Source of the DNA: Curtobacterium sp. UNCCL20
GTDB taxonomy: Bacteria; Actinomycetota; Actinomycetes; Actinomycetales; Microbacteriaceae
Assembly: GCF_900101675.1 (NCBI RefSeq)
Contig: NZ_FNKG01000003.1
Coordinates: 62,001 to 126,000 of the forward strand
Direction: 5' to 3'
DNA: 64,000 nt
Shown here: piece after piece, positions 1 through 64,000 of the stretch
Position numbering within the stretch: position 1 is the first letter of the stretch
Layout: each line of letters opens with the position of its first letter
Notes under the pieces: generated by a model
Seen by the model: only the letters and a program-made list of their open reading frames with translations
Database searches by the model: none
What the model was told of the DNA's origin: nothing
Program-made: the position numbers and the translations under genes

Positions 1-75
1 GTCCCGGTCGACCAGGGGGAGCTCCCACTCGACGCCGATGGTCGACGGGCGGGACTCGGTGAAGCGGATGTCCAT
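1..75 (-). CDS. Carboxylate-amine ligase / glutamate-cysteine ligase 2 family (N-terminus only)
   Basis: This gene reads leftward out of the window, so only the first 25 codons are visible. They begin MDIRFTESR and contain GVEWELPLVD, which matches the opening strand of the GCS2 (YbdK-like) carboxylate-amine ligases, where a GVExEL motif holds ATP/Mg-binding acids. The family ligates an amino acid to a carboxylate, but the substrate cannot be told from this fragment. The ATG at 75 is preceded by CAGGAT with a 7-nt gap, like other probably leaderless genes here; an in-frame ATG at 84 is an alternative. It is divergent from the cyclohexanecarboxyl-CoA operon. Confidence 0.6.
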   Translation of the reverse strand, partial: MDIRFTESRPSTIGVEWELPLVDRD

Positions 76-202
76 GCTGTACATCCTGCCCGGATCGTTG
101 TCGGACACGCACAACGAACACCTGTCCCGATCGTGCGGATCCGATTCCCAGGAGATCCACACCGGGCGTACCGTGGAAATGCTGAACAGGGAAGAGGTAC
201 GC

Positions 203-3200
203 ATGCAGTTGGTCGTGCGCGGTACGTCCGCACCGCTCGTCGGAGAACTCGACATCCCGGTCTCGAAGTACCACGCGCACCGCGCGCTGGTGCTCGCGTC
301 CCTGGCGAAGGGGACGAGCATCGTGTCCGGGATCAGTGCGACCAGACAGGTGGAGTGGACGGTCGGCACGCTGCGTGCCCTCGGCGTCGACGTCAAGCGG
401 CGCGGGAACGAGTACCACGTCACCGGGCTCGGCGGGCGGTACGAAGCGACCGACGTCGTCGACCACGGGTCCCGCGGGGCGGACGGCATCCTCAACATGG
501 GGTCCTCCGGCACGACGCTCTACTTCATGACCGGTCTGGCGTCCCTCGCCGACAAGCCGATGACGCTCGCCGGGATGAAGTACTTCCAGCGCCGGCCGAT
601 CAAGGCGCTCCTCACCTCGCTCACCCAGATGGGCGTCGAGCTCGAGGCCACGAACGACTGCCCGCCGGTCACCGTCCAGCCGAAGCGTCCGCGCGGCGGC
701 GACGTCCAGATCGCCGGAACGCTGTCGCAGTGGATCTCCGGCCTGCTCCTGGTCGCGCCGTTCGCCGAGCAGGAGACCCGCATCCACATCACCGGCGGCC
801 GTCTCAACGAGCAGCCGTACGTCGAGCTGACGGTGCGGATGATGCGCCAGTTCGGGCTCACCGTCGAGGTGTCGGACGACTGGCTCGAGTACCGGATCCC
901 GGCGAACCAGCAGGCTACCCCGCACGACTACGTCATCCCGCCGGACATCGGCTCGGCCGCCTTCGGCATCGCGGCCGCGGGCATCCGCGAGTCGAACGTG
1001 CTCCTCCGCGGCATGACGGCGTTCACCACCGCCGAGACCGACCACCCGGAGAGCGAGTTCCTCGACCTCGCCACGGCGATGGGTGTCCCGATGCGCATCG
1101 ACGAGGAGACCGGCTTCGTGCGCATCCAGCACGACGGTTCCCCGCTCCGTTCCCTCGACATCGACTGCCAGCCGATCCCGGACCTCCTGCCGGTCCTGTC
1201 CACGATGGCGACCTTCGCCGAGGGCACGACCCGGCTCTGGAACGTGGCGCACATCCGCCTCAAGGAATCCGACCGCGTCGCGGCGATGCTGCAGCTGAAC
1301 CGGATGGGCGGCCGCGCCGAGCAGGGCGCCGACGAACTCCGCGTGACGGGTGTCCGTCCGGGCGGGCTGCACGGCTCCCCGATGTCGTCCTTCAACGACC
1401 ACCGGGTCCTGATGTCCCTCGCCGTCGCCGCGTCGAAGGCCGAGGGGACGTCCTCGCTGACCTACCCGCGGGCCTACCGGATCTCGTACCCGACGTTCCT
1501 CGAAGCGATGAACGCCGTCGGCCTCGACATGGAGGTCGGTGACGGGCTCGCCGCCCAGCTCGCCCGCGACGACCGGGTGGACGCCGCCGAGGTCGAGATG
1601 CCGGAGCGCACCGACCTGGGGGAGACGACCGAGGCCCCGGCGGGCGACGAGGCCGCCCGGCCCGCCGCGCTGCCCGAGCTCGCGGGCGTCGACGCCGACC
1701 CGCTGGTCCTCAGCGAGAAGGTCCGCGCCCTGTCCGAGTCCGACCCCGACGGCCTCGCCGTGATCGAGGTCGGCGGCCCGGAGCCGGTGAACACCACGTG
1801 GAGGGAACTGCAGGACGAGGCGGACAAGGTCTCCGCGCTGCTCCTCGAGCTCGGTGTCCGCACCGGCGAGTCCGTGGCGATGCAGCTGCCGAACTGGCGT
1901 GAGTTCGTGTCGATCACCCTCGGCGCGATCCAGATCGGTGCGGTCGCGACCCCGATCATGCCCGTGTTCGGCCCGCGTGAGACGACGATGACGCTCGCCC
2001 GCTCACGTGCCCGGATCGTGTTCCTGCCGAACGTGTTCCGCAAGCGTCGTCCGGCGCTGGAACTCCTCGAGGTCATCGACGAGGCGAAGGCCCAGAAACG
2101 GCGCCTGTCGGTCGAGCACGTGGTCGTCCTCCGTGCCGAGGCCCGCGGGCAGGCGGACAGCCCGACCAACCAGGCCCCGCTGCCCGCCGACGCCGCCGAG
2201 CGCGTCGCCGCGAGCGACTGGAACTGGCGGTACTTCGACACCGCGCTCGAGTCCGTGCAGGTCGACGTCGACGAGATCCGGTCGCACGCGCCCGGCCCGG
2301 ACGACGTCTGCCAGCTGCTCTTCACCTCCGGCACCACCGGCGAGCCGAAGGGCGTCCAGCACCCGCACCGCACGCTCGGCCTCGCCACCGCGATGCACGT
2401 CGCGCAGTCCGGCCTGACGAGCGAGGACCGGATCTACATCCCGTCGCCGCTCGCGCACCAGACCGGGTTCCTGTACGGCATGCTGCTGGCGTTCCGGCTC
2501 GGTGCCCCGCAGGTCATCCAGCCGGTGTGGGACGGCGCGGTCGCGCTCGAGCAGGCCTTCGGTGTCGCGAAGGCGAGCTTCGTGCAGTGCGCGACGCCGT
2601 TCCTGACCGACCTGGTCGACCTGGTCGAGGGCGGCGCCCCGCAGCCCGAGTCGCTGCGGATCTTCGTGCCGACCGGCGCGGCGGTGCCCCGAGCCCTCGC
2701 GCAGCGGGCGAGCACCGTCCTCGGCAGCGCGATCCTCGGCGCGTTCGGCACGAGTGAGACCTGCCTCGGCGCGCTGTCCAGCCCGAGCGACGACCCCGCG
2801 GACGCGTACGGGCACGACGGCCGGGCGCTGCCGGGCATCTCGATCCGCATCGTCGACGACGAGGGTCACGAGCTGCCGGCGGACACCGAGGGCAACTTCG
2901 AGTTGTTCTCGCCGACGATGTTCGACGGCTACCTCGACCGCCCCGACCTGACCGACGACGTCTTCACCGAGGACCGCTGGTACCGGACCGGGGACCTGGC
3001 GAAGGTGTCCGACAAGGGCTTCCTGTCGATCACCGGGCGCATCAAGGACGTCATCAACCGGGGCGGTGAGAAGATCCCGGTCGTCGAGATCGAGAACCTC
3101 CTCTACCAGCACCCCCTCGTCACCGACGTCGCGATCGTCGCGATGCCGGACGCCCGCCTCGGGGAGCGCGCGTGCGCGTTCGTCGTGCCGGCGGCCGGCG

Positions 3201-3379
3201 CCGAGCGGCTCGACTTCGCGGCGATGCAGCACGCACTCGACAAGGCGGGCGTGAGCAAGTACTACTGGCCGGAGCGGCTCGAGTACATCGACGAACTGCC
3301 CCGCAACGCGGTCGGCAAGGTCCAGAAGAACGTCCTGCGGGAGCAGGCAGCCGCGCTCGTCGCGACGAAGGAGAACTGA
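203..3379 (+). CDS. EPSP-synthase-like domain fused to acyl-CoA ligase (cyclohexanecarboxyl-CoA pathway)
   Basis: The product is a 1058-residue fusion. Residues 1-435 have the EPSP synthase (AroA) fold, with K22 and R27, an SGTT loop near 101-105, an RRPI segment, an LSQ loop, IPDLLP, KESDR and NDHR. By eye, S23 of the usual KS motif is Tyr, the Asn-Arg pair around the SGTT loop is Ser/Tyr, and the C-terminal catalytic Lys is not found, so ordinary enolpyruvyl transfer is doubtful. After an Ala/Glu/Pro linker (about 436-490) comes an ANL-superfamily acyl-CoA ligase with FTSGTTGEPKG (about 707-717), TGRIKD (about 944) and the adenylation lysine K1039 in AVGKVQK. Streptomyces cyclohexanecarboxyl-CoA clusters carry these two activities beside ChcA; there the AroA homologue is thought to perform a conjugate dehydration. 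ATG 203 has a GAAGAGG ribosome site; upstream in-frame starts at 38 and 179 have none. Confidence 0.85.
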   Translation: MQLVVRGTSAPLVGELDIPVSKYHAHRALVLASLAKGTSIVSGISATRQVEWTVGTLRALGVDVKRRGNEYHVTGLGGRYEATDVVDHGSRGADGILNMGSSGTTLYFMTGLASLADKPMTLAGMKYFQRRPIKALLTSLTQMGVELEATNDCPPVTVQPKRPRGGDVQIAGTLSQWISGLLLVAPFAEQETRIHITGGRLNEQPYVELTVRMMRQFGLTVEVSDDWLEYRIPANQQATPHDYVIPPDIGSAAFGIAAAGIRESNVLLRGMTAFTTAETDHPESEFLDLATAMGVPMRIDEETGFVRIQHDGSPLRSLDIDCQPIPDLLPVLSTMATFAEGTTRLWNVAHIRLKESDRVAAMLQLNRMGGRAEQGADELRVTGVRPGGLHGSPMSSFNDHRVLMSLAVAASKAEGTSSLTYPRAYRISYPTFLEAMNAVGLDMEVGDGLAAQLARDDRVDAAEVEMPERTDLGETTEAPAGDEAARPAALPELAGVDADPLVLSEKVRALSESDPDGLAVIEVGGPEPVNTTWRELQDEADKVSALLLELGVRTGESVAMQLPNWREFVSITLGAIQIGAVATPIMPVFGPRETTMTLARSRARIVFLPNVFRKRRPALELLEVIDEAKAQKRRLSVEHVVVLRAEARGQADSPTNQAPLPADAAERVAASDWNWRYFDTALESVQVDVDEIRSHAPGPDDVCQLLFTSGTTGEPKGVQHPHRTLGLATAMHVAQSGLTSEDRIYIPSPLAHQTGFLYGMLLAFRLGAPQVIQPVWDGAVALEQAFGVAKASFVQCATPFLTDLVDLVEGGAPQPESLRIFVPTGAAVPRALAQRASTVLGSAILGAFGTSETCLGALSSPSDDPADAYGHDGRALPGISIRIVDDEGHELPADTEGNFELFSPTMFDGYLDRPDLTDDVFTEDRWYRTGDLAKVSDKGFLSITGRIKDVINRGGEKIPVVEIENLLYQHPLVTDVAIVAMPDARLGERACAFVVPAAGAERLDFAAMQHALDKAGVSKYYWPERLEYIDELPRNAVGKVQKNVLREQAAALVATKEN

Positions 3380-3383
3380 AACG

Positions 3384-4553
3384 ATGACGCTGGTCACGGA
3401 AACCGCAACCGAGCAGGACTTCCAGCAGCTCAAGGCCGAGGTCACCGAGTGGGTGCGCGGCCGCGGCGAGGAGTGGGCTGAGGAGATCGAGCGCACCGGG
3501 CAGGTCGCGCCGGAGCTCTTCCAGGAGCTGAAGGAGAAGGGCTGGCTGTCCCTCGCGGCGCCGGTGGAGCTCGGTGGACGGGACATCCCGTTCTCCCGCT
3601 ACCTCGAGGTCATGGAGATCGTCTCCCGCTCGCACGCCTCGATCCGGATGCTCGTGCACGTCATCAACGGAACCTGGCGCGCCATGCAGCCCTACGCGAC
3701 GCCGGAGCAGATCGAGGAGGTCGTGAAGCCGAGCGTGGCGGGCGACAAGCTCGTCGCGTTCACGCTCACTGAGGCGACGGCCGGCACCGGCGCCGACATC
3801 CGCACGACCGTCCGCCGCGAGGGCGACACGTACGTGATGAACGGCGAGAAGCACCTCATCACGTTCGGTGTGCGGGCCGACTACTGGCTCATTGCCGCTC
3901 GGCTCGAGGGCACGACCGGCCAGGACGGCACGGTCGCGTTCCTGATGCCGAACTCCGGCCTGCCCGGCGCCGAGGTGATCGACGACTCCGACACGATGGG
4001 CATCCGCGGCACCGACCACGCGATCCTCCGCTTCACCGAGACCCCGATCCCCGCGTCCGCACGCCTCGGCGAGGAGGGCCAGGGGCTCGAGGTCGCGCTC
4101 GGCGGCTTCCTGCTGCCGAGCCGCGTGTCCGTCGCGATGAGCGCCGTCGGCCTGGCCGAGCGCGCCAACGAGCTCGCGGTCGAGTACGCGAACAAGCGCG
4201 AGACGTTCGGCAAGAAGCTCTCCAGCCGCCAGGCGATCCAGTTCTACCTCGCCGAGAACTACGCCGACATCGCGGCCGCGCGCGCCCTCGTGCTCGAGGC
4301 CGCCCGCGCCTACGAGGAGGACCGCCCGGACGCCGGCACGCTGTCGAGCGCCTCGAAGATGGTCGCCGTCGACATGCTCGCCCGTGTCACCGACAAGGCA
4401 CTGCAGGTGCACGGTGGGCAGGGGTACTGGAAGCGCAACGCGATCGAGCGCGTCTACCGCGACGCGCGCGCGCAGCGCTTCGAAGAAGGAACGAACGAGA
4501 TCCAGAAGCTGGTCGTCGGCCGCGCCGTCGTGACCGGCCAGGCCGGGTTCTAG
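3384..4553 (+). CDS. Acyl-CoA dehydrogenase (cyclohexanecarboxyl-CoA cluster)
   Basis: A 389-residue FAD-dependent acyl-CoA dehydrogenase of normal family length. It has the FAD/substrate segment TLTEATAGTGAD, a central NGEKHLIT strand, and a C-terminal signature GGQGYWK...RVYRDARA...EEGTNEIQ, in which the Glu before Gly-Thr is the usual catalytic base. It starts 4 nt after the fusion gene, so the two are co-transcribed. In cyclohexanecarboxyl-CoA clusters an acyl-CoA dehydrogenase homologue is thought to act on cyclohexenyl or cyclohexadienyl-CoA intermediates, either introducing or, run in reverse, reducing ring double bonds. The family is certain; the exact step is inferred from neighbours. 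Confidence 0.85.
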   Translation: MTLVTETATEQDFQQLKAEVTEWVRGRGEEWAEEIERTGQVAPELFQELKEKGWLSLAAPVELGGRDIPFSRYLEVMEIVSRSHASIRMLVHVINGTWRAMQPYATPEQIEEVVKPSVAGDKLVAFTLTEATAGTGADIRTTVRREGDTYVMNGEKHLITFGVRADYWLIAARLEGTTGQDGTVAFLMPNSGLPGAEVIDDSDTMGIRGTDHAILRFTETPIPASARLGEEGQGLEVALGGFLLPSRVSVAMSAVGLAERANELAVEYANKRETFGKKLSSRQAIQFYLAENYADIAAARALVLEAARAYEEDRPDAGTLSSASKMVAVDMLARVTDKALQVHGGQGYWKRNAIERVYRDARAQRFEEGTNEIQKLVVGRAVVTGQAGF

Positions 4554-4568
4554 ACCAGACCGACAACC

Positions 4569-4610
4569 GGACTGGAGGCGCGAGGCGGCCCCGCCCCGCG
4601 CCTCCAGTCC
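4569..4610. terminator. Palindrome of the CTGGAGGC family inside the operon
   Basis: A 14-bp stem (GGACTGGAGGCGCG against its complement) around a short GC-rich loop sits in the 86-nt gap between the dehydrogenase and reductase genes. It belongs to the dispersed palindrome family seen at eight places in the window. Here it lies inside an apparent operon, so it may act as a partial terminator or mRNA-end protector. There is no T-tract. Confidence 0.5.
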
Positions 4611-4639
4611 GTCCCGAACCACCTCAGCAAAGGACCGCA

Positions 4640-5464
4640 GTGACCGACTCCACCAACGCTCCCATCGCCCTCATCACGGGCGCCTCGCGCGGCATCGGCC
4701 GCCTGCTCGCCCAGAAGTTGGGCCAGCGCGGGGCGACCGTCGTCGTGACGTACAAGGGCAACGCCGACCTCGCCGAGGAGTCGCTCGCCGACGTCAAGGC
4801 CGCCGGTGGCGACGGGATCACGGCGCAGGTGGACATCGAGCAGCCGGAGTCGATCGACGCGCTGTTCGACCTGGTGCGGGACACCTACGGCCGGCTCGAC
4901 TACTTCGTCGCGAACGCCGCCGCGAGCGCGTTCAAGCCGGTCAAGGAGCTCAAGCTGCACCACCTCGACCGCAGCTACGCGACCAATGCCCGCTCGTTCG
5001 TGCTCGGTGCGCAGCGAGCGGCCGAGTTGATGGACAAGGGCGGCCGCATCGTCGTCGTCACCTCGTACGGCTCGCTCCGGGCGTTCCCGACGTACGCCGC
5101 GCTCGGCGCCGCGAAGGCGATGAGCGAGTCCTACATGAAGTACATGGCGGTCGAGTTCGGTCCGCGCCAGATCACCGTGAACGCGGTGAACGGCGGGCTC
5201 ATCGACACCGACTCGCTCGACTACTTCTACACGAAGGTCCCCGGCCAGGCGCCGATCGAGACCGTGTTCGAGAAGCTGCCGCTGCAGCGCCCGGGCACCG
5301 CGGACGACATGGCGGACGCCGTGGACTTCCTCCTCTCCGACAAGGCGTCGTACATCACGGGCCAGGTGCTCTCCGTCGACGGCGGCCTCACCGTCATCGC
5401 GCCGCCGTACTGGGCGGACACGACCTCGCCGCTCCGTGACGCGGTGCTGCCCGCGGCAGAATAG
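4640..5464 (+). CDS. chcA: SDR enoyl-CoA reductase, likely 1-cyclohexenylcarbonyl-CoA reductase
   Basis: A 274-residue short-chain dehydrogenase with TGASRGIG (13-20) for NAD(P)H binding and an NAAA motif. The active-site pair is Y152 and K159, spaced Tyr-x6-Lys. That spacing is typical of enoyl reductases (FabI/FabL/ChcA) rather than the Tyr-x3-Lys of ordinary SDRs. ChcA of Streptomyces collinus reduces 1-cyclohexenylcarbonyl-CoA and related ring olefins with NADPH in the shikimate-to-cyclohexanecarboxyl-CoA route, and it is the marker gene of that pathway. GTG at 4640 follows AAAGGA. A FabL-type enoyl-ACP reductase in fatty-acid synthesis is the main alternative; the neighbours favour ChcA. 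Confidence 0.75.
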   Translation: MTDSTNAPIALITGASRGIGRLLAQKLGQRGATVVVTYKGNADLAEESLADVKAAGGDGITAQVDIEQPESIDALFDLVRDTYGRLDYFVANAAASAFKPVKELKLHHLDRSYATNARSFVLGAQRAAELMDKGGRIVVVTSYGSLRAFPTYAALGAAKAMSESYMKYMAVEFGPRQITVNAVNGGLIDTDSLDYFYTKVPGQAPIETVFEKLPLQRPGTADDMADAVDFLLSDKASYITGQVLSVDGGLTVIAPPYWADTTSPLRDAVLPAAE

Positions 5465-5468
5465 GCGC

Positions 5469-7616
5469 ATGAGCAGCGTCGCTTCCGCCCCCGTCGTGCC
5501 GGCCTCCCTCCGGACCGTCGCCTCGCCGTGGACCCTCGGCCCCCTGCAGCTGCCCAACCGGGTGGTGATGGGGTCGATGCACACCGGCCTCGAGGTGCAC
5601 GACGACGGCGGGGCGGGCATGGCGGCGTTCTACCGCGAGCGTGCCGCCGGCGGCGCCGCGTGCATCATCACCGGCGGCATCGCGGTCAACGACGAGGCCC
5701 GTGGCGGCCCGGACTTCGCGGTGTTCGGCGTCGGCGGAGCGGACGAGCGCTTCCGCGTCGCCGTCGACGCCGTGCACGACGAGGGCGGGACGATCCTCGC
5801 GCAGCTCTTCCACGCCGGCCGGTACGCCCTGGCGTCCGGGATGACGGACCGGTACGGCGAACCCCAGCGGGTCGTGGCACCGTCGGCCCTGCCGTGGGCC
5901 GCGGCCCGCGGGGTCGTCCCCTCGGCGCTGACCGGGGACGAGATCGCGCGGACGATCGAGGACTTCGCCGCCGCGGCGCGCACGGCCAGGGAGATCGGGT
6001 TCGACGGCGTCGAGATCATGGCGTCCGAGGGGTACCTGATCAACCAGTTCCAGTCGCCGCTGACGAACCTCCGCGACGACGAGTGGGGCGGCTCACCGGA
6101 GCGGCGGCGTCGCTTCGCCGTCGAGGTCGTCCGGGCCGTCCGCGACGCCGTGCCGGACATCGCCGTGACGATCCGCCTCTCCGGCGCGGACCTCATGCCG
6201 GGCTCGTCGACACCCGACGACGTCGACGCCCTGGTGCTCGAGCTGCTGCCGCTCGGCCTCGACGGGATCTCGGTCGGGATCGGCTGGCACGAGTCGCGGA
6301 CGCCGACCGTGCAGGCCTCCGTGCCGCACGGCGCGTGGGTGTCCTACGTCACCCGGATCGCCGACCTCGTGCGCGCCTCGGAGCACCCGGACGTGAGGGT
6401 CATCGCGTCGAACCGGATGACGGACCTCCGCGACGGCGAGGCCGTGCTGTCCGGCGGGGTGATCGACGCCGTCGCGCTCGCCCGCCCGTTCCTCGCCGAC
6501 CCCGCGATCGTGAACCGGTCCCTCGGCGGCCGTTTCGCGCTCGTCAACACCTGCATCGGCTGCAACCAGGCGTGCCTCGACCGCTCGATCATCGGCCAGC
6601 CGGTGTCGTGCCTGGTGAACCCCCGGGCCGCCCGTGAGGTCGCGTTCCCGGCCCGTCCGACGACCGACCCGAAGCGCGTCGACGTGGTCGGTGGCGGCCC
6701 GGCCGGCCTCGCAGCCGCGGTGGACGCCGCTCGTCGCGGGCACGCCGTGACACTGTGGGAGGCGTCCGAGCAGCTCGGTGGGCAGTTCGGCCTCGCCGCG
6801 CTGGTGCCGGGCAAGGAGGACTACGCCGCGACCGTCCGGTCCGCGCGTGCCGAACTCGACGAGCGCGGGGCGACGATCCACCTCGGCCGCGCCGCCACCG
6901 CCGCCGACCTGGCCGACAGCGACGCCGTGGTGCTCGCGCCCGGGGTCGTGCCGCGCGAGGTCGACATCCCCGGAGCGACGTTGCCGCACGTCCGGTCCTA
7001 CGAGCAGGCGCTCCGCGAGGGCGTCCCCGCGGGCACCGTCGCGATCATCGGCGGTGGCGGGATCGGCGTCGACACGGCGGCGTTCCTCACCGAGTCGCCC
7101 GACGAGGTCCGCCGCGCGGAGGAGTTCGCGGCACGCTGGGACCTCGACGTGTCCGAGGTCGTCGTCGGTGACGTGCCCCAGCGGCTCCCCGCGGCGACCC
7201 GCACGCTCCGACCCGGCGAACAGGTCACCGTGCTCCGACGCTCGGGCAAGTTCGGGCAGGGGATCGGCATCACGTCGCGCTGGGTGGCGATCGGACGACT
7301 CCGCGACGCCGGCGTGCAGATGGTCGGCGGCGTGCAGGAGTACCTGCGCATCGAACCCGGCGCGCTCTGGATCCGCGACGAGCACGGCGAGGAGCGGGCG
7401 GTCCCCGCGGACCACGTGGTGATCTGCGCCGGGCAGGAGCGCGCGATCGAGACCGGCGACGAGCCGGACCGGCGGCCGACGGACGGGCTGGTCACGGGCC
7501 TCCAGGCAGCCGGCGTGCCGTACGCGATCGTCGGCGGTGCACGCGACGCGCGGAGCGTGGACGCCGTCCGCGCGACCTCCGAGGCACTCGAAGCGGTCCG
7601 GCGACTCGCCCCGTAG
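5469..7616 (+). CDS. 2,4-dienoyl-CoA reductase-like FMN/4Fe-4S/FAD oxidoreductase
   Basis: A 715-residue three-part flavoenzyme like FadH. The first 350 residues are an old-yellow-enzyme FMN barrel ([10 protein letters not shown] near the start; NQFQSPLTN...DEWGGS). Next is a 4Fe-4S site with C362, C365, C369 and C381. The remainder is an FAD/NAD(P)H domain with [12 protein letters not shown] (about 404) and a second Rossmann motif IIGGGGIG. FadH-type enzymes pass electrons from NADPH through FAD and Fe-S to FMN to reduce conjugated dienoyl-CoA. A conjugated cyclohexadienyl-CoA is a proposed intermediate of cyclohexanecarboxyl-CoA synthesis, so a ring-diene reductase role is likely. ATG 5469 lies 4 nt after the reductase stop. 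Confidence 0.8.
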
Positions 7617-7645
7617 CGAGTCGACTCGCATCCCGGCCGGGAATC

Positions 7646-7654
7646 TGTAAGAAT
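7646..7654 (+). promoter_or_regulatory. Possible extended -10 of the rpsP operon
   Basis: TGTAAGAAT lies about 130 nt before the rpsP GTG in a 164-nt non-coding gap, the natural place for a ribosomal promoter. No convincing -35 is seen. Confidence 0.3.
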
Positions 7655-7780
7655 GAACGGTCGAATCGCGCCTGCTCGACCCTCTATCCAGCTGTGCGCG
7701 ACTCATTCCGAGCTTCCACCGTGTGTGCCCCCACGCCCGCGGTTCCGGTTCAACCACAACATCACGCAACAGGAGTAATT

Positions 7781-8194
7781 GTGGCTGTCAAGATCCGTCT
7801 CAAGCGCCTCGGCAAGATCCGTGCGCCGTACTACCGCATCGTCGTCGCCGACTCGCGCACCAAGCGCGATGGTCGTGTGATCGAGGAGATCGGCAAGTAC
7901 CACCCCACCGAGGAGCCCTCGTTCATCGAGGTCAAGTCGGACCGTGCGCAGTACTGGCTCGGCGTCGGCGCGCAGCCGACCGAGCAGGTCGCTGCCCTCC
8001 TCAAGCTGACCGGCGACTGGGCCAAGTTCAAGGGCGAGAAGGACACCGAGTCCAAGGTCCAGGTCAAGCAGCCGAAGGAGGCCTTCGTCGTGGACTCGTC
8101 CAAGAAGGCCGTCCTGAAGCCGAAGTCGGAGAAGAAGGCCCCGGCCGCTCCGGCCGAGTCGGCCGACGACGCCGCCGAGACGACCGAGGCGTAA
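7781..8194 (+). CDS. rpsP: 30S ribosomal protein S16
   Basis: A 137-residue S16 beginning [12 protein letters not shown] and continuing with PYYRIVVAD, typical of the family. S16 helps fold the 5' domain of 16S rRNA in the small subunit. The Lys/Ala/Glu-rich tail after about residue 100 is the extension common in actinobacteria. GTG 7781 has AGGAG at 7771; longer in-frame starts lack one. First gene of the rpsP-khpA-rimM-trmD operon. Confidence 0.95.
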
Positions 8195-8198
8195 TTCC

Positions 8199-8435
8199 TT
8201 GCTCGAATCCGCGCTGACGCACCTCGTCAAGGGGATCGTCGATCACCCTGACGACGTGCGCGTCGCCAGTTCCACCTCCGCGCGGGGCGAGGTCCTCGAG
8301 GTGCGTGTGCACCCCGAGGACCTCGGCCGCGTGATCGGTCGCGCCGGACGGACCGCAAAGGCGCTGCGCACCCTCGTCTCGGCTCTCGCCGACGGCAAGC
8401 GGGTGCGTGTCGACGTGGTCGACACCGATTCCTAG
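8199..8435 (+). CDS. khpA: KH-domain RNA-binding protein
   Basis: A 78-residue single KH domain with the RNA-gripping loop VIGRAGRTAK (GxxG type). KhpA-family proteins bind RNA and in Gram-positives affect cell length and division, often with a partner KhpB/Jag. It starts at TTG 8199, 4 nt after rpsP, in the usual actinobacterial slot between rpsP and rimM. Its end overlaps rimM by 29 nt if rimM starts at 8407. Confidence 0.92.
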   Translation: MLESALTHLVKGIVDHPDDVRVASSTSARGEVLEVRVHPEDLGRVIGRAGRTAKALRTLVSALADGKRVRVDVVDTDS

Positions 8436-9018
8436 GGAGACGACCCAGCTTCGGGTGGGTCGAATCACGAAGGCGCACGGGCTCAAGGGCGGCATCAAGC
8501 TCGAGCTCTACACCGACGACCCGGATCGTCGGTTCACGCCCGGAGCGGTCTTCACGCTCCAGGTCCCGGAGGACTCTCCGTGGGCCGGCAAGACCATCGC
8601 GCTCGACGAGCTGCGCTGGTACAACGGCCACCCGGTCGCCTTCTTCGAGGGCATCGGGGACCGCTCGGCCGCCGAGACCCTCGCCCGGGCGATCCTCTGG
8701 GTCGAGCAGGACGCCGACGCCGAGACCGGTGAGGACGACGCCTGGTACGACCACCAGCTGGTCGGCCTCCGCGTGCTCCGCGACGGCGTCGAGGTCGGCA
8801 CCGTCGCCCGCGTCGACCACCTGCCCGCGCAGGACCTCCTCGCGATCGACACCCCGTCGCGCGGCGAAGTGCTCGTACCGTTCGTCTCCGCGATCGTCCC
8901 CGCCGTCGACATCGAGGCGGGCACCGTCACGGTGACCCCGCCGCAGGGCCTCTTCGAGGACCCGGAGGACATGTCCCGCCCGGAGACGGTCACGCCGCCG
9001 GCCGACACCCAGGACTGA
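8407..9018 (+). CDS. rimM: 16S rRNA processing protein RimM
   Basis: A 203-residue RimM with the N-terminal [14 protein letters not shown] motif of the beta-barrel domain and a C-terminal PRC-barrel (DHQLVGLRV...LVPFV). RimM helps mature the 30S head and binds S19. The GTG at 8407 inside khpA is the only start that keeps the complete N-terminus; the next in-frame GTG (8455) begins at the VGR of the first strand and would remove residues before it. Translational coupling with khpA is likely. Confidence 0.92.
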
Positions 9019-9020
9019 CC

Positions 9021-9710
9021 GTGCGCATCGACATCGTCACGATCTTCCCGGAGTTCTTCTCCGTGCTCGACGTGTCCCTGCTCGGCCGGGCACGGCAGGA
9101 CGGTCTGCTCGACCTGCACGTGCACGACCTCCGGTCGTGGACGACCGACCGGCACCGCACCGTCGACGACACCCCGTACGGCGGGGGAGCGGGCATGGTC
9201 ATGAAGCCCGAGCCCTGGGCGCTCGCGCTCGAGTCGATCCTGCGGCCCGACGGCTCCTCGACGCTCGTCGTCCCCACGCCCGCGGGAACCCCGTTCAAGC
9301 AGACGATCGCGCGGTCGCTGGCCGCCGAACCGCACCTCGTGTTCGCCTGCGGACGCTACGAGGGCATCGACGCCCGCGTGTTCGAGTGGGCGGCGTCCCG
9401 CTGCTCCGTCGTCGAGCTGTCGCTCGGCGACTACGTGCTGAACGGCGGCGAGGTGGCGGCGATGGCCGTGATCGAGGCCGTCGGACGACTCGTGCCCGGT
9501 GTCGTCGGCAACCCCGAGTCGCTCGTCGAGGAGTCCCACGAGGACGGCCTGCTCGAGTACCCGTCGTACACGAAGCCCGCCTCGTGGCGTGACCTCGAGG
9601 TGCCCGAGGTGCTGCTCAGCGGGCACCACGGCCGGGTCGCCGCGTGGCGGCACGAGCAGCAGGTGGAGCGGACGCGGCGCGTCCGGCCGGACCTGCTGCC
9701 GGACGCGTAG
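9021..9710 (+). CDS. trmD: tRNA (guanine-N1-)-methyltransferase
   Basis: A 229-residue SPOUT-family methyltransferase that makes m1G37 next to the anticodon and so prevents frameshifting. It shows the knot motifs [11 protein letters not shown] and GDYVLNGGE, and [12 protein letters not shown] near residue 50-60. GTG 9021 begins 2 nt after rimM. Last gene of the operon; two hairpin elements lie between it and the convergent map gene. Confidence 0.95.
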
Positions 9711-9739
9711 CGCGGGGCTCGTTCGCCGCTCGGTGGTCG

Positions 9740-9811
9740 GCCCGAGTCTCGTGGTGAGCGACCGATCTCGTGCTTCCGGCCCCGAGAACGGTCGCTGTGC
9801 CCGAGTCTCGG
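9740..9811. repeat. 72-bp dispersed hairpin repeat, copy 1
   Basis: The segment is bounded by CGAGTCTCG at both sides and has inner arms GCGACCGATCTCG and CGAGAACGGTCGC that can pair. A close relative lies at 53893-53964. It sits between the convergent trmD and map genes. Confidence 0.6.
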
Positions 9812-9824
9812 CTCCGCCGTGCGG

Positions 9825-9864
9825 GCCTGGAGGCGCGGGGCGGGCTGGTGCCGCGCCTCCAGGC
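9825..9864. terminator. Bidirectional terminator-like palindrome between trmD and map
   Basis: A 14-bp stem (GCCTGGAGGCGCGG and its complement) with a 12-nt loop, ending 3 nt before the map stop codon. Member of the CTGGAGGC palindrome family, well placed to end both convergent transcripts. No T-tract. Confidence 0.6.
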
Positions 9865-9867
9865 TCG

Positions 9868-10650
9868 CTACTGGTCGCGCTGGGCGCGACGGAGGGTCAG
9901 GACCTCGGGACCGGTCTCGGTGACCGCGACCGTGTGCTCGACGTGCGCGGCACGCGAACCGTCGACGCTCTTGAGGGTCCACCCGTCGTCGTCCTGGGAG
10001 AGCTCGTCGGTGCCCTGCATGAGCCACGGCTCGATCGCGACGACGAGCCCCGGCCGCAGCTTCAGCCCACGGCCCGGACGGCCGTCGTTCGGCACGTGCG
10101 GGTCGCCGTGCATCGTGTGCCCGACGCCGTGGCCGCCGAACTGCAGGTTGACGTCGTAGCCAGCCGCGCGGGCCTCGGCGCCGATCGCGTACGACACGTC
10201 GCCGAGCTTGTTGCCCGTCCGGAACTGTGCGATCCCCGCCGCCAGTGCGCGCTCCACCGTGGCGATCAGTCGCTGGTCCTCGTCGCGTGGCGTGCCCACC
10301 TGCACCGAGACGGCGGAGTCGGCGACCCAGCCGTCGACGCTCGCGGCGAAGTCGAGGCTCACCAGGTCGCCGTCGACGAGCGTGTAGTCGTGCGGCAGGC
10401 CGTGCAGCGCGGCGTCGTTCACCGAGGTGCAGAGGTTCTTGCCGAACGGCGACTTGCCGAACGACGGGTGGTAGTCGACGTAGCAGCTCTCGGCGCCGCG
10501 GTCGGCGATCATCCGCGCGGCGACCCGGTCGAGGTCGAGGAGGTTCACGCCGACGTCGACGGTCTCCAGCAGCTCGTCGAGGACGTCGGCGACGAACCGG
10601 CCGGCGACGCGCAGGCCGTTCAGCTCGGCGGGGGTGCGGAGTTCGATCAT
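9868..10650 (-). CDS. map: Type I methionine aminopeptidase
   Basis: A 260-residue M24 metallopeptidase that removes the initiator Met from nascent proteins. All five metal ligands are visible: the two Asp in LDFAASVDGWVADSA, His in GHGVGHTMHG, Glu in AIEPWL and Glu in HVEHTV. Start ATG 10650 gives MIELRTPAE; CAGGAT lies 6 nt before it, so the message may be leaderless. Convergent with trmD and divergent from rplS. Confidence 0.95.
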   Translation of the reverse strand: MIELRTPAELNGLRVAGRFVADVLDELLETVDVGVNLLDLDRVAARMIADRGAESCYVDYHPSFGKSPFGKNLCTSVNDAALHGLPHDYTLVDGDLVSLDFAASVDGWVADSAVSVQVGTPRDEDQRLIATVERALAAGIAQFRTGNKLGDVSYAIGAEARAAGYDVNLQFGGHGVGHTMHGDPHVPNDGRPGRGLKLRPGLVVAIEPWLMQGTDELSQDDDGWTLKSVDGSRAAHVEHTVAVTETGPEVLTLRRAQRDQ

Positions 10651-10656
10651 GAGTCC

Positions 10657-10662
10657 ATCCTG
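10657..10662 (-). promoter_or_regulatory. -10 box of map
   Basis: CAGGAT on the minus strand ends 6 nt before the map ATG and fits a leaderless transcript. The same hexamer on the other strand at 10693-10698 may serve rplS. Confidence 0.4.
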
Positions 10663-10692
10663 CCGGTGTTTGGTGTGGGCGTGCTCCTGTGG

Positions 10693-10698
10693 CAGGAT
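10693..10698 (+). promoter_or_regulatory. Candidate -10 box of rplS
   Basis: CAGGAT within GGCAGGATGG would give an rplS leader of about 110 nt, a usual length for ribosomal-protein mRNAs. No clear -35. Confidence 0.3.
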
Positions 10699-10817
10699 GG
10701 GTAGCCGTGCCCTGGCTGGACTCTGCCACGGGGGAGTCGCCGACACCGGGCACACACCTTCACTTACCGAATTCGATCCGCGGCGACCCGTGTGCGTCCG
10801 CAGAGAGTGACCCAACA

Positions 10818-11174
10818 ATGAGCCAGCTCCTCGACCACGTCGACGCAGCGTCGCTGCGCACCGACGTCCCGGACTTCCGTCCGGGCGACACCATCAAGGT
10901 GCACGTCAACATCATCGAAGGCACGCGCTCGCGTGTCCAGGTGTTCCAGGGCGTCGTCATCGGACGCCAGGGTCACGGCCTCGGCGAGACCTTCAAGGTC
11001 CGCAAGGTGAGCTTCCAGGTCGGCGTCGAGCGCTGGTTCCCGGTGCACTCGCCGATCATCGACCACATCGAGATCGTCACCAAGGGTGACGTCCGTCGTG
11101 CGAAGCTCTACTACCTCCGCGAGCTCCGCGGCAAGGCCGCCCGCCGCAAGATCAAGGAGAAGCGCGACTCCTGA
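10818..11174 (+). CDS. rplS: 50S ribosomal protein L19
   Basis: A 118-residue L19 at the 30S-50S interface. Family hallmarks are [21 protein letters not shown] and the C-terminal [22 protein letters not shown] 10818 is chosen because the family starts with a short helix (MSQLLDHVD). Upstream extensions are Pro-rich non-coding sequence. Confidence 0.95.
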
Positions 11175-11222
11175 TCGCCTTCACAGTGAGCGTCCGCGAG
11201 CCCGACGCCGCTGCTCGCCCCT

Positions 11223-11248
11223 CGTCGATGTACGGTTGTGCATCGACG
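11223..11248 (+). terminator. Hairpin downstream of rplS
   Basis: CGTCGATG and CATCGACG flank a 10-nt loop and are followed by a G-run and CTTCCCTTT. A weak terminator-like structure between rplS and lepB. Confidence 0.4.
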
Positions 11249-11363
11249 GGGGGCTTCCCTTTGTGCCGGCTCGGTTCCCGTCGGGCTGGTTCCCGCTGGT
11301 GCTGGGCCGGCTTCTTCCCGGGTTTGTGGCGTGCGAACTCGAGGCGTGTGAACGAGAGTGGAA

Positions 11364-12107
11364 ATGACGGACACGACTGACGAGACCGGGCGCCGACCCC
11401 GCACCGAGAAGAAGCGCAACGGAGTCCTGACATTCCTCCGCGACCTCGTCATCATCTTCATCGCGGCACTGCTCGTCTCGTTCCTCGTCAAGACGTTCCT
11501 GATCCGCTCGTTCTACATCCCGTCGGCGTCGATGGAGAACACGCTGCAGATCAACGACCGCGTGATCGTCAACGAACTCGTGCCGAACGTGGTGTCGCTC
11601 AAGCGCGGCGACGTCGTCGTGTTCAAGGACCCGGGCGGATGGCTCGACGGGTCCGAGGTGCCGAGCGTCACGCCGGACACGCAGCCCGCAAAGGCGATCG
11701 ACTGGCTCCTCACGCAGGTCGGCCTGGGCACCGGGGACAGCGACGACCACCTCATCAAGCGGGTCATCGGCCTGCCCGGTGACAAGGTGTCCTGCTGCAA
11801 CGACCTCGGGCAGATGTCCGTCAACGGCGTGCCGATCAAGGAGCCGTACCTCAAGCTCCCCGCCGGCGCCCCAGCCTCGGCCACCGACTTCTCCGTCACC
11901 GTGCCGAAGGGCAGCATCTGGGTGATGGGCGACAACCGGAACGACTCCAAGGACTCCCGGTACAACGGCGACACCCCGTCGAAGGGCTTCGTCCCGCTGT
12001 CGGACGTCACCGGTCGCGCCTTCGTCATCTCGTGGCCCTCCAGTCGCTGGACCTGGCTCGACGACCACCCCGAGGTCTTCGCCGGCGTGGAGGAGCGGGA
12101 CAAGTGA
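11364..12107 (+). CDS. lepB: Signal peptidase I
   Basis: A 247-residue type I signal peptidase that cuts Sec and Tat signal peptides outside the membrane. One membrane helix (about 23-43) precedes the catalytic Ser in PSASMENT. The general-base Lys is in IKRVIGLPGDK, and box E appears as GDNRNDSKDSR. Start ATG 11364 has GAGAG a few bases upstream; GTG 11358 is an alternative. It overlaps rnhB by 4 nt. Confidence 0.93.
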   Translation: MTDTTDETGRRPRTEKKRNGVLTFLRDLVIIFIAALLVSFLVKTFLIRSFYIPSASMENTLQINDRVIVNELVPNVVSLKRGDVVVFKDPGGWLDGSEVPSVTPDTQPAKAIDWLLTQVGLGTGDSDDHLIKRVIGLPGDKVSCCNDLGQMSVNGVPIKEPYLKLPAGAPASATDFSVTVPKGSIWVMGDNRNDSKDSRYNGDTPSKGFVPLSDVTGRAFVISWPSSRWTWLDDHPEVFAGVEERDK

Positions 12108-12829
12108 CCGCCGTCCGTCCGTCCCTGCGCGTCGAGAAGAAGCTCCTCGGCGAAGGGCGCGTGACGGTCATCGGCATGGACGAGGTCGGTCGCGGCGCGA
12201 TCGCGGGACCCGTCGCGGTCGGCGTGGCCGCGGTCACGATCGACATCGGGCGGGTGCCGCAGGGTCTCGCGGACTCCAAGCTCCTCACCGCCGCCCGACG
12301 CGAGGCGCTCGACCCGGTCGTCCGTCGGTGGACCCGCACGGCGGTCGGCATGGCCTCCGCATCGGTGGTCGACGAGCAGGGCATCGTCCCCGCACTGGGG
12401 CAGGCCGGGGCGTCGGCGCTCGGTGCACTCGTGGCGGACGGGCTGTCGCTCGACGGCGCCGTGGTGGTGCTCGACGGTTCCTTCGACTGGCTCACCCGCG
12501 CCGTCCCGTCGTCCCTCCGGGTTCCCTCCGACCCGCTCGAGGTCGTCGTCCGGGTCAAGGCCGACCGCGACTGCGCCTCGGTCGCTGCGGCATCGGTCGT
12601 CGCCAAGGTCGCGCGTGACGCCCTGATGATCGCGGCGCACGACGATGCGCCGCACTACGCGTGGGCGTCGAACAAGGGGTACGGGTCGACGGCGCACTAC
12701 GACGCGATCCGCTCGGTCGGGGCACACGCGCTGCACCGGAAGAGCTGGCTGCACCAGGCGTCGAGCGTGTCGCTGGACGGGTTCGAGGAACTGGACGGCG
12801 TTCCGGAGTGGAACGCGGTCGCGGGCTGA
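12104..12829 (+). CDS. rnhB: Ribonuclease HII
   Basis: A 241-residue RNase HII that removes ribonucleotides embedded in DNA. Catalytic acids are seen in GMDEVGRGAIAGPV (Asp-Glu), in the LADSK segment and in VKADRDCASVAAAS. GTG 12104 overlaps the lepB stop as GTGA, so translation is coupled. It keeps the conserved actinobacterial order rplS-lepB-rnhB-DUF2469. Confidence 0.95.
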   Translation: MTAVRPSLRVEKKLLGEGRVTVIGMDEVGRGAIAGPVAVGVAAVTIDIGRVPQGLADSKLLTAARREALDPVVRRWTRTAVGMASASVVDEQGIVPALGQAGASALGALVADGLSLDGAVVVLDGSFDWLTRAVPSSLRVPSDPLEVVVRVKADRDCASVAAASVVAKVARDALMIAAHDDAPHYAWASNKGYGSTAHYDAIRSVGAHALHRKSWLHQASSVSLDGFEELDGVPEWNAVAG

Positions 12830-12856
12830 GCCGCAGTGTCGGCGTCACCGCTGGCC

Positions 12857-12919
12857 GTGTGTGTCGTGTGTGCCTGCGTGTGTGTCGTGTGCGCCTCCGT
12901 GTGTGTCGTGTGCGGCTCC
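12857..12919. repeat. Three tandem 21-bp GT-rich repeats
   Basis: Three units close to GTGTGTGTCGTGTGCGCCTCC fill the gap between rnhB and the DUF2469 gene and end 7 nt before its -10 box. Confidence 0.8.
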
Positions 12920-12926
12920 GCCGCCG

Positions 12927-12932
12927 TAGACT
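12927..12932 (+). promoter_or_regulatory. -10 box of the DUF2469 gene
   Basis: TAGACT ends 9 nt before the ATG at 12942, leaving almost no leader. The same hexamer occurs before frr and ssrA. Confidence 0.5.
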
Positions 12933-12941
12933 GTGGGCGCG

Positions 12942-13265
12942 ATGGATGACGACGAATTCGACGACTACGACCGCGAGGTCGAACTTGCCCTGTACCGCGA
13001 GTACCGCGACGTCGTGTCGCAGTTCCGGTACGTGGTCGAGACCGAGCGGCGTTTCTACCTGGCCAACGAGGTGGAACTCGCCCGCCGGGACACCGAGCAC
13101 GATTTCTACTTCGAATTGACGATGAACGACGTCTGGGTCTGGGACGTCTACCGTTCCGATCGGTTCGTGAAGTCCGTGCGGGTGCTGACGTTCAAGGACG
13201 TCAACGTCGAGGAACTCACATCGCGTGAACTCGAGTTGCCGAAGGAACTCGCACTCGACGAGTGA
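12942..13265 (+). CDS. DUF2469 family protein
   Basis: A 107-residue acidic and aromatic protein (MDDDEFDDYDREVELALYRE...DVWVWDVYR) of the DUF2469 family, which is nearly restricted to Actinobacteria and is found beside rnhB and yraN. No function is established. It has no membrane segment or catalytic motif that can be recognised. ATG 12942 is favoured over an in-frame GTG 9 nt upstream because of the -10 box. Confidence 0.85.
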   Translation: MDDDEFDDYDREVELALYREYRDVVSQFRYVVETERRFYLANEVELARRDTEHDFYFELTMNDVWVWDVYRSDRFVKSVRVLTFKDVNVEELTSRELELPKELALDE

Positions 13266-13376
13266 TCTTCAGTTCCATTGCGGCGGACTGAGAAACGCCC
13301 CGGCAATGACACTCCGGCGGTATTCCCGCGCTAATGTGGTGTGGATTTCCGTCCCCCGAAAACACAGGAGAACGTC

Positions 13377-13730
13377 ATGGCACAGAAGGTCACTGTTCAA
13401 CTCGTCGACGACCTCGACGATTCGCCCATCGCGCCGGGTGAAGGCCGCACCCTCGAATTCGCGTTCGACGGGTCGTCCTACGAGATCGACCTGACGGACG
13501 ACAACGTCGACAAGTTCCGTGAAGCGATCTCCGACTACGTCGCCGCTGCACGCAAGGTGTCCGGACGTCGTTCGAGTGGCGGCAGCGGTGCTCCGAAGTC
13601 CGCCCCGAAGCGCGGCAACTCCGAAGAGCTCGGGAAGATCCGCGAATGGGCGAAGGAGAACGGCTACGAGGTGTCGACCCGGGGGCGCATCTCGACCCAG
13701 GTGCAGGAAGCGTACGCGGCCGCACACTGA
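13377..13730 (+). CDS. lsr2: Lsr2 nucleoid-associated protein
   Basis: A 117-residue Lsr2. The N-terminal oligomerisation domain (MAQKVTVQLVDDLD...LEFAFDGSSYEIDL) is followed by a basic Ser/Gly/Lys linker and a C-terminal DNA-binding domain with the AT-hook-like RGR in STRGRIS. Lsr2 bridges AT-rich, often foreign, DNA and silences it, much as H-NS does. It could act on the element inserted 1.5 kb away, but that is speculation. ATG 13377 follows CAGGAG. Confidence 0.93.
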   Translation: MAQKVTVQLVDDLDDSPIAPGEGRTLEFAFDGSSYEIDLTDDNVDKFREAISDYVAAARKVSGRRSSGGSGAPKSAPKRGNSEELGKIREWAKENGYEVSTRGRISTQVQEAYAAAH

Positions 13731-13742
13731 CATCGGCTCACG

Positions 13743-13806
13743 AGAACCCGGACGACCTCGGTGGTCCGAGAACCCGGTCGACCTCGGTCGTCCGGGTTCT
13801 TTGCTT
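13743..13806 (+). terminator. Lsr2 terminator
   Basis: A perfect 15-bp stem (AGAACCCGGACGACC, 13743-13757, with its complement at 13786-13800) followed by TTGCTTTG. It lies 12 nt after the lsr2 stop and is a convincing rho-independent terminator. Confidence 0.8.
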
Positions 13807-13907
13807 TGTCCTCCACAGAAACCGATATCGCTCCGTCTCTCCACAATTCGTCGCGCGGCACGCTTCCGGTGCGGTGAGTCCGCGAACCTTGCGGCGGAGG
13901 CAACGAC

Positions 13908-14276
13908 ATGGAGCGAACACCGCTGCGGAACAGCAGTCTCGGACGATTCGGTGAAGACCGGGCCGTGGAATGGCTGGAGGACCACGGATTCCGCGTGGTC
14001 GAACGGAATTGGCGATGTCCCCGCGGCGAGGTGGACATCATCGCGTGGCAGTCGTGCACGCTGGTCTTCATCGAGGTGAAGACCCGGTCGGGCATCTCGA
14101 CGGGCCATCCGTTCGAGGCGATCACCGCCTCCAAGGTGGCCCGGATGCGGCGACTCGTCCCCGCGTCGTTCGACGAGCACCCCGAAGTGTCGGCGCGCGC
14201 GATCCGGATCGACGCGGTCGCGGTGCACGTCGACGCGGACCGGGTCGGGGTCGACCACATCGCGGGTGTGCTGTGA
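13908..14276 (+). CDS. YraN / UPF0102 endonuclease-like protein
   Basis: A 122-residue UPF0102 protein with the nuclease-like core: GRFGEDRAVEWLEDHG, RGEVDIIA and FIEVKTRSG, where Glu, Asp and Glu-x-Lys form the Holliday-junction-resolvase-like site. Its role is not proven; the usual genomic link to comM-dprA suggests DNA processing. Its stop overlaps the comM GTG start by 4 nt, so yraN-comM-dprA is one operon. Confidence 0.9.
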   Translation: MERTPLRNSSLGRFGEDRAVEWLEDHGFRVVERNWRCPRGEVDIIAWQSCTLVFIEVKTRSGISTGHPFEAITASKVARMRRLVPASFDEHPEVSARAIRIDAVAVHVDADRVGVDHIAGVL

Positions 14277-15193
14277 CGGGGATCGGACGTGCCGCCGCCA
14301 TCGCCCTGGTGGGCGTCGCCGGCCGACGGATCGAGGTCGAGGCGCACCTCACGAGTCAGCTGCCCGCGTTCAGCATCATCGGGTTGCCCGACACCTCCCT
14401 CGGTGAGGCACGCGAGCGTGTCCGAGCGGCGGCGGCGAACGCCGGATGTCCTCTGCCGGCACGACGGATCACCGTCAACCTCACGCCGGCTGCGATCCCC
14501 AAGCGTGGATCCGGCTTCGACCTGGCGATCGCGATGGCGGTGCTCGCCGCTGCCGAGGTCGCGCCTCGGGTCTCCGAGCGGGTCGTGTACATCGGCGAAC
14601 TCGGGCTGGACGGACGGCTGCGGCCGGTCGCAGGGGTGATCCCGATGCTGCTCGCCGCGCGCGACTCCGGTGCTGAACGGGTCGTGCTGCCGATCGGGAA
14701 CCTCGACGAGGCCCGGGTGGTCGGTGGCGTATCGGTGCACGGCACCGATTCCCTCCGGGCGGCGGCGATCGACGCCGGGGCCCTGCTGCCCGACGTCGAG
14801 GTCCGCGCGGTGCTGCCGACCGCCGCTCCGCCGGACGACCGGCCCGTCGCCGAGCTGTCGGACGTGATCGGCAACCCCATCGGCGTCCGTGCCGTCATCG
14901 CCGCCGCGGCGGGTGGGCACCACGCGCTGCTCCTCGGGCCGCCCGGTGCCGGGAAGACGATGCTCGCCGAACGACTGCCCGGGCTCCTCCCCGACCTCGA
15001 CGACGAGGCTGCGCTCGAGGTCGCGGCCGTGCGGTCGGTCGCCGGGCACGGTTCCGCGTCGTGGACCACCCGTCCGCCGTGGGAAGCGCCGCACCACTCG
15101 GCGTCCGCGATCGCGCTCATCGGAGGAGGGTCCGGTGTGATCCGACCCGGAGCGGTCTCGCGGGCCACCCGCGGGGTGCTCTTCCTCGACGAG
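14273..15193 (+). pseudogene. comM: comM, 5' part (interrupted by element)
   Basis: The first 307 codons of a YifB/ComM AAA+ ATPase: the N-terminal LonC/ribosomal-S5-like domain (SIIGLPDTSLGEARERV), Walker A GPPGAGKTML and the start of Walker B GVLFLDE. ComM is a hexameric helicase that drives branch migration of incoming DNA in natural transformation. The gene is cut exactly at the Asp-Glu codons. As it stands, the frame runs on to a stop at 15379, giving a chimeric 368-residue product with no Walker B function. GTG 14273 overlaps yraN. Joining 15193 to 23868 restores a 506-residue ComM of normal length. Confidence 0.92.
15185..15193. other. attL core
   Basis: CTCGACGAG encodes Leu-Asp-Glu of the comM Walker B. 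Inside the element the sequence continues with an ACCAAAAGG arm (15203-15211), which mirrors CCTTTTGGT beside attR and gives the reconstructed attP a partial dyad. Confidence 0.85.
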
Positions 15194-15236
15194 TCGGGAA
15201 GTACCAAAAGGGGACATCGGAAGCTAAGCTCCAGCC

Positions 15237-16769
15237 ATGGCCACCCCTCTGCGAGCAGTGCTCTACTGCCGAGTGTCTCGCACCACGGAAGAGTCCGTCT
15301 CTATCGACCGGCAAGAGCGCGAGCTACGGCAGGTCGCGGAAGCCGCGGGCTGGCCGGTCGTGCAGGTGTTCACCGATGACGGCCTGTCCGGACGCAAGGA
15401 GCGCGAGAGGGCGGACGCCGCCCTGGCCATGCTCGCCCAGGGCGGCGCAGACGTGCTGCTGGTCTGGGAGCTGAGCCGATGGAGTCGCATGGGTCTCTCC
15501 GCGGTCGCCAAGCTGGTCGGCGTGCTCCGAGAGCGCCCGGGGGCGCTCTTCATCGCTCACAAGGAGGGGCTGCGGTCCGATCAGCCCGCATTCGGGATCA
15601 TGGCCGCCGTCATCGCGGAGGTAGCGGCGATGGAGGCGGAAGGCACCCGCGACCGCATCCGGTCCATGCGCGCTCACGTGCTGAGTCAGACCGACCCCGA
15701 CGAGATGCGGTGGCTGGGAGGGTCTTCGCCGTTCGGCTACCGCGCTGTCGCTCGGCCGAGCGGCGGCAAGATGCTCGTGGTCGACGACTACGAAGCCGAA
15801 GCAGCCCGGACGGTCGCCGAGAAGTTCGCCTCGGGGGTCAGCCTCACCGACGGCACCCGCTGGCTGCAAGAGCACGGGGTGCCCACGCCCCAGTCTCCGG
15901 CGCGGCGTGCCCGGCAAGCGGGGGAGACGGTCGACGGCCTCGACGCCGGGCAATGGCGAATCACCACCGTCCGGAAGCTCTTCCTGTCCCCAACGCTGCT
16001 CGGCCGCACAACCAAGAAGGTGCAAGTGGGGGCCCGGGCAGATGGGTCCGCCGTCGAGGAATACCGGGTCGTGACGGACTCGCAGGGCCTGCCGATTCAG
16101 CGGTGGGAACCGGTGCTCGACCCCGGCACCTGGTCAGCCATCCAGTCGACGCTTACCAAGCGCGGACCGAACGCTCCTAAGAAGGCCGCCAGCTGGCTCA
16201 GTGGGTTCCTCGAATGCGGCCTGTGCGGAAGCGTCATGTACGCCAACAGCCGGAAGGACCGTGCGAACGGGTCTTTCCGGTGCGCCAACAAGGCAGTGCC
16301 CGGACTGGCCTGCCCCGGCGTCTCCATCGCTCGCGTCCCCGTCGAGCACCACGTAGAGGCTCTTGTCCTCGATGCCATCGGCAAGCTGCATGAGTACCGG
16401 ATCACGGAGCGCATCGAGGGTGCCGCCGACCCTGGAGCACTCGAAGCAGTCGCGCAGGAGATCAGCGACCTCCAAGCAGCGCTCGCCGACGACGGTGCCG
16501 ACTACTCCGTCCTCATCCCGCGGCTGGAGGCGCTCAAGGAGCGCAGACGTGCCCTGCTGGAAGCTCCCGGAAAGGTCGTGCGGACGCGCATCCCCACCGG
16601 TCGCACCCTCGCGGAAGCCTGGGCAGAGGGCGGGGTGCGCGAGCGGCAGCACTTCATTAGTGACATGCTCGTTGCGGTCGAGGTAGAGCCGGCAGCACGT
16701 CCCCGGCAGCCAATCGCTGAGCGGCTGCTCGTGGTCTGGAATGACCCAGTAGCGGAAGAGGACGACTGA
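15237..16769 (+). CDS. int: Large serine recombinase (integrase)
   Basis: A 510-residue large serine integrase. The resolvase-like catalytic domain has nucleophile S14 in YCRVSR, then SIDRQE, DDGLSG and WELSRWSRMG. A recombinase domain (about 160-290) follows, then a zinc ribbon with C327, C330, C349 and C359 and a coiled-coil segment (about 395-440) of the kind that governs attP/attB versus attL/attR choice. Such enzymes integrate unidirectionally and excise only with a directionality factor. ATG 15237 lies 44 nt inside attL, the usual position. Which of the small element genes might be the directionality factor is unknown. Confidence 0.93.
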   Translation: MATPLRAVLYCRVSRTTEESVSIDRQERELRQVAEAAGWPVVQVFTDDGLSGRKERERADAALAMLAQGGADVLLVWELSRWSRMGLSAVAKLVGVLRERPGALFIAHKEGLRSDQPAFGIMAAVIAEVAAMEAEGTRDRIRSMRAHVLSQTDPDEMRWLGGSSPFGYRAVARPSGGKMLVVDDYEAEAARTVAEKFASGVSLTDGTRWLQEHGVPTPQSPARRARQAGETVDGLDAGQWRITTVRKLFLSPTLLGRTTKKVQVGARADGSAVEEYRVVTDSQGLPIQRWEPVLDPGTWSAIQSTLTKRGPNAPKKAASWLSGFLECGLCGSVMYANSRKDRANGSFRCANKAVPGLACPGVSIARVPVEHHVEALVLDAIGKLHEYRITERIEGAADPGALEAVAQEISDLQAALADDGADYSVLIPRLEALKERRRALLEAPGKVVRTRIPTGRTLAEAWAEGGVRERQHFISDMLVAVEVEPAARPRQPIAERLLVVWNDPVAEEDD

Positions 16770-16829
16770 GGCAGGAGACCCCCTGCGCGGCGGGCAGCTG
16801 CCCTGGTTCCTCATCGCCAGCTGAGCGCT

Positions 16830-16875
16830 GCTCGGGCGACACGCCCGAGCGGAAGTCAAACTTTGATGCGATTTT
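16830..16875 (+). terminator. Integrase terminator
   Basis: A 9-bp stem (GCTCGGGCG, 3-nt loop, CGCCCGAGC) 60 nt after the integrase stop, with a TTTTT run about 20 nt further on. Confidence 0.5.
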
Positions 16876-17016
16876 TCGACATCTCTGTGGCATGGGCGTG
16901 GGATACACCGACTTCCATCTGTGCACACCGGGCACCACCTGTGACCATGAACCCACTGATTCTGGAAAGGGCGTGTGGGAGCCAGTCCCAACAACTTTGA
17001 CCTGCCCATGTCAAAC
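16855..17016. promoter_or_regulatory. Non-coding gap with two GTCAAA/TTTGAC dyads
   Basis: No gene is supported between 16770 and 17143. Two related inverted repeats stand out: GTCAAA-C-TTTGAT at 16855-16867 and TTTGAC-N8-GTCAAA at 16997-17016. They could be operator sites for an element regulator controlling int or the small downstream gene. This rests on symmetry alone. Confidence 0.3.
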
Positions 17017-17143
17017 GCGCCCAAGGACGTGGGTGGTCGCGGTTACCGTCATAGGTAAGGGCCACACCAACCGGTGCGGCCCGAACCTAGGACTGGCTGA
17101 TCTGTAGGAGGACGAGCCTGTCCGCAAGCGCCCTGGAGGCCAC

Positions 17144-17260
17144 TTGACACAGCACGTTACCCCAACCCTGCCCCGCTGGCCGGTCATCGTCGGCGCGATC
17201 ACTGCGGTGTTGCACCTCGGGGCCGCGACCGTCGAACTCCTGACGGCCCTGCTGCACTGA
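17144..17260 (+). CDS. 38-residue membrane peptide
   Basis: A short open frame starting at TTG 17144, with a strong GGAGG ribosome site at 17134-17138 and a terminator 7 nt after its stop. The product has a polar start (TQHVTPTLPR) and then one hydrophobic helix (WPVIVGAITAVLHLGAATV), so it should sit in the membrane. There is an in-frame stop at 17105 and no other start between. Function unknown; small membrane peptides are common in phages and satellites. Confidence 0.55.
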   Translation: MTQHVTPTLPRWPVIVGAITAVLHLGAATVELLTALLH

Positions 17261-17267
17261 CAGCAGG

Positions 17268-17294
17268 ACGCCCCCGCTTTAACGGCGGGGGCGT
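17268..17294. terminator. Bidirectional terminator
   Basis: A perfect 10-bp stem ACGCCCCCGC/GCGGGGGCGT with a TTTAACG loop. It separates the rightward micro-gene from the end of the leftward operon. Confidence 0.7.
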
Positions 17295-17352
17295 TCGCCC
17301 GTCAAGCGGGCACTTCAGGCCGCTGCTCCGAGATCGAGGATGGTGGCTGCGC

Positions 17353-17508
17353 TCATCGCCATGCATCCTCAGAGTTGCCCCAGCCCGCTTCGAGCGCAAG
17401 CCGCGCTTTGAACTCCGCCAAGGTCATCGCCTCAGGGCTACGTCTCCAGGCCGCCTCGACGGGGTCAAGGGGCTTGTAGAGGTTTGAGCTGTCGGTGTTG
17501 TCGGTCAT
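17353..17508 (-). CDS. 51-residue hypothetical protein
   Basis: A small acidic protein (MTDNTDSSNLYKPLD...MTLAEFKARLALEAGWG) that is not recognised. ATG 17508 overlaps the HNH stop as ATGA and has AAGGAAG upstream, so it is probably translated. It is the last gene of the leftward operon. Confidence 0.5.
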   Translation of the reverse strand: MTDNTDSSNLYKPLDPVEAAWRRSPEAMTLAEFKARLALEAGWGNSEDAWR

Positions 17509-18266
17509 GAGTGGCTTCCTTCGAGTTGTTGAGCTGCGTAGCGGGCACGGCGGCGAGCGTTCCGGGCCACGCGGCGCACGGGGTCGGCGTAGCGCGCTCG
17601 ATCCGCGGCCCGGATCGCCGCCCGGCGCTCCGGGTCGGCTCGGAAGTTGCGACTGCGCTGTGTGTTCGCCGCTGTGCAGTCCGCACACCGGCAGCCCGCC
17701 TGGTACCGCGTGTAGGAACCGTGCTGCGCCGTTGGGATCGTCCCGTGACGCTGGGCATCAGCGGTGTTCATGGCATGGGTGCCCCAAGCCAAGTTGCTCG
17801 CGCGGTTGTTCCGCTGGTCGCCGTCGAGATGTCGCACCAGCGGGTGATGGTCGGGATTGTCGTGGAATGCCTCGGCAACCAGCCGATGAACCTTCCGCTG
17901 CCGATTGTGAATGGAGGCGTGGAGGTACCCGTCCGGGTACGGGGTCAGCTTGACGTGCCGCGGCGACTCGTATCGCGGAAGGACGGAGCCTGTGAACCGG
18001 ACGCGGCCTTCCGAGGACACCTGATAGTGCCCACGAGCACCCGCAATGTCCCGCCACTCTTCGCCGGGCAGGTCGGTGGAGAGCGCGGGACGCGGGCTAG
18101 CTGCCTCCGCGCGGAGCCGAAGCACGAGGCGGGCGGCCCAAGCTGCATTCGAGCACGGGACGCACGGTGCTTCACCGCGGCGATAGTGGGCCTCAGCGCC
18201 GGCCTTGCCGGGCAAACCACACAGCGCCGTGATCGTCGGCTCCAGCCGCCCTGAGGCGGCGGTCAT
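17505..18266 (-). CDS. NUMOD4/HNH endonuclease with extra Cys modules
   Basis: A 253-residue protein. A NUMOD4 motif (EEWRDIAGARGHYQVSSEG, about 69-87) precedes an HNH core (HRLVAEAFH ... VRHLDGDQRNNRASNL, about 127-159), the layout of phage homing-type endonucleases that nick or cut double-stranded DNA. Flanking both sides are short Cys clusters: C16, C35, C38 at the N-terminus and GCRCADC (about 181-187) at the C-terminus, similar to small actinophage zinc modules. Start and stop both overlap neighbours as ATGA. It could be a packaging-associated nuclease, as HNH proteins are in many cos phages, or a homing enzyme. Confidence 0.8.
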   Translation of the reverse strand: MTAASGRLEPTITALCGLPGKAGAEAHYRRGEAPCVPCSNAAWAARLVLRLRAEAASPRPALSTDLPGEEWRDIAGARGHYQVSSEGRVRFTGSVLPRYESPRHVKLTPYPDGYLHASIHNRQRKVHRLVAEAFHDNPDHHPLVRHLDGDQRNNRASNLAWGTHAMNTADAQRHGTIPTAQHGSYTRYQAGCRCADCTAANTQRSRNFRADPERRAAIRAADRARYADPVRRVARNARRRARYAAQQLEGSHS

Positions 18267-18616
18267 GATTCGGCCCGCTCTGCTTCGGCGCGCTCAGTGC
18301 AGGGCGTGCAGCTGTTCCACAGGCCGTCGGTAGCGGTAGGGCAGTCGCCGAATGCTGTGAACGGGAGGACTTCACCGCACCTGGAGCACGTCTTCGAGCC
18401 GGTGGGGTGCTTCGCCGTGCGAGCGGCGGAAACCTGCTCCGGCGTCCGTGCCAGGAGCGCTTCCCGGCGGCGGTTGGTTCGGCTGGCGTTGTGGCGGCGG
18501 CGTTCGGCGATGCGGGTTTCGATGCGGGCGCGGGAGCCGGGCCGGGTCGCGGTCTCCAGAAGCGCTTCGAGGGCGCTGAGGGTGCTGGGGTAGATCCGGC
18601 GGCGTTGTTCAGACAT
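18263..18616 (-). CDS. 117-residue zinc-finger protein
   Basis: A basic N-terminal half (RIETRIAERRRHNASRTNRRRE) is followed by two CxxC pairs: CSRCGEVLPFTAFGDC and later CTPC. Proteins with this pattern are frequent in actinophages and are probably nucleic-acid binding or HNH-like. ATG 18616 has GGAG upstream; the frame overlaps the preceding micro-gene by 8 nt and the HNH gene by 4 nt. Function unknown. Confidence 0.55.
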   Translation of the reverse strand: MSEQRRRIYPSTLSALEALLETATRPGSRARIETRIAERRRHNASRTNRRREALLARTPEQVSAARTAKHPTGSKTCSRCGEVLPFTAFGDCPTATDGLWNSCTPCTERAEAERAES

Positions 18617-18713
18617 TGCAGACTCCGATGATGAGAAGGCCGGCGCTGAGCGTGGCGGCCAGGACGTGGGTGGTGGTGATGGCGGCGCGGAGTTCACGCA
18701 GGTGGTGCTTCAT
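18609..18713 (-). CDS. 34-residue membrane peptide
   Basis: MKHHLRELRAAITTTH, then a hydrophobic helix ALLAATLSAG-like to the C-terminus (VLAATLSAGLLIIGV). A GGAG ribosome site lies upstream of ATG 18713, and the end overlaps the next gene by 8 nt. A terminator just upstream makes it the first gene of a sub-operon. Function unknown. Confidence 0.45.
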   Translation of the reverse strand: MKHHLRELRAAITTTHVLAATLSAGLLIIGVCNV

Positions 18714-18731
18714 GGGGCAGGCTCCAATGAG

Positions 18732-18786
18732 AAAAGGCCCCTCCAGAGCACCCCCGCCTGCCCGGAAGGGGTGCCCTGAAGGGGCC
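18732..18786 (-). terminator. Leftward terminator between zinc-finger genes
   Basis: On the minus strand a long imperfect stem (GGCCCCTTCAGGGCACCCC paired with GGGGTGCTCTGGAGGGGCC) is followed by TTTTCTC. It would end, or attenuate, transcription coming from the capsid side. Confidence 0.65.
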
Positions 18787-18862
18787 GGTCTTGTGTGGCG
18801 TCGATTCGAGCGGGCAGGGCTTCGACGCGGTCGGGTGCTAGGCACCCGAAGATGGGGAGGGC

Positions 18863-19126
18863 CTACGCGGCCGTGGTGGGCTGTGCGGCCTCGGCCGCGC
18901 GGAGAGCGAGGTTGCGCTCGCGGTTCCGGGCACGGTAGCGGGCCATGGCGAGCCGGTGGGCCTCACGCCCGCGGTCCGTGTGCCGGTAGGCGCGGACCCG
19001 CGCGGCCCGGCACGGCCGGCACTGGTTCCGGCGGCCAGAGGGGGCGGAGACGTCGAGCGGGAAGTCCCCGATGGGCTTGGTCTCGTCGCAGATGCCGCAG
19101 CGCTTGGTGTCAGTCGGTTCAGTCAC
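18863..19126 (-). CDS. 87-residue zinc-finger protein
   Basis: CGICDETKPIGDFPLD and CRPCRAARVRAYR supply two CxxC pairs, followed by an Arg-rich helix (RARNRERNLALRAAE). It is the compact actinophage zinc-finger type, related in pattern to the 117-residue neighbour, and probably binds nucleic acid. GTG 19126 overlaps the previous stop (GTGA). Confidence 0.55.
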   Translation of the reverse strand: MTEPTDTKRCGICDETKPIGDFPLDVSAPSGRRNQCRPCRAARVRAYRHTDRGREAHRLAMARYRARNRERNLALRAAEAAQPTTAA

Positions 19127-19416
19127 TTGGTGGCTCCCTTCGCGGGTGTCGATTCCTGCTTCAGCTTCGCCAGGCGGCTGGCCGTGCGGGTCGGTGCCGG
19201 TCCGTCGTCCCTCGCCTCGCGGACGATCCGGCGAACGGCCGTCAGCAGGCTCACGTACGCGGCGAGCGTTCGGGTCTGGAGGCTGCCCGCCTTGGTCTGG
19301 CGGTCGAGGGTGGCGGCGAGCGTGCGGGCGAGCTGCACGGTGCTGGCGTGCTCAGGGTTCGCCAGCACGGGGTCCGCGGCGAGCGTCACCTCGAGGGCTT
19401 CTGCGTGGCTGGTCAT
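19123..19416 (-). CDS. Possible small-terminase-like protein
   Basis: A 97-residue helical protein: STVQLARTLAATLDRQTKAG and RTLAAYVSLLTAVRRIVREA. The pattern (a Leu-rich helix with a LARxLA core, then a Tyr-x-x-Leu helix) resembles the small terminase subunits annotated in many actinophages, and it lies two genes from the capsid gene. Satellites often carry their own small terminase to redirect packaging. The match is by eye and weak, so the function is a hypothesis. ATG 19416 overlaps the preceding stop. Confidence 0.35.
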   Translation of the reverse strand: MTSHAEALEVTLAADPVLANPEHASTVQLARTLAATLDRQTKAGSLQTRTLAAYVSLLTAVRRIVREARDDGPAPTRTASRLAKLKQESTPAKGATK

Positions 19417-19763
19417 CGCGCCTCCTTGGCGGCTTCGAGATGGGCGGCGGTAGCGCCTTCGCGCTGGCCGATGGAGTGCGCCTGGAGCAGCGCGAGGTGG
19501 AGTCCCTGGGCGAACTCGTCCGCGGTCTTCGCGGAGCTGAGCACGGCCCAGTTGGGCATGAGGGGGAGCGACGGCACCCGGCGCTTCAGCGCGGCGACGG
19601 CTTCGGACACATCGAGTGGGGTGGCCAGCCCGGCGGAGACCGCCTCCTGCTCAGCATTGAAGAGCTGAGCAGCGAGGGCGTCTCGCTGGGCGGTGACTTC
19701 CCGCAGCTCCCGCTGGAGGCGGGCGGCGCGCATGGTGTGGGCGTTGCTTCCAAACAGGGCCAC
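19413..19763 (-). CDS. 116-residue coiled-coil protein
   Basis: GTG 19763 has GGGAG 5 nt upstream, so it is preferred to upstream TTG starts. The N-terminal half is a coiled coil (MRAARLQRELREVTAQRDALAAQ...EQEA) and the rest is mixed helical with no known motif. First gene of the leftward coupled operon and directly downstream of the capsid gene. It could be a scaffold or capsid-size factor given its place and coiled coil, but nothing proves this. Confidence 0.5.
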   Translation of the reverse strand: MALFGSNAHTMRAARLQRELREVTAQRDALAAQLFNAEQEAVSAGLATPLDVSEAVAALKRRVPSLPLMPNWAVLSSAKTADEFAQGLHLALLQAHSIGQREGATAAHLEAAKEAR

Positions 19764-20107
19764 AGGGTCTCCCAAGGTCAAGGTCAAACGAGGGGGGGTG
19801 GGCAAAAACGGCCGGGGAGGGATTGAGGGTTACCCGGAGAGTGTCCGTGGCTTCGGCAGCCGTGAGAACTGACCCCCCTACCCCCTCAGGGCCTCGGAAC
19901 AGGGGCGGACCGCCCGTCTCGTGCGCTTGTCCCGGCGACCGGCTTACCCAGCAGCGCTCGCATTTGACAGGCGGTCCGCGAACACGGAAGTCGCGGGAGG
20001 AAGCGCGACCGTCGTGTCTGCGGTCGGTCCGCGGAGCTGTCAGAGGACTCCGAGACCGGCCAGCTCACTCGACCCACCGAGGAAGGGCGGCGGGGAGTGG
20101 AGCAGTG
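19764..20107. other. Non-coding gap downstream of the capsid gene
   Basis: About 340 nt with no supported gene. It holds GGTCAAGGTCAAA (19776 region), a GGGCGGACCGCCC palindrome near 19906, and further GGTCCGC motifs at about 19970-20035. It probably contains the promoter of the leftward small-gene operon. Confidence 0.4.
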
Positions 20108-20160
20108 CCCGGCCGGGCGGTGAGACCCGGCCGGGCTGGCAGCTGAAAGGCTCAGCTGCC
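20108..20160 (-). terminator. Capsid-gene terminators
   Basis: Two hairpins follow the capsid stop: GGCAGCTGA-AAGGC-TCAGCTGCC (20138-20160) and a pair of CCCGGCCGGGC blocks (20108-20118, 20126-20136). They isolate capsid transcription from the small-gene operon. Confidence 0.55.
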
Positions 20161-20177
20161 GAAGCCATGAGGTGGAG

Positions 20178-21308
20178 CTACGCCGCCTTGGTCGTGACCA
20201 GGGCGATGGCCTCCGGACGGAACACGTCGAAGCCGAAGCGGCCCTCCGTACGCGCCACCACCTGGTTGGTGGTGAAGTACGTGTAGGGGTTCCACTCCGT
20301 CTCGACTCCGACCTTGTCGGTGCTGAGGCCGACCGAGTCCTGGCCGAGGACCAGGGCCTTGCCCGAGGGCAGGTCCGGGGAGGCCACGGTGGGCATGCCC
20401 CAGAGACCCGGGCGGTCGCCGCCCTCGAACGGGTTGCCGCCGAGGTACTGGCCGTTGCCGTCCTTGCTCAGGCGGATGGCGTCGTAGTCCTCGACCGGGA
20501 GGACGAGGACCGAGACGTTGTGCCCGAGCGAGGTGATCTTCGACGCTCCCGCGTAGATCGAGTCAGCGGCCGTGCCGGCGAAGGCCTGCGACTGGATGCC
20601 CGAGGCCGTGGAGAACGCGGAGACCGCATCGGCCGTGAGCTTGCGGATGATGCCGTTGCGCAGTTCGGCGTCCAGGAAGTCGGCGAGGTCGCCGTTGTCC
20701 CGGAGCAGCATCTTGTCGATGGGTTCCGACAGGTGCGCGTACACCTTGAGCGCGCCGTCGACCGCCTTGACCGTGTAGACCGAGGTCGGCTTCTGGGCAC
20801 CCGGCGCGACCACGGCCGCGTTGTTGGTGCGGACCGTCTGGGCGACGTAGCTGTACTTCTCGCTGTCGCGCTGGCGGACCGGGATGAGGCCCAGCAGACC
20901 CAGCCCCGCCTGCCCGAGCGGCACCGGCTTGGTGTCGAGAGCCACCGGAGTGACCGTCGAGCCGCCAGCCACAACCGCCTTGACGCCGTTCAGGGCCGCG
21001 CGGTCCGCGGTTGCCTTCAGGCTCGCCGGAGTGATGAAGCCGCGGGGCGCGGACTTCACCTGGGTGTGCTCCGAGCCGCCGACGCCGTCCGGGAAGACGA
21101 GGTCGGTACCGGTCGTGCCGGCCGTGTGTTCGGCGGCCTTCAGACCGCGGATCTCAGCCTGGAGCTGGAACGCGCGGTCGGAGTCCGACTCGACGGACTT
21201 GACCTCGGCGTCGGTCAGGTCCCGGCCGCTGGCCTTGACCTCGGCGACGAGGGTGCCCATGCGAGCCTGGATGGTGGCCAGTTCGGCCTGTGCGGACTTG
21301 ATGTCCAT
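20178..21308 (-). CDS. HK97-fold major capsid protein
   Basis: A 376-residue phage major capsid protein. Residues 1-70 form a charged helical N-arm (MDIKSAQAELATIQARM... AFQLQAEIRGLK) like the HK97 delta/scaffold region. The rest matches the HK97 shell fold: RGFITPASLKA, TPVALDTKPVPL, SEKYSYVAQTVRTNNAA, the HLSEPIDKMLL helix, ELRNGIIRKL and a C-terminal RFGFDVFRPEAIALV. ATG 21308 has AAGGAAG. In complete phages this gene sits beside portal and protease genes; neither is present here. The frame is intact and separately promoted and terminated, as expected of a functional gene rather than a relic. Confidence 0.85.
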   Translation of the reverse strand: MDIKSAQAELATIQARMGTLVAEVKASGRDLTDAEVKSVESDSDRAFQLQAEIRGLKAAEHTAGTTGTDLVFPDGVGGSEHTQVKSAPRGFITPASLKATADRAALNGVKAVVAGGSTVTPVALDTKPVPLGQAGLGLLGLIPVRQRDSEKYSYVAQTVRTNNAAVVAPGAQKPTSVYTVKAVDGALKVYAHLSEPIDKMLLRDNGDLADFLDAELRNGIIRKLTADAVSAFSTASGIQSQAFAGTAADSIYAGASKITSLGHNVSVLVLPVEDYDAIRLSKDGNGQYLGGNPFEGGDRPGLWGMPTVASPDLPSGKALVLGQDSVGLSTDKVGVETEWNPYTYFTTNQVVARTEGRFGFDVFRPEAIALVTTKAA

Positions 21309-21550
21309 GGTGATACTTCCTTGCAGTAGAACACTGATGCGGCCTGCTGGCCGCGGAGAGTGCCTACGGAGGTCGGAGACGGACCCGTGGTGCATGTCCC
21401 TCCTGGGACTTGGGCTGGCCTCTGACTGGACCGGTGTCCGTACTCGACCTCTGCCCTCCTGGGCCTCGGGTCGCGGACGCGGCGATGCACCGCTACCAGG
21501 CCGGGGATCGGCCGGCCGCTGAGCGGTGCAAGATCTGGGGAGGGCGGGAT

Positions 21551-21840
21551 GCCCTCATGTGAGTAGACCCTCTGCTGGTAACAAGCCGAGACGGTCGTGG
21601 GTGCCCCTCATATGACTAGACGGCATTGGTGTAACAAGCCGAGACGGTCGTGGGTGCCCTCGTATGAGTAGTACGCCACGTGGGGACAAGCCGAGGCGGG
21701 CGTGGGTGTCCCTCAGTTGATAAGTCCCTCTGCTTGATTCACTCCGGGCGGCAGTGCCGGCCTCGTGGGGTGCCCTCGGATGAGACGAGGGTGTTTGGGT
21801 AACAAGCCGAGGCGGTCGTGGGTGCCCATGTGAGTAGACG
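21551..21840. repeat. Tandem ~53-bp repeats upstream of the capsid gene
   Basis: Four copies of ACAAGCCGAG followed by (A/G)CGG(T/G)CGTGGGTGCCC occur at 21581, 21634, 21686 and 21802, spaced 53, 52 and 116 bp. Each is followed by a variant of CTCATATGAGTAG. A degenerate fifth unit fills the 116-bp space. The block lies in the 568-nt gap between the capsid start and the 187-residue gene; nothing else is seen there except sequence likely to hold the capsid promoter. Candidates are an origin, a packaging site or regulator-binding sites. Confidence 0.8.
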
Positions 21841-21876
21841 GCATTGTGACTTCACCCCGGCGGCGGGGCCGTCCCG

Positions 21877-22440
21877 TCAGCCGAAGAGCTTCTGAAGGAC
21901 GTAGGTGACAGCGGAGCCGAGGGCAGCGGCGACGACGCCCACGATCACGGGGCTGTTCCACCACGCGCGCGAGGCGGTGTCCGGCGAATCGAGCTGGAGC
22001 GGTTCGTACGGCTCGGCGCGGCCGTGATGACTGAGGCTCCGCCGGATTGCGGCTCCGAACGCCTGAACGTCTTCGGGGAGCACTCCCTCGTAGTCGACCT
22101 CTAGCCGGAAGCCTTCCAGCCCCTGCCAGTCCGCGAAGACCGAGAACATCGCTTCTCGGTCGATTCGCCCGGTCCCGGCCGCGGGCCACCTCTCCAACGT
22201 CGAGAAGACCGACTTGGGCGCGGCACCCGTCTCATCGAGCCGGGCGAGCGCCTCGTGGAGGTCCATCCCGTTCTCGCGCAGCTCCCAGCGGACGGCGTTG
22301 TCCACAGCCGAGTAGCTGAGCGCGCCGGTCTCCCTCACGAACTCCAACCGCAGCTCGTCGTAGACCTGGACGAGAGCTTCCCGGAGCTTCTCGCCGCTGC
22401 GGAAGTAGCGCTCTTCCCTCTCGCGGTGTTGTCCCGGCAC
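21877..22440 (-). CDS. 187-residue tail-anchored protein
   Basis: A soluble acidic/charged region (EREERYFRSGEKLREALVQVYDEL ... shortened here; then FEGVLP-like and ALERW segments) ends in one membrane helix at the extreme C-terminus (about 163-183, SPVIVGVVAAALGSAVTYV). No known domain is recognised. Such C-terminal anchors occur in some phage-defence and signalling effectors and in accessory genes of satellites, which is only suggestive. GTG 22440 start. It is an element accessory gene, divergent from the 59-residue gene. Confidence 0.55.
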   Translation of the reverse strand: MPGQHREREERYFRSGEKLREALVQVYDELRLEFVRETGALSYSAVDNAVRWELRENGMDLHEALARLDETGAAPKSVFSTLERWPAAGTGRIDREAMFSVFADWQGLEGFRLEVDYEGVLPEDVQAFGAAIRRSLSHHGRAEPYEPLQLDSPDTASRAWWNSPVIVGVVAAALGSAVTYVLQKLFG

Positions 22441-22599
22441 TCGTCCAACCTATGGCAGGCCAGCGACACAGGCTGAGGCCGGCGCGCTCGCCGAAGCTGG
22501 AAGCATCCTGGAGATTCTCCCGGGGCCGGGAGGTCGCTTGCGGTGTCGGAGGCCATGTGTACTCTCCGAGCACCCTTCACCTATCGAGAGGACGAAACC

Positions 22600-22779
22600 A
22601 TGGCCACCGCACACGAGGTCAACGAAGCAAACGCAGAAGCGCAGCTGGCGCTGCTCAAGAAGATCCAGGAGAGCGTCACCAGCGAGCGGGTGGCCCCCAG
22701 TGCCATCAGCGAGTGGGCGCTCGCCTACCGTTACCTCCGAGGCGGCGCGCAGCCCGGCAGCGCGACCGTCGAGAAGTAG
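22600..22779 (+). CDS. 59-residue hypothetical protein
   Basis: MATAHEVNEANAEAQLALLKK... then SEWALAYRYLRGG: a short helical protein with no recognised family. ATG 22600 has GAGAGGA upstream and a good terminator follows, so it is likely expressed. One of the few rightward element genes, which makes it a candidate regulator or recombination directionality factor on size alone. Confidence 0.5.
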   Translation: MATAHEVNEANAEAQLALLKKIQESVTSERVAPSAISEWALAYRYLRGGAQPGSATVEK

Positions 22780-22790
22780 CGCGCGCCGAG

Positions 22791-22818
22791 GCCCGGACGT
22801 TCACAGCGGCGTCCGGGC
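22791..22818. terminator. Bidirectional terminator between convergent element genes
   Basis: GCCCGGACG (22791-22799) and CGTCCGGGC (22810-22818) with AAG/CTT-like flanks form a hairpin between the 59-residue gene and the stop of the 205-residue gene. Confidence 0.6.
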
Positions 22819-22822
22819 TTCG

Positions 22823-23440
22823 TCATGCCCGGCGCATCTCGGCGTACAGCTCGCTGATGCGGTCGCGGAGCCTCCGCAGCTTCCGAGCGTCAGGGTGCTG
22901 CTCGGGGATCTCGGGGCCATAGACCCGGTCGATCATCTGCTCCAGCTCGCGGGCCTCCCGGCGGAGCGGGGCGAGCACAGCTGCGAGGCTTTCGCGCTCC
23001 AGCTCGGCTGCCCGGTCATCGGGCGAGCTGAAGCGGTCCCGGATCGTCCGGGGCAGCGACGGGTCCTGCCGGCGGGCGTGCTGGAGCTGGCCGGCGACGG
23101 TCTCTAGGTGGCGTGCCTTCCGAGCCTCGGGGGAGCGGTCGCCTCGGCGGTAGGAGCTGGCGGAGTGCTCCAGGATGAGGGCTGGCAGCTCGGCCAGGGC
23201 CTCCGGCACTCGGATGCCGTGGAAGCCGTAGATGCCTTGGCGCTTCGACTCTCTGAAGCCACGCGCCCGGAGGATGCGGAACAGCTCCCGAGACGTCAGC
23301 GGTCGGGTGCCCGGCGGCATGGCGTCCAGGGCCGCTCGGAAGACGGCCGTGCGGGGCGACCAAGCGGCGGGGTCGAGATCGAAGATGCGCTCCAGGCCGT
23401 TGAGGGCGGGCGCTGCGGGCGCTGCGGTTGGTGAGGTCAT
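22823..23440 (-). CDS. 205-residue winged-helix-like DNA-binding protein
   Basis: The middle (about 62-92, PLTSRELFRILRARGFRESK, then GIYGFHGIRV) resembles the winged-helix tail of phage primase/helicase proteins, where an eL..aL..rGf helix is followed by a GxRGxxGIRL wing. The C-terminal half is a long charged helix with coiled-coil character. ATG 23440 reads away from three 16-bp direct repeats at 23529-23663. A protein beside iterons could be a replication initiator or an autoregulating repressor. No primase or helicase catalytic motif is present. Confidence 0.5.
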   Translation of the reverse strand: MTSPTAAPAAPALNGLERIFDLDPAAWSPRTAVFRAALDAMPPGTRPLTSRELFRILRARGFRESKRQGIYGFHGIRVPEALAELPALILEHSASSYRRGDRSPEARKARHLETVAGQLQHARRQDPSLPRTIRDRFSSPDDRAAELERESLAAVLAPLRREARELEQMIDRVYGPEIPEQHPDARKLRRLRDRISELYAEMRRA

Positions 23441-23528
23441 GGGCCTTCCAGGGGCGATCGAGGGACCGGCGAAGCGGTCGAGGGTGGCGCACAGGCAACA
23501 CCCAGGTGTATGTCCTGTCCAAGTGCCT

Positions 23529-23663
23529 AGGGGCAGTTTGGACAGATGGCACTTCCGCGCAGATGCAGGGCAGTGGATGCCAAGGGGCAGTTTGGACAAC
23601 TGGTCACCCGGCGCTACTTCCCAGGTGGCAGTAGGGGCGCACGGCGAAGGGGCAGTTTGGCCA
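23529..23663. repeat. Three iterons upstream of the winged-helix gene
   Basis: AGGGGCAGTTTGGACA occurs at 23529-23544 and 23583-23598, and AGGGGCAGTTTGGCCA at 23648-23663; spacings are 54 and 65 bp. An inverted CCAGTTGCCCC lies at about 23706-23716. The 418-nt gap from 23441 to the right end has no gene; it holds these repeats and the attP right arm. Confidence 0.8.
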
Positions 23664-23858
23664 TCGGTTCTAACAACTAAAGGAGAACAGCCCCTTGAAC
23701 CTGCCCCAGTTGCCCCAGGAACCTTCCCATCGGCTTGCTGGTGCGGATCGGGGCGGTGCAGGAACATGCCCCGTTCCTGCCCCAAGTGCCGCAGAACTAC
23801 CCGGAAACTGTCCCATTGGTTCTGGAGCGGTAGTACCTCACGTCACCTTTTGGTGTTG

Positions 23859-23867
23859 CTCGACGAG
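23859..23867. other. attR core
   Basis: Second copy of CTCGACGAG. CCTTTTGGT (23846-23854) lies just inside the element and mirrors ACCAAAAGG at the left end. Confidence 0.85.
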
Positions 23868-24467
23868 GCGCCGGAGTTCCCCCGCGCGGTGCTCGACGCG
23901 CTGCGCCAGCCCCTCGAGTCCGGTCGCATCACCGTGCACCGTGCTGCCGGGGCTGCTGAGTTCCCCGCTCGCTGCCAAGTGCTCCTCGCGGCGAACCCCT
24001 GCCCGTGCGGCAACGCGGGGGACCGGCAGCAACCGTGCGAGTGCACGCCGGCCGCGGTGCGCCGGTACCTCGGTCGCATCTCCGGTCCACTGCTGGACCG
24101 GATGGACCTCCGGGTCCGCGTGCCGCGGGTCACCACGGGACACATCCGTGCTGGCGACGGGTCCACCCCGACCACCGCCGAAGCCCGACTGGTCGTCGAG
24201 CGGGCCCGTGCGCGGATGACCGATCGGCTGCAGGGGACCGGGTGGACGCGGAACGCCGAGGTAGCCGGCTCCTGGCTCCGGACTCCCGGCCACTCCGACC
24301 CCGGGGCGACGAAGCAGCTCGACCAGGCGCTCGATCGCGGGACCCTGACCATGCGGGAATGGGACCGTGCGATGCGTGTGGCGTGGACGCTCGCCGACCT
24401 GCAGGACGCCGACCGCCCGGGGGAGCGCCACGTGCTCGAGGCGCTCGCGCTCCGGAGCGCACTGTGA
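23868..24467 (+). pseudogene. comM: comM, 3' part
   Basis: The last 199 codons of ComM, continuing straight after Walker B: APEFPRAVLDALRQPLESG, sensor/arginine region AANPCPCG...RRYLGRISGPLLDRMDLRV and the C-terminal Mg-chelatase-like helical domain. It has no start of its own; any expression would depend on element transcription reading out. Its stop overlaps the dprA GTG (GTGA), so the insertion may also weaken dprA translation. Confidence 0.92.
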
Positions 24468-25690
24468 ACGGCGGGGCGGACCTCCTCCAGGCGGTGCAGG
24501 CCGTGCTCGGACCCGGGAACGCCGGGCAGGACCCGTTCCAGGTGGCGGCACGGGTCGCGTGGTCGACGATCACGGAGCCCGGGGACGCGGTGGCCGCCGA
24601 GCTCGTGGCCGCCCTCGGTCCGGAGCAGGCGTTCGAGGCGGTCCTCGGCAGCACCGCCCCCGACGACGACCGGCTCCTCCGCACCTGCGTCGAGTCCGGC
24701 GTCGTCGGAGCGGAGGACCCGGACACCTTCCGGCCGGTCCTGCACGCCGCCGTCGCGCGCTGGACACCGCGACTCGGCCGAACCGCCGTCGGTGACGTCA
24801 TCGCGGCGGCACGGGCGGTCGGGGCACGCTTGCTCGTACCCGGCGGTGTGGGGTGGCCGGAACGCGTGGACGACCTCGGCCCGCACGGCCCGCTCGTGCT
24901 CTGGACGCGGACGGCCGCGTCGGACGTGCTCCCGTCCCTCGCTGTCGTCGGATCGCGTGCCAACACCGTCGCCGGAGCGGAAGCGGCCGCCGAGATCACC
25001 TCGACCGCGGCGGACGCCGGGTGTGCCATCGTGAGCGGTGGTGCGTACGGGATCGACGCCGTCGCGCACCGGGTGGCGATCGCCGCCGAAGCCCCGACGG
25101 TGGCCGTGCTCGCAGGCGGCATCGACCAGCTCTACCCGGCGGGCAACGTCGAGTTGCTCCGGAACGTCGCGCGGCAGGGTTCGCTCCTCGCGGAGTCACC
25201 GCCCGGGACCCGGCCGACCCGGTGGCGGTTCCTCGCGCGGAACCGGCTCATCTCGGCGCTCGGAGACGCCACCGTCGTGGTCGAGGCCGGTGCTCGGTCC
25301 GGGGCACTCAACACCGCACACCACGCGGCGCAGCTCGGGCGGCCGGTGTTCGCCGTTCCGGGAGCGTTCTCGTCGTCCGCGTCGGTCGGCTGTCACCGAC
25401 TCGTCGCCGAGGGCCGGGCACAACTCGTCGTCCACCCGCGGGACCCGTCGGACGCGGTGGTCGGGTCGGCAGAGCCGGTCGCGTTCGGTGTCGCGAACGA
25501 GCCGCTCGCCGGAGCACGATCGGACCCGGAGGTCCTGCGAGTCCTCGATGCGCTCGGCCGTCGAGCGATGCCGGAGTACGAGGTCGCGGTCCGGTCGGGG
25601 ATGTCCCTCGCAGAGGTCGCCGACGCGCTCGCCCTCGCCCAGCTCCAGGGACTCGTCGTGCACACGACCGGCGGGTGGGCGCGGGCGTGA
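24464..25690 (+). CDS. dprA: DNA-processing protein DprA
   Basis: A 408-residue DprA, which loads RecA on single-stranded DNA taken up during transformation. The Rossmann-like core shows LAVVGSRANT, SGGAYGIDAVAHR, AGGIDQLYPAGN and RNRLISALGD, followed by a C-terminal winged-helix domain (about 345-405). GTG 24464 overlaps the comM stop, placing it in the yraN-comM-dprA operon now split by the element. Transcription may come from within the element or from a weak internal promoter. Confidence 0.93.
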   Translation: MNGGADLLQAVQAVLGPGNAGQDPFQVAARVAWSTITEPGDAVAAELVAALGPEQAFEAVLGSTAPDDDRLLRTCVESGVVGAEDPDTFRPVLHAAVARWTPRLGRTAVGDVIAAARAVGARLLVPGGVGWPERVDDLGPHGPLVLWTRTAASDVLPSLAVVGSRANTVAGAEAAAEITSTAADAGCAIVSGGAYGIDAVAHRVAIAAEAPTVAVLAGGIDQLYPAGNVELLRNVARQGSLLAESPPGTRPTRWRFLARNRLISALGDATVVVEAGARSGALNTAHHAAQLGRPVFAVPGAFSSSASVGCHRLVAEGRAQLVVHPRDPSDAVVGSAEPVAFGVANEPLAGARSDPEVLRVLDALGRRAMPEYEVAVRSGMSLAEVADALALAQLQGLVVHTTGGWARA

Positions 25691-25715
25691 CGGTGGACAG
25701 ATCTACGCTGGTGCC

Positions 25716-26648
25716 GTGGCGGAGCGGACGGACCAACGGCTGGCGGTGCTCGTCGACGCCTTCCTCTCGCACGCCCGGCACGCGCGGGGCCTCAGCGAAC
25801 AGACGGTCCGGGCCTACGCGAACGACCTCGAGCAGCTGGTTGCGTTCAGTGCGGCACGCGGTGTCGAGTCCGCACCGGACCTCGGGCTCGAACTGCTCCG
25901 CGACTGGCTCTGGGACGCGGACCACCGTGGGCTCGCGCGGTCGACCATCGCGCGTCGGTCCTCGTCCGTGCGGGCCTTCACACGGTGGGCGAGCGAGTCT
26001 GGTCTGCTGCCGGTCGACCCGGGGGTGCGACTCCGCGCGCCGAAGGGGGCATCCCACCTGCCACGGGTGGTGTCGTCGGACCAGGTCCGCGCGATCCTCG
26101 ACGGGCTGGCCACGCGTGCGGCGACGGACGACCCGATCGCGCTCCGTGACCTCGCCGTCGTGGAACTCCTGTACGCCGCGGGCATCCGTGTGAGCGAACT
26201 GGTGGGTATCGACGTGCTCGACCTCGACCGGGGGCGGCTCACCGTCCGGGTGCTCGGCAAGGGCGGACGAGAGCGCGTCGTGCCCTTCGGTGTGCCGGCG
26301 CGCGACGCAGTCGAGGCGTGGCTGGAGCGTGGCCGGCCGATCGTGGTGGCGCGGTCGGAACAGCCCGACACCGGTGCGCTGTTCCTCGGCGACCGAGGTG
26401 TCCGCCTCGGCGTTCGGGGGGCGTACCGGATCGTGGCGAAGGTGCTGCAGGACCTGCCGGGCGAGGGGCCGAGCGGACCCCACACCTTCCGGCACACCGC
26501 GGCGACGCACCTGCTCGACGGGGGAGCGGACCTCCGGGCCGTCCAGGAGCTCCTCGGCCACGCCAGCCTCGGGACGACGCAGATCTACACGCACGTCTCC
26601 TCAGCACGCTTGCGAGAGGTCTACCGAACGGCGCACCCCCGGGCCTGA
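25716..26648 (+). CDS. xerC: Tyrosine recombinase XerC
   Basis: A 310-residue XerC-type recombinase that resolves chromosome dimers at dif with XerD. The N-terminal SAM-like domain is at 10-95. Catalytic residues are visible as Arg in AAGIRVSEL, Lys in LGKGGRER, HTFRHTAATHLL, LGHASLGTTQIYTHV with the Tyr nucleophile. GTG 25716 lies 6 nt after TACGCT, so a leaderless transcript is possible. A phage-type integrase is unlikely given the host operon context. Confidence 0.92.
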   Translation: MAERTDQRLAVLVDAFLSHARHARGLSEQTVRAYANDLEQLVAFSAARGVESAPDLGLELLRDWLWDADHRGLARSTIARRSSSVRAFTRWASESGLLPVDPGVRLRAPKGASHLPRVVSSDQVRAILDGLATRAATDDPIALRDLAVVELLYAAGIRVSELVGIDVLDLDRGRLTVRVLGKGGRERVVPFGVPARDAVEAWLERGRPIVVARSEQPDTGALFLGDRGVRLGVRGAYRIVAKVLQDLPGEGPSGPHTFRHTAATHLLDGGADLRAVQELLGHASLGTTQIYTHVSSARLREVYRTAHPRA

Positions 26649-26652
26649 CCGG

Positions 26653-26795
26653 CTGACCATCCCGATCGACCTGACCGGCTGACCAGCCCGATGGACCTGA
26701 CCGGCCGAACCGGCCCCGAGCGGCCCTGACCGCCCAGCCCGAGCGGCCCTGACCGCCCTGACCGGCCAGCCCGACCGACCTGACTGCGATCGGCC
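26653..26795. repeat. Degenerate CTGACCGGC/CGATCGGCC repeats after xerC
   Basis: Low-complexity units of GACCTGACCGGCTGACC and AGCGGCCCTGACCGCC fill the gap between xerC and the convergent M23 gene. No T-tract, but several can pair and may serve as a terminator. Confidence 0.5.
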
Positions 26796-26813
26796 CGATC
26801 GGCCGTGCGGTGG

Positions 26814-27461
26814 TCACTCCCCGGCGGGCCAGGCGGCCTCCGGCAGGAGCACGGGCCACGCCGCCGCCGGCAGGTACGGCGTTGGATCGACGTACCGATC
26901 GTCGATCCGTGCGCCGAGGTGCAGACACGGGTCCGACGCCGGGCAGTGTCCGACCGCCACTGCTCCGACCGTGTCTCCCTGCGCGACGACGTCGCCCTTC
27001 TGGACACCAGGCGTCACCGAGTCGAGCGTGCTGACGAGGCCGTCGCCGTGGTCGATCGTCACCACCCCGCGCCCGGCGACGGAGCCGGCGAACACGACGG
27101 CGCCGTCGTCGACCGCGACCGCGGGGGTGCCGAGCGCCACCGCGACGTCAATGCCCCGGTGTCCCGCGGCGTAGTCGTCCGCCGGTGCTTCCCACGGCCG
27201 GCTGATCACTCGGGTGCCCGTCGGCCACACCCAGGTCGTCGCGGCAGCACGGTTCGTGGGGTCCGACGCGAGGGGCGACGCGGGGTCGGCGGCGGCGACA
27301 GGGAGGGGTCGCGCGGTGGGGGAGCCGAGCACGACCGTCGCGGCGAGCAGCAAGCACGACGCGAGCGCCAGCACGCCGTACCGCACCACCACGCGGTGCC
27401 ACACGACGCGGTGCTGGACGACGCGGTGCCGCACGACGCGGGTGAGCGGGCCTGAGGTCAT
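26814..27461 (-). CDS. M23-family peptidase (LytM-like), probably degenerate
   Basis: A 215-residue exported M23 domain protein. An Arg/His/Val-rich N-terminus (VVRHRVVQHRVVWHRVV, itself a DNA repeat) leads into a signal-anchor helix (about 30-45). The metallopeptidase core has HRGIDVAV (His-x3-Asp zinc ligands) and CLHLGARI. In active enzymes the latter is HxH; here the first His, the catalytic one, is Cys, as in many actinobacterial relatives. It may bind rather than cut peptidoglycan, or activate another hydrolase. It is divergent from the sugar porter and close to rpsB, a common actinobacterial neighbourhood. Confidence 0.8.
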   Translation of the reverse strand: MTSGPLTRVVRHRVVQHRVVWHRVVVRYGVLALASCLLLAATVVLGSPTARPLPVAAADPASPLASDPTNRAAATTWVWPTGTRVISRPWEAPADDYAAGHRGIDVAVALGTPAVAVDDGAVVFAGSVAGRGVVTIDHGDGLVSTLDSVTPGVQKGDVVAQGDTVGAVAVGHCPASDPCLHLGARIDDRYVDPTPYLPAAAWPVLLPEAAWPAGE

Positions 27462-27565
27462 GGGAGCCAGCCTCCCGGCACTGGCGCCGGCCGCGGGCGG
27501 CGGCGGGGCGATCTGTGGAGGGTGGGTCGCGCCTCCAGGCCTGTGGAGGAGGCGCGCGCGCAACG

Positions 27566-27679
27566 TGCGACAACACCGATGTCGTACGACAGCGACAGTG
27601 TCGCAACCAAGCGCCCGCCACTGTTGCGGCCGCGGGGGAACGACGACACCGCAGTCGTACGACGTCGACGATGTCGTTC
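27566..27679. promoter_or_regulatory. Two 40-bp dyads centred on GTCGTACGAC
   Basis: Dyad 1 spans 27566-27605 (outer arms TGCGACA/TGTCGCA) and dyad 2 spans 27638-27679 (outer arms GAACGAC/GTCGTTC). Each is exactly centred on the 10-bp palindrome GTCGTACGAC, and the centres are 73 bp apart. They lie in the 426-nt divergent gap between the M23 gene and the sugar porter, so operator function is likely. Confidence 0.55.
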
Positions 27680-27887
27680 TGCGTCGGAACAGCCACCCGC
27701 CCCGCGCGCCACCCGGACCACCCCCCCCCGCCCCGCCAGCCCCACCGCGCACCGGTTATGCCCGCGCCGCGATCGGGGAGTACAGTCGGGGCCGCTCCGG
27801 AACACGCAACGCCGCTCGGACGGCGAACCAGCCGACCGCCGGGGCACCGTGCAGCATCCCGCACGGCGGCGGGGAACCTGGAGCATC

Positions 27888-29330
27888 GTGTCGAACGCGA
27901 CCACGCAGCACGGCGAGGACCGTGCGTTCAAGGGGAAGGTCACACTGTTCGCCATCGCGGCGGCGGTCGGCGGCTTCCTCTTCGGATTCGACTCGTCCGT
28001 GATCAACGGCGCAGTCGACGCCATCAAGGGCGAGTTCGGCCTGACCGAGGCCGCCAGCGGCTTCGCCGTGGCCTCCGCACTCATCGGGTGCGCGTTCGGC
28101 GCCTACTTCGCCGGTCGCCTCGCTGACCGCTGGGGTCGCACCCGCGTGATGTTCTGGGCTGCCGTCCTGTTCTTCGTCTCGTCGATCGGCAGCGCGTTCG
28201 CGTTCGCCACGTGGGACCTCGTGATCTGGCGCCTCGTCGGCGGTCTCGGCATCGGCACCGCCTCGGTCATCGCACCGGCGTACATCTCCGAGGTCTCGCC
28301 GAAGGCCATCCGCGGCCGCCTGGCGTCCTTCCAGCAGCTGGCGATCACGCTCGGTATCTTCGCCGCGCTGCTGTCCGACCAGGTGTTCGCGGTCACGGCC
28401 GGCGGTGCCTCCGAGACGGTCCTCGGCCTCGCCGCCTGGCGCTGGATGTTCCTCGTCGGGGTGGTCCCGTCGGTGGTCTACGGCATCCTGGCGATCACGC
28501 TGCCGGAGTCGCCGCGCTTCCTCCTCGCGAAGGGCAGGACCGACGACGCCCGCGTCGTGATGGGCAAGATCGTTCCGCGGGACACGGTGAACACCTCGCT
28601 GGAGGAGATCCAGGACGGCATCAAGAAGGAGGCGAACGAGAAGAAGGGCTCCATCCGGGGCAACCGCTTCGGCCTCCAGCCGATCGTCTGGGTCGGCATC
28701 ATCCTCGCCGTGCTGCAGCAGTTCGTCGGCATCAACGTGATCTTCTACTACTCGACGACGCTCTGGCAGGCGGTCGGCTTCAAGGAAGAGGACTCGTTCC
28801 TCATCTCGACGATCACCTCGGTGGTGAACGTCGCCGTCACCTTCATCGCGATCTTCCTCGTCGACAAGGTCGGGCGGAAGCCGCTCCTCGTCGCCGGTTC
28901 GGCGGGCATGTTCGTGTCCCTGACGATGGTCGCGATCGCGTTCTCGCAGGCGACGATCGTGAACGGCAACCCGAGCCTCCCGGGCTCGTGGGGCGTCATC
29001 GCGCTCATCTTCGCGAACCTCTTCGTCGTCTCGTTCGGTGCCACGTGGGGTCCGCTCATGTGGGTCCTCCTGGGCGAGATGTTCCCGAACCGCATCCGTG
29101 CGACCGCGCTCGGCGTCGGTTCCGCGGCGAACTGGATCGCGAACTTCATCGTCACGATCTCCTTCCCCGTCCTGTCGGGCTTCAACCTGACGGTGACGTA
29201 CGGCATCTACGCCCTGTTCGCCCTGCTCTCCCTGTTCTTCGTCATCGCGAAGATCCCGGAGACCAAGGGCCGGTCCCTCGAGGAGATGGGCATCACCGCC
29301 GAGGGCGACACGGTGGGCGCGAAGGCGTAG
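27888..29330 (+). CDS. MFS sugar porter
   Basis: A 480-residue, 12-helix major facilitator of the sugar porter family. Signatures include GRLADRWGRTR after helix 2, PESPRFLLAKGR at the end of the first half, QQFVGINVIFYYS in helix 7, DKVGRKPLL and the C-terminal PETKGRSLEEM. These proteins take up hexoses, pentoses or polyols by proton symport; the substrate cannot be read from sequence. GTG 27888 has GGAG upstream; the longer reading frame upstream is non-coding. Confidence 0.9.
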   Translation: MSNATTQHGEDRAFKGKVTLFAIAAAVGGFLFGFDSSVINGAVDAIKGEFGLTEAASGFAVASALIGCAFGAYFAGRLADRWGRTRVMFWAAVLFFVSSIGSAFAFATWDLVIWRLVGGLGIGTASVIAPAYISEVSPKAIRGRLASFQQLAITLGIFAALLSDQVFAVTAGGASETVLGLAAWRWMFLVGVVPSVVYGILAITLPESPRFLLAKGRTDDARVVMGKIVPRDTVNTSLEEIQDGIKKEANEKKGSIRGNRFGLQPIVWVGIILAVLQQFVGINVIFYYSTTLWQAVGFKEEDSFLISTITSVVNVAVTFIAIFLVDKVGRKPLLVAGSAGMFVSLTMVAIAFSQATIVNGNPSLPGSWGVIALIFANLFVVSFGATWGPLMWVLLGEMFPNRIRATALGVGSAANWIANFIVTISFPVLSGFNLTVTYGIYALFALLSLFFVIAKIPETKGRSLEEMGITAEGDTVGAKA

Positions 29331-29349
29331 CCGCCAGCGACGGTCTGGC

Positions 29350-29401
29350 CTGGAGGCCCGGATCACGTGCGCCGATCGGCGTGCGTGATCCGGGCCTCCA
29401 G
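29350..29401. terminator. Terminator-like palindrome after the sugar porter
   Basis: A perfect 18-bp stem (CTGGAGGCCCGGATCACG) with a 16-nt loop, 19 nt after the stop. It is a longer member of the CTGGAGGC family, followed by TCTGTT. Confidence 0.65.
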
Positions 29402-29406
29402 TCTGT

Positions 29407-29412
29407 TAGCAT
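29407..29412 (+). promoter_or_regulatory. Candidate -10 of rpsB with long leader
   Basis: TAGCAT would start an approximately 200-nt leader (to 29617) rich in hairpins such as CCCGCTCTCGCGAGCGGG. Long rpsB leaders commonly carry autoregulation by S2; no known motif could be confirmed by eye. Confidence 0.35.
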
Positions 29413-29617
29413 CTATCCAGCAGCGCGCTGAGCGCGCTGACTTCGCGCGTCCACGGTCCCTGTTCACAGGGGCGTCACGCGGCCACCGGTCCCGCTCTCG
29501 CGAGCGGGCGGCCGCGCGGACAGGGCGCCAGGGGCCACGACCACCGGGTCGTGACCGACACAACCGCAACCGCGCACGCGGCCCAACAGCTGCGTGCCGA
29601 GAACAAGGAGGGACGGC

Positions 29618-30559
29618 ATGGCCGTCGTCACCATCCGCCAGCTGCTCGACAGCGGCGTCCACTTCGGACACCAGACCCGTCGGTGGAACCCGAAGGTGAA
29701 GCGATTCATCCTCGCCGAGCGCTCGGGCATCCACATCATCGACCTGCAGCAGTCGCTGGCCTTCATCGACCGCGCGTACGACTTCGTCAAGGAGACGGTC
29801 GCGCACGGTGGCACGATCCTCTTCGTGGGCACCAAGAAGCAGGCGCAGGGCTCCATCGCCGAGCAGGCGACCCGCGTCGGCCAGCCGTACGTCAACCAGC
29901 GTTGGCTCGGCGGTCTGCTCACGAACTTCCAGACGGTCTCCAAGCGCCTCGCGCGCATGAAGGAGCTCGAGGAGATCGACTTCGACGACACGACGAAGGG
30001 CTTCACCAAGAAGGAGCTCCTCATCAAGAAGCGCGAGCTGGACAAGCTCCACAAGACCCTCGGTGGTATCCGCAACCTCACGCGGACCCCGAGCGCGCTC
30101 TGGATCGTCGACACCAAGAAGGAGCACCTCGCCGTCGACGAGGCGCAGAAGCTCGGGATCCCGATCATCGGCATCCTCGACACCAACTGCGACCCCGACG
30201 AGATCACCTACCCGATCCCGGGCAACGACGACGCGATCCGCTCCGTCGGTCTCCTCACCCGCATCGTCGCCGACGCTGCTGCCGAGGGTCTGAAGACCCG
30301 CCACCAGGGCGGTTCGGACGACGAGGCCACCGAGCCCCTCGCCGAGTGGGAGCAGGAGCTCCTCGGTGGCGAGGCCGCCACCACGACCGACGCCACGCCG
30401 TCCGCCGACGCCGCTCCCGAGGGTGCGACCGTCGAGGAGAACGACGCTGACGCACAGGTCGCCGCGAAGGAGATCGGCGAGCCGATCGCCGACGAGGCGA
30501 AGAACGCGCAGCCGACGGCCGAGGCCGAGGCCGCCGCGGAGACCACCCCCGCCGAGTGA
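29618..30559 (+). CDS. rpsB: 30S ribosomal protein S2
   Basis: A 313-residue S2 with [14 protein letters not shown], the IHIIDLQQS motif, [18 protein letters not shown] and DTNCDPDEI. The last 75 residues are an acidic Ala/Glu/Asp extension as in other actinobacteria. ATG 29618 has AAGGAGG. Followed by tsf in the conserved order. Confidence 0.96.
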
Positions 30560-30639
30560 CCACCGGGGGCGTCGGGCCGATCGGCTCGGCGCCCCTTCTC
30601 TCTCTCCACAAACGCACAGTCCAGAAAGGACTCCAGTCA

Positions 30640-31467
30640 ATGGCCAACTACAGCCTTGCTGACGTGAAGAAGCTCCGTGAGGACCTCGGGGCCGGCATGA
30701 TGGACGCCAAGAACGCGCTCGTCGAGGCCGACGGCGACTACGACAAGGCCGTCGAGCTCCTCCGCATCAAGGGCGCGAAGGCCGTCGCCAAGCGCGACGA
30801 CCGCGCGACCTCCGAGGGTGTCGTCGTCGCGTCCGCGTCGAACGGCGCCGCGACCGTCGTCGAGCTCGCGAGCGAGACCGACTTCGTCGCGAAGAACGAG
30901 CGCTTCACGACGCTCGCCGACAAGGTCCTCGGAGCGGTCGCCGCTGCCGGTGCCGCCGACGTGGCTGCTGGCAACGCCGCGCCGCTCGAGGGCAAGACCG
31001 TCGCCGAGGTCATCGACGAGAACGCCGCCGCCCTCGGCGAGAAGCTCGAGCTCCGCACCGTCACCCGTGTCGAGGGCGACGAGTTCGAGATCTACCTGCA
31101 CAAGACCAGCCAGGACCTGCCGCCGCAGATCGCCGTCGTCATCGCCTACTCGGGCTCCGACGCCGCCGAGGCGCGTTCGATCGCGCAGCACGTCGCGTTC
31201 GCGAACCCGACGTACCTCAACCGCGACGAGGTCCCGGCCGCTGCGATCGAGAAGGAGCGTGCGACCGTCGAGGCGATCACGCGCGAGGAGGGCAAGCCCG
31301 AGGCCGCTCTCCCGAAGATCGTCGAGGGTCGCCTCAACGCCTTCATCAAGCAGGTCTCGCTGCTCGACCAGGACTACGCGAAGGACAACAAGCTGTCCGT
31401 CGCGAAGGCCGCGGCGAACGCGGGCATCACGATCCAGGGCTTCGCCCGCGTCAAGGTCGGCGCGTAA
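30640..31467 (+). CDS. tsf: Elongation factor Ts
   Basis: A 275-residue EF-Ts, the nucleotide exchange factor of EF-Tu. The UBA-like N-domain (MANYSLADVKKLREDLGAGMMD) and the core TDFVAKNERF motif that contacts EF-Tu are present. ATG 30640 follows AGAAAGGA. A good terminator follows. Confidence 0.96.
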   Translation: MANYSLADVKKLREDLGAGMMDAKNALVEADGDYDKAVELLRIKGAKAVAKRDDRATSEGVVVASASNGAATVVELASETDFVAKNERFTTLADKVLGAVAAAGAADVAAGNAAPLEGKTVAEVIDENAAALGEKLELRTVTRVEGDEFEIYLHKTSQDLPPQIAVVIAYSGSDAAEARSIAQHVAFANPTYLNRDEVPAAAIEKERATVEAITREEGKPEAALPKIVEGRLNAFIKQVSLLDQDYAKDNKLSVAKAAANAGITIQGFARVKVGA

Positions 31468-31477
31468 CGAACCCATG

Positions 31478-31514
31478 ACGGGGTCAGGAACCAACCGGTT
31501 CCTGGCCCCGTTTT
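31478..31514 (+). terminator. tsf terminator
   Basis: The stem ACGGGG-T-CAGGAACC pairs with GGTTCCTG-G-CCCCGT and runs into TTTT, 11 nt after the tsf stop. Strong rho-independent terminator. Confidence 0.85.
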
Positions 31515-31552
31515 CGCGCGCACGGGCCAGACACGGCCGCGCGGCGCACGAG

Positions 31553-31558
31553 TACATT
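31553..31558 (+). promoter_or_regulatory. Candidate -10 of pyrH
   Basis: TACATT, 32 nt before the ATG and just after the tsf terminator. Confidence 0.4.
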
Positions 31559-31590
31559 TCCACGAGACATTCGACGAAGGGTGCGACCAC

Positions 31591-32310
31591 ATGACGAACG
31601 AGAAGACCGGACGCCGCCGAGTCCTGCTGAAGCTGTCGGGGGAGGCGTTCGGTGCCGGGTCGCTCGGTGTGAACCCGGACGTCATCAGCACCATCGCGAA
31701 GGAGATCGCGGCCGCTGCGCAGGAGGTCGAGGTCGCGATCGTCGTCGGCGGCGGCAACTTCTTCCGCGGCGCCGAGCTCTCCCAGCGCGGCATGGACCGC
31801 GGCCGCGCGGACTACATGGGCATGCTGGGCACCGTGATGAACGCCCTCGCCCTGCAGGACTTCCTCGAGCAGGCCGGGGCCGCCACGCGCGTGCAGTCGG
31901 CCATCAGCATGACCCAGGTCGCCGAGCCGTACATCCCGCGGCGCGCCGAGCGGCACCTCGAGAAGGGCCGGATCGTCATCTTCGGTGCCGGAGCGGGCCT
32001 GCCGTACTTCTCGACCGACACCGTCGCCGCCCAGCGCGCGCTCGAGATCGACGCGCAGGAGGTGCTCGTGGCGAAGAACGGCGTCGACGGCGTGTACACG
32101 GCGGACCCGAAGAAGGACGCCACCGCCGAGAAGCTGCACCACGTCACGTACCAGGACGCCCTGCTCAAGGGCCTCAAGGTGGTCGACGCCACCGCGTTCT
32201 CGCTGTGCATGGACAACGGCATGCCGATGCACGTGTTCGGCATGGAGGGCGAGGGGAACGTCGCCGCGGCGATCCGGGGCGAGCGCATCGGCACCGTGGT
32301 CAGCAACTGA
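31591..32310 (+). CDS. pyrH: UMP kinase
   Basis: A 239-residue bacterial UMP kinase of the amino-acid-kinase fold that makes UDP from UMP and ATP. It shows [10 protein letters not shown] (phosphate-binding), [22 protein letters not shown], and [13 protein letters not shown] in the ATP site. It is in the usual order tsf-pyrH-frr-cdsA. Confidence 0.95.
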
Positions 32311-32324
32311 CCCCCGCCGCTGAC

Positions 32325-32330
32325 TAGACT
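32325..32330 (+). promoter_or_regulatory. Candidate -10 of frr
   Basis: TAGACT, identical to the boxes before the DUF2469 gene and ssrA, 27 nt before the frr GTG. Confidence 0.45.
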
Positions 32331-32357
32331 CGACGCCAGTACCGAAGGAGAACCACC

Positions 32358-32912
32358 GTGATCAGTGATGTCCTGACCGAAGCCACCGAGAAGATGGCGA
32401 AGGCCGTGGAGGTCGCCAAGGACGACTTCTCGACCGTCCGAACCGGCCGGATCAACGCCGCGCTCTTCCAGAAGATCCCGGTCGAGTACTACGGCACGCC
32501 GACGCCGCTGGCGCAGCTCGCGTCGCTGCAGACGCCCGAGGCACGCACGCTCATCGTGACGCCGTACGACAAGACCGCGCTCAAGGAGATCGAGCGCGCG
32601 ATCGCGACGTTCCCGAACCTCGGCGCGAGCCCGTCGAACGACGGCGAGATCGTGCGTGTCACGATCCCGGAACTCACGCAGGACCGCCGCAAGGAGTTCG
32701 TGAAGCTCGTGCGCGGCAAGGGTGAGGACCACAAGGTCGTCATCCGCAACATCCGACGCAGGGCGAAGGACGACCTCGACGCCCTGAAGGGGGAGATCTC
32801 CGACGACGAGATCGCCCGCGGCGACAAGGACCTCGAGGCCCTGACGAAGAAGCACGTCGATCAGATCGACGACGCGCTGAAGAAGAAGGAAGCCGAACTC
32901 CTCGAGGTCTGA
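32358..32912 (+). CDS. frr: Ribosome recycling factor
   Basis: A 184-residue RRF that splits post-termination ribosomes with EF-G. The tRNA-mimic helices ([45 protein letters not shown]) and the central PLAQLASL / RTLIVTPYD region are typical. GTG 32358 has AAGGAG. It shares the A of its stop with the cdsA ATG. Confidence 0.95.
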
Positions 32913-33904
32913 TGCCCCGTCCAGACCAGGGTGATGACCGCCCCACAGCACAGAAGCGTTCCGCCAAGGGGCTGCGCCAGGACTTCGATGCGCGTGCACG
33001 TGCTGCGCGCACGGACTTCGAGGCGCAGCTCCGGCAGCGGAAGGCCGACTTCGGCGCCCGCAACGAGGCACTGACCGCACGCACCGGCCGCAACCTGCCG
33101 GCCGCGATCGGGATCGCCCTCGCGTTCGCGGTCGTCATGCTCGGATCGCTCCTCATCTGGACGCCGTCCTTCATGGTCGTGGCGGCGTTCCTGCTCGGTG
33201 TGGGGGTGTACGAGCTCGCCAGTGCGATGCGCTTCGCGGGGCGCGACGTCCCCCGGATCCCGAGCGTGCTGGTCAGCGTGGCGGTGGTCCCGGCGGCGTT
33301 CCTCGGCGGGCAGATCCCGGCGCTGTTCACGCTGCTGGGCGGCATCGTCTTCATCAGCCTGTGGCGCCTGGTCGAGGTGGCGTTCGCGACGCCGAAGCCG
33401 TCGGCCGGCAACGTCACGCGTGACCTGACGAACGGGCTGTTCGTGCAGGCGTACATCAGCCTGCTCGGTGCCTGTGTCGTGCTGCTGTCCGCACAGCCGT
33501 CCGGCGCGCTGTGGGTGATCGCGTTCATCCTCGTCGTGGTGGCGGTGGACACGGGCGCCTACGCCACCGGGCTGAACCTCGGCAAGCACCCGATGGCGCC
33601 CCGGATCAGCCCGAAGAAGACGTGGGAGGGGTTCGCCGGCTCGGTCGCGGCGAGCATCATCGTCGGCATCGTGGTGTCGTGGCTCATGCTCGGGCTGCCC
33701 TGGTGGACCGGCGTCGTCCTCGGCGTGCTCATCTCGGGGTCCGCGACCCTGGGTGACCTCACCGAGTCGATGATCAAGCGTGACCTCGGGATCAAGGACA
33801 TCTCGTCGTTCCTGCCCGGACACGGCGGCCTGCTCGACCGGATCGACAGCATCCTGCCGTCGGCTGCGGTCGCGTACGTGCTGTACCTCGTCGTCAACCA
33901 CTGA
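32912..33904 (+). CDS. cdsA: Phosphatidate cytidylyltransferase
   Basis: A 330-residue membrane enzyme that makes CDP-diacylglycerol from phosphatidate and CTP, the entry to phosphatidylglycerol, cardiolipin and phosphatidylinositol. About eight membrane helices follow a charged 65-residue N-terminal region. The family signature S-x2-KR-x4-KD...PGHGG-x2-DR is complete (SMIKRDLGIKD...LPGHGGLLDR). It overlaps frr by 1 nt. Confidence 0.94.
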   Translation: MPRPDQGDDRPTAQKRSAKGLRQDFDARARAARTDFEAQLRQRKADFGARNEALTARTGRNLPAAIGIALAFAVVMLGSLLIWTPSFMVVAAFLLGVGVYELASAMRFAGRDVPRIPSVLVSVAVVPAAFLGGQIPALFTLLGGIVFISLWRLVEVAFATPKPSAGNVTRDLTNGLFVQAYISLLGACVVLLSAQPSGALWVIAFILVVVAVDTGAYATGLNLGKHPMAPRISPKKTWEGFAGSVAASIIVGIVVSWLMLGLPWWTGVVLGVLISGSATLGDLTESMIKRDLGIKDISSFLPGHGGLLDRIDSILPSAAVAYVLYLVVNH

Positions 33905-34008
33905 TCGTGCGGCCGGGCACCCGCGTCAGCAGCGGCGTGGGCACCCGCTGAGCGCGCCGCACCGCGCGTCCAGGTCGTCCCAGGGTCCGGTCCTGGCAGA
34001 ATGTCGCC

Positions 34009-34557
34009 GTGGCCACCACCTTCCCGAACGCAGACCGCTCCGCCCTCGGATACGACGTCGACGAGGTCGAGCGTTTCCTCGAGGACGCCCGTCGTGCGTA
34101 CACGGCGAACGACAGCGCTCCCGCGATCGAAGCGGCGAAGATCCGCGCGACCGCGTTCTCGATGCGGAAGGGCGGCTACTCGACCGCCCACGTCGATGCC
34201 GCGCTCGAGCGCCTCGAGGACGCGTTCGCCGCCCGGGAGCGTGAGCGCGAGATCGCCTCGGTCGGGCAGAAGGCCTGGTACGCCGAAGCCCGCGGCAAGG
34301 CCTCCGACGTCGTGGCGCGCCTGGAGCGGCCGGACGGGCAGCGGTTCAGCCGTGTCAGCTTCCTCGGCACCGGGTACCACCCGAAGGACGTCGACGCGTT
34401 CGCGAAGCGCCTCGGCGGCTACTTCCGCGAGGGGAAGCCGCTCAGCCTCACCGAGGTGCGCTCGGTCGTGTTCCGGCCGAAGCACGGCGGGTACCGCGAA
34501 TCGCAGGTCGACGCACTGCTCGACGCCGTCGTCGAGGTCATGCTCGCTGTCCGGTAG
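34009..34557 (+). CDS. DivIVA-motif repeat protein
   Basis: A 182-residue soluble protein with four copies of the short DivIVA-type motif GY..(x)VD: GYDVDEVERFL, GYSTAHVDAAL, GYHPKDVDAFA and GYRESQVDALL. In DivIVA/Wag31 this motif forms the N-terminal membrane-curvature-sensing fold, normally once per protein. Here it is repeated without a long coiled coil. It may bind polar or septal membranes or DivIVA itself. GTG 34009 follows CAGAAT by 6 nt (possibly leaderless). Confidence 0.7.
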   Translation: MATTFPNADRSALGYDVDEVERFLEDARRAYTANDSAPAIEAAKIRATAFSMRKGGYSTAHVDAALERLEDAFAAREREREIASVGQKAWYAEARGKASDVVARLERPDGQRFSRVSFLGTGYHPKDVDAFAKRLGGYFREGKPLSLTEVRSVVFRPKHGGYRESQVDALLDAVVEVMLAVR

Positions 34558-34617
34558 CGACGCGCGGGGGATCGGTGCTTCGCTTTCCGTGATCGTTCCG
34601 TTATCCTGGTCGAACTC

Positions 34618-35667
34618 ATGGGCAGGCACACGGCAGACATCAGCTCCGACCGCGATACCCGCGAGCACCTCGGCCTCACGGCCGCCGGTGAGCGCCGCGC
34701 GGCACTGAACCGAACCCGCACGGCGGAGAACTCGGTCCTCCCGGCGAACCCGATCGTGGTGACGGCATCGGTGCCGACCACCCCGGGAAGCGTGCTGGAC
34801 GCACACAGCGCCACCAACCCACACAGCGCCACCAACCCGCACAGCGCTCCCAGCCCACACGCCGCCGCCGAACCGCACAGCGCTCCGAAGTCGGTCGCCG
34901 CGAACCGCGTCTCGGACGCCTCGTCGGCCCGCGCCGCCGCTCCGACGACGCCGGTCAGCCCGCGCATCGACAAGCAGCGCCGGGCGCGTGCCGTCACGGC
35001 AGCGTCGAAGCCGCGCGGCGTCAACACGTTCATGCGCAAGCGTGCGACCATCCCCGCGCTGTCGTTCTTCGCGGTGTTCGGGTTCGTCGGCGGTTCGCTG
35101 TTCAACCCGATGCAGCCCGACGTGGCACAGGCCGCGGTGTCGGCTCCGGTGCTCGTCAAGGCCCCCGTCGAGCCGCAGCAGTACACGGCGCACGGCACCT
35201 ACGCCTCGTTCGACGTCTCCCGCGACGGCTACGGCGTCACCCTGCCGAAGCCGAAGGTCGTCGAGAAGCCGAAGACCGAGACCACCGACGACACCGCGAC
35301 CGACGACTCGGCCGCCAAGACCGTCACGCCGACGAACACCCTCGCCGCCGCCGCGGCGACGCCGGACCCGGGCAGTGCCCAGGCCATCGCGCAGCAGCTC
35401 GTGACCGCCCGCGGGTGGGGTTCGGACCAGTACAACTGCCTCGTCTCCCTGTGGAACAAGGAGTCCGGCTGGCGCGTCAACGCCTACAACCCGAGCGGCG
35501 CCTACGGCATCCCGCAGGCGCTCCCGGGCAGCAAGATGGCCTCGGCCGGCGCCGACTGGCAGACGAACCCGGCGACGCAGATCACCTGGGGCCTCAACTA
35601 CATCTCGGGTGTCTACGGCACGCCGTGTGGTGCCTGGGCGCACAGCGTCGCGAACAACTGGTACTGA
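34618..35667 (+). CDS. Transglycosylase-like cell-wall protein
   Basis: A 349-residue protein. A long low-complexity cytoplasmic or signal-preceding region contains tandem NPHSA repeats (about 62-82). One membrane segment follows (about 143-160, ATIPALSFFAVFGFVGGSLF), then an Ala/Thr/Pro linker, and a C-terminal lytic-transglycosylase-like domain (about 265-349: CLVSLWNKESGWRVNAYN, YGIPQALPGSKMA, GLNYISGVYGTP). The Glu in WNKESGW is the likely catalytic acid. TATCCT lies 10 nt before the ATG. It probably trims peptidoglycan. Confidence 0.82.
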   Translation: MGRHTADISSDRDTREHLGLTAAGERRAALNRTRTAENSVLPANPIVVTASVPTTPGSVLDAHSATNPHSATNPHSAPSPHAAAEPHSAPKSVAANRVSDASSARAAAPTTPVSPRIDKQRRARAVTAASKPRGVNTFMRKRATIPALSFFAVFGFVGGSLFNPMQPDVAQAAVSAPVLVKAPVEPQQYTAHGTYASFDVSRDGYGVTLPKPKVVEKPKTETTDDTATDDSAAKTVTPTNTLAAAAATPDPGSAQAIAQQLVTARGWGSDQYNCLVSLWNKESGWRVNAYNPSGAYGIPQALPGSKMASAGADWQTNPATQITWGLNYISGVYGTPCGAWAHSVANNWY

Positions 35668-35680
35668 TCGGCTGTCGGGG

Positions 35681-35986
35681 GTGCCGCGCAGCAACCGCCC
35701 GCGGCGTCCACACGGCCGTCCGTTCGGGCCCGAAGAGGAGCCGACCGGCCTCGACCGGTTGATGAGCTCCTGGAAGCGCACCGAGGTCCGTCGGGGTCGC
35801 GAGTACCTCGTGCAGCCGATCTCGGCCGCGTCCGCGCAGAAGGAGTACATCTGCCCGGGCTGCGGTGGGACCGTGCTGCCCGGCGTCGCGCACGTCGTGG
35901 TGTGGCGTGCCGACGGGGTCCTCGGCGACGAGGCGGACCTCGCGTCCCGTCGCCACTGGCACAACCACTGCTGGAGCATCGCATGA
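35681..35986 (+). CDS. Small putative zinc-binding protein
   Basis: A 101-residue actinobacterial protein with a basic N-terminus and a CPGCGGTVLPG...HWHNHCW core, which offers Cys and His ligands for zinc. Relatives are often labelled ATP/GTP-binding protein without support. GTG 35681 is chosen because upstream in-frame codons overlap the previous gene. Its stop overlaps the hydrolase ATG (ATGA). Confidence 0.65.
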   Translation: MPRSNRPRRPHGRPFGPEEEPTGLDRLMSSWKRTEVRRGREYLVQPISAASAQKEYICPGCGGTVLPGVAHVVVWRADGVLGDEADLASRRHWHNHCWSIA

Positions 35987-36819
35987 CCGCTGACGACGCG
36001 ACCGGAGCCGGCGACGCGACCGGAGCCCACACGGTGCCCGGCACCGAGCCCGCCACCGGCGCCGAGACCCGGTCGAACTCCGAGCCTGCCCCGGGCGCCG
36101 AGATCCGGTCGAACACCGAGCTGCCCGCCCGCCGGACCGACATCGAGCTCGTCACCGACGACCACCTGACGCTGGTCGGGGAGCTTGCGGAGCCCCTCGA
36201 CCGGCCGGCGCGCGGCACCATCGTGACGCTGCACCCGCTGCCGACGGCGCACGGCTTCATGGACTCCCACATCCTCAAGAAGGCCGCCGCCCGGCTGCCC
36301 GCCCTCGCGGACATCGCGGTGCTCCGCTTCAACTTCCGCTCCGTGACGTCACCGCGCGGCACGTCCGAGGGTGTGTTCGGCGACGGTGTCTCCGAGGGCT
36401 TCGACCTCCGCGCGGCCGTCACCGACGTCGTCGACCGCGGACTGCCGACGCCGTGGCTCGTCGGCTGGTCGTTCGGCACCGAGGTGGTGCTCAAGCACGC
36501 GCTCGAGCACGTCGACGCCGGCACCGTGGCGGGGATCGTCCTGCTCTCGCCGCCGCTGCACCGCACCTCCGACGAGGAACTCGCCCGCTGGGCCGGCGTC
36601 GACGTGCCCGTCGTGGCACTCGTCCCCGAGCACGACGACTTCCTGCAGCCGGACGAGGCAGCACGTCGGTTCGCGCTGGCCCCGGGCATCCGGGTGGTCC
36701 CGGTGGAGGGCGCGAAGCACCTCTGGGTGGGGGAGCGGTACGTCCGCACCGTGCTTGACACGATCGCCGACCTCGTCGTCCCCGGCAGCGCGCCGCTGCC
36801 GACGCACGTCCCGGCCTGA
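35983..36819 (+). CDS. Alpha/beta hydrolase
   Basis: A 278-residue alpha/beta-hydrolase with a disordered N-terminus containing TGAxDATGA-type repeats (1-45). The serine nucleophile is in GWSFGTE, the acid probably in PEHDDFLQP and the His in GAKHLWVG. HPLPTAHGFMDSHIL resembles the KANL/YcaC-like dienelactone-type subclass. Substrate unknown. Translationally coupled to the zinc-binding protein. Confidence 0.75.
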   Translation: MTADDATGAGDATGAHTVPGTEPATGAETRSNSEPAPGAEIRSNTELPARRTDIELVTDDHLTLVGELAEPLDRPARGTIVTLHPLPTAHGFMDSHILKKAAARLPALADIAVLRFNFRSVTSPRGTSEGVFGDGVSEGFDLRAAVTDVVDRGLPTPWLVGWSFGTEVVLKHALEHVDAGTVAGIVLLSPPLHRTSDEELARWAGVDVPVVALVPEHDDFLQPDEAARRFALAPGIRVVPVEGAKHLWVGERYVRTVLDTIADLVVPGSAPLPTHVPA

Positions 36820-36863
36820 ACCCCCGTGGTCGCGACCCAGCGCCCGTGACGTGACCGCCGGTC

Positions 36864-36905
36864 GGCCTGGAGGCACGGATCGGACCCGTCACGCGCCTCC
36901 AGGCC
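36864..36905. terminator. Bidirectional terminator-like palindrome
   Basis: GGCCTGGAGGC (36864-36874) and GCCTCCAGGCC (36895-36905) around a 20-nt loop, between convergent genes. CTGGAGGC family. Confidence 0.6.
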
Positions 36906-36948
36906 GCAACGTGGTCACGACGCGCCGGAGGCGACGCGCACGCTCGCG

Positions 36949-38787
36949 TCAGCGGGCGGTGACGTCCTCGTCGTCGTCGGCGGTCGCGACGTCCTCTGCG
37001 GGGGCGGCGCCGAGCAGCCCCGTCGCGTGGGTGAGCACGCCGCGGAGGTTCTCGAGGTAGCCGGCGACGGCGTCGCGTTCCGTGCGGATGGCCGCGAGGC
37101 GGTCTTCCGACTCGGCGATGACGGCGGCGGTGCGCTCCTCGGCGTCCGCGATCATCTTGTGCACGCGGTCCTGGGCGTCCGCCACGATGGTGCGGGCGTG
37201 CTCCTGCGCCTCGGACGTGCTGGAGCGCTCGAGGTCGTCGGCCTCCTGCTGGAGCCGCTCGGCGCGTTCGCGGGCCTCGGCTGCGCGGCGGGTCGCCTCG
37301 GCGAGCTGCAGGTTCGCCTCGTCGAGGTACTTCTGCGTCTCGGTGACCGTCTCGTGGTGCTTCTGGAGGTAGTCCTGCTCGGCGTCGTCGCGGCGGGCAG
37401 CGAGCTCGGACTCGAGCGTGGTGCGTGCCTCGTCGCGTTCGCGGGCGATCTCGGCCCGGACCTCGTCGCGCTCCTTCGCGAGATCGGCACGGGCGGTGTC
37501 GATCTCCTGGCGGAGGGCCGTGCGCTCGGCCTCGAGCGTGTCGAGTTCGGCGGTGCGGCGGTCGGCGATCTCGGTGTCGACCTCGGCGTGCTCGCGCTCC
37601 CGACGGGCGGCGAGGTCGTTCTCGTGCTCGCGGACGGCTCGTTCGGCGGCGGCGGCGGCCTCGGCGCGCTCACGCTCGATCCGGCCGGCGTGCTCCTCGA
37701 GCTCGCGGGCGATGCGCTCGGCGGTCTCCTCGACCAGGCGGGCGTTCTCGGCGCGGGTCTGCTCCTCGTCGACGCGGAGCAGGGCGCGGGCGGCCTCGAT
37801 CTCCTGGTCGAGTGCGGTGCGGGCGCTCGCGAGTTCGCGCTCCCACTGGGCACGGGCGGCGGCGAGTTCCTCGGCGAGGGCGCGACGCTGGTCGGCCAGT
37901 TCGGCTTCGAGCTCGGCGCGTCGACGGTCGACCTCGGACGCGAGGTCGGCGCGTCCGGTCTCGAGCTCGAGGGCGTGCGCCTGCTGCTGCTCGTCGCGCT
38001 CGCGGTGCCAGGCCGCGCGCCCCTCGGTCACCTCGCGCTCGAGCGCCGCACGGCGGGTGGTCTCCTCGTGGTCGAGGTCCGCGATGCGACGGGCGTGGTC
38101 GGCCTCGAAGACGCTGCGGCGGTGCTCGGTCTCGCGGTCGAGGTCGGCGGCTGCCTGGCGGGACTCGGCAGACTCACGCTGGGCCAGCTCGCGCAGCTCG
38201 GCGACCTCGTGCTCGACCTCGGCGCGGAGGGCGTTCGTCTCGCGGATCGCGACGGACCGGACCTCGGCCGCCTCGGTGACGGCGGCGCCGCGGATCGCCG
38301 CGGCTTCGTTGCGGGCGTCCTGCACGAGCAGACCGGCCTCGGCGCGGGCGCGCTCGACGGTGTCGGCCGACTCGGCGCGGGCGCGGGTCAGTTCGTTCGT
38401 CGAGCGGGTGCGGGCGTCCTCGAGGGTGTCGCGGGCTTCTTCCTGCGCCTCGCGCAAGGTGCGTTCGGCCTCGGCGCGGCTGGAGGCCCGGAGTCGCTGT
38501 GCGTCGATGTCGGCCTGGCTGATGAGCCGGGTGGACTGCTCCTCGGCGACGCGGAGGGTGGACTCGAGCCGGGTGCCCAGCCCGCTGTACGTCGGAGTGC
38601 CGGCCTCGTCGAGCTCGCCCTGCAGATCGGAGACCCGGGACTGCAGGAGACGGATCTCCTTCGCGGCGTCCGCGCGGTCGTTGTTCGACTTGATGAGCTC
38701 GCGGCGCAGGTCGTTCAGCGCCCGGTCCACGTCTTCGCGGCGGTACCCGCGCAGCTCGGTCCCGAACTCTGCCTCGTCGTTCGCCAC
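36949..38787 (-). CDS. Long coiled-coil protein with DivIVA-like N-terminus (Scy/FilP-like)
   Basis: A 612-residue protein, almost all coiled coil (about 45-585), rich in Glu, Arg and Ala with AEAERxLREAQEEA-type heptads. The first 30 residues contain FGTELRGYRREDVDRALNDL, a DivIVA-type membrane-targeting motif. This is the make-up of actinobacterial cytoskeletal or polarity proteins such as Scy and of cell-division DivIVA relatives. It probably scaffolds polar growth or septation. GTG start 38787 with AGGAG; a clear -10 TACAAT lies upstream. Confidence 0.75.
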   Translation of the reverse strand: MANDEAEFGTELRGYRREDVDRALNDLRRELIKSNNDRADAAKEIRLLQSRVSDLQGELDEAGTPTYSGLGTRLESTLRVAEEQSTRLISQADIDAQRLRASSRAEAERTLREAQEEARDTLEDARTRSTNELTRARAESADTVERARAEAGLLVQDARNEAAAIRGAAVTEAAEVRSVAIRETNALRAEVEHEVAELRELAQRESAESRQAAADLDRETEHRRSVFEADHARRIADLDHEETTRRAALEREVTEGRAAWHRERDEQQQAHALELETGRADLASEVDRRRAELEAELADQRRALAEELAAARAQWERELASARTALDQEIEAARALLRVDEEQTRAENARLVEETAERIARELEEHAGRIERERAEAAAAAERAVREHENDLAARREREHAEVDTEIADRRTAELDTLEAERTALRQEIDTARADLAKERDEVRAEIARERDEARTTLESELAARRDDAEQDYLQKHHETVTETQKYLDEANLQLAEATRRAAEARERAERLQQEADDLERSSTSEAQEHARTIVADAQDRVHKMIADAEERTAAVIAESEDRLAAIRTERDAVAGYLENLRGVLTHATGLLGAAPAEDVATADDDEDVTAR

Positions 38788-38835
38788 GTGTTCGCTCCTG
38801 GTGCTCGGCGGAGGGCCCGATCCGGCCCGGGCACG

Positions 38836-38841
38836 ATTGTA
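38836..38841 (-). promoter_or_regulatory. -10 box of the coiled-coil gene
   Basis: TACAAT on the minus strand, 48 nt before the GTG start, the best -10 match in the window. A TATCCT on the other strand at 38911-38916 may serve the divergent gene. Confidence 0.5.
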
Positions 38842-38971
38842 GTGGCGCGTCCGCGAGCGCGGCTGTGTTCGCGGACAGCGCTGGGGGATGCGCCGTCCAG
38901 ACTCCCTCGCTATCCTGGGGCGCTGATTCGCGCGCCGTCACCCCCACCCCGGCGCGGTAGGGAGAAGATCC

Positions 38972-40708
38972 GTGCGATTCGTCCTGGCGATCGTCAGTTT
39001 CGTCATCGGTCTGCTGCTCGTCGCGCTCGCGGTCGGACAGCGAACCGTCTTCGAGCCACCGTCGTCGCTCGTCGCGGCATCGTCGTCGAAGAGCTCCGCC
39101 CCGGTGACGGTCATCCCGGGGTCGACGCTCAACGCGAACCCCGGCTACCAGCGCATCAACGTCTCCGGCTCCGGCAAGGTCTTCGCCGCCTACGGCAAGA
39201 CGACCGACGTGGACGCCTGGGTCGGTGACGCGAAGCACACCACCATGCGCTTCGACGCCGACAAGGGGAGCCTCGTCGGCCGGACCACCGGCAGCGAGTC
39301 GACGGTGCCGGACCCCGCCGGCAGCGACCTCTGGTACCAGGAGTACGACAGCGCCGGACAGTTCACCGTCCGGCTGCCGAAGGACGTCTCCGTGATCATC
39401 GTGGGCGACGGGTCCGCGGCCGCGCCGAGCGACGTCTCCGTCACCTGGCCGCGGTCCACCGCGACCCCGAGTGTCGGGCCGCTCCTGGTCGCCGGCGGCG
39501 TGTTCCTCGTCGGTGGCATCGTCCTGCTCATCTGGGCCTTCGTCCACCAGCGCCGTGGTCGTGGCCCTCGTCGCCGCAGCGGGGGTTCCCGTCCGCCACG
39601 CGTCCGTGCCTCGCGCCGCGCGGCAGCTGCAGGCGCCCAGGTGCCCGTCCGCGGCCGTCGCGGTCGCCGGGCGTTCGTCGCGATCCCGGTGCTCCTCGTC
39701 GGGGCGCTCGGCCTCGCCGGCTGCTCGTCCGACTACTGGCCGCAGGGATCGTCGGCGGCGACGCCGACACCGACCGCCACGGCGACCGGAGCAGCCGCGC
39801 AGAGCGAGCCGACCGCCGCGAGCAGCCAGCAGATCAAGCGCATCGCCGAGCGCGTCGCCGACGTCGCGAAGAAGGCCGACGACGCCCGCGACGCGAAGGT
39901 CGCCGCCGAGCGGTTCACCGGCGCGGCACTCGAACTGCGCGAGGCGAACTACACGATCCGCGGCAAGGACACCGACGTGGACGCCCCGCCGACGATCTCG
40001 GCCGACCAGGTCTGCGTCGCCCTGCCCCAGCAGACCGACTCGTGGCCGCGCACGGTGTTCGCCGTCGTCGCCGAGGACTGCGACGCGAAGTCCGCACCGC
40101 AGGCCCTGACGCTCGTGCAGGACTCCGCGCGCGACGACTACAAGGTCGCGTACGACGTCTCGCTCGAGGCCGCGGCGAAGATCCCGAGCCTCGCACCGAC
40201 GTCGATCGGTGCCGCGCTCCTCACCCCGAACACCAAGCTGCTCGCGATCGCGCCCGACCAGATCGGCCGTGTCTACGGCGACATCCTGTCGAAGGACAAG
40301 GACAGCGCGTACGCGCCGCTGTTCCAGTCCGACGGCGACGGTCTCCGGTCGACCATCGGCAAGGCGTACAAGGACAAGAAGTCCGAGTCCCTGCCGGACA
40401 CCGCGAAGATCGAGTACTCGTCCGAGGTCCCCGCGGACAGCGCGACGGCCATCGCGACCGACGGCGCCGGAGCCCTGGTCTCGGCCGAGCTCAACGAGAT
40501 CGAGAAGGTGACGCCGACCGCAGCCGGCGCCGAGGTGAACACCGAGGGCGCGGTCAAGGCGCTCTCCGGTGTCGACTCCAGCAAGAAGGGCATCACCGCC
40601 ACGTACGGCGTCCAGTTGCTCTTCTACGTGCCCCCGGTGGGCACCGATGACAAAGTGGTCCTGCTCGGGTTCACGCAGGGCCTGACAGCAGCGAGTGAGG
40701 TGCAATGA
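38972..40708 (+). CDS. Membrane protein with internal lipoprotein-like signal
   Basis: A 578-residue protein of unknown function. Residues 1-20 form a membrane helix, 170-190 a second one, followed by an Arg-rich cytosolic stretch (about 193-235). Then comes LLVGALGLAGCSSDYW, a textbook lipobox with Cys251, and an exported-looking domain with Ala/Thr spacer to the end. An in-frame GTG at 39641 would make the second half a 355-residue lipoprotein with a normal Arg-rich signal peptide. Either two genes are fused or one frame gives two products. GTG 38972 has GGGAGAAG. The stop overlaps the next ATG. Confidence 0.65.
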   Translation: MRFVLAIVSFVIGLLLVALAVGQRTVFEPPSSLVAASSSKSSAPVTVIPGSTLNANPGYQRINVSGSGKVFAAYGKTTDVDAWVGDAKHTTMRFDADKGSLVGRTTGSESTVPDPAGSDLWYQEYDSAGQFTVRLPKDVSVIIVGDGSAAAPSDVSVTWPRSTATPSVGPLLVAGGVFLVGGIVLLIWAFVHQRRGRGPRRRSGGSRPPRVRASRRAAAAGAQVPVRGRRGRRAFVAIPVLLVGALGLAGCSSDYWPQGSSAATPTPTATATGAAAQSEPTAASSQQIKRIAERVADVAKKADDARDAKVAAERFTGAALELREANYTIRGKDTDVDAPPTISADQVCVALPQQTDSWPRTVFAVVAEDCDAKSAPQALTLVQDSARDDYKVAYDVSLEAAAKIPSLAPTSIGAALLTPNTKLLAIAPDQIGRVYGDILSKDKDSAYAPLFQSDGDGLRSTIGKAYKDKKSESLPDTAKIEYSSEVPADSATAIATDGAGALVSAELNEIEKVTPTAAGAEVNTEGAVKALSGVDSSKKGITATYGVQLLFYVPPVGTDDKVVLLGFTQGLTAASEVQ

Positions 40709-41742
40709 CCAACGTCCCCCCGACCCCGTCCGGTCTCCGCGGAGCGGTCGACCTGTCGTCCCTCGTCGACCGCGCGCAGCGGCCGCAGCAATCGGCGCCG
40801 TCCGGTGCCGTCGCCGGTGCTCCCGGTGCGGTCGGCGGCCCCGGTGCGGGCGGCCAGCCCGGCGGCCCCGGCGCCCCCGGCAGCGAGACCGGTGCCGACC
40901 TGACCGTCCCGTCGCTCGTCCTCGACGTCACCGACCAGACCTTCCAGGACGTGCTCCAGCTGTCCTCGATCGTCCCGGTCATCGTCGACATCTGGGCCGA
41001 GTGGTGCGGGCCCTGCAAGCAGCTCTCGCCGATCCTCGAGCAGCTGACCGCCGAGTACGACGGTCGCGTCCTGCTCGCCAAGGTCGACGCGGACACCAAC
41101 CCGCAGCTCGTGCAGGCGTTCCAGGCGCAGTCCATCCCGACCGTCGCCGCGCTCATCGGCGGACGGCCCCTCGGGCTCTTCGTCGGCGCGCTGCCCGAAG
41201 CCCAGGTGCGAGACGTCTTCGAGCAGGTGCTCGCCGCCGCCGAGCAGAACGGCGTCGCCGGCCGGGTGGTCGTCGACGGCGCAGGACCGGTCGATGCCGC
41301 CGAGCAGGGTGAGCCCGAACCGGAGCCGTTGCCGCCGCACCACCAGGCCGCGTACGACGCGATCGAGCAGGGCGACTACGCCACCGCGATCCAGGAGTAC
41401 AAGACGGCCATCGCGCAGGACCCGCACGACCAGATGGCCGTCGCCGGGCTCGCGCAGGTGTCGCTCCTCGATCGGCTGGACGGACGCACGGCGGACGACA
41501 TCCGCGCGGCTGCTGCCGCCGGCCCGTCGGACGTCCAGGCGCAGCTCGCCGTGGCGGACCTCGACATCGCCGGCGGACACGTCGACGACGCGTTCGGGCG
41601 GCTGCTCGAGATCGTCCCGACGGTGTTCGGGGACGACCGCGAGGCACTCCGCGTCCGGCTCGTCGAGTACTTCGAGCTCATCGGTGCCGAGGACCCGCGC
41701 GTGATCGCGGCCCGTCGTCGGCTGGCGAACGCGCTGTACTAG
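40705..41742 (+). CDS. Thioredoxin-domain TPR protein (CnoX/YbbN-like)
   Basis: A 345-residue protein. A Gly/Ala/Pro-rich N-terminus (1-60) precedes a thioredoxin fold (about 70-175) with WAEWCGPCKQ, so the CxxC is intact, and a C-terminal TPR-like region (about 210-345, YDAIEQGDYATAIQEYK). CnoX/YbbN proteins protect clients from over-oxidation and hand them to chaperones. It may work with the membrane/lipoprotein encoded just upstream, with which it overlaps by 4 nt. Confidence 0.8.
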   Translation: MTNVPPTPSGLRGAVDLSSLVDRAQRPQQSAPSGAVAGAPGAVGGPGAGGQPGGPGAPGSETGADLTVPSLVLDVTDQTFQDVLQLSSIVPVIVDIWAEWCGPCKQLSPILEQLTAEYDGRVLLAKVDADTNPQLVQAFQAQSIPTVAALIGGRPLGLFVGALPEAQVRDVFEQVLAAAEQNGVAGRVVVDGAGPVDAAEQGEPEPEPLPPHHQAAYDAIEQGDYATAIQEYKTAIAQDPHDQMAVAGLAQVSLLDRLDGRTADDIRAAAAAGPSDVQAQLAVADLDIAGGHVDDAFGRLLEIVPTVFGDDREALRVRLVEYFELIGAEDPRVIAARRRLANALY

Positions 41743-41757
41743 ACGATCCGTCCACGC

Positions 41758-41799
41758 AGACAGGAGGCGCGGTGTCAGCTGGCACCGCGCCTCCTGTCT
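41758..41799. terminator. Bidirectional terminator-like palindrome
   Basis: A 17-bp stem starting AGACAGGAGGCGCGGTG, with loop TCAGCTGG, between the convergent thioredoxin and glgB genes. Related to the palindromes at 57841-57882 (same CAGCTGGCACCG centre). Confidence 0.65.
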
Positions 41800-41813
41800 G
41801 TACCGGGTCGCGT

Positions 41814-44606
41814 CTACCGCGCCAGCTTCAGCCAGACGGCGCCGAGCGGCGGCACCACGAGGTGCGCGGACGCCGGGCGTCCGGCCCACGGAGTGTCCTC
41901 GGCGGTGACGACACCGAGGTTCCCCACCCCGGACCCGCCGTACTCGGCCGCGTCGGTGTTGAGGACCTCGTGCCAGGCACCGGCGGCCGGCAGCCCGAAG
42001 CGCCGTTCGACCGGGACGCCCGAGAAGTTCACGAACACCGCCAGCCGGTCGTCGCCGTCCTTGCGGAGGAACCCGAGCGTCGAGTGCGGCGCGTCCCCAC
42101 CCTCGATCCACTCGAACCCGTCCGCCGTGGCGTCGTGGGTCCAGAGCGCCGGCGTCTCGCGGTACACGCGGTTGAGGGACGCGACGAGGTCCTGCACACC
42201 GCGGTGGCCCGGGTCGTCGAGGAGCCACCAGTCGAGCCCGCGGGCCTCGGACCACTCGCTCGGCTGCGCGAACTCCTGCCCCATGAACAGCAGCTGCTTG
42301 CCGGGGTGCGCCCACATGAAGGCCAGGTAGGCCCGGACGTTCGCGCGCTTCTGCCACTCGTCGCCGGGCATCTTGCCGTAGAGCGAACCCTTGCCGTGCA
42401 CGACCTCGTCGTGGCTGATCGGCAGCGTGAACTGCTCGCTGAACGCGTAGACGAACGAGAACGTGATCTCGTCGTGGTGGTAGCTCCGGTACAGGGGCTC
42501 GCGCTCGATGTACTGCAGCGAGTCGTGCATCCAGCCCATGTTCCACTTCTGGCCGAACCCGAGGCCGCCCGCGCTCGTCGGCTGGGTGACGCCCGGCCAC
42601 GAGGTGCTCTCCTCGGCGATCATCACGATGCCGGGGTAGCGCTTGTACGCGGTGGCGTTCGTCTCCTGCAGGAACGAGATCGCCTCGAGGTTCTCGCGCC
42701 CGCCGTGCACGTTCGGCAGCCACTCGGTGCGGGAGTAGTCGAGGTAGAGCATCGACGCCACGGCGTCGACCCGGAGGCCGTCGATGTGGAACTCCTCGAA
42801 CCAGTACAGGGCGTTCGCGACGAGGAAGTTCCGGACCTGCGGCTGCCCGAAGTCGAACACGTAGGTGCCCCAGTCGAGCTGTTCGCCGCGGCGGGGGTCG
42901 GGGTGCTCGAAGAGCGCGTGCCCGTCGAACTTGCCGAGTGCCCACTCGTCCTTCGGGAAGTGCCCGGGGACCCAGTCCATGATCACGCCGATGCCCGCCG
43001 AGTGCAGGCGGTCGATGAGGTACCGGAGGTCGTCGGGGGAGCCGAACCGCGCAGTCGGGGCGTAGTACCCGGTGACCTGGTAGCCCCAGGAGCCGCCGAA
43101 CGGGTGCTCGGCGAGCGGGAGGAACTCGACGTGGGTGAACCCGAGGTACTGGACGTGCCCGATGAGCTGGTCGGCCGCCTCGCGGTAGGACAGGCCGGGC
43201 CGCCACGAGCCGAGGTGCACCTCGTAGACGCTCATCGGCCGGTCGTGCGTCGTGGTCTTCGCGCGGTGCTCCATCCACTGCGCGTCGCCCTCGGACCACG
43301 TGTAGTCGGACTCGGTGACGACGGACGCGGTGAGCGGCGGGACCTCGGCACGGCGCGCGAACGGGTCCGCGCGCTCGACCCAGCCGGCGTCGGTGAGGAT
43401 CTGGAACTTGTACCGCTGGCCGACCATCGCGCCGGGCCAGAACAGCTCCCAGACGCCGAGGTCGGTGAGACGGCGCATCGCCGTGGTGCGCCCCTCCCAG
43501 CCCTCGAAATCGCCGATCACGCGGACCGCGGTGGCACGGGGTGCCCAGACGGTGAACGAGACACCCTCGACGCCGTCGACGGTCATCACGTGCGCGCCGA
43601 GGTGGTTCCACAGCTGCTCGTCACGGCCCTCGCCGAACAGGAACAGGTCGAGCTCGCCGATCGTCGGGGCGAACCGGTAGGCGTCGTCCGTCGTCCAGGT
43701 GGCGTCGTCGCTGTCCGTCGACTCGTCGAAGTCGTAGTCCGCTTCGACCCGGTAGCGACCGAGGGTGTCCGTGGTGGCGCCTGCCCAGAGACCGTCACCC
43801 TCGTGGGTGAGCTCGATGTCGTCCCCGTCGGGCCGCACGATGCGGACCGCCGAGGCGAGGTGCCGGACCACGCGCACGCTGGTGCCGCCGTCGACCGGGT
43901 GCGGGCCGAGGACGTCGTGCGGCTGCGACCAGCGGGCCTCGGCGACCTGCTGGCGGAGCCACTCCTCGAGCGGTGCGGGTCGGGGACCGGTCGTGGCGGT
44001 GGCGACGTGGCCGGAGGCACCGCTGGCGCCCGCTCCGTCGGTCGGGGCGAGCGGGCTGCCGCCCTCGCTGGTGGGCGCGTCCGCACCGTCACCGGTGCCG
44101 GGGCCCGGTGCGGTGCCGGAGCCGGTGCCGGGTGCGGCCTCGGTCACCGCCGCCGCCGCAGCCGCAGTCGCAGTCGCAGTCGCAGTCGTCTCCGCACTCG
44201 CACTCGGCGCAGCGGACTCCGGGCGCGACCCGACCGAGTCGGCCGTGACGTGCCGAGGGTGCGCGGCGTCGGACGCGTGTCCGGCGAGCGTCGCGGACTC
44301 CGGGACGTCGCGGTCGGGCGACTCACGGTGGGGCGGCGGAGCCCCCGGCAGGTCCTCGCCGGGGGCGGAGACCCGTGGTTCGTAGCGCGGGGTCTCCGGC
44401 TCGGGAGGCGCGACCTGACGACCGGCAGCCGCCTCGGGTTCCGGCGCCACGTGCTGCGCGGGGTGGGTGGGACGAGGGGTGTCGGCCGGCATGCGACGGG
44501 GCAGCACGGGCGGAGGCGGCGGCGGGACAGGAGGCACGCTCGGCCCCTGGCCCCGGTTCGTCGGCGCTGCCTTCGGTGCGTCGTCCTCGGAGCGGTTGTC
44601 GGTCAT
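41814..44606 (-). CDS. glgB: 1,4-alpha-glucan branching enzyme with long N-terminal extension
   Basis: A 930-residue GH13 branching enzyme, about 200 longer than usual. The first 215 residues are Pro/Ala/Thr-rich and look disordered. Two CBM48-like domains follow ([31 protein letters not shown]), then the catalytic barrel: [27 protein letters not shown] with the Asp nucleophile, AEESTSWPG with the acid/base Glu and SHDEV. It introduces alpha-1,6 branches into glycogen made by GlgE. ATG 44606 overlaps the glgE stop (ATGA). Confidence 0.93.
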
Positions 44607-46603
44607 CGGTGGGGTCCCTCCACGACGAGCAGGTGCACGGGTTCCTGGAACGCGTCCAGGCGGACGTAGTTCGACGATCCCCAGACCCAGCGCTGGCCGG
44701 TCACGACGTCGCGGACGTCGAACGCCTGCTCCGGGTCGAGGCCGAGGGCGGCGAGGTCGAGGTGGACCGTGGTCTCACGGGCCGAGTGGGGATCGACGTT
44801 CGCGACGACGATCACGGTGTCGTCGCGGCCCGAGCGGATGAACCGCCCGGGCAGGTGCTTCGAGTACACGACGATGGCCGGGTCCTCGGCGTCGTGCACG
44901 TGCAGGTTGCGGAGCTGGCGGAGTGCCGGGTGCGCCTGCCGGAAGCGGTTGAGCATCGTGACGTAGGGCGCGAGACTCGCACCCTCGGCCTCGGCCAGGG
45001 CGAAGTCGCGGGGCTTGTACTCGTACTTCTCGTTGTCGATGTTCTCTTCCGACCCCGGGCGGGCGACGTCCTCGAAGAGCTCGTACCCGGAGTACATGCC
45101 CCACGTCGGCGCTCCGGTGGCTGCGAGTGCGGCCCGGATCTTGTAGCCCGCGCGACCGCCGAACTGCAGGTACTCGGTGAGGATGTCCGGCGTGTTCACG
45201 AACAGGTTCGGCCGCAGGTACGCGCTGGTCTCGTGGGAGAGCTCGTCGAAGTACTCGGCGATCTCGTCCTTCGTGTTCCGCCACGTGAAGTACGAGTACG
45301 ACTGCTGGAACCCGACCTCGGCCAGGGCCCGCATCATCGCCGGGCGGGTGAACGCCTCGGCGAGGAACACCGTGTCCGGGTGCTCGTCGCGGACCTCGCG
45401 GATGACGCGCTCCCAGAACCAGAGCGGCTTCGTGTGCGGGTTGTCGACGCGGAAGATCCGGATGCCGAACGCGATCCAGTGCCGGAGCACGCGGAGGACC
45501 TCGGCGACGATGCCCTCGGGATCGGTGTCGAACTGGATCGGGTAGATGTCCTGGTAGCGCTTCGGCGGGTTCTCCGCGGTGGCGATGGAGCCGTCCGCGC
45601 GCACCGTGAACCACTCCGGGTGGGCGGTCACCCAGGGGTGGTCCGGGGAGCACTGCAGCGCGAAGTCGAGCGCCACTTCCATCCCGGTGTTCTTCGCCGT
45701 CTCGACGAAGTCGCGGAAGTCGTCCTCGGTGCCGAGGTCGGGGTGGATGGCGTCGTGGCCGCCCTCGGGTGAACCGATCGCCCACGGGCTGCCGGGGTCG
45801 TTCGGTCCCGGGGTGAGCGTGTTGTTCGGGCCCTTGCGGGCGGTGGTGCCGATCGGGTGGATCGGCGGCAGGTAGACGACGTCGAACCCCATCCGGGCGA
45901 CGGCGGGCAGGCGGCGGGCCGCGGTTCGGAAGTCGCCGCTCTTCCAGGAGCCGTCGGCGTTCTTCTTCGCGCCTTCGCTCCGGGGGAAGAACTCGTACCA
46001 GGCGCCGACGCCGGCACGGGTGCGCTCGACGTCGAGCAGCTGCGTGGGGGAGTGCGTGCGCAGCGAGGTGAGCGGTGCCTCTTCCACCTCGGCGGTGATG
46101 CGCGGGTCGTCGACGGCGGCCAGGCGCTCGGCCGGGTCGAGGTCGGTGTCGCGGACCCGGGCGGCCGCTCGGGTCGCTGCGGGGGAGTCGGTCTCGTCGG
46201 CGAGCCGGTCGAGCAGGGCGGCGCCGTCGAGCAGCGTCGCCTCGGTGTCGACGCCCGCGGCGATCTTCAGCCGAGCGGCGTGCAGCCAGGTGGCCCAGTC
46301 GTCGGAGTAGGACTCGACGTGCCACGTCCAGACCCCGACGTGGTCGACCTGCACCGTCGCCTCGAAGCGGTCGGTCCCCGTGGCTCCGGGGAGCATCGGC
46401 ACGGTCCTGGTTCCCCCGTCGGGGCGTTCGAGGACGAGGTCGGCGCCGATGATGCCGTGTCCCTCGCGGAAGACGGTCGCACCGAACGTGATCACCTCGC
46501 CGTCGAAGGCCTTGCCGGGGAATCCGTTCGGGGTGGTGGGGGCGAGCTCGGTGATCGGGATGCGCCCGATCTTCGGTCGGCGGGGTCGGTCTGCGGTGGC
46601 CAC
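44603..46603 (-). CDS. glgE: Alpha-1,4-glucan:maltose-1-phosphate maltosyltransferase
   Basis: A 666-residue GlgE (GH13_3). It adds maltose from maltose-1-phosphate to linear glucan. Visible signatures are [52 protein letters not shown] with the nucleophile Asp, [12 protein letters not shown] and [14 protein letters not shown] 46603 gives [17 protein letters not shown], the usual family start; upstream codons fall in a palindrome region. First gene of glgE-glgB. The pathway partners TreS and Pep2 are not in the window. Confidence 0.94.
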
Positions 46604-46695
46604 GGAGCCGACGCTACCCGGCGAGCGCCTCCACGTTCTCCGGAATGGCCGTCCTGTGGACGGCCGGGCGTGCCGTGGACCTGTGGAGGGGCAGC

Positions 46696-46733
46696 CCTGG
46701 AGGCGCGTGGCGGGGCCGCCCCGCGCCTCCAGG
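46696..46733. terminator. Palindrome between glgX and glgE
   Basis: CCTGGAGGCGCG (46696-46707) and CGCGCCTCCAGG (46722-46733) in the 227-nt gap downstream of glgX. It probably ends glgX transcription. No gene is seen in this gap. Confidence 0.6.
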
Positions 46734-46830
46734 CCGTCGTGCGTCGGGGACACAGCGCGACCGGTTCCGGCCCGGCGGGGCCGGGCCACGCCGTCCCGCG
46801 CCTCGCCGCGCCGTCTCGCGGTGTGCGTCC

Positions 46831-48969
46831 CTACGCTATCTCGAAGACGTGGATCCCCGGACCGTACGCGGTGAAGACCTGGCCGGCCGGCCGCAGCCGC
46901 TCGTGGTCACGGTGTTTCTCGCTGGACCAAGCGAGCCGGTAGCCGAGCACGTCCTCGCGGACGGGCAGGGTCAGGTCCCGCGTCCGCCCGCTGCCGTGCA
47001 CGACCACGAGCACCCGGTCGTACGGCTCGTGCTCCGGCGTGGACTCGGCGAAGTACTGCAGCGCCCGGTGGATCGGCTGGTCCCAGCCCGCGACCGTCAT
47101 CGGCTGCCCGTCCGGCCCGTACCAGGACATCCGCGAGGCGCCCGGCGTCTCCTGCCCCTCGACACCGAACCGCGTCGGTCGGAGCGCCGGGTGTGCCGCA
47201 CGCAACCGGGCGAGCGCGGCGACGGCGTCGGTCATCGCCTCGGCGTCGTCGTGGTCGGACCAGTCCACCGGGGTGAGGTCCTCGGAGACGACGTACGCGT
47301 TGTTGTTGCCGTGCTGGCTGCGGCTCCGCTCGTCTCCGGCGGTGAGCATCGGCACGCCGGCGGAGAGCATGAGGGTCGCGAGCAGGTTCCGCATCGACCG
47401 ACCGCGGGCGGCACGCACCCCGCGGTCAGCGGTGTCACCCTCGATGCCGTGGTTGAACGAGCGGTTGTCGTTCGACCCGTCGCGGTTCTCCTCGCCGTTC
47501 GCCTCGTTGTGCTTCCCGTCGTACGACACCAGGTCGAGCAACGTGAAGCCGTCGTGGGCCGTCACGAAGTTGATGCCGGCGAGGGGGCCGCGCGTCGTGT
47601 CGAACAGGTGCCGTGAACCGGTCAGGGCCCCGGCGAGCGCGCCGATGCCGGTCGCGGGTGCACCGTTCCGCCGTTCCTCGGCGATGTCCGTGAGCCAGAA
47701 CTGCCGCACGGTGTTCCGGAAGCCGTCGTTCCACTCGCTCGTGCGTGCGCCGAACGAACCGGTCTTCCAGCCGTCCGGGCCGACGTCCCAGGGTTCGGCG
47801 ATGACGAGCGTGTCCTGCAGGTCGGGGTGGTTCCGGATCCGCTCGAGCAGCGGGTGCGCCGGGTCGAACGCGTGGTGGGCGTCGCGGGCGAGCGCGGCCA
47901 TCAGGTCGAAGCGGAAGCCGTCGACCTGCACCTCGCGCGCCCAGTAGACGAGGCTGTCGACGATGAGGTCAGCCGTGGCCTCGACCGATGTGTCGAGCGT
48001 GTTGCCGCACCCGGTGGTGTCGTAGTAGGCCGTGCCGTCGTCCGTCCAGCGGTACCGGTTCGCGCCGTCGATCCCGCGCAGGGAGGTCGTCGGACCGCCG
48101 AGGCCCTCTTCTGCGGTGTGGTTGTAGACGACGTCCAGCACGACCTGGATGCCCGCGGCGTGCAGCAGGCGGACCATGCCCTTGAACTCACGGAGCACCG
48201 CGGACGGACCGGCGGCGCGCGCGTCCGGGGAGGCGTAGGCGGCGTGCGGTGCGAAGAAGCCGAGCGTGTTGTAGCCCCACGCGTTCTCGCGGCCGGCCTC
48301 GTGCAGCCACCGCTCGGTGTCGAAGGCGTGCACCGGGAGGAGCTCGAGCGTCGTCACGCCGATGCGGTGCAGGTGGGCGATGGTGCTCTCGTGCGCGATG
48401 CCCGCGTACGTGCCGCGGAGGTGCTCGGGGACGGCGGGGTTCGCGGCCGTGAGCGTGCGGACGTTCGCCTCGTACACGACGGTGCGGTCGAGCGGGGTGA
48501 GGGGCTTGACGACGCCGCCCCAGTCGAAGGAGTCGTCGACGACGACGCTCGTCCAGCGGGGACCCGTGGCGGACGCGGCGACGGTGGCGTCAGCGGCGGC
48601 GTCACCGGCTGGGTCGGCGTCCTCGCGAGCCGGGTCGGCGTGCTCGCCGGTCCGGACGATCCCGCGTGCGTAGGGGTCGAGCAGCGGCCGTGCGGGATCG
48701 AAGTCGTGCCGGGGACCCGCCGGACCGTCCACGAGCAGGTGGTAACGGTCCCCGGGCCGGACGCCCGGGGTCTCCGCCGTCCACACGTCCGAGTCCGGCA
48801 GGCGCTCGAGTGGGAACCACGTGGGCTGTTCCTGGTCCTGGCGTTGGCCCGCACCCGGCCGTTCGACGACGAGCAGGACGGACGTCGCGGTGGCGGACCG
48901 GACCGTGAACCGTGCGGCACCGTCGCCGAGGACGAACCCTGGGACGTGGTCGATCGCGGTCTGGCGCAT
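46831..48969 (-). CDS. glgX: Glycogen debranching enzyme
   Basis: A 712-residue GH13_11 isoamylase-type debranching enzyme. It has an N-terminal CBM48-like domain, VYEANVRTLT, LLPVHAFD, VVLDVVYNHTAEE, GFRFDLMAAL with the Asp nucleophile, IAEPWDVGPDGW and NFVTAHDGFTLLDL. It trims short branches during glycogen breakdown. There is an Ala/Asp-rich insertion at about 110-135. ATG 48969. It is separated from glgE by a terminator, so it is regulated on its own. Confidence 0.93.
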   Translation of the reverse strand: MRQTAIDHVPGFVLGDGAARFTVRSATATSVLLVVERPGAGQRQDQEQPTWFPLERLPDSDVWTAETPGVRPGDRYHLLVDGPAGPRHDFDPARPLLDPYARGIVRTGEHADPAREDADPAGDAAADATVAASATGPRWTSVVVDDSFDWGGVVKPLTPLDRTVVYEANVRTLTAANPAVPEHLRGTYAGIAHESTIAHLHRIGVTTLELLPVHAFDTERWLHEAGRENAWGYNTLGFFAPHAAYASPDARAAGPSAVLREFKGMVRLLHAAGIQVVLDVVYNHTAEEGLGGPTTSLRGIDGANRYRWTDDGTAYYDTTGCGNTLDTSVEATADLIVDSLVYWAREVQVDGFRFDLMAALARDAHHAFDPAHPLLERIRNHPDLQDTLVIAEPWDVGPDGWKTGSFGARTSEWNDGFRNTVRQFWLTDIAEERRNGAPATGIGALAGALTGSRHLFDTTRGPLAGINFVTAHDGFTLLDLVSYDGKHNEANGEENRDGSNDNRSFNHGIEGDTADRGVRAARGRSMRNLLATLMLSAGVPMLTAGDERSRSQHGNNNAYVVSEDLTPVDWSDHDDAEAMTDAVAALARLRAAHPALRPTRFGVEGQETPGASRMSWYGPDGQPMTVAGWDQPIHRALQYFAESTPEHEPYDRVLVVVHGSGRTRDLTLPVREDVLGYRLAWSSEKHRDHERLRPAGQVFTAYGPGIHVFEIA

Positions 48970-49029
48970 GCCCCCAAGGGTACGAGGACCGGCGGGTATC
49001 CTGGAAACGCTCGTTCAGGAGGGTGCACA

Positions 49030-50193
49030 GTGCCGGTCTACCTCGACCACGCCGCGACGACGCCGATCCTGCCGGAGGCGCTCGCCGCGTTCACGGCTGC
49101 GCTCGGCACGGTCGGCAACCCGTCGTCGATCCACAGCGCCGGGCAGCAGGCGAAGATGCTGCTCGAGGACGGCCGCGCCGCCGTCGCGGCCTCCCTCGAC
49201 GCCGAACCGGTCGAGGTCGTCTTCACCTCCGGCGGCACCGAGAGCATCAACCTCGCCGTCAAGGGCCTGTTCTGGGCCCGGCAGCAGGACCGGCCCCGGC
49301 CCCGCATCGTCGTCCCGGCCGGCGAGCACCACGCGACGGTCGACACCGTCGAGTGGCTGGAGCGCCACGAGGGCGCGGTCGTCGACGTGGTCCCGTTGGA
49401 CGCGCAGGGTCGCGTGGACCTCGCCGGCCTGGAGGCACGACTCACCGACGCGTCGGACGTCGCCCTGGTCACGTTCCTGTGGGCCAACAACGAGGTCGGG
49501 ACCATCCAGCCGGTGTCGCGGATCGTCGAGCTGGCGCACGCCGCCGGCGTGCCCGTGCACAGTGACGCGGTCGCCGCTTACGGGCAGGTGCCGGTCTCCT
49601 TCCGGCAGTCCGGCCTCGACGCACTGAGCGTCTCCGCGCACAAGATCGGCGGGCCGGTCGGCATCGGCGCGCTCGTGCTCGGCCGCCGCGCCACGGTCGA
49701 GCCCCTCATCCACGGCGGCGGGCAGCAGCGGCAGGTCCGCAGCGGCACGCAGGACGCCCCGGCGGCAGCGTCGTTCGGGGTGGCCGCGTCGATGCCGCAC
49801 CCGTCGGTGGCCACCCTCCGCGACCGCCTCGTCGACGGTGTCCGGACGGCCGTGCCGTCGGCGGTGCTGATGGGGGACCCGGTCGACCGGCTGCCGGGCA
49901 ATGCGCACTTCACGTTCCCGGGGTGCGAGGGGGACTCGCTCCTCTTCCTCCTGGACGCCGCGGGCGTCGCCGTGTCGACGGGCTCCGCGTGCCAGGCCGG
50001 CGTGCCCGAGGCGTCGCACGTGCTCCTCGCCATGGGGCTGTCCGAGCAGGACGCCCGCGGCGCGCTCCGGATCACCCTCGGCCACACCACGACCGATGCC
50101 GACGTCGACGCGTTCCTCGCGGCGCTCCCGGATGCCGTGGCACGAGCCGGCGCGGCGGGGATGGCGTCGCGGGAACCGCTCCTCGGCCGCTAG
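49030..50193 (+). CDS. Cysteine desulfurase (NifS/IscS family)
   Basis: A 387-residue PLP enzyme that takes sulfur from Cys for tRNA thiolation or Fe-S clusters. Landmarks are YLDHAATTP, GGTESINLA, the His stacking on PLP in GEHHATVD, the PLP lysine in SAHKIGGP, and the sulfur-carrying Cys in GSACQAG. GTG 49030 has GGAGG; the Val-Pro-Val-Tyr-Leu-Asp start is family-typical. In related genomes mnmA usually follows; here an antisense AraC-type gene overlaps its stop by 4 nt instead. Confidence 0.92.
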   Translation: MPVYLDHAATTPILPEALAAFTAALGTVGNPSSIHSAGQQAKMLLEDGRAAVAASLDAEPVEVVFTSGGTESINLAVKGLFWARQQDRPRPRIVVPAGEHHATVDTVEWLERHEGAVVDVVPLDAQGRVDLAGLEARLTDASDVALVTFLWANNEVGTIQPVSRIVELAHAAGVPVHSDAVAAYGQVPVSFRQSGLDALSVSAHKIGGPVGIGALVLGRRATVEPLIHGGGQQRQVRSGTQDAPAAASFGVAASMPHPSVATLRDRLVDGVRTAVPSAVLMGDPVDRLPGNAHFTFPGCEGDSLLFLLDAAGVAVSTGSACQAGVPEASHVLLAMGLSEQDARGALRITLGHTTTDADVDAFLAALPDAVARAGAAGMASREPLLGR

Positions 50194-50798
50194 CGGCGAC
50201 CGACGGAGACGGTCATCGGGAGGGCCCCGGCGGACTCCAGGCGGCGCCGGGTCTCGGTCGGCGACTCGCCGTAGACCTCGCGGTACCGCATGCTGAAGCG
50301 GCCGTGGTTCGAGAAGCCCCACCGTCGAGCCAGGGAGCCGACCGAGAGCGTGGGGTCGGCCAGCAGCTGCGCGTGTGCCGCCTCGATCCGCGCGTTGAGG
50401 AGGTACTGCATCGGCGTGATGCCGAGGGTGATCTTGAACGCGCCCTGCACGGCACGCAGCGAGGACCCCGCGGCCTCGGCGATCTCGGTGGCGGAGACCG
50501 GCCGGTGCAGGTTGTCGCGGATGAACGCCGACGCGCGCTGCACCATCGGTGGCAGCTCGGCGTCGACCTGTGCGATCCGGTGCGCTGACGGGACGAGCCG
50601 TCGCACGGCCTCCAGGTACTGCTCCGTGGCCTCGCGCACCACCGGGTTCGACGAGGTGCCCGGCAGGTCGAGCACGAACCGGGCGTGCGCGACGACGTGC
50701 GCCCAGTACTGCTCCAGGAACACCTCGTTCGCAGGGTCCAGCTCACGCCCGAGCGCGGCCGTGCGCTCGTTGCCTCGAGGTCGTCCCGGGTCGGTCAC
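50190..50798 (-). CDS. AraC-family regulator lacking its N-terminal half
   Basis: A 202-residue protein with a complete C-terminal AraC/XylS double HTH ([20 protein letters not shown]...[42 protein letters not shown]). The part before it (residues 20-90) matches the middle of the common 310-residue actinobacterial regulators, whose N-terminal AraC-binding-like domain is missing. No continuation is found upstream in any frame. It could be a truncated remnant or a sensorless regulator. GTG 50798 is provisional; 50804 and 50807 also fit. Confidence 0.7.
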
Positions 50799-51000
50799 GC
50801 GCACCACCGAACGCCTGCGGGATGTGGACAGCCTGCCCGATCGGGGTACACCGCGACCCACCGGGGACGGCGACGTGCGGGGCGGACCCGCGCCGCGCCT
50901 CCCGGTCGGCCGTGTCGGCACTCGCCCGCAATCCCGCTCGGCGCGCCTGGCGCGTCGCTGGCGCGTCGCCGGCGCGACGCGAACCAGCCGGCCGCGCCGG

Positions 51001-51006
51001 TAGGAT
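51001..51006 (+). promoter_or_regulatory. -10 box of prfB
   Basis: TAGGAT ends 8 nt before the prfB ATG. Probably leaderless. Confidence 0.45.
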
Positions 51007-51014
51007 CGGTGACC

Positions 51015-52124
51015 ATGGTCGAACTGGACTTCAACGAGCAGATCTCCGCCCTCCGCGAGACCTTCGGGAACATCCGCTCGGTGGTCGACGTCGACCGCCT
51101 GCAGCGCGAGATCGCCGAACTCAGCGAGCAGGCCGGTGCCCAGGACCTCTGGGACGACGTCGAGCACGCGCAGCAGGTGACGAGTGCGCTCTCGCACCGG
51201 CAGTCCGAGCTCAAGAAGATCACCGACACCGAGCGCCGGATCGACGACCTCGAGGTGCTGGTCGAGATGGTGAACGAGGCCGACGACCAAGAGTCGGCCG
51301 ACGAGGCCGCCGCCGAGCTCAAGGCCATCCAGAAGACCATGGGCGACCTCGAGGTGCAGACCCTGCTCGACGGCGAGTACGACGACCGCCCGGCCGTCAT
51401 CACGATCCGTGCCGGTGCCGGTGGCGTCGACGCCGCGGACTTCGCCGAGATGCTCCTCCGCATGTACCTCCGGTACGCCGAGCAGCACGGCTTCAAGACC
51501 ACCGTGATGGAGACCTCCTACGCCGAAGAAGCGGGGATCAAGTCCGCCACGTTCGAGGTCGATGCCCCGCACGCGTTCGGCACGCTGTCGATCGAGGCCG
51601 GCACCCACCGCCTCGTCCGGATGTCGCCGTTCGGCGCCGCCGGCAAGCGACAGACCTCGTTCGCCGCGGTCGAGGTCATCCCGCTCATGCCCGAGACCGA
51701 GTCGATCGACATCCCCGAGAACGACATCCGCGTCGACGTCTTCCGGTCATCCGGGCCCGGCGGCCAGTCGGTCAACACGACGGACTCCGCGGTCCGCCTG
51801 ACCCACCTCCCGACCGGCACCGTCGTCTCGATGCAGAACGAGAAGTCGCAGATCCAGAACCGCGCCGCCGCCATGCGCGTCCTGCAGTCGCGCCTGCTCC
51901 TCCTGAAGAAGGAGGAGGAGAACGCGAAGAAGAAGGAGCTCGCCGGCAACATCACGGCGAGCTGGGGCGACCAGATCCGTTCGTACGTCCTCGCGCCGTA
52001 CCAGATGGTGAAGGACCTCCGGAGCGAGCACGAGGTGAACAACCCCTCAGCCGTGTTCGACGGCGACCTCGACGGCTTCATCAACGCCGGCATCCGCTGG
52101 CGCAAGCAGTCCGTCGACTCCTGA
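51015..52124 (+). CDS. prfB: Peptide chain release factor 2
   Basis: A 369-residue RF2 that reads UGA and UAA. The SPF discriminator is in [12 protein letters not shown] and the peptidyl-hydrolysis GGQ is in GPGGQSVNT. The reading frame is continuous, with no UGA-containing programmed frameshift near codon 25, as is usual in actinobacteria. Followed by ftsE in the conserved order. Confidence 0.95.
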
Positions 52125-52159
52125 GCCGCTCGGGCGCGGAGCTGAGCCGCGCGCCTCGG

Positions 52160-52187
52160 TTGATTTCCTGGCGGGGCGACCTACCCT
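52160..52187 (+). promoter_or_regulatory. Promoter of ftsEX
   Basis: TTGATT (52160-52165) and TACCCT (52182-52187) with a 16-bp spacer. The -10 ends 9 nt before the ftsE ATG. Confidence 0.5.
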
Positions 52188-52196
52188 GATCCGGTC

Positions 52197-52955
52197 ATGA
52201 TCAAATTCGACCAGGTCACCAAGGTGTACTCGGGCAACCCGAGTCCCGCACTCGACGCCATCTCCCTCGAGATCCTCAAGGGGGAGTTCGTCTTCCTCGT
52301 GGGTGCGTCCGGGTCCGGCAAGTCCAGCTTCCTCCGGCTCGTGCTGAAGGAGGAGAAGCCGTCGCGCGGGCAGATCCACGTCCTCGGGCAGCGCCTCGGA
52401 TCCCTGTCGTCGCGCAAGGTCCCGTACTTCCGCCGCAACCTCGGTGTCGTCTTCCAGGACTTCCGGCTCCTGCCGAACAAGAACGTGTTCGACAACGTCG
52501 CGTTCTCGCTGCAGGTCATCGGCAAGAGCAAGGGCTTCATCAGCGAGGCCGTCACCGACGTGCTGAAGCTCGTCGGTCTCGCCGGCAAGGCGACCCGGAT
52601 GCCGCACGAGCTCTCCGGTGGTGAGCAGCAGCGCGTGGCGATCGCCCGCGCGGTCGTCAACAAGCCGGCGATCCTCCTCGCCGACGAGCCCACCGGCAAC
52701 CTCGACCCGACGACCTCGGCCGGCATCATGGCGCTCCTCGAACGCATCAACCAAGGAGGCACGACCGTGCTCATGGCGACCCACGACGCCAGCATCGTGA
52801 ACCAGATGCAGCGGCGCGTCATCGAGCTGTCCAACGGCAGGATCCTCCGCGACGAGCAGTCCGGCGGCTACCAGACCCAGGCGGTCCCGATCCAGCGCGG
52901 CTCGACCGTCTCGAACACCACCGGCATCCAGACCATCCCGGGGATCATCCGATGA
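52197..52955 (+). CDS. ftsE: Cell division ATP-binding protein FtsE
   Basis: A 252-residue ABC ATPase of the divisome that with FtsX activates cell-wall hydrolases at the septum. Walker [10 protein letters not shown], signature LSGGEQQ, Walker [13 protein letters not shown] and the H-loop MATHD are intact. A 25-residue C-terminal tail ([10 protein letters not shown]...) exceeds E. coli FtsE. ATG 52197; ends in a 4-nt overlap with ftsX. Confidence 0.95.
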
Positions 52956-53866
52956 GGCTCGGGCTCGTCATGTCCGAGGTCGCCTCGGGCCTCCGTCGCA
53001 ACGCGTCGATGGTCGTCTCGGTCGTCCTGGTCACCTTCATCTCGCTCACCTTCGTGGGCACCGCGATCCTGCTCCAGATGCAGATCAACCAGATGAAGGG
53101 GTACTGGTACGACCGGGCCCAGGTGGCGGTCTACCTCTGCACGGACACCGACACCACCGGCAACTGCACGGGCGCGAAGGCCACCGACGACCAGCGCAAC
53201 CAGGTCGAGGCGCAGCTCCAGTCGTCCACCCTCAAGCCGTACATCGAGAAGACGTACTACGAGGACCAGGACCAGGCGTACGACCGCTTCAAGCAGCAGT
53301 TCAAGGACTCGCCGGCAACGGAGTTCGTCAAGCCCGAGTACCTCAACGAGACCTTCTGGGTGAACCTGAAGAACCCGTCGCAGGCCGACGTCCTGGTCGA
53401 GAGTCTCTCGAAGGTCGCCGGTGTGCAGAGCGTCGTCGACCAGCGGGGCTACCTGCAGCCGATCTTCAACCTGTTGAACGCGTCGTCCTACACCGCGATC
53501 GGCATCGCCTCGCTCATGCTGATCGCTGCGGTGCTCCTGATCGCCACCACGATCCGGTTGTCCGCGTTCAGTCGACGGCGGGAGCTCGGCATCATGCGAC
53601 TGGTCGGGGCGTCGAACCGGTTCATCCAGACACCGTTCGTGCTGGAGGGGGTGATCGCCGCCGCCATCGGGGCGGTCCTCGCCGGTGGCGCGATCGTGGC
53701 CGTGGTGTGGTTCTTCGTCCGGAACTACCTGGCGCAGCGGTTCTCCGGGACGGCGTTCATCGGGATGGGGGACGCTGCGATCGTGGTGCCCTCGGTCATC
53801 GTGATCGGCATCGTGCTCGCGGGGTTGTCGGCGTTCGTCGCGATCCGTCGGTACCTCAAGGTCTGA
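52952..53866 (+). CDS. ftsX: Cell division protein FtsX
   Basis: A 304-residue FtsX with one helix at about 20-42, an extracellular domain (about 43-170) with two Cys (YLCTDTD...NCTG), and three further helices (about 178-200, 223-248, 272-295). The ECD binds peptidoglycan hydrolases such as RipC or CwlO-type proteins. The intracellular loop [20 protein letters not shown] is the FtsE contact. Confidence 0.94.
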
Positions 53867-53892
53867 CGGTCCGGCGAGATTCGGCGGTGGCA

Positions 53893-53964
53893 GCGCGAGT
53901 CTCGGGGTGGGCGACCGATCTCGCGGCCCAACGCCCGAGAAGTGTCGCTCACGGCGAGTCTCGG
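53893..53964. repeat. 72-bp dispersed hairpin repeat, copy 2
   Basis: Same arrangement as 9740-9811: CGAGTCTCGG at both borders and inner arms GCGACCGATCTCG / CGAGAAGTGTCGC. It lies directly after ftsX and may act as its terminator. Confidence 0.6.
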
Positions 53965-54030
53965 GGTGTGTGCGCCCACGCGCACGGGTCGCGGCGCGCC
54001 GGGAAGGTGCGCCGCCGAGCCCGCGTTGGG

Positions 54031-54036
54031 TAGTCT
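54031..54036 (+). promoter_or_regulatory. Candidate -10 of smpB
   Basis: TAGTCT, 42 nt before the smpB ATG. Confidence 0.4.
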
Positions 54037-54078
54037 GTAGGGCTGCACACCGGCAGTACCGCACGGAAGGGGACACGC

Positions 54079-54555
54079 ATGGCGAAGGAACGCGGCGAGA
54101 AGATCGTGGCGACGAACCGTCGTGCGCGCCACGACTACCTCATCGAGGACACGTACGAGGCGGGCATGGTCCTGTCGGGCACCGAGGTGAAGTCCCTCCG
54201 CGAGGGGCGCGCGTCGCTCGTCGACGGGTACGCCTTCATCGACGGCGGCGAAGCCTGGCTCGACGCGGTGCACATCCCCGAGTACACCGAGGGGACGTGG
54301 AACAACCACGCACCGAGGCGGAAGCGGAAGCTGCTCCTCCACAAGCAGCAGATCGTGAAGATCTCGCACAAGACGAACCAGGGCGGGTACACGCTCGTGC
54401 CGCTGCAGATCTACTTCCACGACGGTCGGGCCAAGGTCGAGATCGCCGTCGCGAAGGGCAAGCGCGAGTTCGACAAGCGCCAGGCACTGCGCGAGAAGAC
54501 GGACAAGCGCGAGGCCGAGCGTGCCATGCGCACCCGGAACCGCGTCGGCGAGTGA
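54079..54555 (+). CDS. smpB: SsrA-binding protein SmpB
   Basis: A 158-residue SmpB, partner of tmRNA in rescuing stalled ribosomes. It has the OB-fold motifs [31 protein letters not shown], and the basic C-terminal tail [19 protein letters not shown] that enters the empty mRNA channel. GAAGGGGA precedes ATG 54079. ssrA lies 113 nt downstream. Confidence 0.95.
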
Positions 54556-54581
54556 CGCTGGCGTCCACCGCCCCGGTCGAC

Positions 54582-54587
54582 TAGACT
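54582..54587 (+). promoter_or_regulatory. Candidate -10 of ssrA
   Basis: TAGACT, about 80 nt before the mature tmRNA 5' end; the RNA would need 5' trimming by RNase P. Confidence 0.45.
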
Positions 54588-54668
54588 GAGGGACTGCTCC
54601 TCGGAGCACGCACCACAGCACCATGGCAACTCAACAGCGTGACAGCGGCTCGCACGTCCGGCCCGCAC

Positions 54669-55046
54669 GGGGATGATCGGTTTCGACATTGCCTGTGTGC
54701 CGACGGGAAGCGGGCCGAGGACCCACGGTTATCTCGTTAACGATCCGTGGAAAACAACAAGTGCCAATTCCAAGCGCACTGACTTCGCTCTCGCTGCGTA
54801 AGCAGCCCAGCACATGAAGTCCGTCGGCCAGGTGATCGTTCCCTAACCTGAGTTCCGGCGTCATCCAGGGGACTTGCTGCACGGTTGCGCCTCAGGGCCG
54901 TGCGGGACTTGCACTGAGACTGGGCCCGTCGTCCTAGAAGCCGGTAGCAAAGGACGGGGCCGAGCAGAACGAATCATCCGGATACGCCCGTAGAAGACGT
55001 CGAATTGCAGCGATGGACGGGGGTTCGATTCCCCCCATCTCCACCA
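54669..55046 (+). ncRNA. ssrA: tmRNA
   Basis: A 378-nt tmRNA. GGGGATG at the 5' end pairs with CATCTCC next to the 3' ACCA (55043-55046) to form the tRNA-like acceptor stem. ATCGGTTTCGACA follows the 5' stem and GGGGGTTCGATTCCCCCC is the T arm. The tag frame starts at GCC 54763 and ends at TAA 54799-54801, encoding ANSKRTDFALAA, whose ALAA end marks products for ClpXP. CCA is encoded. No prophage or island is inserted at its 3' end. Confidence 0.95.
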
Positions 55047-55172
55047 TTCGTCGGTCGTCGGACCGCTGTCACGCCGTTGCCCCGGCACACGCTCCAGGCG
55101 TCGTGCCTGAACGCCCCGTCACCGTCCCCAGGACGTTGGCGGGGCGTTCGCTGTCGTGCCACCTCCGAGGAC

Positions 55173-55178
55173 TACGAT
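55173..55178 (+). promoter_or_regulatory. Candidate -10 of the Lys-tail gene
   Basis: TACGAT, 56 nt before the GTG at 55234. Confidence 0.35.
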
Positions 55179-55233
55179 CCGGACGAGGCCCGGGAACACG
55201 CCCGTGTCGATCGTCGAACGAGAGGTCCGTGCC

Positions 55234-56028
55234 GTGGCGCAGGAGATCGCGATCCGTGTCCGTCTGCGAGAGCAGGATCGAGTGGGGCTCGCCGAGTACG
55301 AGCGCACCGTGGGGTCGGTGGCGACGGTCGCCGCGGTGATCGCCTGGCTCCCCACGCCGGAGAGCCGCCTGGTCGTGCGCGGTCGCGGTGCCGAACCGGT
55401 CCGGCTCGAGACGGTGTCGTACGGTTCCACGTTCGAGATGCTCGTGGTCCTCGACCGGCGGAGCGCTGCGGTCGAACGAGCCGGAGCGGCCGTGGCGGCG
55501 CTCATCGAGTCCGTCCGGCACGAGCACGTCGAGGACGACGTCGCCGGGATCGCCGGAGAACTCGATCGACTCGACCGCTCGGCGCCTCGCGGCCGGTCGG
55601 CGGTGGAGCGCTCGCTGCGGGCGTTCCTCGAGGGTGCCCGCGCGGACGTCCTCGCGCGGAAGACGACGACCCGGGTCCGTGCGGCACTGGCGCTCCTGCG
55701 ACTGGCCGAGGACGGCGCAGAGCTCGTCGTGGAGCGCGTGGCCGACGCCCTCGTGCCGGTGGTCGAGGAGCAGGCGGTCGACGTGCTCGCCGACACGGGC
55801 AGCGCGGTGGTGGTGGAGCCGGTCGACGGGATCGTGGATGAGCCGCCGCGCAAGCAGGACAAGAAGTCCGAGCAGGACAAGAAGTCCGGCAAGGACAAGA
55901 AGTCCGGCAAGGACGACAGGAAGCAGTCGTCGAAGAAGGACTCCGGCAAGAAGTCCACGTCCAAGAAGGACGACGGCAAGAAGGCCAGCAAGAAGGACGG
56001 CAAGAAGGGCAAGAAGCCCAAGAAGTAA
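55234..56028 (+). CDS. Protein with histone-like Lys-rich tail
   Basis: A 264-residue protein of unknown function. The first 200 residues form an acidic, hydrophobic-core alpha/beta-looking region (MAQEIAIRVRLREQDRVGLAEYE...). The last 58 residues are a low-complexity KDKKSGKDKKSG-type tail, resembling the C-terminal tails of bacterial H1-like proteins and of some RNA-binding proteins. GTG 55234 has GAGAGG upstream; GTG 55204 is possible. It stands alone between ssrA and the APC permease. The tail suggests nucleic-acid or polyanion binding. Confidence 0.6.
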   Translation: MAQEIAIRVRLREQDRVGLAEYERTVGSVATVAAVIAWLPTPESRLVVRGRGAEPVRLETVSYGSTFEMLVVLDRRSAAVERAGAAVAALIESVRHEHVEDDVAGIAGELDRLDRSAPRGRSAVERSLRAFLEGARADVLARKTTTRVRAALALLRLAEDGAELVVERVADALVPVVEEQAVDVLADTGSAVVVEPVDGIVDEPPRKQDKKSEQDKKSGKDKKSGKDDRKQSSKKDSGKKSTSKKDDGKKASKKDGKKGKKPKK

Positions 56029-56048
56029 TCTGAGTGCTTGTACAGCAC

Positions 56049-56074
56049 GATTGTTTCCATTGTGTTAAACAATC
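56049..56074. promoter_or_regulatory. Operator-like dyad upstream of the APC permease
   Basis: GATTGTTT (56049-56056) and AAACAATC (56067-56074) form a perfect 8-bp inverted repeat with a 10-bp spacer in an unusually AT-rich patch. It suits a dimeric repressor or activator of the permease. Confidence 0.55.
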
Positions 56075-56105
56075 CGACCAAGTTGCTGTCACGGTGCCAG
56101 AGTCG

Positions 56106-56140
56106 ATGAGCGCGGCCCCTGTTCGCGGGGCCGCGCTCAT
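56106..56140 (+). terminator. Strong 14-bp hairpin in the APC leader
   Basis: ATGAGCGCGGCCCC and its complement around TGTTCGC, ending 15 nt before the permease GTG. It may terminate the upstream gene or act as an attenuator or mRNA stabiliser. Confidence 0.5.
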
Positions 56141-56155
56141 TCGACAGGAGCAACA

Positions 56156-57820
56156 GTGGCTACAACGACACAGGCGCTGCCGGACTCCGGCCTCAAGCGC
56201 AACGTCGGCTTCATCGGGCTCATCTGGGCCTCGACGGGGTCGATCATCGGCTCCGGCTGGCTCTTCGGCTCGCAGGAGGCGCTGAAGACCGCCGGACCGT
56301 CCGCGATCATCTCGTGGGTGATCGGCGGCGTGGCGATCCTCGTCCTCGCACTCGTGCACGCCGAACTCGGTGGGATGTTCCCGATCGCGGGTGGAACAGC
56401 GCGGTTCCCCCACATCGCGTTCGGTGGGATCGCCGGCGCCTCGTTCGGCTGGTTCTCGTGGCTGCAGTCCGTGACCGTCGCCCCGATCGAGGTCGAGGCG
56501 ATGATCAAGTACGCGCAGCACTGGGAGTTCGCGCACCCGTGGCTGCACACCACGACGGTGAACGGTGAGACGCAGCAGCTCCTGACGGGGGCGGGCATCG
56601 CGGTCGCGGTGGTCCTGATGGCGGTCGTCACCGTCATCAACATGCTGAGCGTCCGGATCCTGGCGAACACGAACTCCGCGGCGACGTGGTGGAAGGTCGC
56701 CATCCCCCTGCTCGTCATCATCGTGCTGGCCTTCAGCGGCTTCCACGGGTCGAACTTCACGGCGGCGGACGGCTTCATGCCGCAGGGCGCCAAGGGCATC
56801 CTCGCCGCGGTCTCGACGTCGGGCATCATCTTCGCCTTCCTCGGGTTCGAGCAGGCGGACCAGCTCGCGGGCGAGGCGAAGAACCCGAGGCGCGACATCC
56901 CCCGAGCGGTCATCGGCTCGGTGCTCATCGGGCTCGTGATCTACCTGCTGCTGCAGATCGTGTTCCTCGGGGCGCTTCGGTCCGACGCCATCCAGGGCGC
57001 GTGGGCGACGGCGGACTTCACGAAGTACACGGGGCCGTTCGCGGACATCGCGATGGCGGCCGGCATCACCTGGCTGGCCGTGATCATCTTCATCGACGCG
57101 ATCATCTCGCCCGCCGGCACCGGCCTCATCTACGTGACCGCCACCTCCCGCATCTCCTACGGGCTGAGCCGCAACGGCTACTTCCCGAAGGCGTTCGAGT
57201 GGACGACGAAGCAGGGCGTCCCGTGGGTCGGCCTCATCGTGGCGTTCGTCGTCGGCTGCGCCTGCTTCGCGCCGTTCCCGTCGTGGCAGGGCCTCGTCAG
57301 CCTCATCACGAGTGCGTCGGTGCTGATGTACGCGGGTGCTCCGCTGGCGCTCGGTGCGTTCCGGAAGCGCATCCCCGAGATCGAGCGTCCGTACCGGATG
57401 CCCGCTGCCACGGTGCTGTCGCCGATCGCGTTCATCGTCGCGAACCTCATCATCCTCTGGACCGGGTGGGACACCGACTGGAAGCTCGGCGTCGCGATCC
57501 TGATCGGCGCGGTCGTGATCATCCTCAACAACGTGTTCCGCGGTGCCTCGAGCGTCCGCCCACGCTGGGACTGGAAGGCGGCCCAGTGGCTGCTGCCCTA
57601 CCTGATCGGCATGGGGCTCATCGTGTTCCTCAGCGACTTCGGTCCGCTGACGAACCCGGTGTTCCCCCTGTGGATCGACATCGTCGTCGTGGCCGTGTTC
57701 TCGCTCGTCATCTACTACTGGGCGATCAACTCGGCGAGCCCGCGGGAGGAGATCCTCCGGACGGCCGAGGACGTCCGCGACGTCGAGGAGTCCGGCGTGG
57801 TGGAGCCCGTGCACCACTGA
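56156..57820 (+). CDS. APC-family amino-acid/amine permease
   Basis: A 554-residue, roughly 12-14-helix permease of the amino acid-polyamine-organocation superfamily. Helix 1 carries the substrate-binding glycine loop GSIIGSGWLFG, helix 6 has AFLGFEQADQLAGEAKNPRRDIPRA, and helix 8 YVTATSRISYGLSRNGYFPK; all are family hallmarks. The substrate is unknown. GTG 56156 has CAGGAG. The cytosolic C-terminus is acidic. It is preceded by an operator-like dyad. Confidence 0.88.
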   Translation: MATTTQALPDSGLKRNVGFIGLIWASTGSIIGSGWLFGSQEALKTAGPSAIISWVIGGVAILVLALVHAELGGMFPIAGGTARFPHIAFGGIAGASFGWFSWLQSVTVAPIEVEAMIKYAQHWEFAHPWLHTTTVNGETQQLLTGAGIAVAVVLMAVVTVINMLSVRILANTNSAATWWKVAIPLLVIIVLAFSGFHGSNFTAADGFMPQGAKGILAAVSTSGIIFAFLGFEQADQLAGEAKNPRRDIPRAVIGSVLIGLVIYLLLQIVFLGALRSDAIQGAWATADFTKYTGPFADIAMAAGITWLAVIIFIDAIISPAGTGLIYVTATSRISYGLSRNGYFPKAFEWTTKQGVPWVGLIVAFVVGCACFAPFPSWQGLVSLITSASVLMYAGAPLALGAFRKRIPEIERPYRMPAATVLSPIAFIVANLIILWTGWDTDWKLGVAILIGAVVIILNNVFRGASSVRPRWDWKAAQWLLPYLIGMGLIVFLSDFGPLTNPVFPLWIDIVVVAVFSLVIYYWAINSASPREEILRTAEDVRDVEESGVVEPVHH

Positions 57821-57840
57821 CGCGCGCGACGCGGACCGTC

Positions 57841-57882
57841 GGACGGGAGGCACGGTGCCAGCTGGCACCGTGCCTCCCGTCC
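57841..57882. terminator. Perfect 42-bp palindrome after the APC permease
   Basis: A fully self-complementary palindrome with 21-bp arms beginning GGACGGGAGGCACGG and centre CCAGCTGG. It lies between convergent genes and shares its core with 41758-41799. Confidence 0.7.
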
Positions 57883-57895
57883 GTCCGTGGCGCGG

Positions 57896-59203
57896 TCAGA
57901 AGTCGAACAGGTTCGCGCGGATGCCCCCGGCGCCGTACTCGCGACGCAGCAGTCCGCGGCGGCGCAGCACCGGCACGAGGTCGCCGAACATCCGGGCCAC
58001 TTGTGCCGGGTGCAGGTCGCCCGAGAAGATCAGCCCGTCGTTGTCCGCATCGCTGCCGAGCTCCTCGATGAAGTCGCCGAACTCGTCCCCGGTGCCGACG
58101 AAGCCGGAGCGCGACGAGATCCGCCCCTGCCGGGCCTTCCGGGTGAGGAGTTCCCGCAGCGGCGCGTCCGGGGTGTCGCCGACGAGGCCGCGGATCGTCC
58201 CCGCGGAGACGTGGTCGCCGAAGGTCCCCGCCGGGATGGGCGCGTCGAGGTCGAGGGCGAGGAGGTCCGTCTCGGAGTCGCTCGACCAGGCGACGGCCGC
58301 CGTGCGGAGGTCCTCGTCGGACGGGTGCTCCGACGCGGCGACGATCGCGTCGGCCTCGGCGGTGGAGGACACGATCACGGGCTTCAGCACGAACAGGATG
58401 CGCAGCTGGTCCGCGGTGCGTCCGGCGGCGAGCGCGGCCTCGATGACCTTCGCACGGTAGTCCCGCACGGCCGCGGCGGACAGCGGGGCGAGGGCGAGCT
58501 GCACGTCGGAGTGGGTACCGGCGAACGCCAGCCCACGGCCGGAACCGCCGGGGGAGACCACGACCGGGTCGGAGTCGAGCGGCAGCGCGTTGAGCGGCCC
58601 GTCGGCGGCGAAGTACGCACCCTCGTGGTGGAAGGCGTCGAGGGCAGCGCCGTTCGCGAAGTGCCAGTCGTCCGCCGAACCGACGTACCCGTCGGGTCCC
58701 CACGACCCCCAGAGCCGACGGAGCAGCGTGACCCACTCCTCAGCCCGGTCGTAGGCCTGGTCGTGCGGCAGCGGTGGCAGCCCCGCGTGCCGGGCGCTGC
58801 CGACGTCGGTGACCACGTTGATCCCCAACCGCTCCGAGGACAGGTGCGCCAGCGTCGCGAACTGCCGCGCGGCGAGGTACGGCGGCGTGATGCCCGCGTT
58901 CACCGTCGGCGCGATGCCGATGTGCGACGTCGCGGCGAACAGGTACGGGGCGAGGAGCAGCGGGTCGTGCTTCGGCCCGCCGTACGCCTGCCGGATGCGC
59001 AGGTCGAGGGTCGACGGGTTCCCGAGCGAGATCGCGTCCTCGGCGATCACGAGGTCCATGCCGGCTTGCTCGAGCGCCCGCACCGACTGCTGGTACAGGT
59101 CGGGCTTCGTCCAGTCGTACCCCCAGTCCCAGTCGGAGCGACCCCACGCCTGCGGGCCGAACCCGCGCGAGAAGAAGTACCCGAAGTGCTGCAGTCCCGC
59201 CAC
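57896..59203 (-). CDS. LLM flavin-dependent monooxygenase (NtaA/SnaA/DszA-like)
   Basis: A 435-residue luciferase-like flavin monooxygenase. The N-terminus (QHFGYFFSRGFGPQAW), DLVIAEDAISLG, GIAPTVNAGITPPYLAARQFATL and GINVVTDV are typical of the reduced-flavin-dependent subgroup that oxidises organosulfur compounds or chelators. A separate flavin reductase would be needed and is not adjacent. Its GTG start is 2 nt after metY, so the two are co-expressed. The link with MetY suggests sulfur scavenging. Confidence 0.82.
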   Translation of the reverse strand: MAGLQHFGYFFSRGFGPQAWGRSDWDWGYDWTKPDLYQQSVRALEQAGMDLVIAEDAISLGNPSTLDLRIRQAYGGPKHDPLLLAPYLFAATSHIGIAPTVNAGITPPYLAARQFATLAHLSSERLGINVVTDVGSARHAGLPPLPHDQAYDRAEEWVTLLRRLWGSWGPDGYVGSADDWHFANGAALDAFHHEGAYFAADGPLNALPLDSDPVVVSPGGSGRGLAFAGTHSDVQLALAPLSAAAVRDYRAKVIEAALAAGRTADQLRILFVLKPVIVSSTAEADAIVAASEHPSDEDLRTAAVAWSSDSETDLLALDLDAPIPAGTFGDHVSAGTIRGLVGDTPDAPLRELLTRKARQGRISSRSGFVGTGDEFGDFIEELGSDADNDGLIFSGDLHPAQVARMFGDLVPVLRRRGLLRREYGAGGIRANLFDF

Positions 59204-59205
59204 GC

Positions 59206-60618
59206 TCAGAGCTCCTCGGAGATGACGTGGTCCTGCGGAACCGCGTGTGCCAGGGAGGCGAGCTCCGCGGCGGGGTCGACCCGCGCCTCCAGGCCGAGGT
59301 CGGCACCATCCGCACGTCCGGCGGCCGACCGGAGCGCGGCGAACCCGCGTTCCAGGTCGCGGACGAGGTCGGCGACGTCCTCGATGCCGACCGACAGTCG
59401 GATGAGCCCGTCGTCGATGCCCTGGTCGGCCCGTTCCTCCGGCGTCTTGCCGGCGTGCGTCGTCGTGGCCGGGTGCAGGATCAGCGACCGGACGTCGCCG
59501 AGGTGGGTCATCCGGCTGAACAGCTGGACCGCGTCGATGAACGTGCGCGCTGCGGCTTCGCCGCCCGCCAGCGTGAACGCGAAGACGGACCCGGCACCGC
59601 GCGGCAGGTAGCGCTGGGCGAGGTCGTGGTACGGACTGGAGGCGAGACCCGCGTGGTCGACGCTCGTCACCTCCGGCTGCCGCTCCAGGAACGACGCGAC
59701 GGCCAGCGCGTTCGCGCTGTGGCGCTCCACGCGCAGGCTGAGCGTCTCGATGCCCTGGCGGAGCAGGAAGGAGTTGAACGGCGACGGCGTCGGACCGACG
59801 CGGGACGCCACGACGTCGCGGGCGAACACGACGTACGCCCGGTTGCCGTACCGCTCGACGTAGCTCTGGCCGCCGAGCGAACGCTCCGGCTGGGTGAGGT
59901 GCACCCAGCGCTCGGGGGAGGCGGACCAGTCGAACGTGCCACCGTCGACGAGCACGCCGCCGAGGCCGGCACCGTGCCCGGACAGGAACTTCGACGCCGA
60001 GTGGACGACGATGTCCGCGCCGTGCTCCACCGGACGGACCAGGTACGGCGTCGCCAGGGTGTTGTCGACGATGAGCGGGACCCCCGCACGGTGCGCGGTG
60101 TCGGCGACGCCGGTGATGTCGAGCACGTCGTTCTTCGGGTTCGGGATCGTCTCGGCGAAGAACGCCTTCGTGTTCGGCCTGACCAGGCGCGCCCACTCGT
60201 CGAGGTCGCGCTGGTCGGCGACGAAGTCCACCTCGATGCCGAGCCGACCGAGGTTCTGCACGAGGAGGCCCTTCGTGCCCTCGTAGATGCTGCGCGCGCT
60301 GACGACGTGGTCGCCGGCCTGCAGGACGCCGAGGAACGCGATCGTCGCCGCCGCCTGGCCGCTGCCGACGAGGATCGCCTCGACGCCGCGCTCGAGCAGG
60401 GCGACCCGGCGCTCCACGTCGGCGTTCGTCGGGTTGCCGAGCCGCGTGTAGGTGTAGCCGTCGTCGGTGCCGGCGAAACGGTCCCGCGCCTGGTCGAAGT
60501 CGTCGAAGAGGAAGCCGGAGGACATGTGGATCGCGGGGACCCTCGCACCGTGGGCCGCGTCGGGCTGGAACCCGCCGTGGACCTGTTCGGTCGCGAAACC
60601 GTGCTCGTCGTCCGCCAT
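59206..60618 (-). CDS. O-acetylhomoserine sulfhydrylase-like PLP enzyme
   Basis: A 470-residue Cys/Met-metabolism PLP enzyme. It contains GFATEQVHGG at the start, YTRLGNPTNADVE, the PLP lysine in SASKFLSGHG, and QGIETLSLRVERHSANA. Its closest type is MetY, which makes homocysteine from O-acetylhomoserine and sulfide; cystathionine synthase/lyase relatives are possible. ATG 60618 has AGGAGG. The C-terminal 35 residues include GLEARVD, encoded by a half copy of the CTGGAGGC palindrome, which seems to have extended the gene. Confidence 0.85.
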   Translation of the reverse strand: MADDEHGFATEQVHGGFQPDAAHGARVPAIHMSSGFLFDDFDQARDRFAGTDDGYTYTRLGNPTNADVERRVALLERGVEAILVGSGQAAATIAFLGVLQAGDHVVSARSIYEGTKGLLVQNLGRLGIEVDFVADQRDLDEWARLVRPNTKAFFAETIPNPKNDVLDITGVADTAHRAGVPLIVDNTLATPYLVRPVEHGADIVVHSASKFLSGHGAGLGGVLVDGGTFDWSASPERWVHLTQPERSLGGQSYVERYGNRAYVVFARDVVASRVGPTPSPFNSFLLRQGIETLSLRVERHSANALAVASFLERQPEVTSVDHAGLASSPYHDLAQRYLPRGAGSVFAFTLAGGEAAARTFIDAVQLFSRMTHLGDVRSLILHPATTTHAGKTPEERADQGIDDGLIRLSVGIEDVADLVRDLERGFAALRSAAGRADGADLGLEARVDPAAELASLAHAVPQDHVISEEL

Positions 60619-60796
60619 GGGACACCTCCTGCCGTCGTCGTGCCGGTACTCTCGCAGGCTTCGCCCGGTCGGTGCTGATTGCGGCGTCGGGTTACGGGAG
60701 CGGGCCGCGGTGGTTCGGGTCCGCCCGGTCCGGTTCGGCGGGTGGTTCTCCACAGATGCGGACGGGCCGGTCGGCGTCGACGTTCCGTCTGCCACG

Positions 60797-62053
60797 ATGG
60801 ACGGCATGCTCCACGAAGACGCCACCCTGCTCATCCGCGACGTCCGCCCGTGGGGAGGGGACCGCGCCGACATCGTCGTCACCGGGTCCCGGATCACCGC
60901 GATCACAGCCCCGGGGGCGCTGCAGACCGGTGACGCCGCGTCCGGGCTCACCGTCGTCGGGCCGACCGCGGTCGTCGTCGACGGCCACGGGCAGCTCGCG
61001 CTCCCCGGGCTCGTCAACACCCACGCCCACGTCGACAAGAGCTGGTGGGGCCACGCCTGGGAGTCCTACGGCGGCGAGGGCGGCACCCAGGGCCGGATCG
61101 CCCACGAACGCGACCGCCGCGACGCCCTCGGCATCCCGGGCGAAGCCGTCGCCACCCGCGTCCTCCGCGAGTCCCTCCGCACCGGGACGACCCGGGTCCG
61201 CACGCACGTCGACGTGGACCTCGGTGTCGGCCTGCGCGGCATCGACGCCGTCCGGTCCGCCGCAGCGGCGCTCGACGGCGCGGTCGAGCTGTCGATCGTC
61301 GCCTTCCCGCAGGACGGCGTGCTCCGGCGGCCGGGCGTCCTGGACCTCCTCCGGCAGGCGGCGCTCGCCGGGGTGGAGCACATCGGCGGCCTCGATCCGG
61401 CCCTCATCGACCGTGACCCCGTCGGCCAGCTCGACGGCCTGTTCGCCATCGCCGCCGACACCGGCTGTGGCATCGACCTGCACCTGCACGAGCCCGCCGA
61501 GCTCGGTGCGTTCTCGTTCGACCTCGTCCTCGACCGGGTGGAGCGCCTCGGTATCGCACCGGGCAGGGTCAACATCGCGCACGGCTTCGCGATCGTCGAC
61601 GTCGACCCCGTCCGCCGCCGCGACCTGCTCGCGCGGATGGCCGGCCTCGGTGTCACGATGACGACCGTCGCCCCGGTCCGCATGCGGCAGCTGCCCCTGC
61701 ACGAGTTCGACGATGCCGGGGTCCGGTTCGGCTTCGGCACCGACGGCATCCGCGACCTCTGGAGCCCCTACGGCGACGGCGACCTGCTCGGCATCGCGTG
61801 GCAGTACGCCCGCGCCGGCGGCATCGTCCGCGACGAGGACCTCACCCGCGTCGTGCAGCTCGCGTCGCGCGACGGCGCCCGGTTCGTCACCGACGAGGAG
61901 CACGACCTCGTCGCCGGAGCCCGCGCCGACGTCGTGCTGGTCGACGCCGAGAACCCGATGGACGCCCTGGTCCGCCGGGTGCCACGGTCGCTCGTGGTCG
62001 CCGGCGGACGCGTCTTCGATCCGGCCGAGATGGCGCAGCACCCCTGGGAGTGA
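60797..62053 (+). CDS. Cytosine-deaminase-like amidohydrolase
   Basis: A 418-residue metal-dependent amidohydrolase. Metal ligands are visible as NTHAHVDKSWW (HxH), LHLHEP, AHGFAI and GTDGIRDLWSPYGDGDLL (Asp). The pattern is that of CodA-like deaminases and N-isopropylammelide-type hydrolases, which act on pyrimidines or triazines; the substrate is uncertain. ATG 60797 and ATG 60806 are both possible starts. It stands alone between metY and a palindrome. Confidence 0.82.
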   Translation: MDGMLHEDATLLIRDVRPWGGDRADIVVTGSRITAITAPGALQTGDAASGLTVVGPTAVVVDGHGQLALPGLVNTHAHVDKSWWGHAWESYGGEGGTQGRIAHERDRRDALGIPGEAVATRVLRESLRTGTTRVRTHVDVDLGVGLRGIDAVRSAAAALDGAVELSIVAFPQDGVLRRPGVLDLLRQAALAGVEHIGGLDPALIDRDPVGQLDGLFAIAADTGCGIDLHLHEPAELGAFSFDLVLDRVERLGIAPGRVNIAHGFAIVDVDPVRRRDLLARMAGLGVTMTTVAPVRMRQLPLHEFDDAGVRFGFGTDGIRDLWSPYGDGDLLGIAWQYARAGGIVRDEDLTRVVQLASRDGARFVTDEEHDLVAGARADVVLVDAENPMDALVRRVPRSLVVAGGRVFDPAEMAQHPWE

Positions 62054-62120
62054 GGCGCGCGGGTCCGGCGTGACGTCGCGTCGGCGACGCGACCGACGCG
62101 TCCGGAGACGCGCGACCACC

Positions 62121-62162
62121 GGCCTGGAGGCGCGGGTCGGGCCCGTCACGCGCCTCCCGGCC
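62121..62162. terminator. Bidirectional terminator-like palindrome
   Basis: GGCCTGGAGGCGCG (62121-62134) with CGCGCCTCCCGGCC (62149-62162; one mismatch) between convergent genes. CTGGAGGC family; the loop shares CCCGTCACG with 36864-36905. Confidence 0.6.
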
Positions 62163-62166
62163 GTCG

Positions 62167-62775
62167 TCAGTCGCGCTGGGTGACCCCGGCGACTCCGGAG
62201 TCGCGCTGGGTGACCCCGGCGATCCCGGTGGCCCCGGCGACCCTGGGGACCCCGGTAGCCCCGGCGACCACTGCGCGCAGTCGTGCGGCGAAGCCCGGCG
62301 GGACCGCTGCGGGCAGCGCGCCGACCGGGAACCACCGGACGTCGTCGCTCTCGTCACTGACGGTCGTCGACACGGACGGGTCCGCGGTGGCGACGAAGCC
62401 GACGTCCCAGTGCGCGGCGCAGGCGAAGCCCCCGTGGAGGTCGTGGCGGTCGAGGTCCGCGACGGCACCGCTGCGGAGCTGGAGGTCGGGGATGCCGGAC
62501 TCCTCGCGGGCTTCGCGGCGGGCGGCGTCCGCGAGGTCGTGGTCGTCGGGCTCGAGGTGCCCGCCGAACTGCACCCAGAAGCGGCCCTTGCGGTGCAGGC
62601 AGAGGAGCACGTGGGCCAGGTCGGGGGAGAACACGAAGCACGACGCCGTGAGGTGCTCCGGGCCGCCGTCGCGTCGGAGGGCGGCGTCGCCGTGCTGCCG
62701 GACGAAGTCGACGAAGCGTGGGGCCTCCGGGGAGGGAGCGGCTGCGAGGGCAGTGGTCACGGCGTCGAGGTGCAC
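62167..62775 (-). CDS. NUDIX hydrolase
   Basis: A 202-residue NUDIX protein. The box reads GGHLEPDDHDLADAARREA then REESGI, the GGHxEPxD variant common in actinobacteria, with the metal-binding REAxEE intact. It probably hydrolyses a nucleoside-diphosphate derivative; substrate unknown. GTG 62775 begins HLDAVTTALAA. The last 30 residues are GVTQRD and GATG repeats encoded by tandem DNA repeats at 62167-62275, so the C-terminus has grown by repeat expansion. Confidence 0.82.
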   Translation of the reverse strand: MHLDAVTTALAAAPSPEAPRFVDFVRQHGDAALRRDGGPEHLTASCFVFSPDLAHVLLCLHRKGRFWVQFGGHLEPDDHDLADAARREAREESGIPDLQLRSGAVADLDRHDLHGGFACAAHWDVGFVATADPSVSTTVSDESDDVRWFPVGALPAAVPPGFAARLRAVVAGATGVPRVAGATGIAGVTQRDSGVAGVTQRD

Positions 62776-62810
62776 CCGGTCATCCTCGCAGGGGCTGCGC
62801 GGGTGCGGTG

Positions 62811-63190
62811 TCGCTCGGTGCGCGCGCATGTGATGCGTGTGCATGTTCCGACGTTCCACCTGTGGATCGACGCGTGGGATGTCGCTCGGTGCGCGCGCAT
62901 CCGCTGCGTGGGCATGTTCCGACGTTCCACCTGTCGATCGACGCGTGGGATGTCGCTCGGTGCGCGCGCATCCGCTGCGTGTGCATGTTCCGACGTTCCA
63001 CCTGTCGATCGACGCGTGGGGTGTCGCTCGGTGCGCATGCATCCGCTGCGTGTGCATGTTTCGACGTTCCACCTGTCGATCGACGCGTGGGATGTCGCTC
63101 GGTGCGCATGCATCCGCTGCGTGTGCATGTTTCGACGTTCCACCTGTCGATCGACGCGTGGGATGTCGCTCGGTGCGCGTGCATCCGCCG
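62811..63190. repeat. 71-bp tandem-repeat array (5.3 units)
   Basis: TCGCTCGGTGCGC recurs at 62811, 62882, 62953, 63024, 63095 and 63166, exactly 71 bp apart. Five complete units and part of a sixth fill the gap between the divergently placed NUDIX start and the M50 stop. Units 2-5 differ at only a few positions. Each includes GACGTTCCACCTGTCGATCGACGC-type sequence. 71 is not a multiple of three, so this is not a protein repeat, and no gene is assigned in 62776-63241. Confidence 0.9.
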
Positions 63191-63194
63191 GGCC

Positions 63195-63230
63195 ACCCGC
63201 ACCCGCACCCGCACCCGCACCCGCACCCGC
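63195..63230. repeat. Hexanucleotide repeat (ACCCGC)6
   Basis: Six uninterrupted ACCCGC units directly after the 71-bp array and 11 nt before the stop of the M50-like gene. Confidence 0.9.
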
Positions 63231-63241
63231 ACATCTGCGCG

Positions 63242-63955
63242 TCAGAACAGCGCCCGCACCCCCGCCACCACGGTGTCCCACACCTCGAGGAGCGGCTCCC
63301 GCGCCAGCCAGACCGCCACGGCGTTGACCGCCACGAACAGCACGAACCACATCGTCGCCGGCACCCGCATCTCGGCCGCGGCGATGTGGAAGTCGGTCTG
63401 CACCCGGGCGCCGGTCAACAGCCACCGGGCCACCTGCACCACCGATCGCAACCCGTCGACCACGAAGAACGCCCCCACTGCGGCGACCACGAGCACGGTC
63501 GTCTCCGAGGGGCGCAGCGCCACCCAGAGCGCGAGCACGTCGAAGCCGACCACGACGAGGAGCCCGAACCAGTTCCGGACGAACGCCAGCGCCACGAGCC
63601 CGATCACCCCGAGCACGGCGACGGGGAGCCACCTCGACCCGTGCAGGACGCCGGTGACGAGGAGGACACCGGCCCAGAGCGGAGCGCTGTAGCCGGCGTA
63701 GAGGTTGAGGATCCGAACGAGCCAGCGGACCCCGCCGGGCACCCGGCCGAGCTGCACCCACGCCTCGCCGGACCCGTCCGGGTGCAGCTCGATGCGCTGG
63801 ATGCGACCGCCGAAGGGGACGACGACGACGGCGTGCCCGACCTCGTGGGCGATCGTCGCGGCGATGCGGGCCACACGACCGACGACCGGCACGAACGGCA
63901 GGACGGCGCCGACGAGGAGCGCGACGAAGACGAGGGACGGGGCTGCGGTGGTCAA
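63242..63955 (-). CDS. M50-like membrane metallopeptidase
   Basis: A 237-residue integral membrane protein with five to six helices. HEVGHAVVVVPFGG (about 37-50) is the HExxH zinc motif of the M50B-like family related to site-2 proteases, followed by an ELHPDGSGEAW strand. Relatives in actinobacteria are annotated as M50 family, but substrates are unknown. TTG 63955 is the only start that keeps the first helix (APSLVFVALLVGAVLPFVPVV). The second metal-site Asp expected in S2P enzymes was not identified. Confidence 0.72.
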   Translation of the reverse strand: MTTAAPSLVFVALLVGAVLPFVPVVGRVARIAATIAHEVGHAVVVVPFGGRIQRIELHPDGSGEAWVQLGRVPGGVRWLVRILNLYAGYSAPLWAGVLLVTGVLHGSRWLPVAVLGVIGLVALAFVRNWFGLLVVVGFDVLALWVALRPSETTVLVVAAVGAFFVVDGLRSVVQVARWLLTGARVQTDFHIAAAEMRVPATMWFVLFVAVNAVAVWLAREPLLEVWDTVVAGVRALF

Positions 63956-64000
63956 GGCACCAGGATCGCAGCCCCGACCGGGGAGAAGCCGAAGAACGAG

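Follow-up and report, generated by a model that had tools for sequence, protein, structure and literature searches.

The question raised by this locus is whether an integrase and a capsid gene inserted together in comM constitute a working phage satellite or the residue of a prophage. The window, the whole stretch of DNA analyzed, comprises 64,000 nucleotides of Curtobacterium sp. UNCCL20; in it, a phage-satellite-like element of about 8.7 kb (15185–23867) splits comM. The first-pass annotation had placed the element at 15237..23440. An element is present there, but its true borders are wider, as marked by two copies of the att core:

15185..15193, plus strand: left att core, CTCGACGAG, within the comM segment for Walker-B (LFLDE)
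23859..23867, plus strand: right copy of the att core, CTCGACGAG, where comM resumes (LLDEAPEF...) and continues to 24467

This 9-bp core is identical at the two ends of the element, and both copies lie within comM. The comM gene was uninterrupted across the insertion point in all five relatives inspected, and an open comM frame of at least 517 codons was found in 58 of 66 genomes of the genus. The genes of the element are as follows:

15237..16769, plus strand: large serine integrase, 510 aa (PF00239, PF07508, PF13408; phrog_95, E 4.7e-74)
17505..18266, minus strand: homing-type HNH endonuclease with NUMOD4 motif (Pfam, PHROGs, PADLOC)
18263..18697, minus strand: small protein similar to a portion of endonuclease VII-like proteins (phrog_1035, E 6.7e-9)
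18863..19126, minus strand: endonuclease VII-like zinc-finger protein, 87 aa (phrog_1035, E 1.4e-11)
19123..19416, minus strand: 97-aa Terminase_6-like protein, probably the small terminase subunit (profile comparison)
19413..19805, minus strand: 130-aa protein between the capsid and small-terminase genes, with a relative in L027
20178..21308, minus strand: 376-aa major capsid protein (MCP) of HK97 type, with a delta (scaffold) domain at its N terminus (PF05065, E 6.5e-21; TIGR01554, E 5.7e-22)
21877..22440, minus strand: 187-aa protein with a hydrophobic C-terminal tail (from sequence)
22600..22779, plus strand: 59-aa protein (reading frame), with an alternative longer start at 22543
22823..23440, minus strand: 205-aa protein conserved across elements (profile matches in 8 of 9)

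The integrase and the HK97-type capsid gene reported in the first-pass annotation were both confirmed, the former by Pfam and PHROGs and the latter by Pfam and NCBIfam, and its overlapping small genes are present in the sequence as 4-base frame overlaps at 18263–18266, 19123–19126, and 19413–19416. The integrase contains Resolvase, Recombinase, and Zn-ribbon domains and is 69–76% identical to those of three sister elements in the same genus. Nor had the annotation seen a gene for portal, large terminase, protease, tail, or lysis. Family searches of the 10 element proteins agreed: nothing above noise in Pfam or PHROGs (E up to 1) or in NCBIfam (E up to 0.1) belonged to a family of portals, terminases, proteases, tail proteins, or lysis proteins, the single lysis PHROG match, for frame 22823–23785, being at noise level (E 0.096). 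A PADLOC scan matched the homing endonuclease only. The 130-aa protein had no convincing family in Pfam, PHROGs, or NCBIfam, and the 187-aa protein had none in Pfam or PHROGs at E up to 1. The 205-aa protein, which lacked a convincing database family, is probably DNA-binding; its L019 and L025 versions carry a fused HNH-like domain.

The TIGR01554 match of the capsid protein exceeds the cut-off, and the MCP family profile aligned with 3qpr (major capsid protein, scaffolding domain delta) over residues 20–375 (E 2.2e-24). The predicted structure has two long N-terminal helices followed by a better-modelled core (mean pLDDT 71). An HK97-type shell gene for which no packaging motor was found might instead encode an encapsulin-like protein compartment of the cell. 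We rejected this explanation as extremely improbable: the family profile fits phage heads, including the delta domain, none of the 12 PDB sequences it matched is named as an encapsulin, and both the integrase and the small-terminase candidate adjoin the capsid gene. The capsid gene is intact and under purifying selection. For the closest pair, L018/L019, dN/dS was 0.18 for the MCP and 0.136 for the integrase; MCP values were higher in other pairs (L025/L027, 0.40; window/L017, 0.48; window/L056, 0.64). The single capsid sequence as query detected no relatives in scans of genome contigs or viral contigs. The MCP alignment detected five loci in genome contigs, two of them on the contigs that carry L018 and L019, and one locus in viral contigs, L030, which has a large terminase, a portal, and a protease. 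One of the five genome-contig loci, a weak, short match of 59 residues in an Anaerolineae MAG (L029), was dropped.

The first-pass annotation had considered the element to carry only the shell protein. This part of its description did not hold, because the gene at 19123–19416, which it missed, is likely a small terminase, and a small-terminase-like gene is present in six of nine elements compared, including that of the window; L018, L019, and L058 had no match. Comparison of this family with phage small terminases by hhalign gave a probability of 96.2 (P 2.1e-9) over 98 columns, the full length, a score reached by none of 100 shuffled profiles. PF23931 matched 10 of the 21 family members (best 8.4e-4), the window's own protein not among them. 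A tblastn search of phages with a relative, P0033, returned nothing; the link was found by profile comparison. The small terminases matched are those of Dismasvirus-type phages of Microbacterium and Curtobacterium.

Nine elements in several genera, that of the window included, have the integrase, the MCP, and the zinc-finger gene, the last matched as a family in all nine. Their MCPs form one clade, and eight of the nine sit in comM. No element had a match for large terminase, portal, or protease, and the 103 open reading frames of the eight sister elements matched 15 Pfam families, none of which was one of these three. In the MCP tree the satellite clade (support 100/100) is separate from 19 full-phage MCPs, and its sisters, at 96/95, are MCPs of further elements that likewise lack genes for large terminase, portal, and protease.

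These results bear directly on the possibility that the element is a decayed prophage, with integrase and capsid left by chance after random deletion. That explanation is consistent with the survival of one capsid gene among scattered small genes, and the first-pass annotation had named two observations that would favor it: premature stops in sister capsid genes, and a larger relative of which this element is a random deletion. Neither was found. The integrase and an open MCP are kept in all nine elements; a TAG flagged in G006 lies upstream of the real MCP start, and the 382-codon frame from L017:9421 is open. No broken frames and no close full-length relative were found, the nearest MCPs coming from elements without the same genes. 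In addition, the MCP is under selection, and the capsid leader is better conserved than coding DNA. Random decay was therefore rejected as highly improbable.

The leader and the noncoding DNA of the element contain hairpins and repeats:

21436..21478, minus strand: hairpin upstream of the capsid gene, with outer helix, CGAG/AGA internal loop, 4-bp inner helix, and AGGA loop
21396..21409, minus strand: second AGGA-loop hairpin, about 56 nt past the first
21547..21836, no strand assigned: 69-nt direct repeat, four copies, between the capsid leader and the next gene; a candidate packaging site
23524..23668, no strand assigned: 26-nt direct repeat, three copies, iteron-like, upstream of the 205-aa gene

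A strict descriptor of the hairpin matched eight of nine satellites, none of 200 shuffles, and 5 of 11 phages. A looser descriptor, relaxed with the phage sequences already in view, matched 9 of 10 Dismasvirus-type phages, none of 12 other phages or prophages, and none of 8 other elements. The hairpin loop of phage CliffHanger is ATGG, not AGGA, and the looser AGGA descriptor matched five further places on its minus strand. Two-helix AGGA hairpins also arise by chance, nine being present on both strands of the 64-kb window, the leader one counted. Folding energies of the nine leaders (z-scores −2.49 to +1.13) were unconvincing by themselves, and an Rfam search gave only a noise match (E 0.45); the case for the hairpin rests on the descriptor counts and the changing stems. 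In the Dismasvirus-type phages the corresponding hairpin, upstream of the MCP, falls within the protease gene, where constraint on the coding sequence could play a part. That the satellites share the hairpin with these phages runs counter to the capsid tree; on a more speculative reading, they may have acquired from the helper a signal that controls capsid expression.

Dismasvirus-type phages head the phage MCP matches, with 28–30% identity among the matches listed, and the top-ranked capsid matches and the small terminase indicate one phage group. Phages of the Dismasvirus/Edenvirus/Armstrongvirus type thus resemble the element in their top-ranked MCPs, small-terminase family, and hairpin upstream of the MCP; they differ in being complete, about 39–42 kb, with an MCP about 28–30% identical to the element's. 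The carrier's own genome has no PF04860 portal and no PF03354 large terminase (the latter sought as PF03354 alone); any helper would therefore have to enter from elsewhere. Dismasvirus-type Curtobacterium or Microbacterium phages of about 40 kb appear to be the best candidates. Low MCP identity, the separate lineage of the satellite MCPs, and the after-the-fact loosening of the phage hairpin test would also suit a satellite with some other helper, in which the common capsid, small-terminase, and hairpin features reflect old homology. We judge this improbable, given a hairpin present in Dismasvirus-type phages, absent from the 12 other phages and prophages and the 8 other elements, and distributed against the MCP tree.

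We conclude that the element is probably a phage satellite in comM that brings its own shell, packaging specificity, and an RNA signal and obtains protease, portal, large terminase, and tail from a helper, likeliest of the Dismasvirus type, which upholds the earlier proposal of a reduced satellite borrowing most virion parts. Its packaging, helper, and capsid size we infer from the sequence comparisons. Upon entry of a helper siphophage, the serine integrase would excise the element, which would replicate, perhaps from the repeats beside the 205-aa protein. The element's capsid protein would then build the shell, possibly too small for helper DNA; its small terminase would direct the helper large terminase to element DNA; and the helper would provide protease, portal, connectors, and tail. 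More tentatively, and as less likely than not, the elements may constitute a satellite family whose head genes are limited to the two that confer specificity, those for shell protein and small terminase, accompanied by an RNA hairpin signal shared with the capsid leader of the helper; protease, portal, large terminase, and tail would all be the helper's. Alternatively, the MCP, with or without the small terminase, could poison helper head assembly or packaging in a phage-interference island that is seldom or never packaged and moves mainly by other routes. Both proteins are homologous to phage parts and could act as dominant-negative subunits, and no portal or tail was found; however, a site-specific integrase in all nine elements and their spread over genera suggest regular mobility, and packaging and interference are not mutually exclusive. 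We consider such an island unlikely.

Capsid-bearing satellites are already known, and the element is a variant rather than a new kind. Classical SaPI-like PICIs have AlpA/Stl-type regulators and a primase-replication gene at conserved places, whereas Pfam, PHROGs, and NCBIfam searches found neither family among the element proteins. (By eye, an AlpA-like gene was noted only in a different element, L065.) Some SaPI-type PICIs are described as redirecting packaging by their own small terminase, and SaPIs as remodeling the helper capsid by scaffolding proteins (PMC10690885); the present element likewise has a probable small terminase but brings its own capsid protein. The cf-PICIs carry MCP, protease, portal, connectors, and large and small terminase (PMC10690885). 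Like them, the element is integrated, has its own capsid and HNH genes, and lacks tail genes; unlike them, it was found with only the MCP and, by profile comparison alone, a likely small terminase, whereas its own portal, head protease, large terminase, and, in family scans, connectors were not found. The Streptomyces satellites Mulch and Flayer are likewise actinobacterial, with their own capsid genes, virulent helpers, and reportedly small heads, but they are described as encoding a large and a small terminase, a portal, a scaffold, and an adapter, a full set that the present elements do not encode (PMC10690885). Mycobacterium candidate PICIs, including phiRv1 and phiRv2, are defined as integration machinery plus a major capsid gene, some having serine integrases and some reportedly carrying helicase, terminase, or scaffold genes (PMC10654092). 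The element combines these two components in one region; the hosts differ, and the available text of that report mentions neither a pairing with a small terminase nor a comM site or a hairpin. The earlier description of the element as unusually reduced needs qualifying: integrase-plus-capsid loci without other head-gene matches recur here and are published for Mycobacterium (PMC10654092). The available text of PMC12324425 concerns a different element. Among the papers listed by literature searches, judged by title and abstract opening, none described a satellite reduced to shell and small terminase or a hairpin of this type; a search for a hairpin upstream of the capsid gene in Microbacterium phages retrieved no papers.

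If correct, this interpretation would distinguish the head parts that a satellite has to encode itself, for shell and DNA choice, from the parts available on loan, namely motor, portal, protease, and tail, and would raise the question of how the portal and protease of the helper can be accepted by a foreign capsid protein with about 30% identity to its own. It would be directly testable, since the candidate helpers have cultured laboratory hosts; that of Dismas, Eden, and Armstrong is Microbacterium foliorum NRRL B-24224, and strains carrying the element type include M. azadirachtae ARN176 and M. arabinogalactanolyticum JCM9171. A Curtobacterium prophage survey is described as keeping for analysis 64 of 70 regions with both capsid and large terminase (PMC9862828); elements of the present type fail that criterion and may be undercounted elsewhere too.

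The element lies inside comM and carries a 9-bp core, CTCGACGAG, at both ends (15185-15193 and 23859-23867). Its genes encode a serine integrase, a NUMOD4/HNH endonuclease, two endonuclease VII-like small proteins, a small-terminase candidate, a 130-aa protein, the HK97-type major capsid protein (MCP), and proteins of 187, 59, and 205 aa. Family scans of these proteins gave no portal, large terminase, protease, tail, or lysis family above noise. The features discussed here are as follows:

19123-19416 (-), small-terminase candidate, 97 aa
20178-21308 (-), MCP gene
21436-21478 (-), AGGA-loop hairpin in the MCP leader
21547-21836, four 69-nt repeats between the capsid leader and the adjoining gene
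22823-23440 (-), gene for the 205-aa protein
23524-23668, iteron-like repeats beside the 205-aa gene

In all five relatives inspected, comM was uninterrupted across the insertion point. The 3' part of comM was found in 66 of 66 genus genomes searched, with an open frame of at least 517 codons in 58 and an interrupted or short gene in seven (G000, G006, G031, G060, G039, G024, and G013). The interruptions in G000, G006, G031, and G060 are elements of the same family as that in the window; because the interrupted G060 copy nevertheless has a 497-codon frame, frame length is an imperfect sign of interruption. The G039 frame has 244 codons, and comM of G025 contains stops. In G024 and G013, comM is in two pieces, approximately 35 kb and 44 kb apart, split elsewhere in the gene than by the window element; comM therefore seems to be a repeated target of larger elements too.

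Searches with the capsid gave matches in at least 14 of 198 relatives and at least 19 of 398 family members, own genome counted in each; both tallies are lower bounds, many genomes being only partly scored among the first-look candidates. Loci from relatives, family members, and genome contigs were examined in stretches of up to 20 kb (G255, G017, G018, and G197 were left out), and gene content was scored with profiles grown from prophage seeds (L022, L023, and L024). Loci were called capsid-only when integrase and capsid were present and the stretch examined had no large terminase, portal, or protease match.

Nine elements (window, L017, L018, L019, L025, L027, L056, L057, and L058) formed one MCP clade. 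By profile search, all nine had the serine integrase, the MCP, and a zinc-finger gene; a 205-aa-type protein was present in eight (absent from L056) and the small-terminase candidate in six (absent from L018, L019, and L058). Large terminase, portal, and protease were detected in none of the nine. The same profiles detected all three around the capsid gene in the seeds and in L030, L062, L068, L069, L070, L071, L073, and L074, so their absence from the nine elements is not profile blindness. The 103 ORFs of the eight sisters matched 15 Pfam families: HNH types, Phage_capsid (8 members), recombinase domains, DUF7169, C5 methylase, small terminase (1), and minor ones. Portal, large terminase, and protease were not among them, nor among the 25 of 46 PHROGs families listed for the sisters, the other 21 being few-membered.

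Eight of the nine elements are in comM, and the L057 stretch examined contained no comM. The element of L025 (Microbacterium azadirachtae; 8455-17880) has the opposite orientation with respect to comM, as would be consistent with the integrase having a symmetric crossover dinucleotide. In alignment, relatives of the 205-aa protein in L019 (8083-8841) and L025 (8665-9444) have a fused N-terminal HNH-like domain. In L057 (5353-6766) and L058 (5624-6890) a C5 cytosine methylase is followed by an HNH-type protein, possibly as restriction-modification cargo. By eye, L018 (13941-14537) and L025 (14258-14833), elements of different genera, have a like membrane-anchored cargo protein.

Further integrase-plus-capsid layouts were seen in L060, L061, L064, L065, L067, L020, and L021, with no large terminase or portal match in the stretches examined (L064 is cut by a contig end). 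Their integrases are of the tyrosine or serine type, and some have a helicase or primase; L065 and L067 have a small-terminase-like gene, and L065, by eye, an AlpA-like gene. In L059 (9078-13241), a small-terminase-like gene and a short tape-measure-like ORF come after the capsid gene, and neither a large terminase nor a portal was matched; this locus is a remnant or an odd layout.

In an IQ-TREE analysis of 36 MCPs (L063, L066, L072, and L075, at contig edges or with partial matches, were left out), the nine MCPs formed a clade with 100/100 support. Their sisters were three other capsid-only elements and the ungrouped L059 (96/95). The split of capsid-only rows plus L059 from 19 full-phage rows had weak support (63/37), in a tree with long rows (L061, L064, whose contig ends shortly past the capsid gene, and L030) and with sampling biased by searches with this same capsid family. 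For L018/L019, MCP dN was 0.079 and dS 0.441 (ratio 0.18), and the integrase ratio was 0.136. Ratios for other MCP pairs were higher, all below 1 (L025/L027, 0.40; window/L017, 0.48; window/L056, 0.64); dS in such GC-rich genes is probably underestimated.

Against solved structures, the MCP profile matched 12 sequences, each named as a capsid or head protein, with a best E of 1.3e-28; among them was an HK97-type prohead protein including the delta domain (E 2.2e-24). The AlphaFold2 model (pLDDT 71, pTM 0.54) shows two long helices at the N terminus and a core of better quality, with residues 61-135 poorly modelled. The presence of a delta domain where the element itself has no protease suggests that a helper's protease is used.

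The 97-aa protein had no direct match in Pfam, PHROGs, or NCBIfam (best PHROG E 0.35), and its family comprises 45 proteins, unnamed or "hypothetical". Among the 21 aligned, 10 matched PF23931 (Terminase_6) at E up to 0.1 (best 8.4e-4). PF23931 also matched all eight proteins of a comparison set from Microbacterium, Curtobacterium, and Arthrobacter phages, encoded just before the large terminase or annotated as small terminase (the two Arthrobacter members are annotated transposase and hypothetical). With hhalign, the family aligned to these eight with probability 96.2 (P 2.1e-9, 98 columns), a score reached in 0 of 100 shuffled-column controls, and to eight actinobacterial prophage small-terminase candidates with probability 82.6 (48 columns).

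The window capsid matched 725 phage records; the best 25 by coverage x identity, at 28-30% identity, were 24 Armstrong/Dismas-type Microbacterium phages and the Curtobacterium phage CliffHanger. In Dismas-type phages, the proposed helpers, the matching small terminase adjoins the large terminase, portal, protease, and capsid genes. Upstream of the satellite capsid gene, sequence conservation is unusually high: window and L017 are 81.5% identical over 211 nt, versus 65% for the alignment spanning the capsid gene.

This leader contains an AGGA-loop hairpin whose stems vary between elements. A strict descriptor, written from the satellite sequences, matched eight of nine satellites (all except L057; shuffles averaged 0.17, and 0 of 200 reached 8), both phages of an initial pair (CliffHanger and BAjuniper, approximately 110 nt upstream of the MCP), and 0 of 9 other loci in that comparison. 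On 11 phages it matched five, missing Burritobowl, Lahqtemish, AvGardian, Dismas, Teagster, and Maja. A looser descriptor, made post hoc with phage sequences in view, matched six of nine satellites (missing L018, L019, and L057), 9 of 10 Dismas-type phages (the exception, CliffHanger, has loop ATGG), 0 of 12 other phages or prophages, and 0 of 8 other elements (seven capsid-only plus L059). It then matched 3 of 3 additional Dismasviruses, with hairpins identical to that of Burritobowl. The phage hairpin falls within the final part of the protease gene. Common descent by itself does not readily account for the shared hairpin, because the tree does not place the Dismas-type MCPs as sisters to those of the satellites; the satellites may have copied a helper signal. 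The hairpin may serve in mRNA processing, translation control, or another role.

Beyond the site, genes, conservation, and selection observed, the element would excise, replicate, perhaps from the iteron-like repeats adjoining the 205-aa gene, assemble capsids, and redirect packaging, with tails supplied by a helper. The element's own genome had neither PF04860 portal nor PF03354 large terminase, and thus no resident helper by the two families searched.

Among known systems, cf-PICIs are described as carrying a nearly complete head module (PMC10690885). The definition of Mycobacterium "candidate PICIs" asks for integration machinery plus a capsid gene; in slow growers, these elements reportedly correspond to phiRv1/phiRv2 (PMC10654092). 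A survey of prophages in actinobacteria supposes that many elements below 15 kb could be satellites (PMC10023795). A survey of Curtobacterium prophages retained the 64 regions, out of 70, that have both a capsid and a large terminase; the word "satellite" does not occur in its main text (PMC9862828). In the literature searched, which covered few subscription papers, we found no report of either the capsid-leader hairpin or a satellite having only shell and small terminase. The first-pass annotation of a minimal capsid-only phage satellite described a real observation: a conserved, reduced satellite family is well supported, and it is a variant within an already known kind of satellite.
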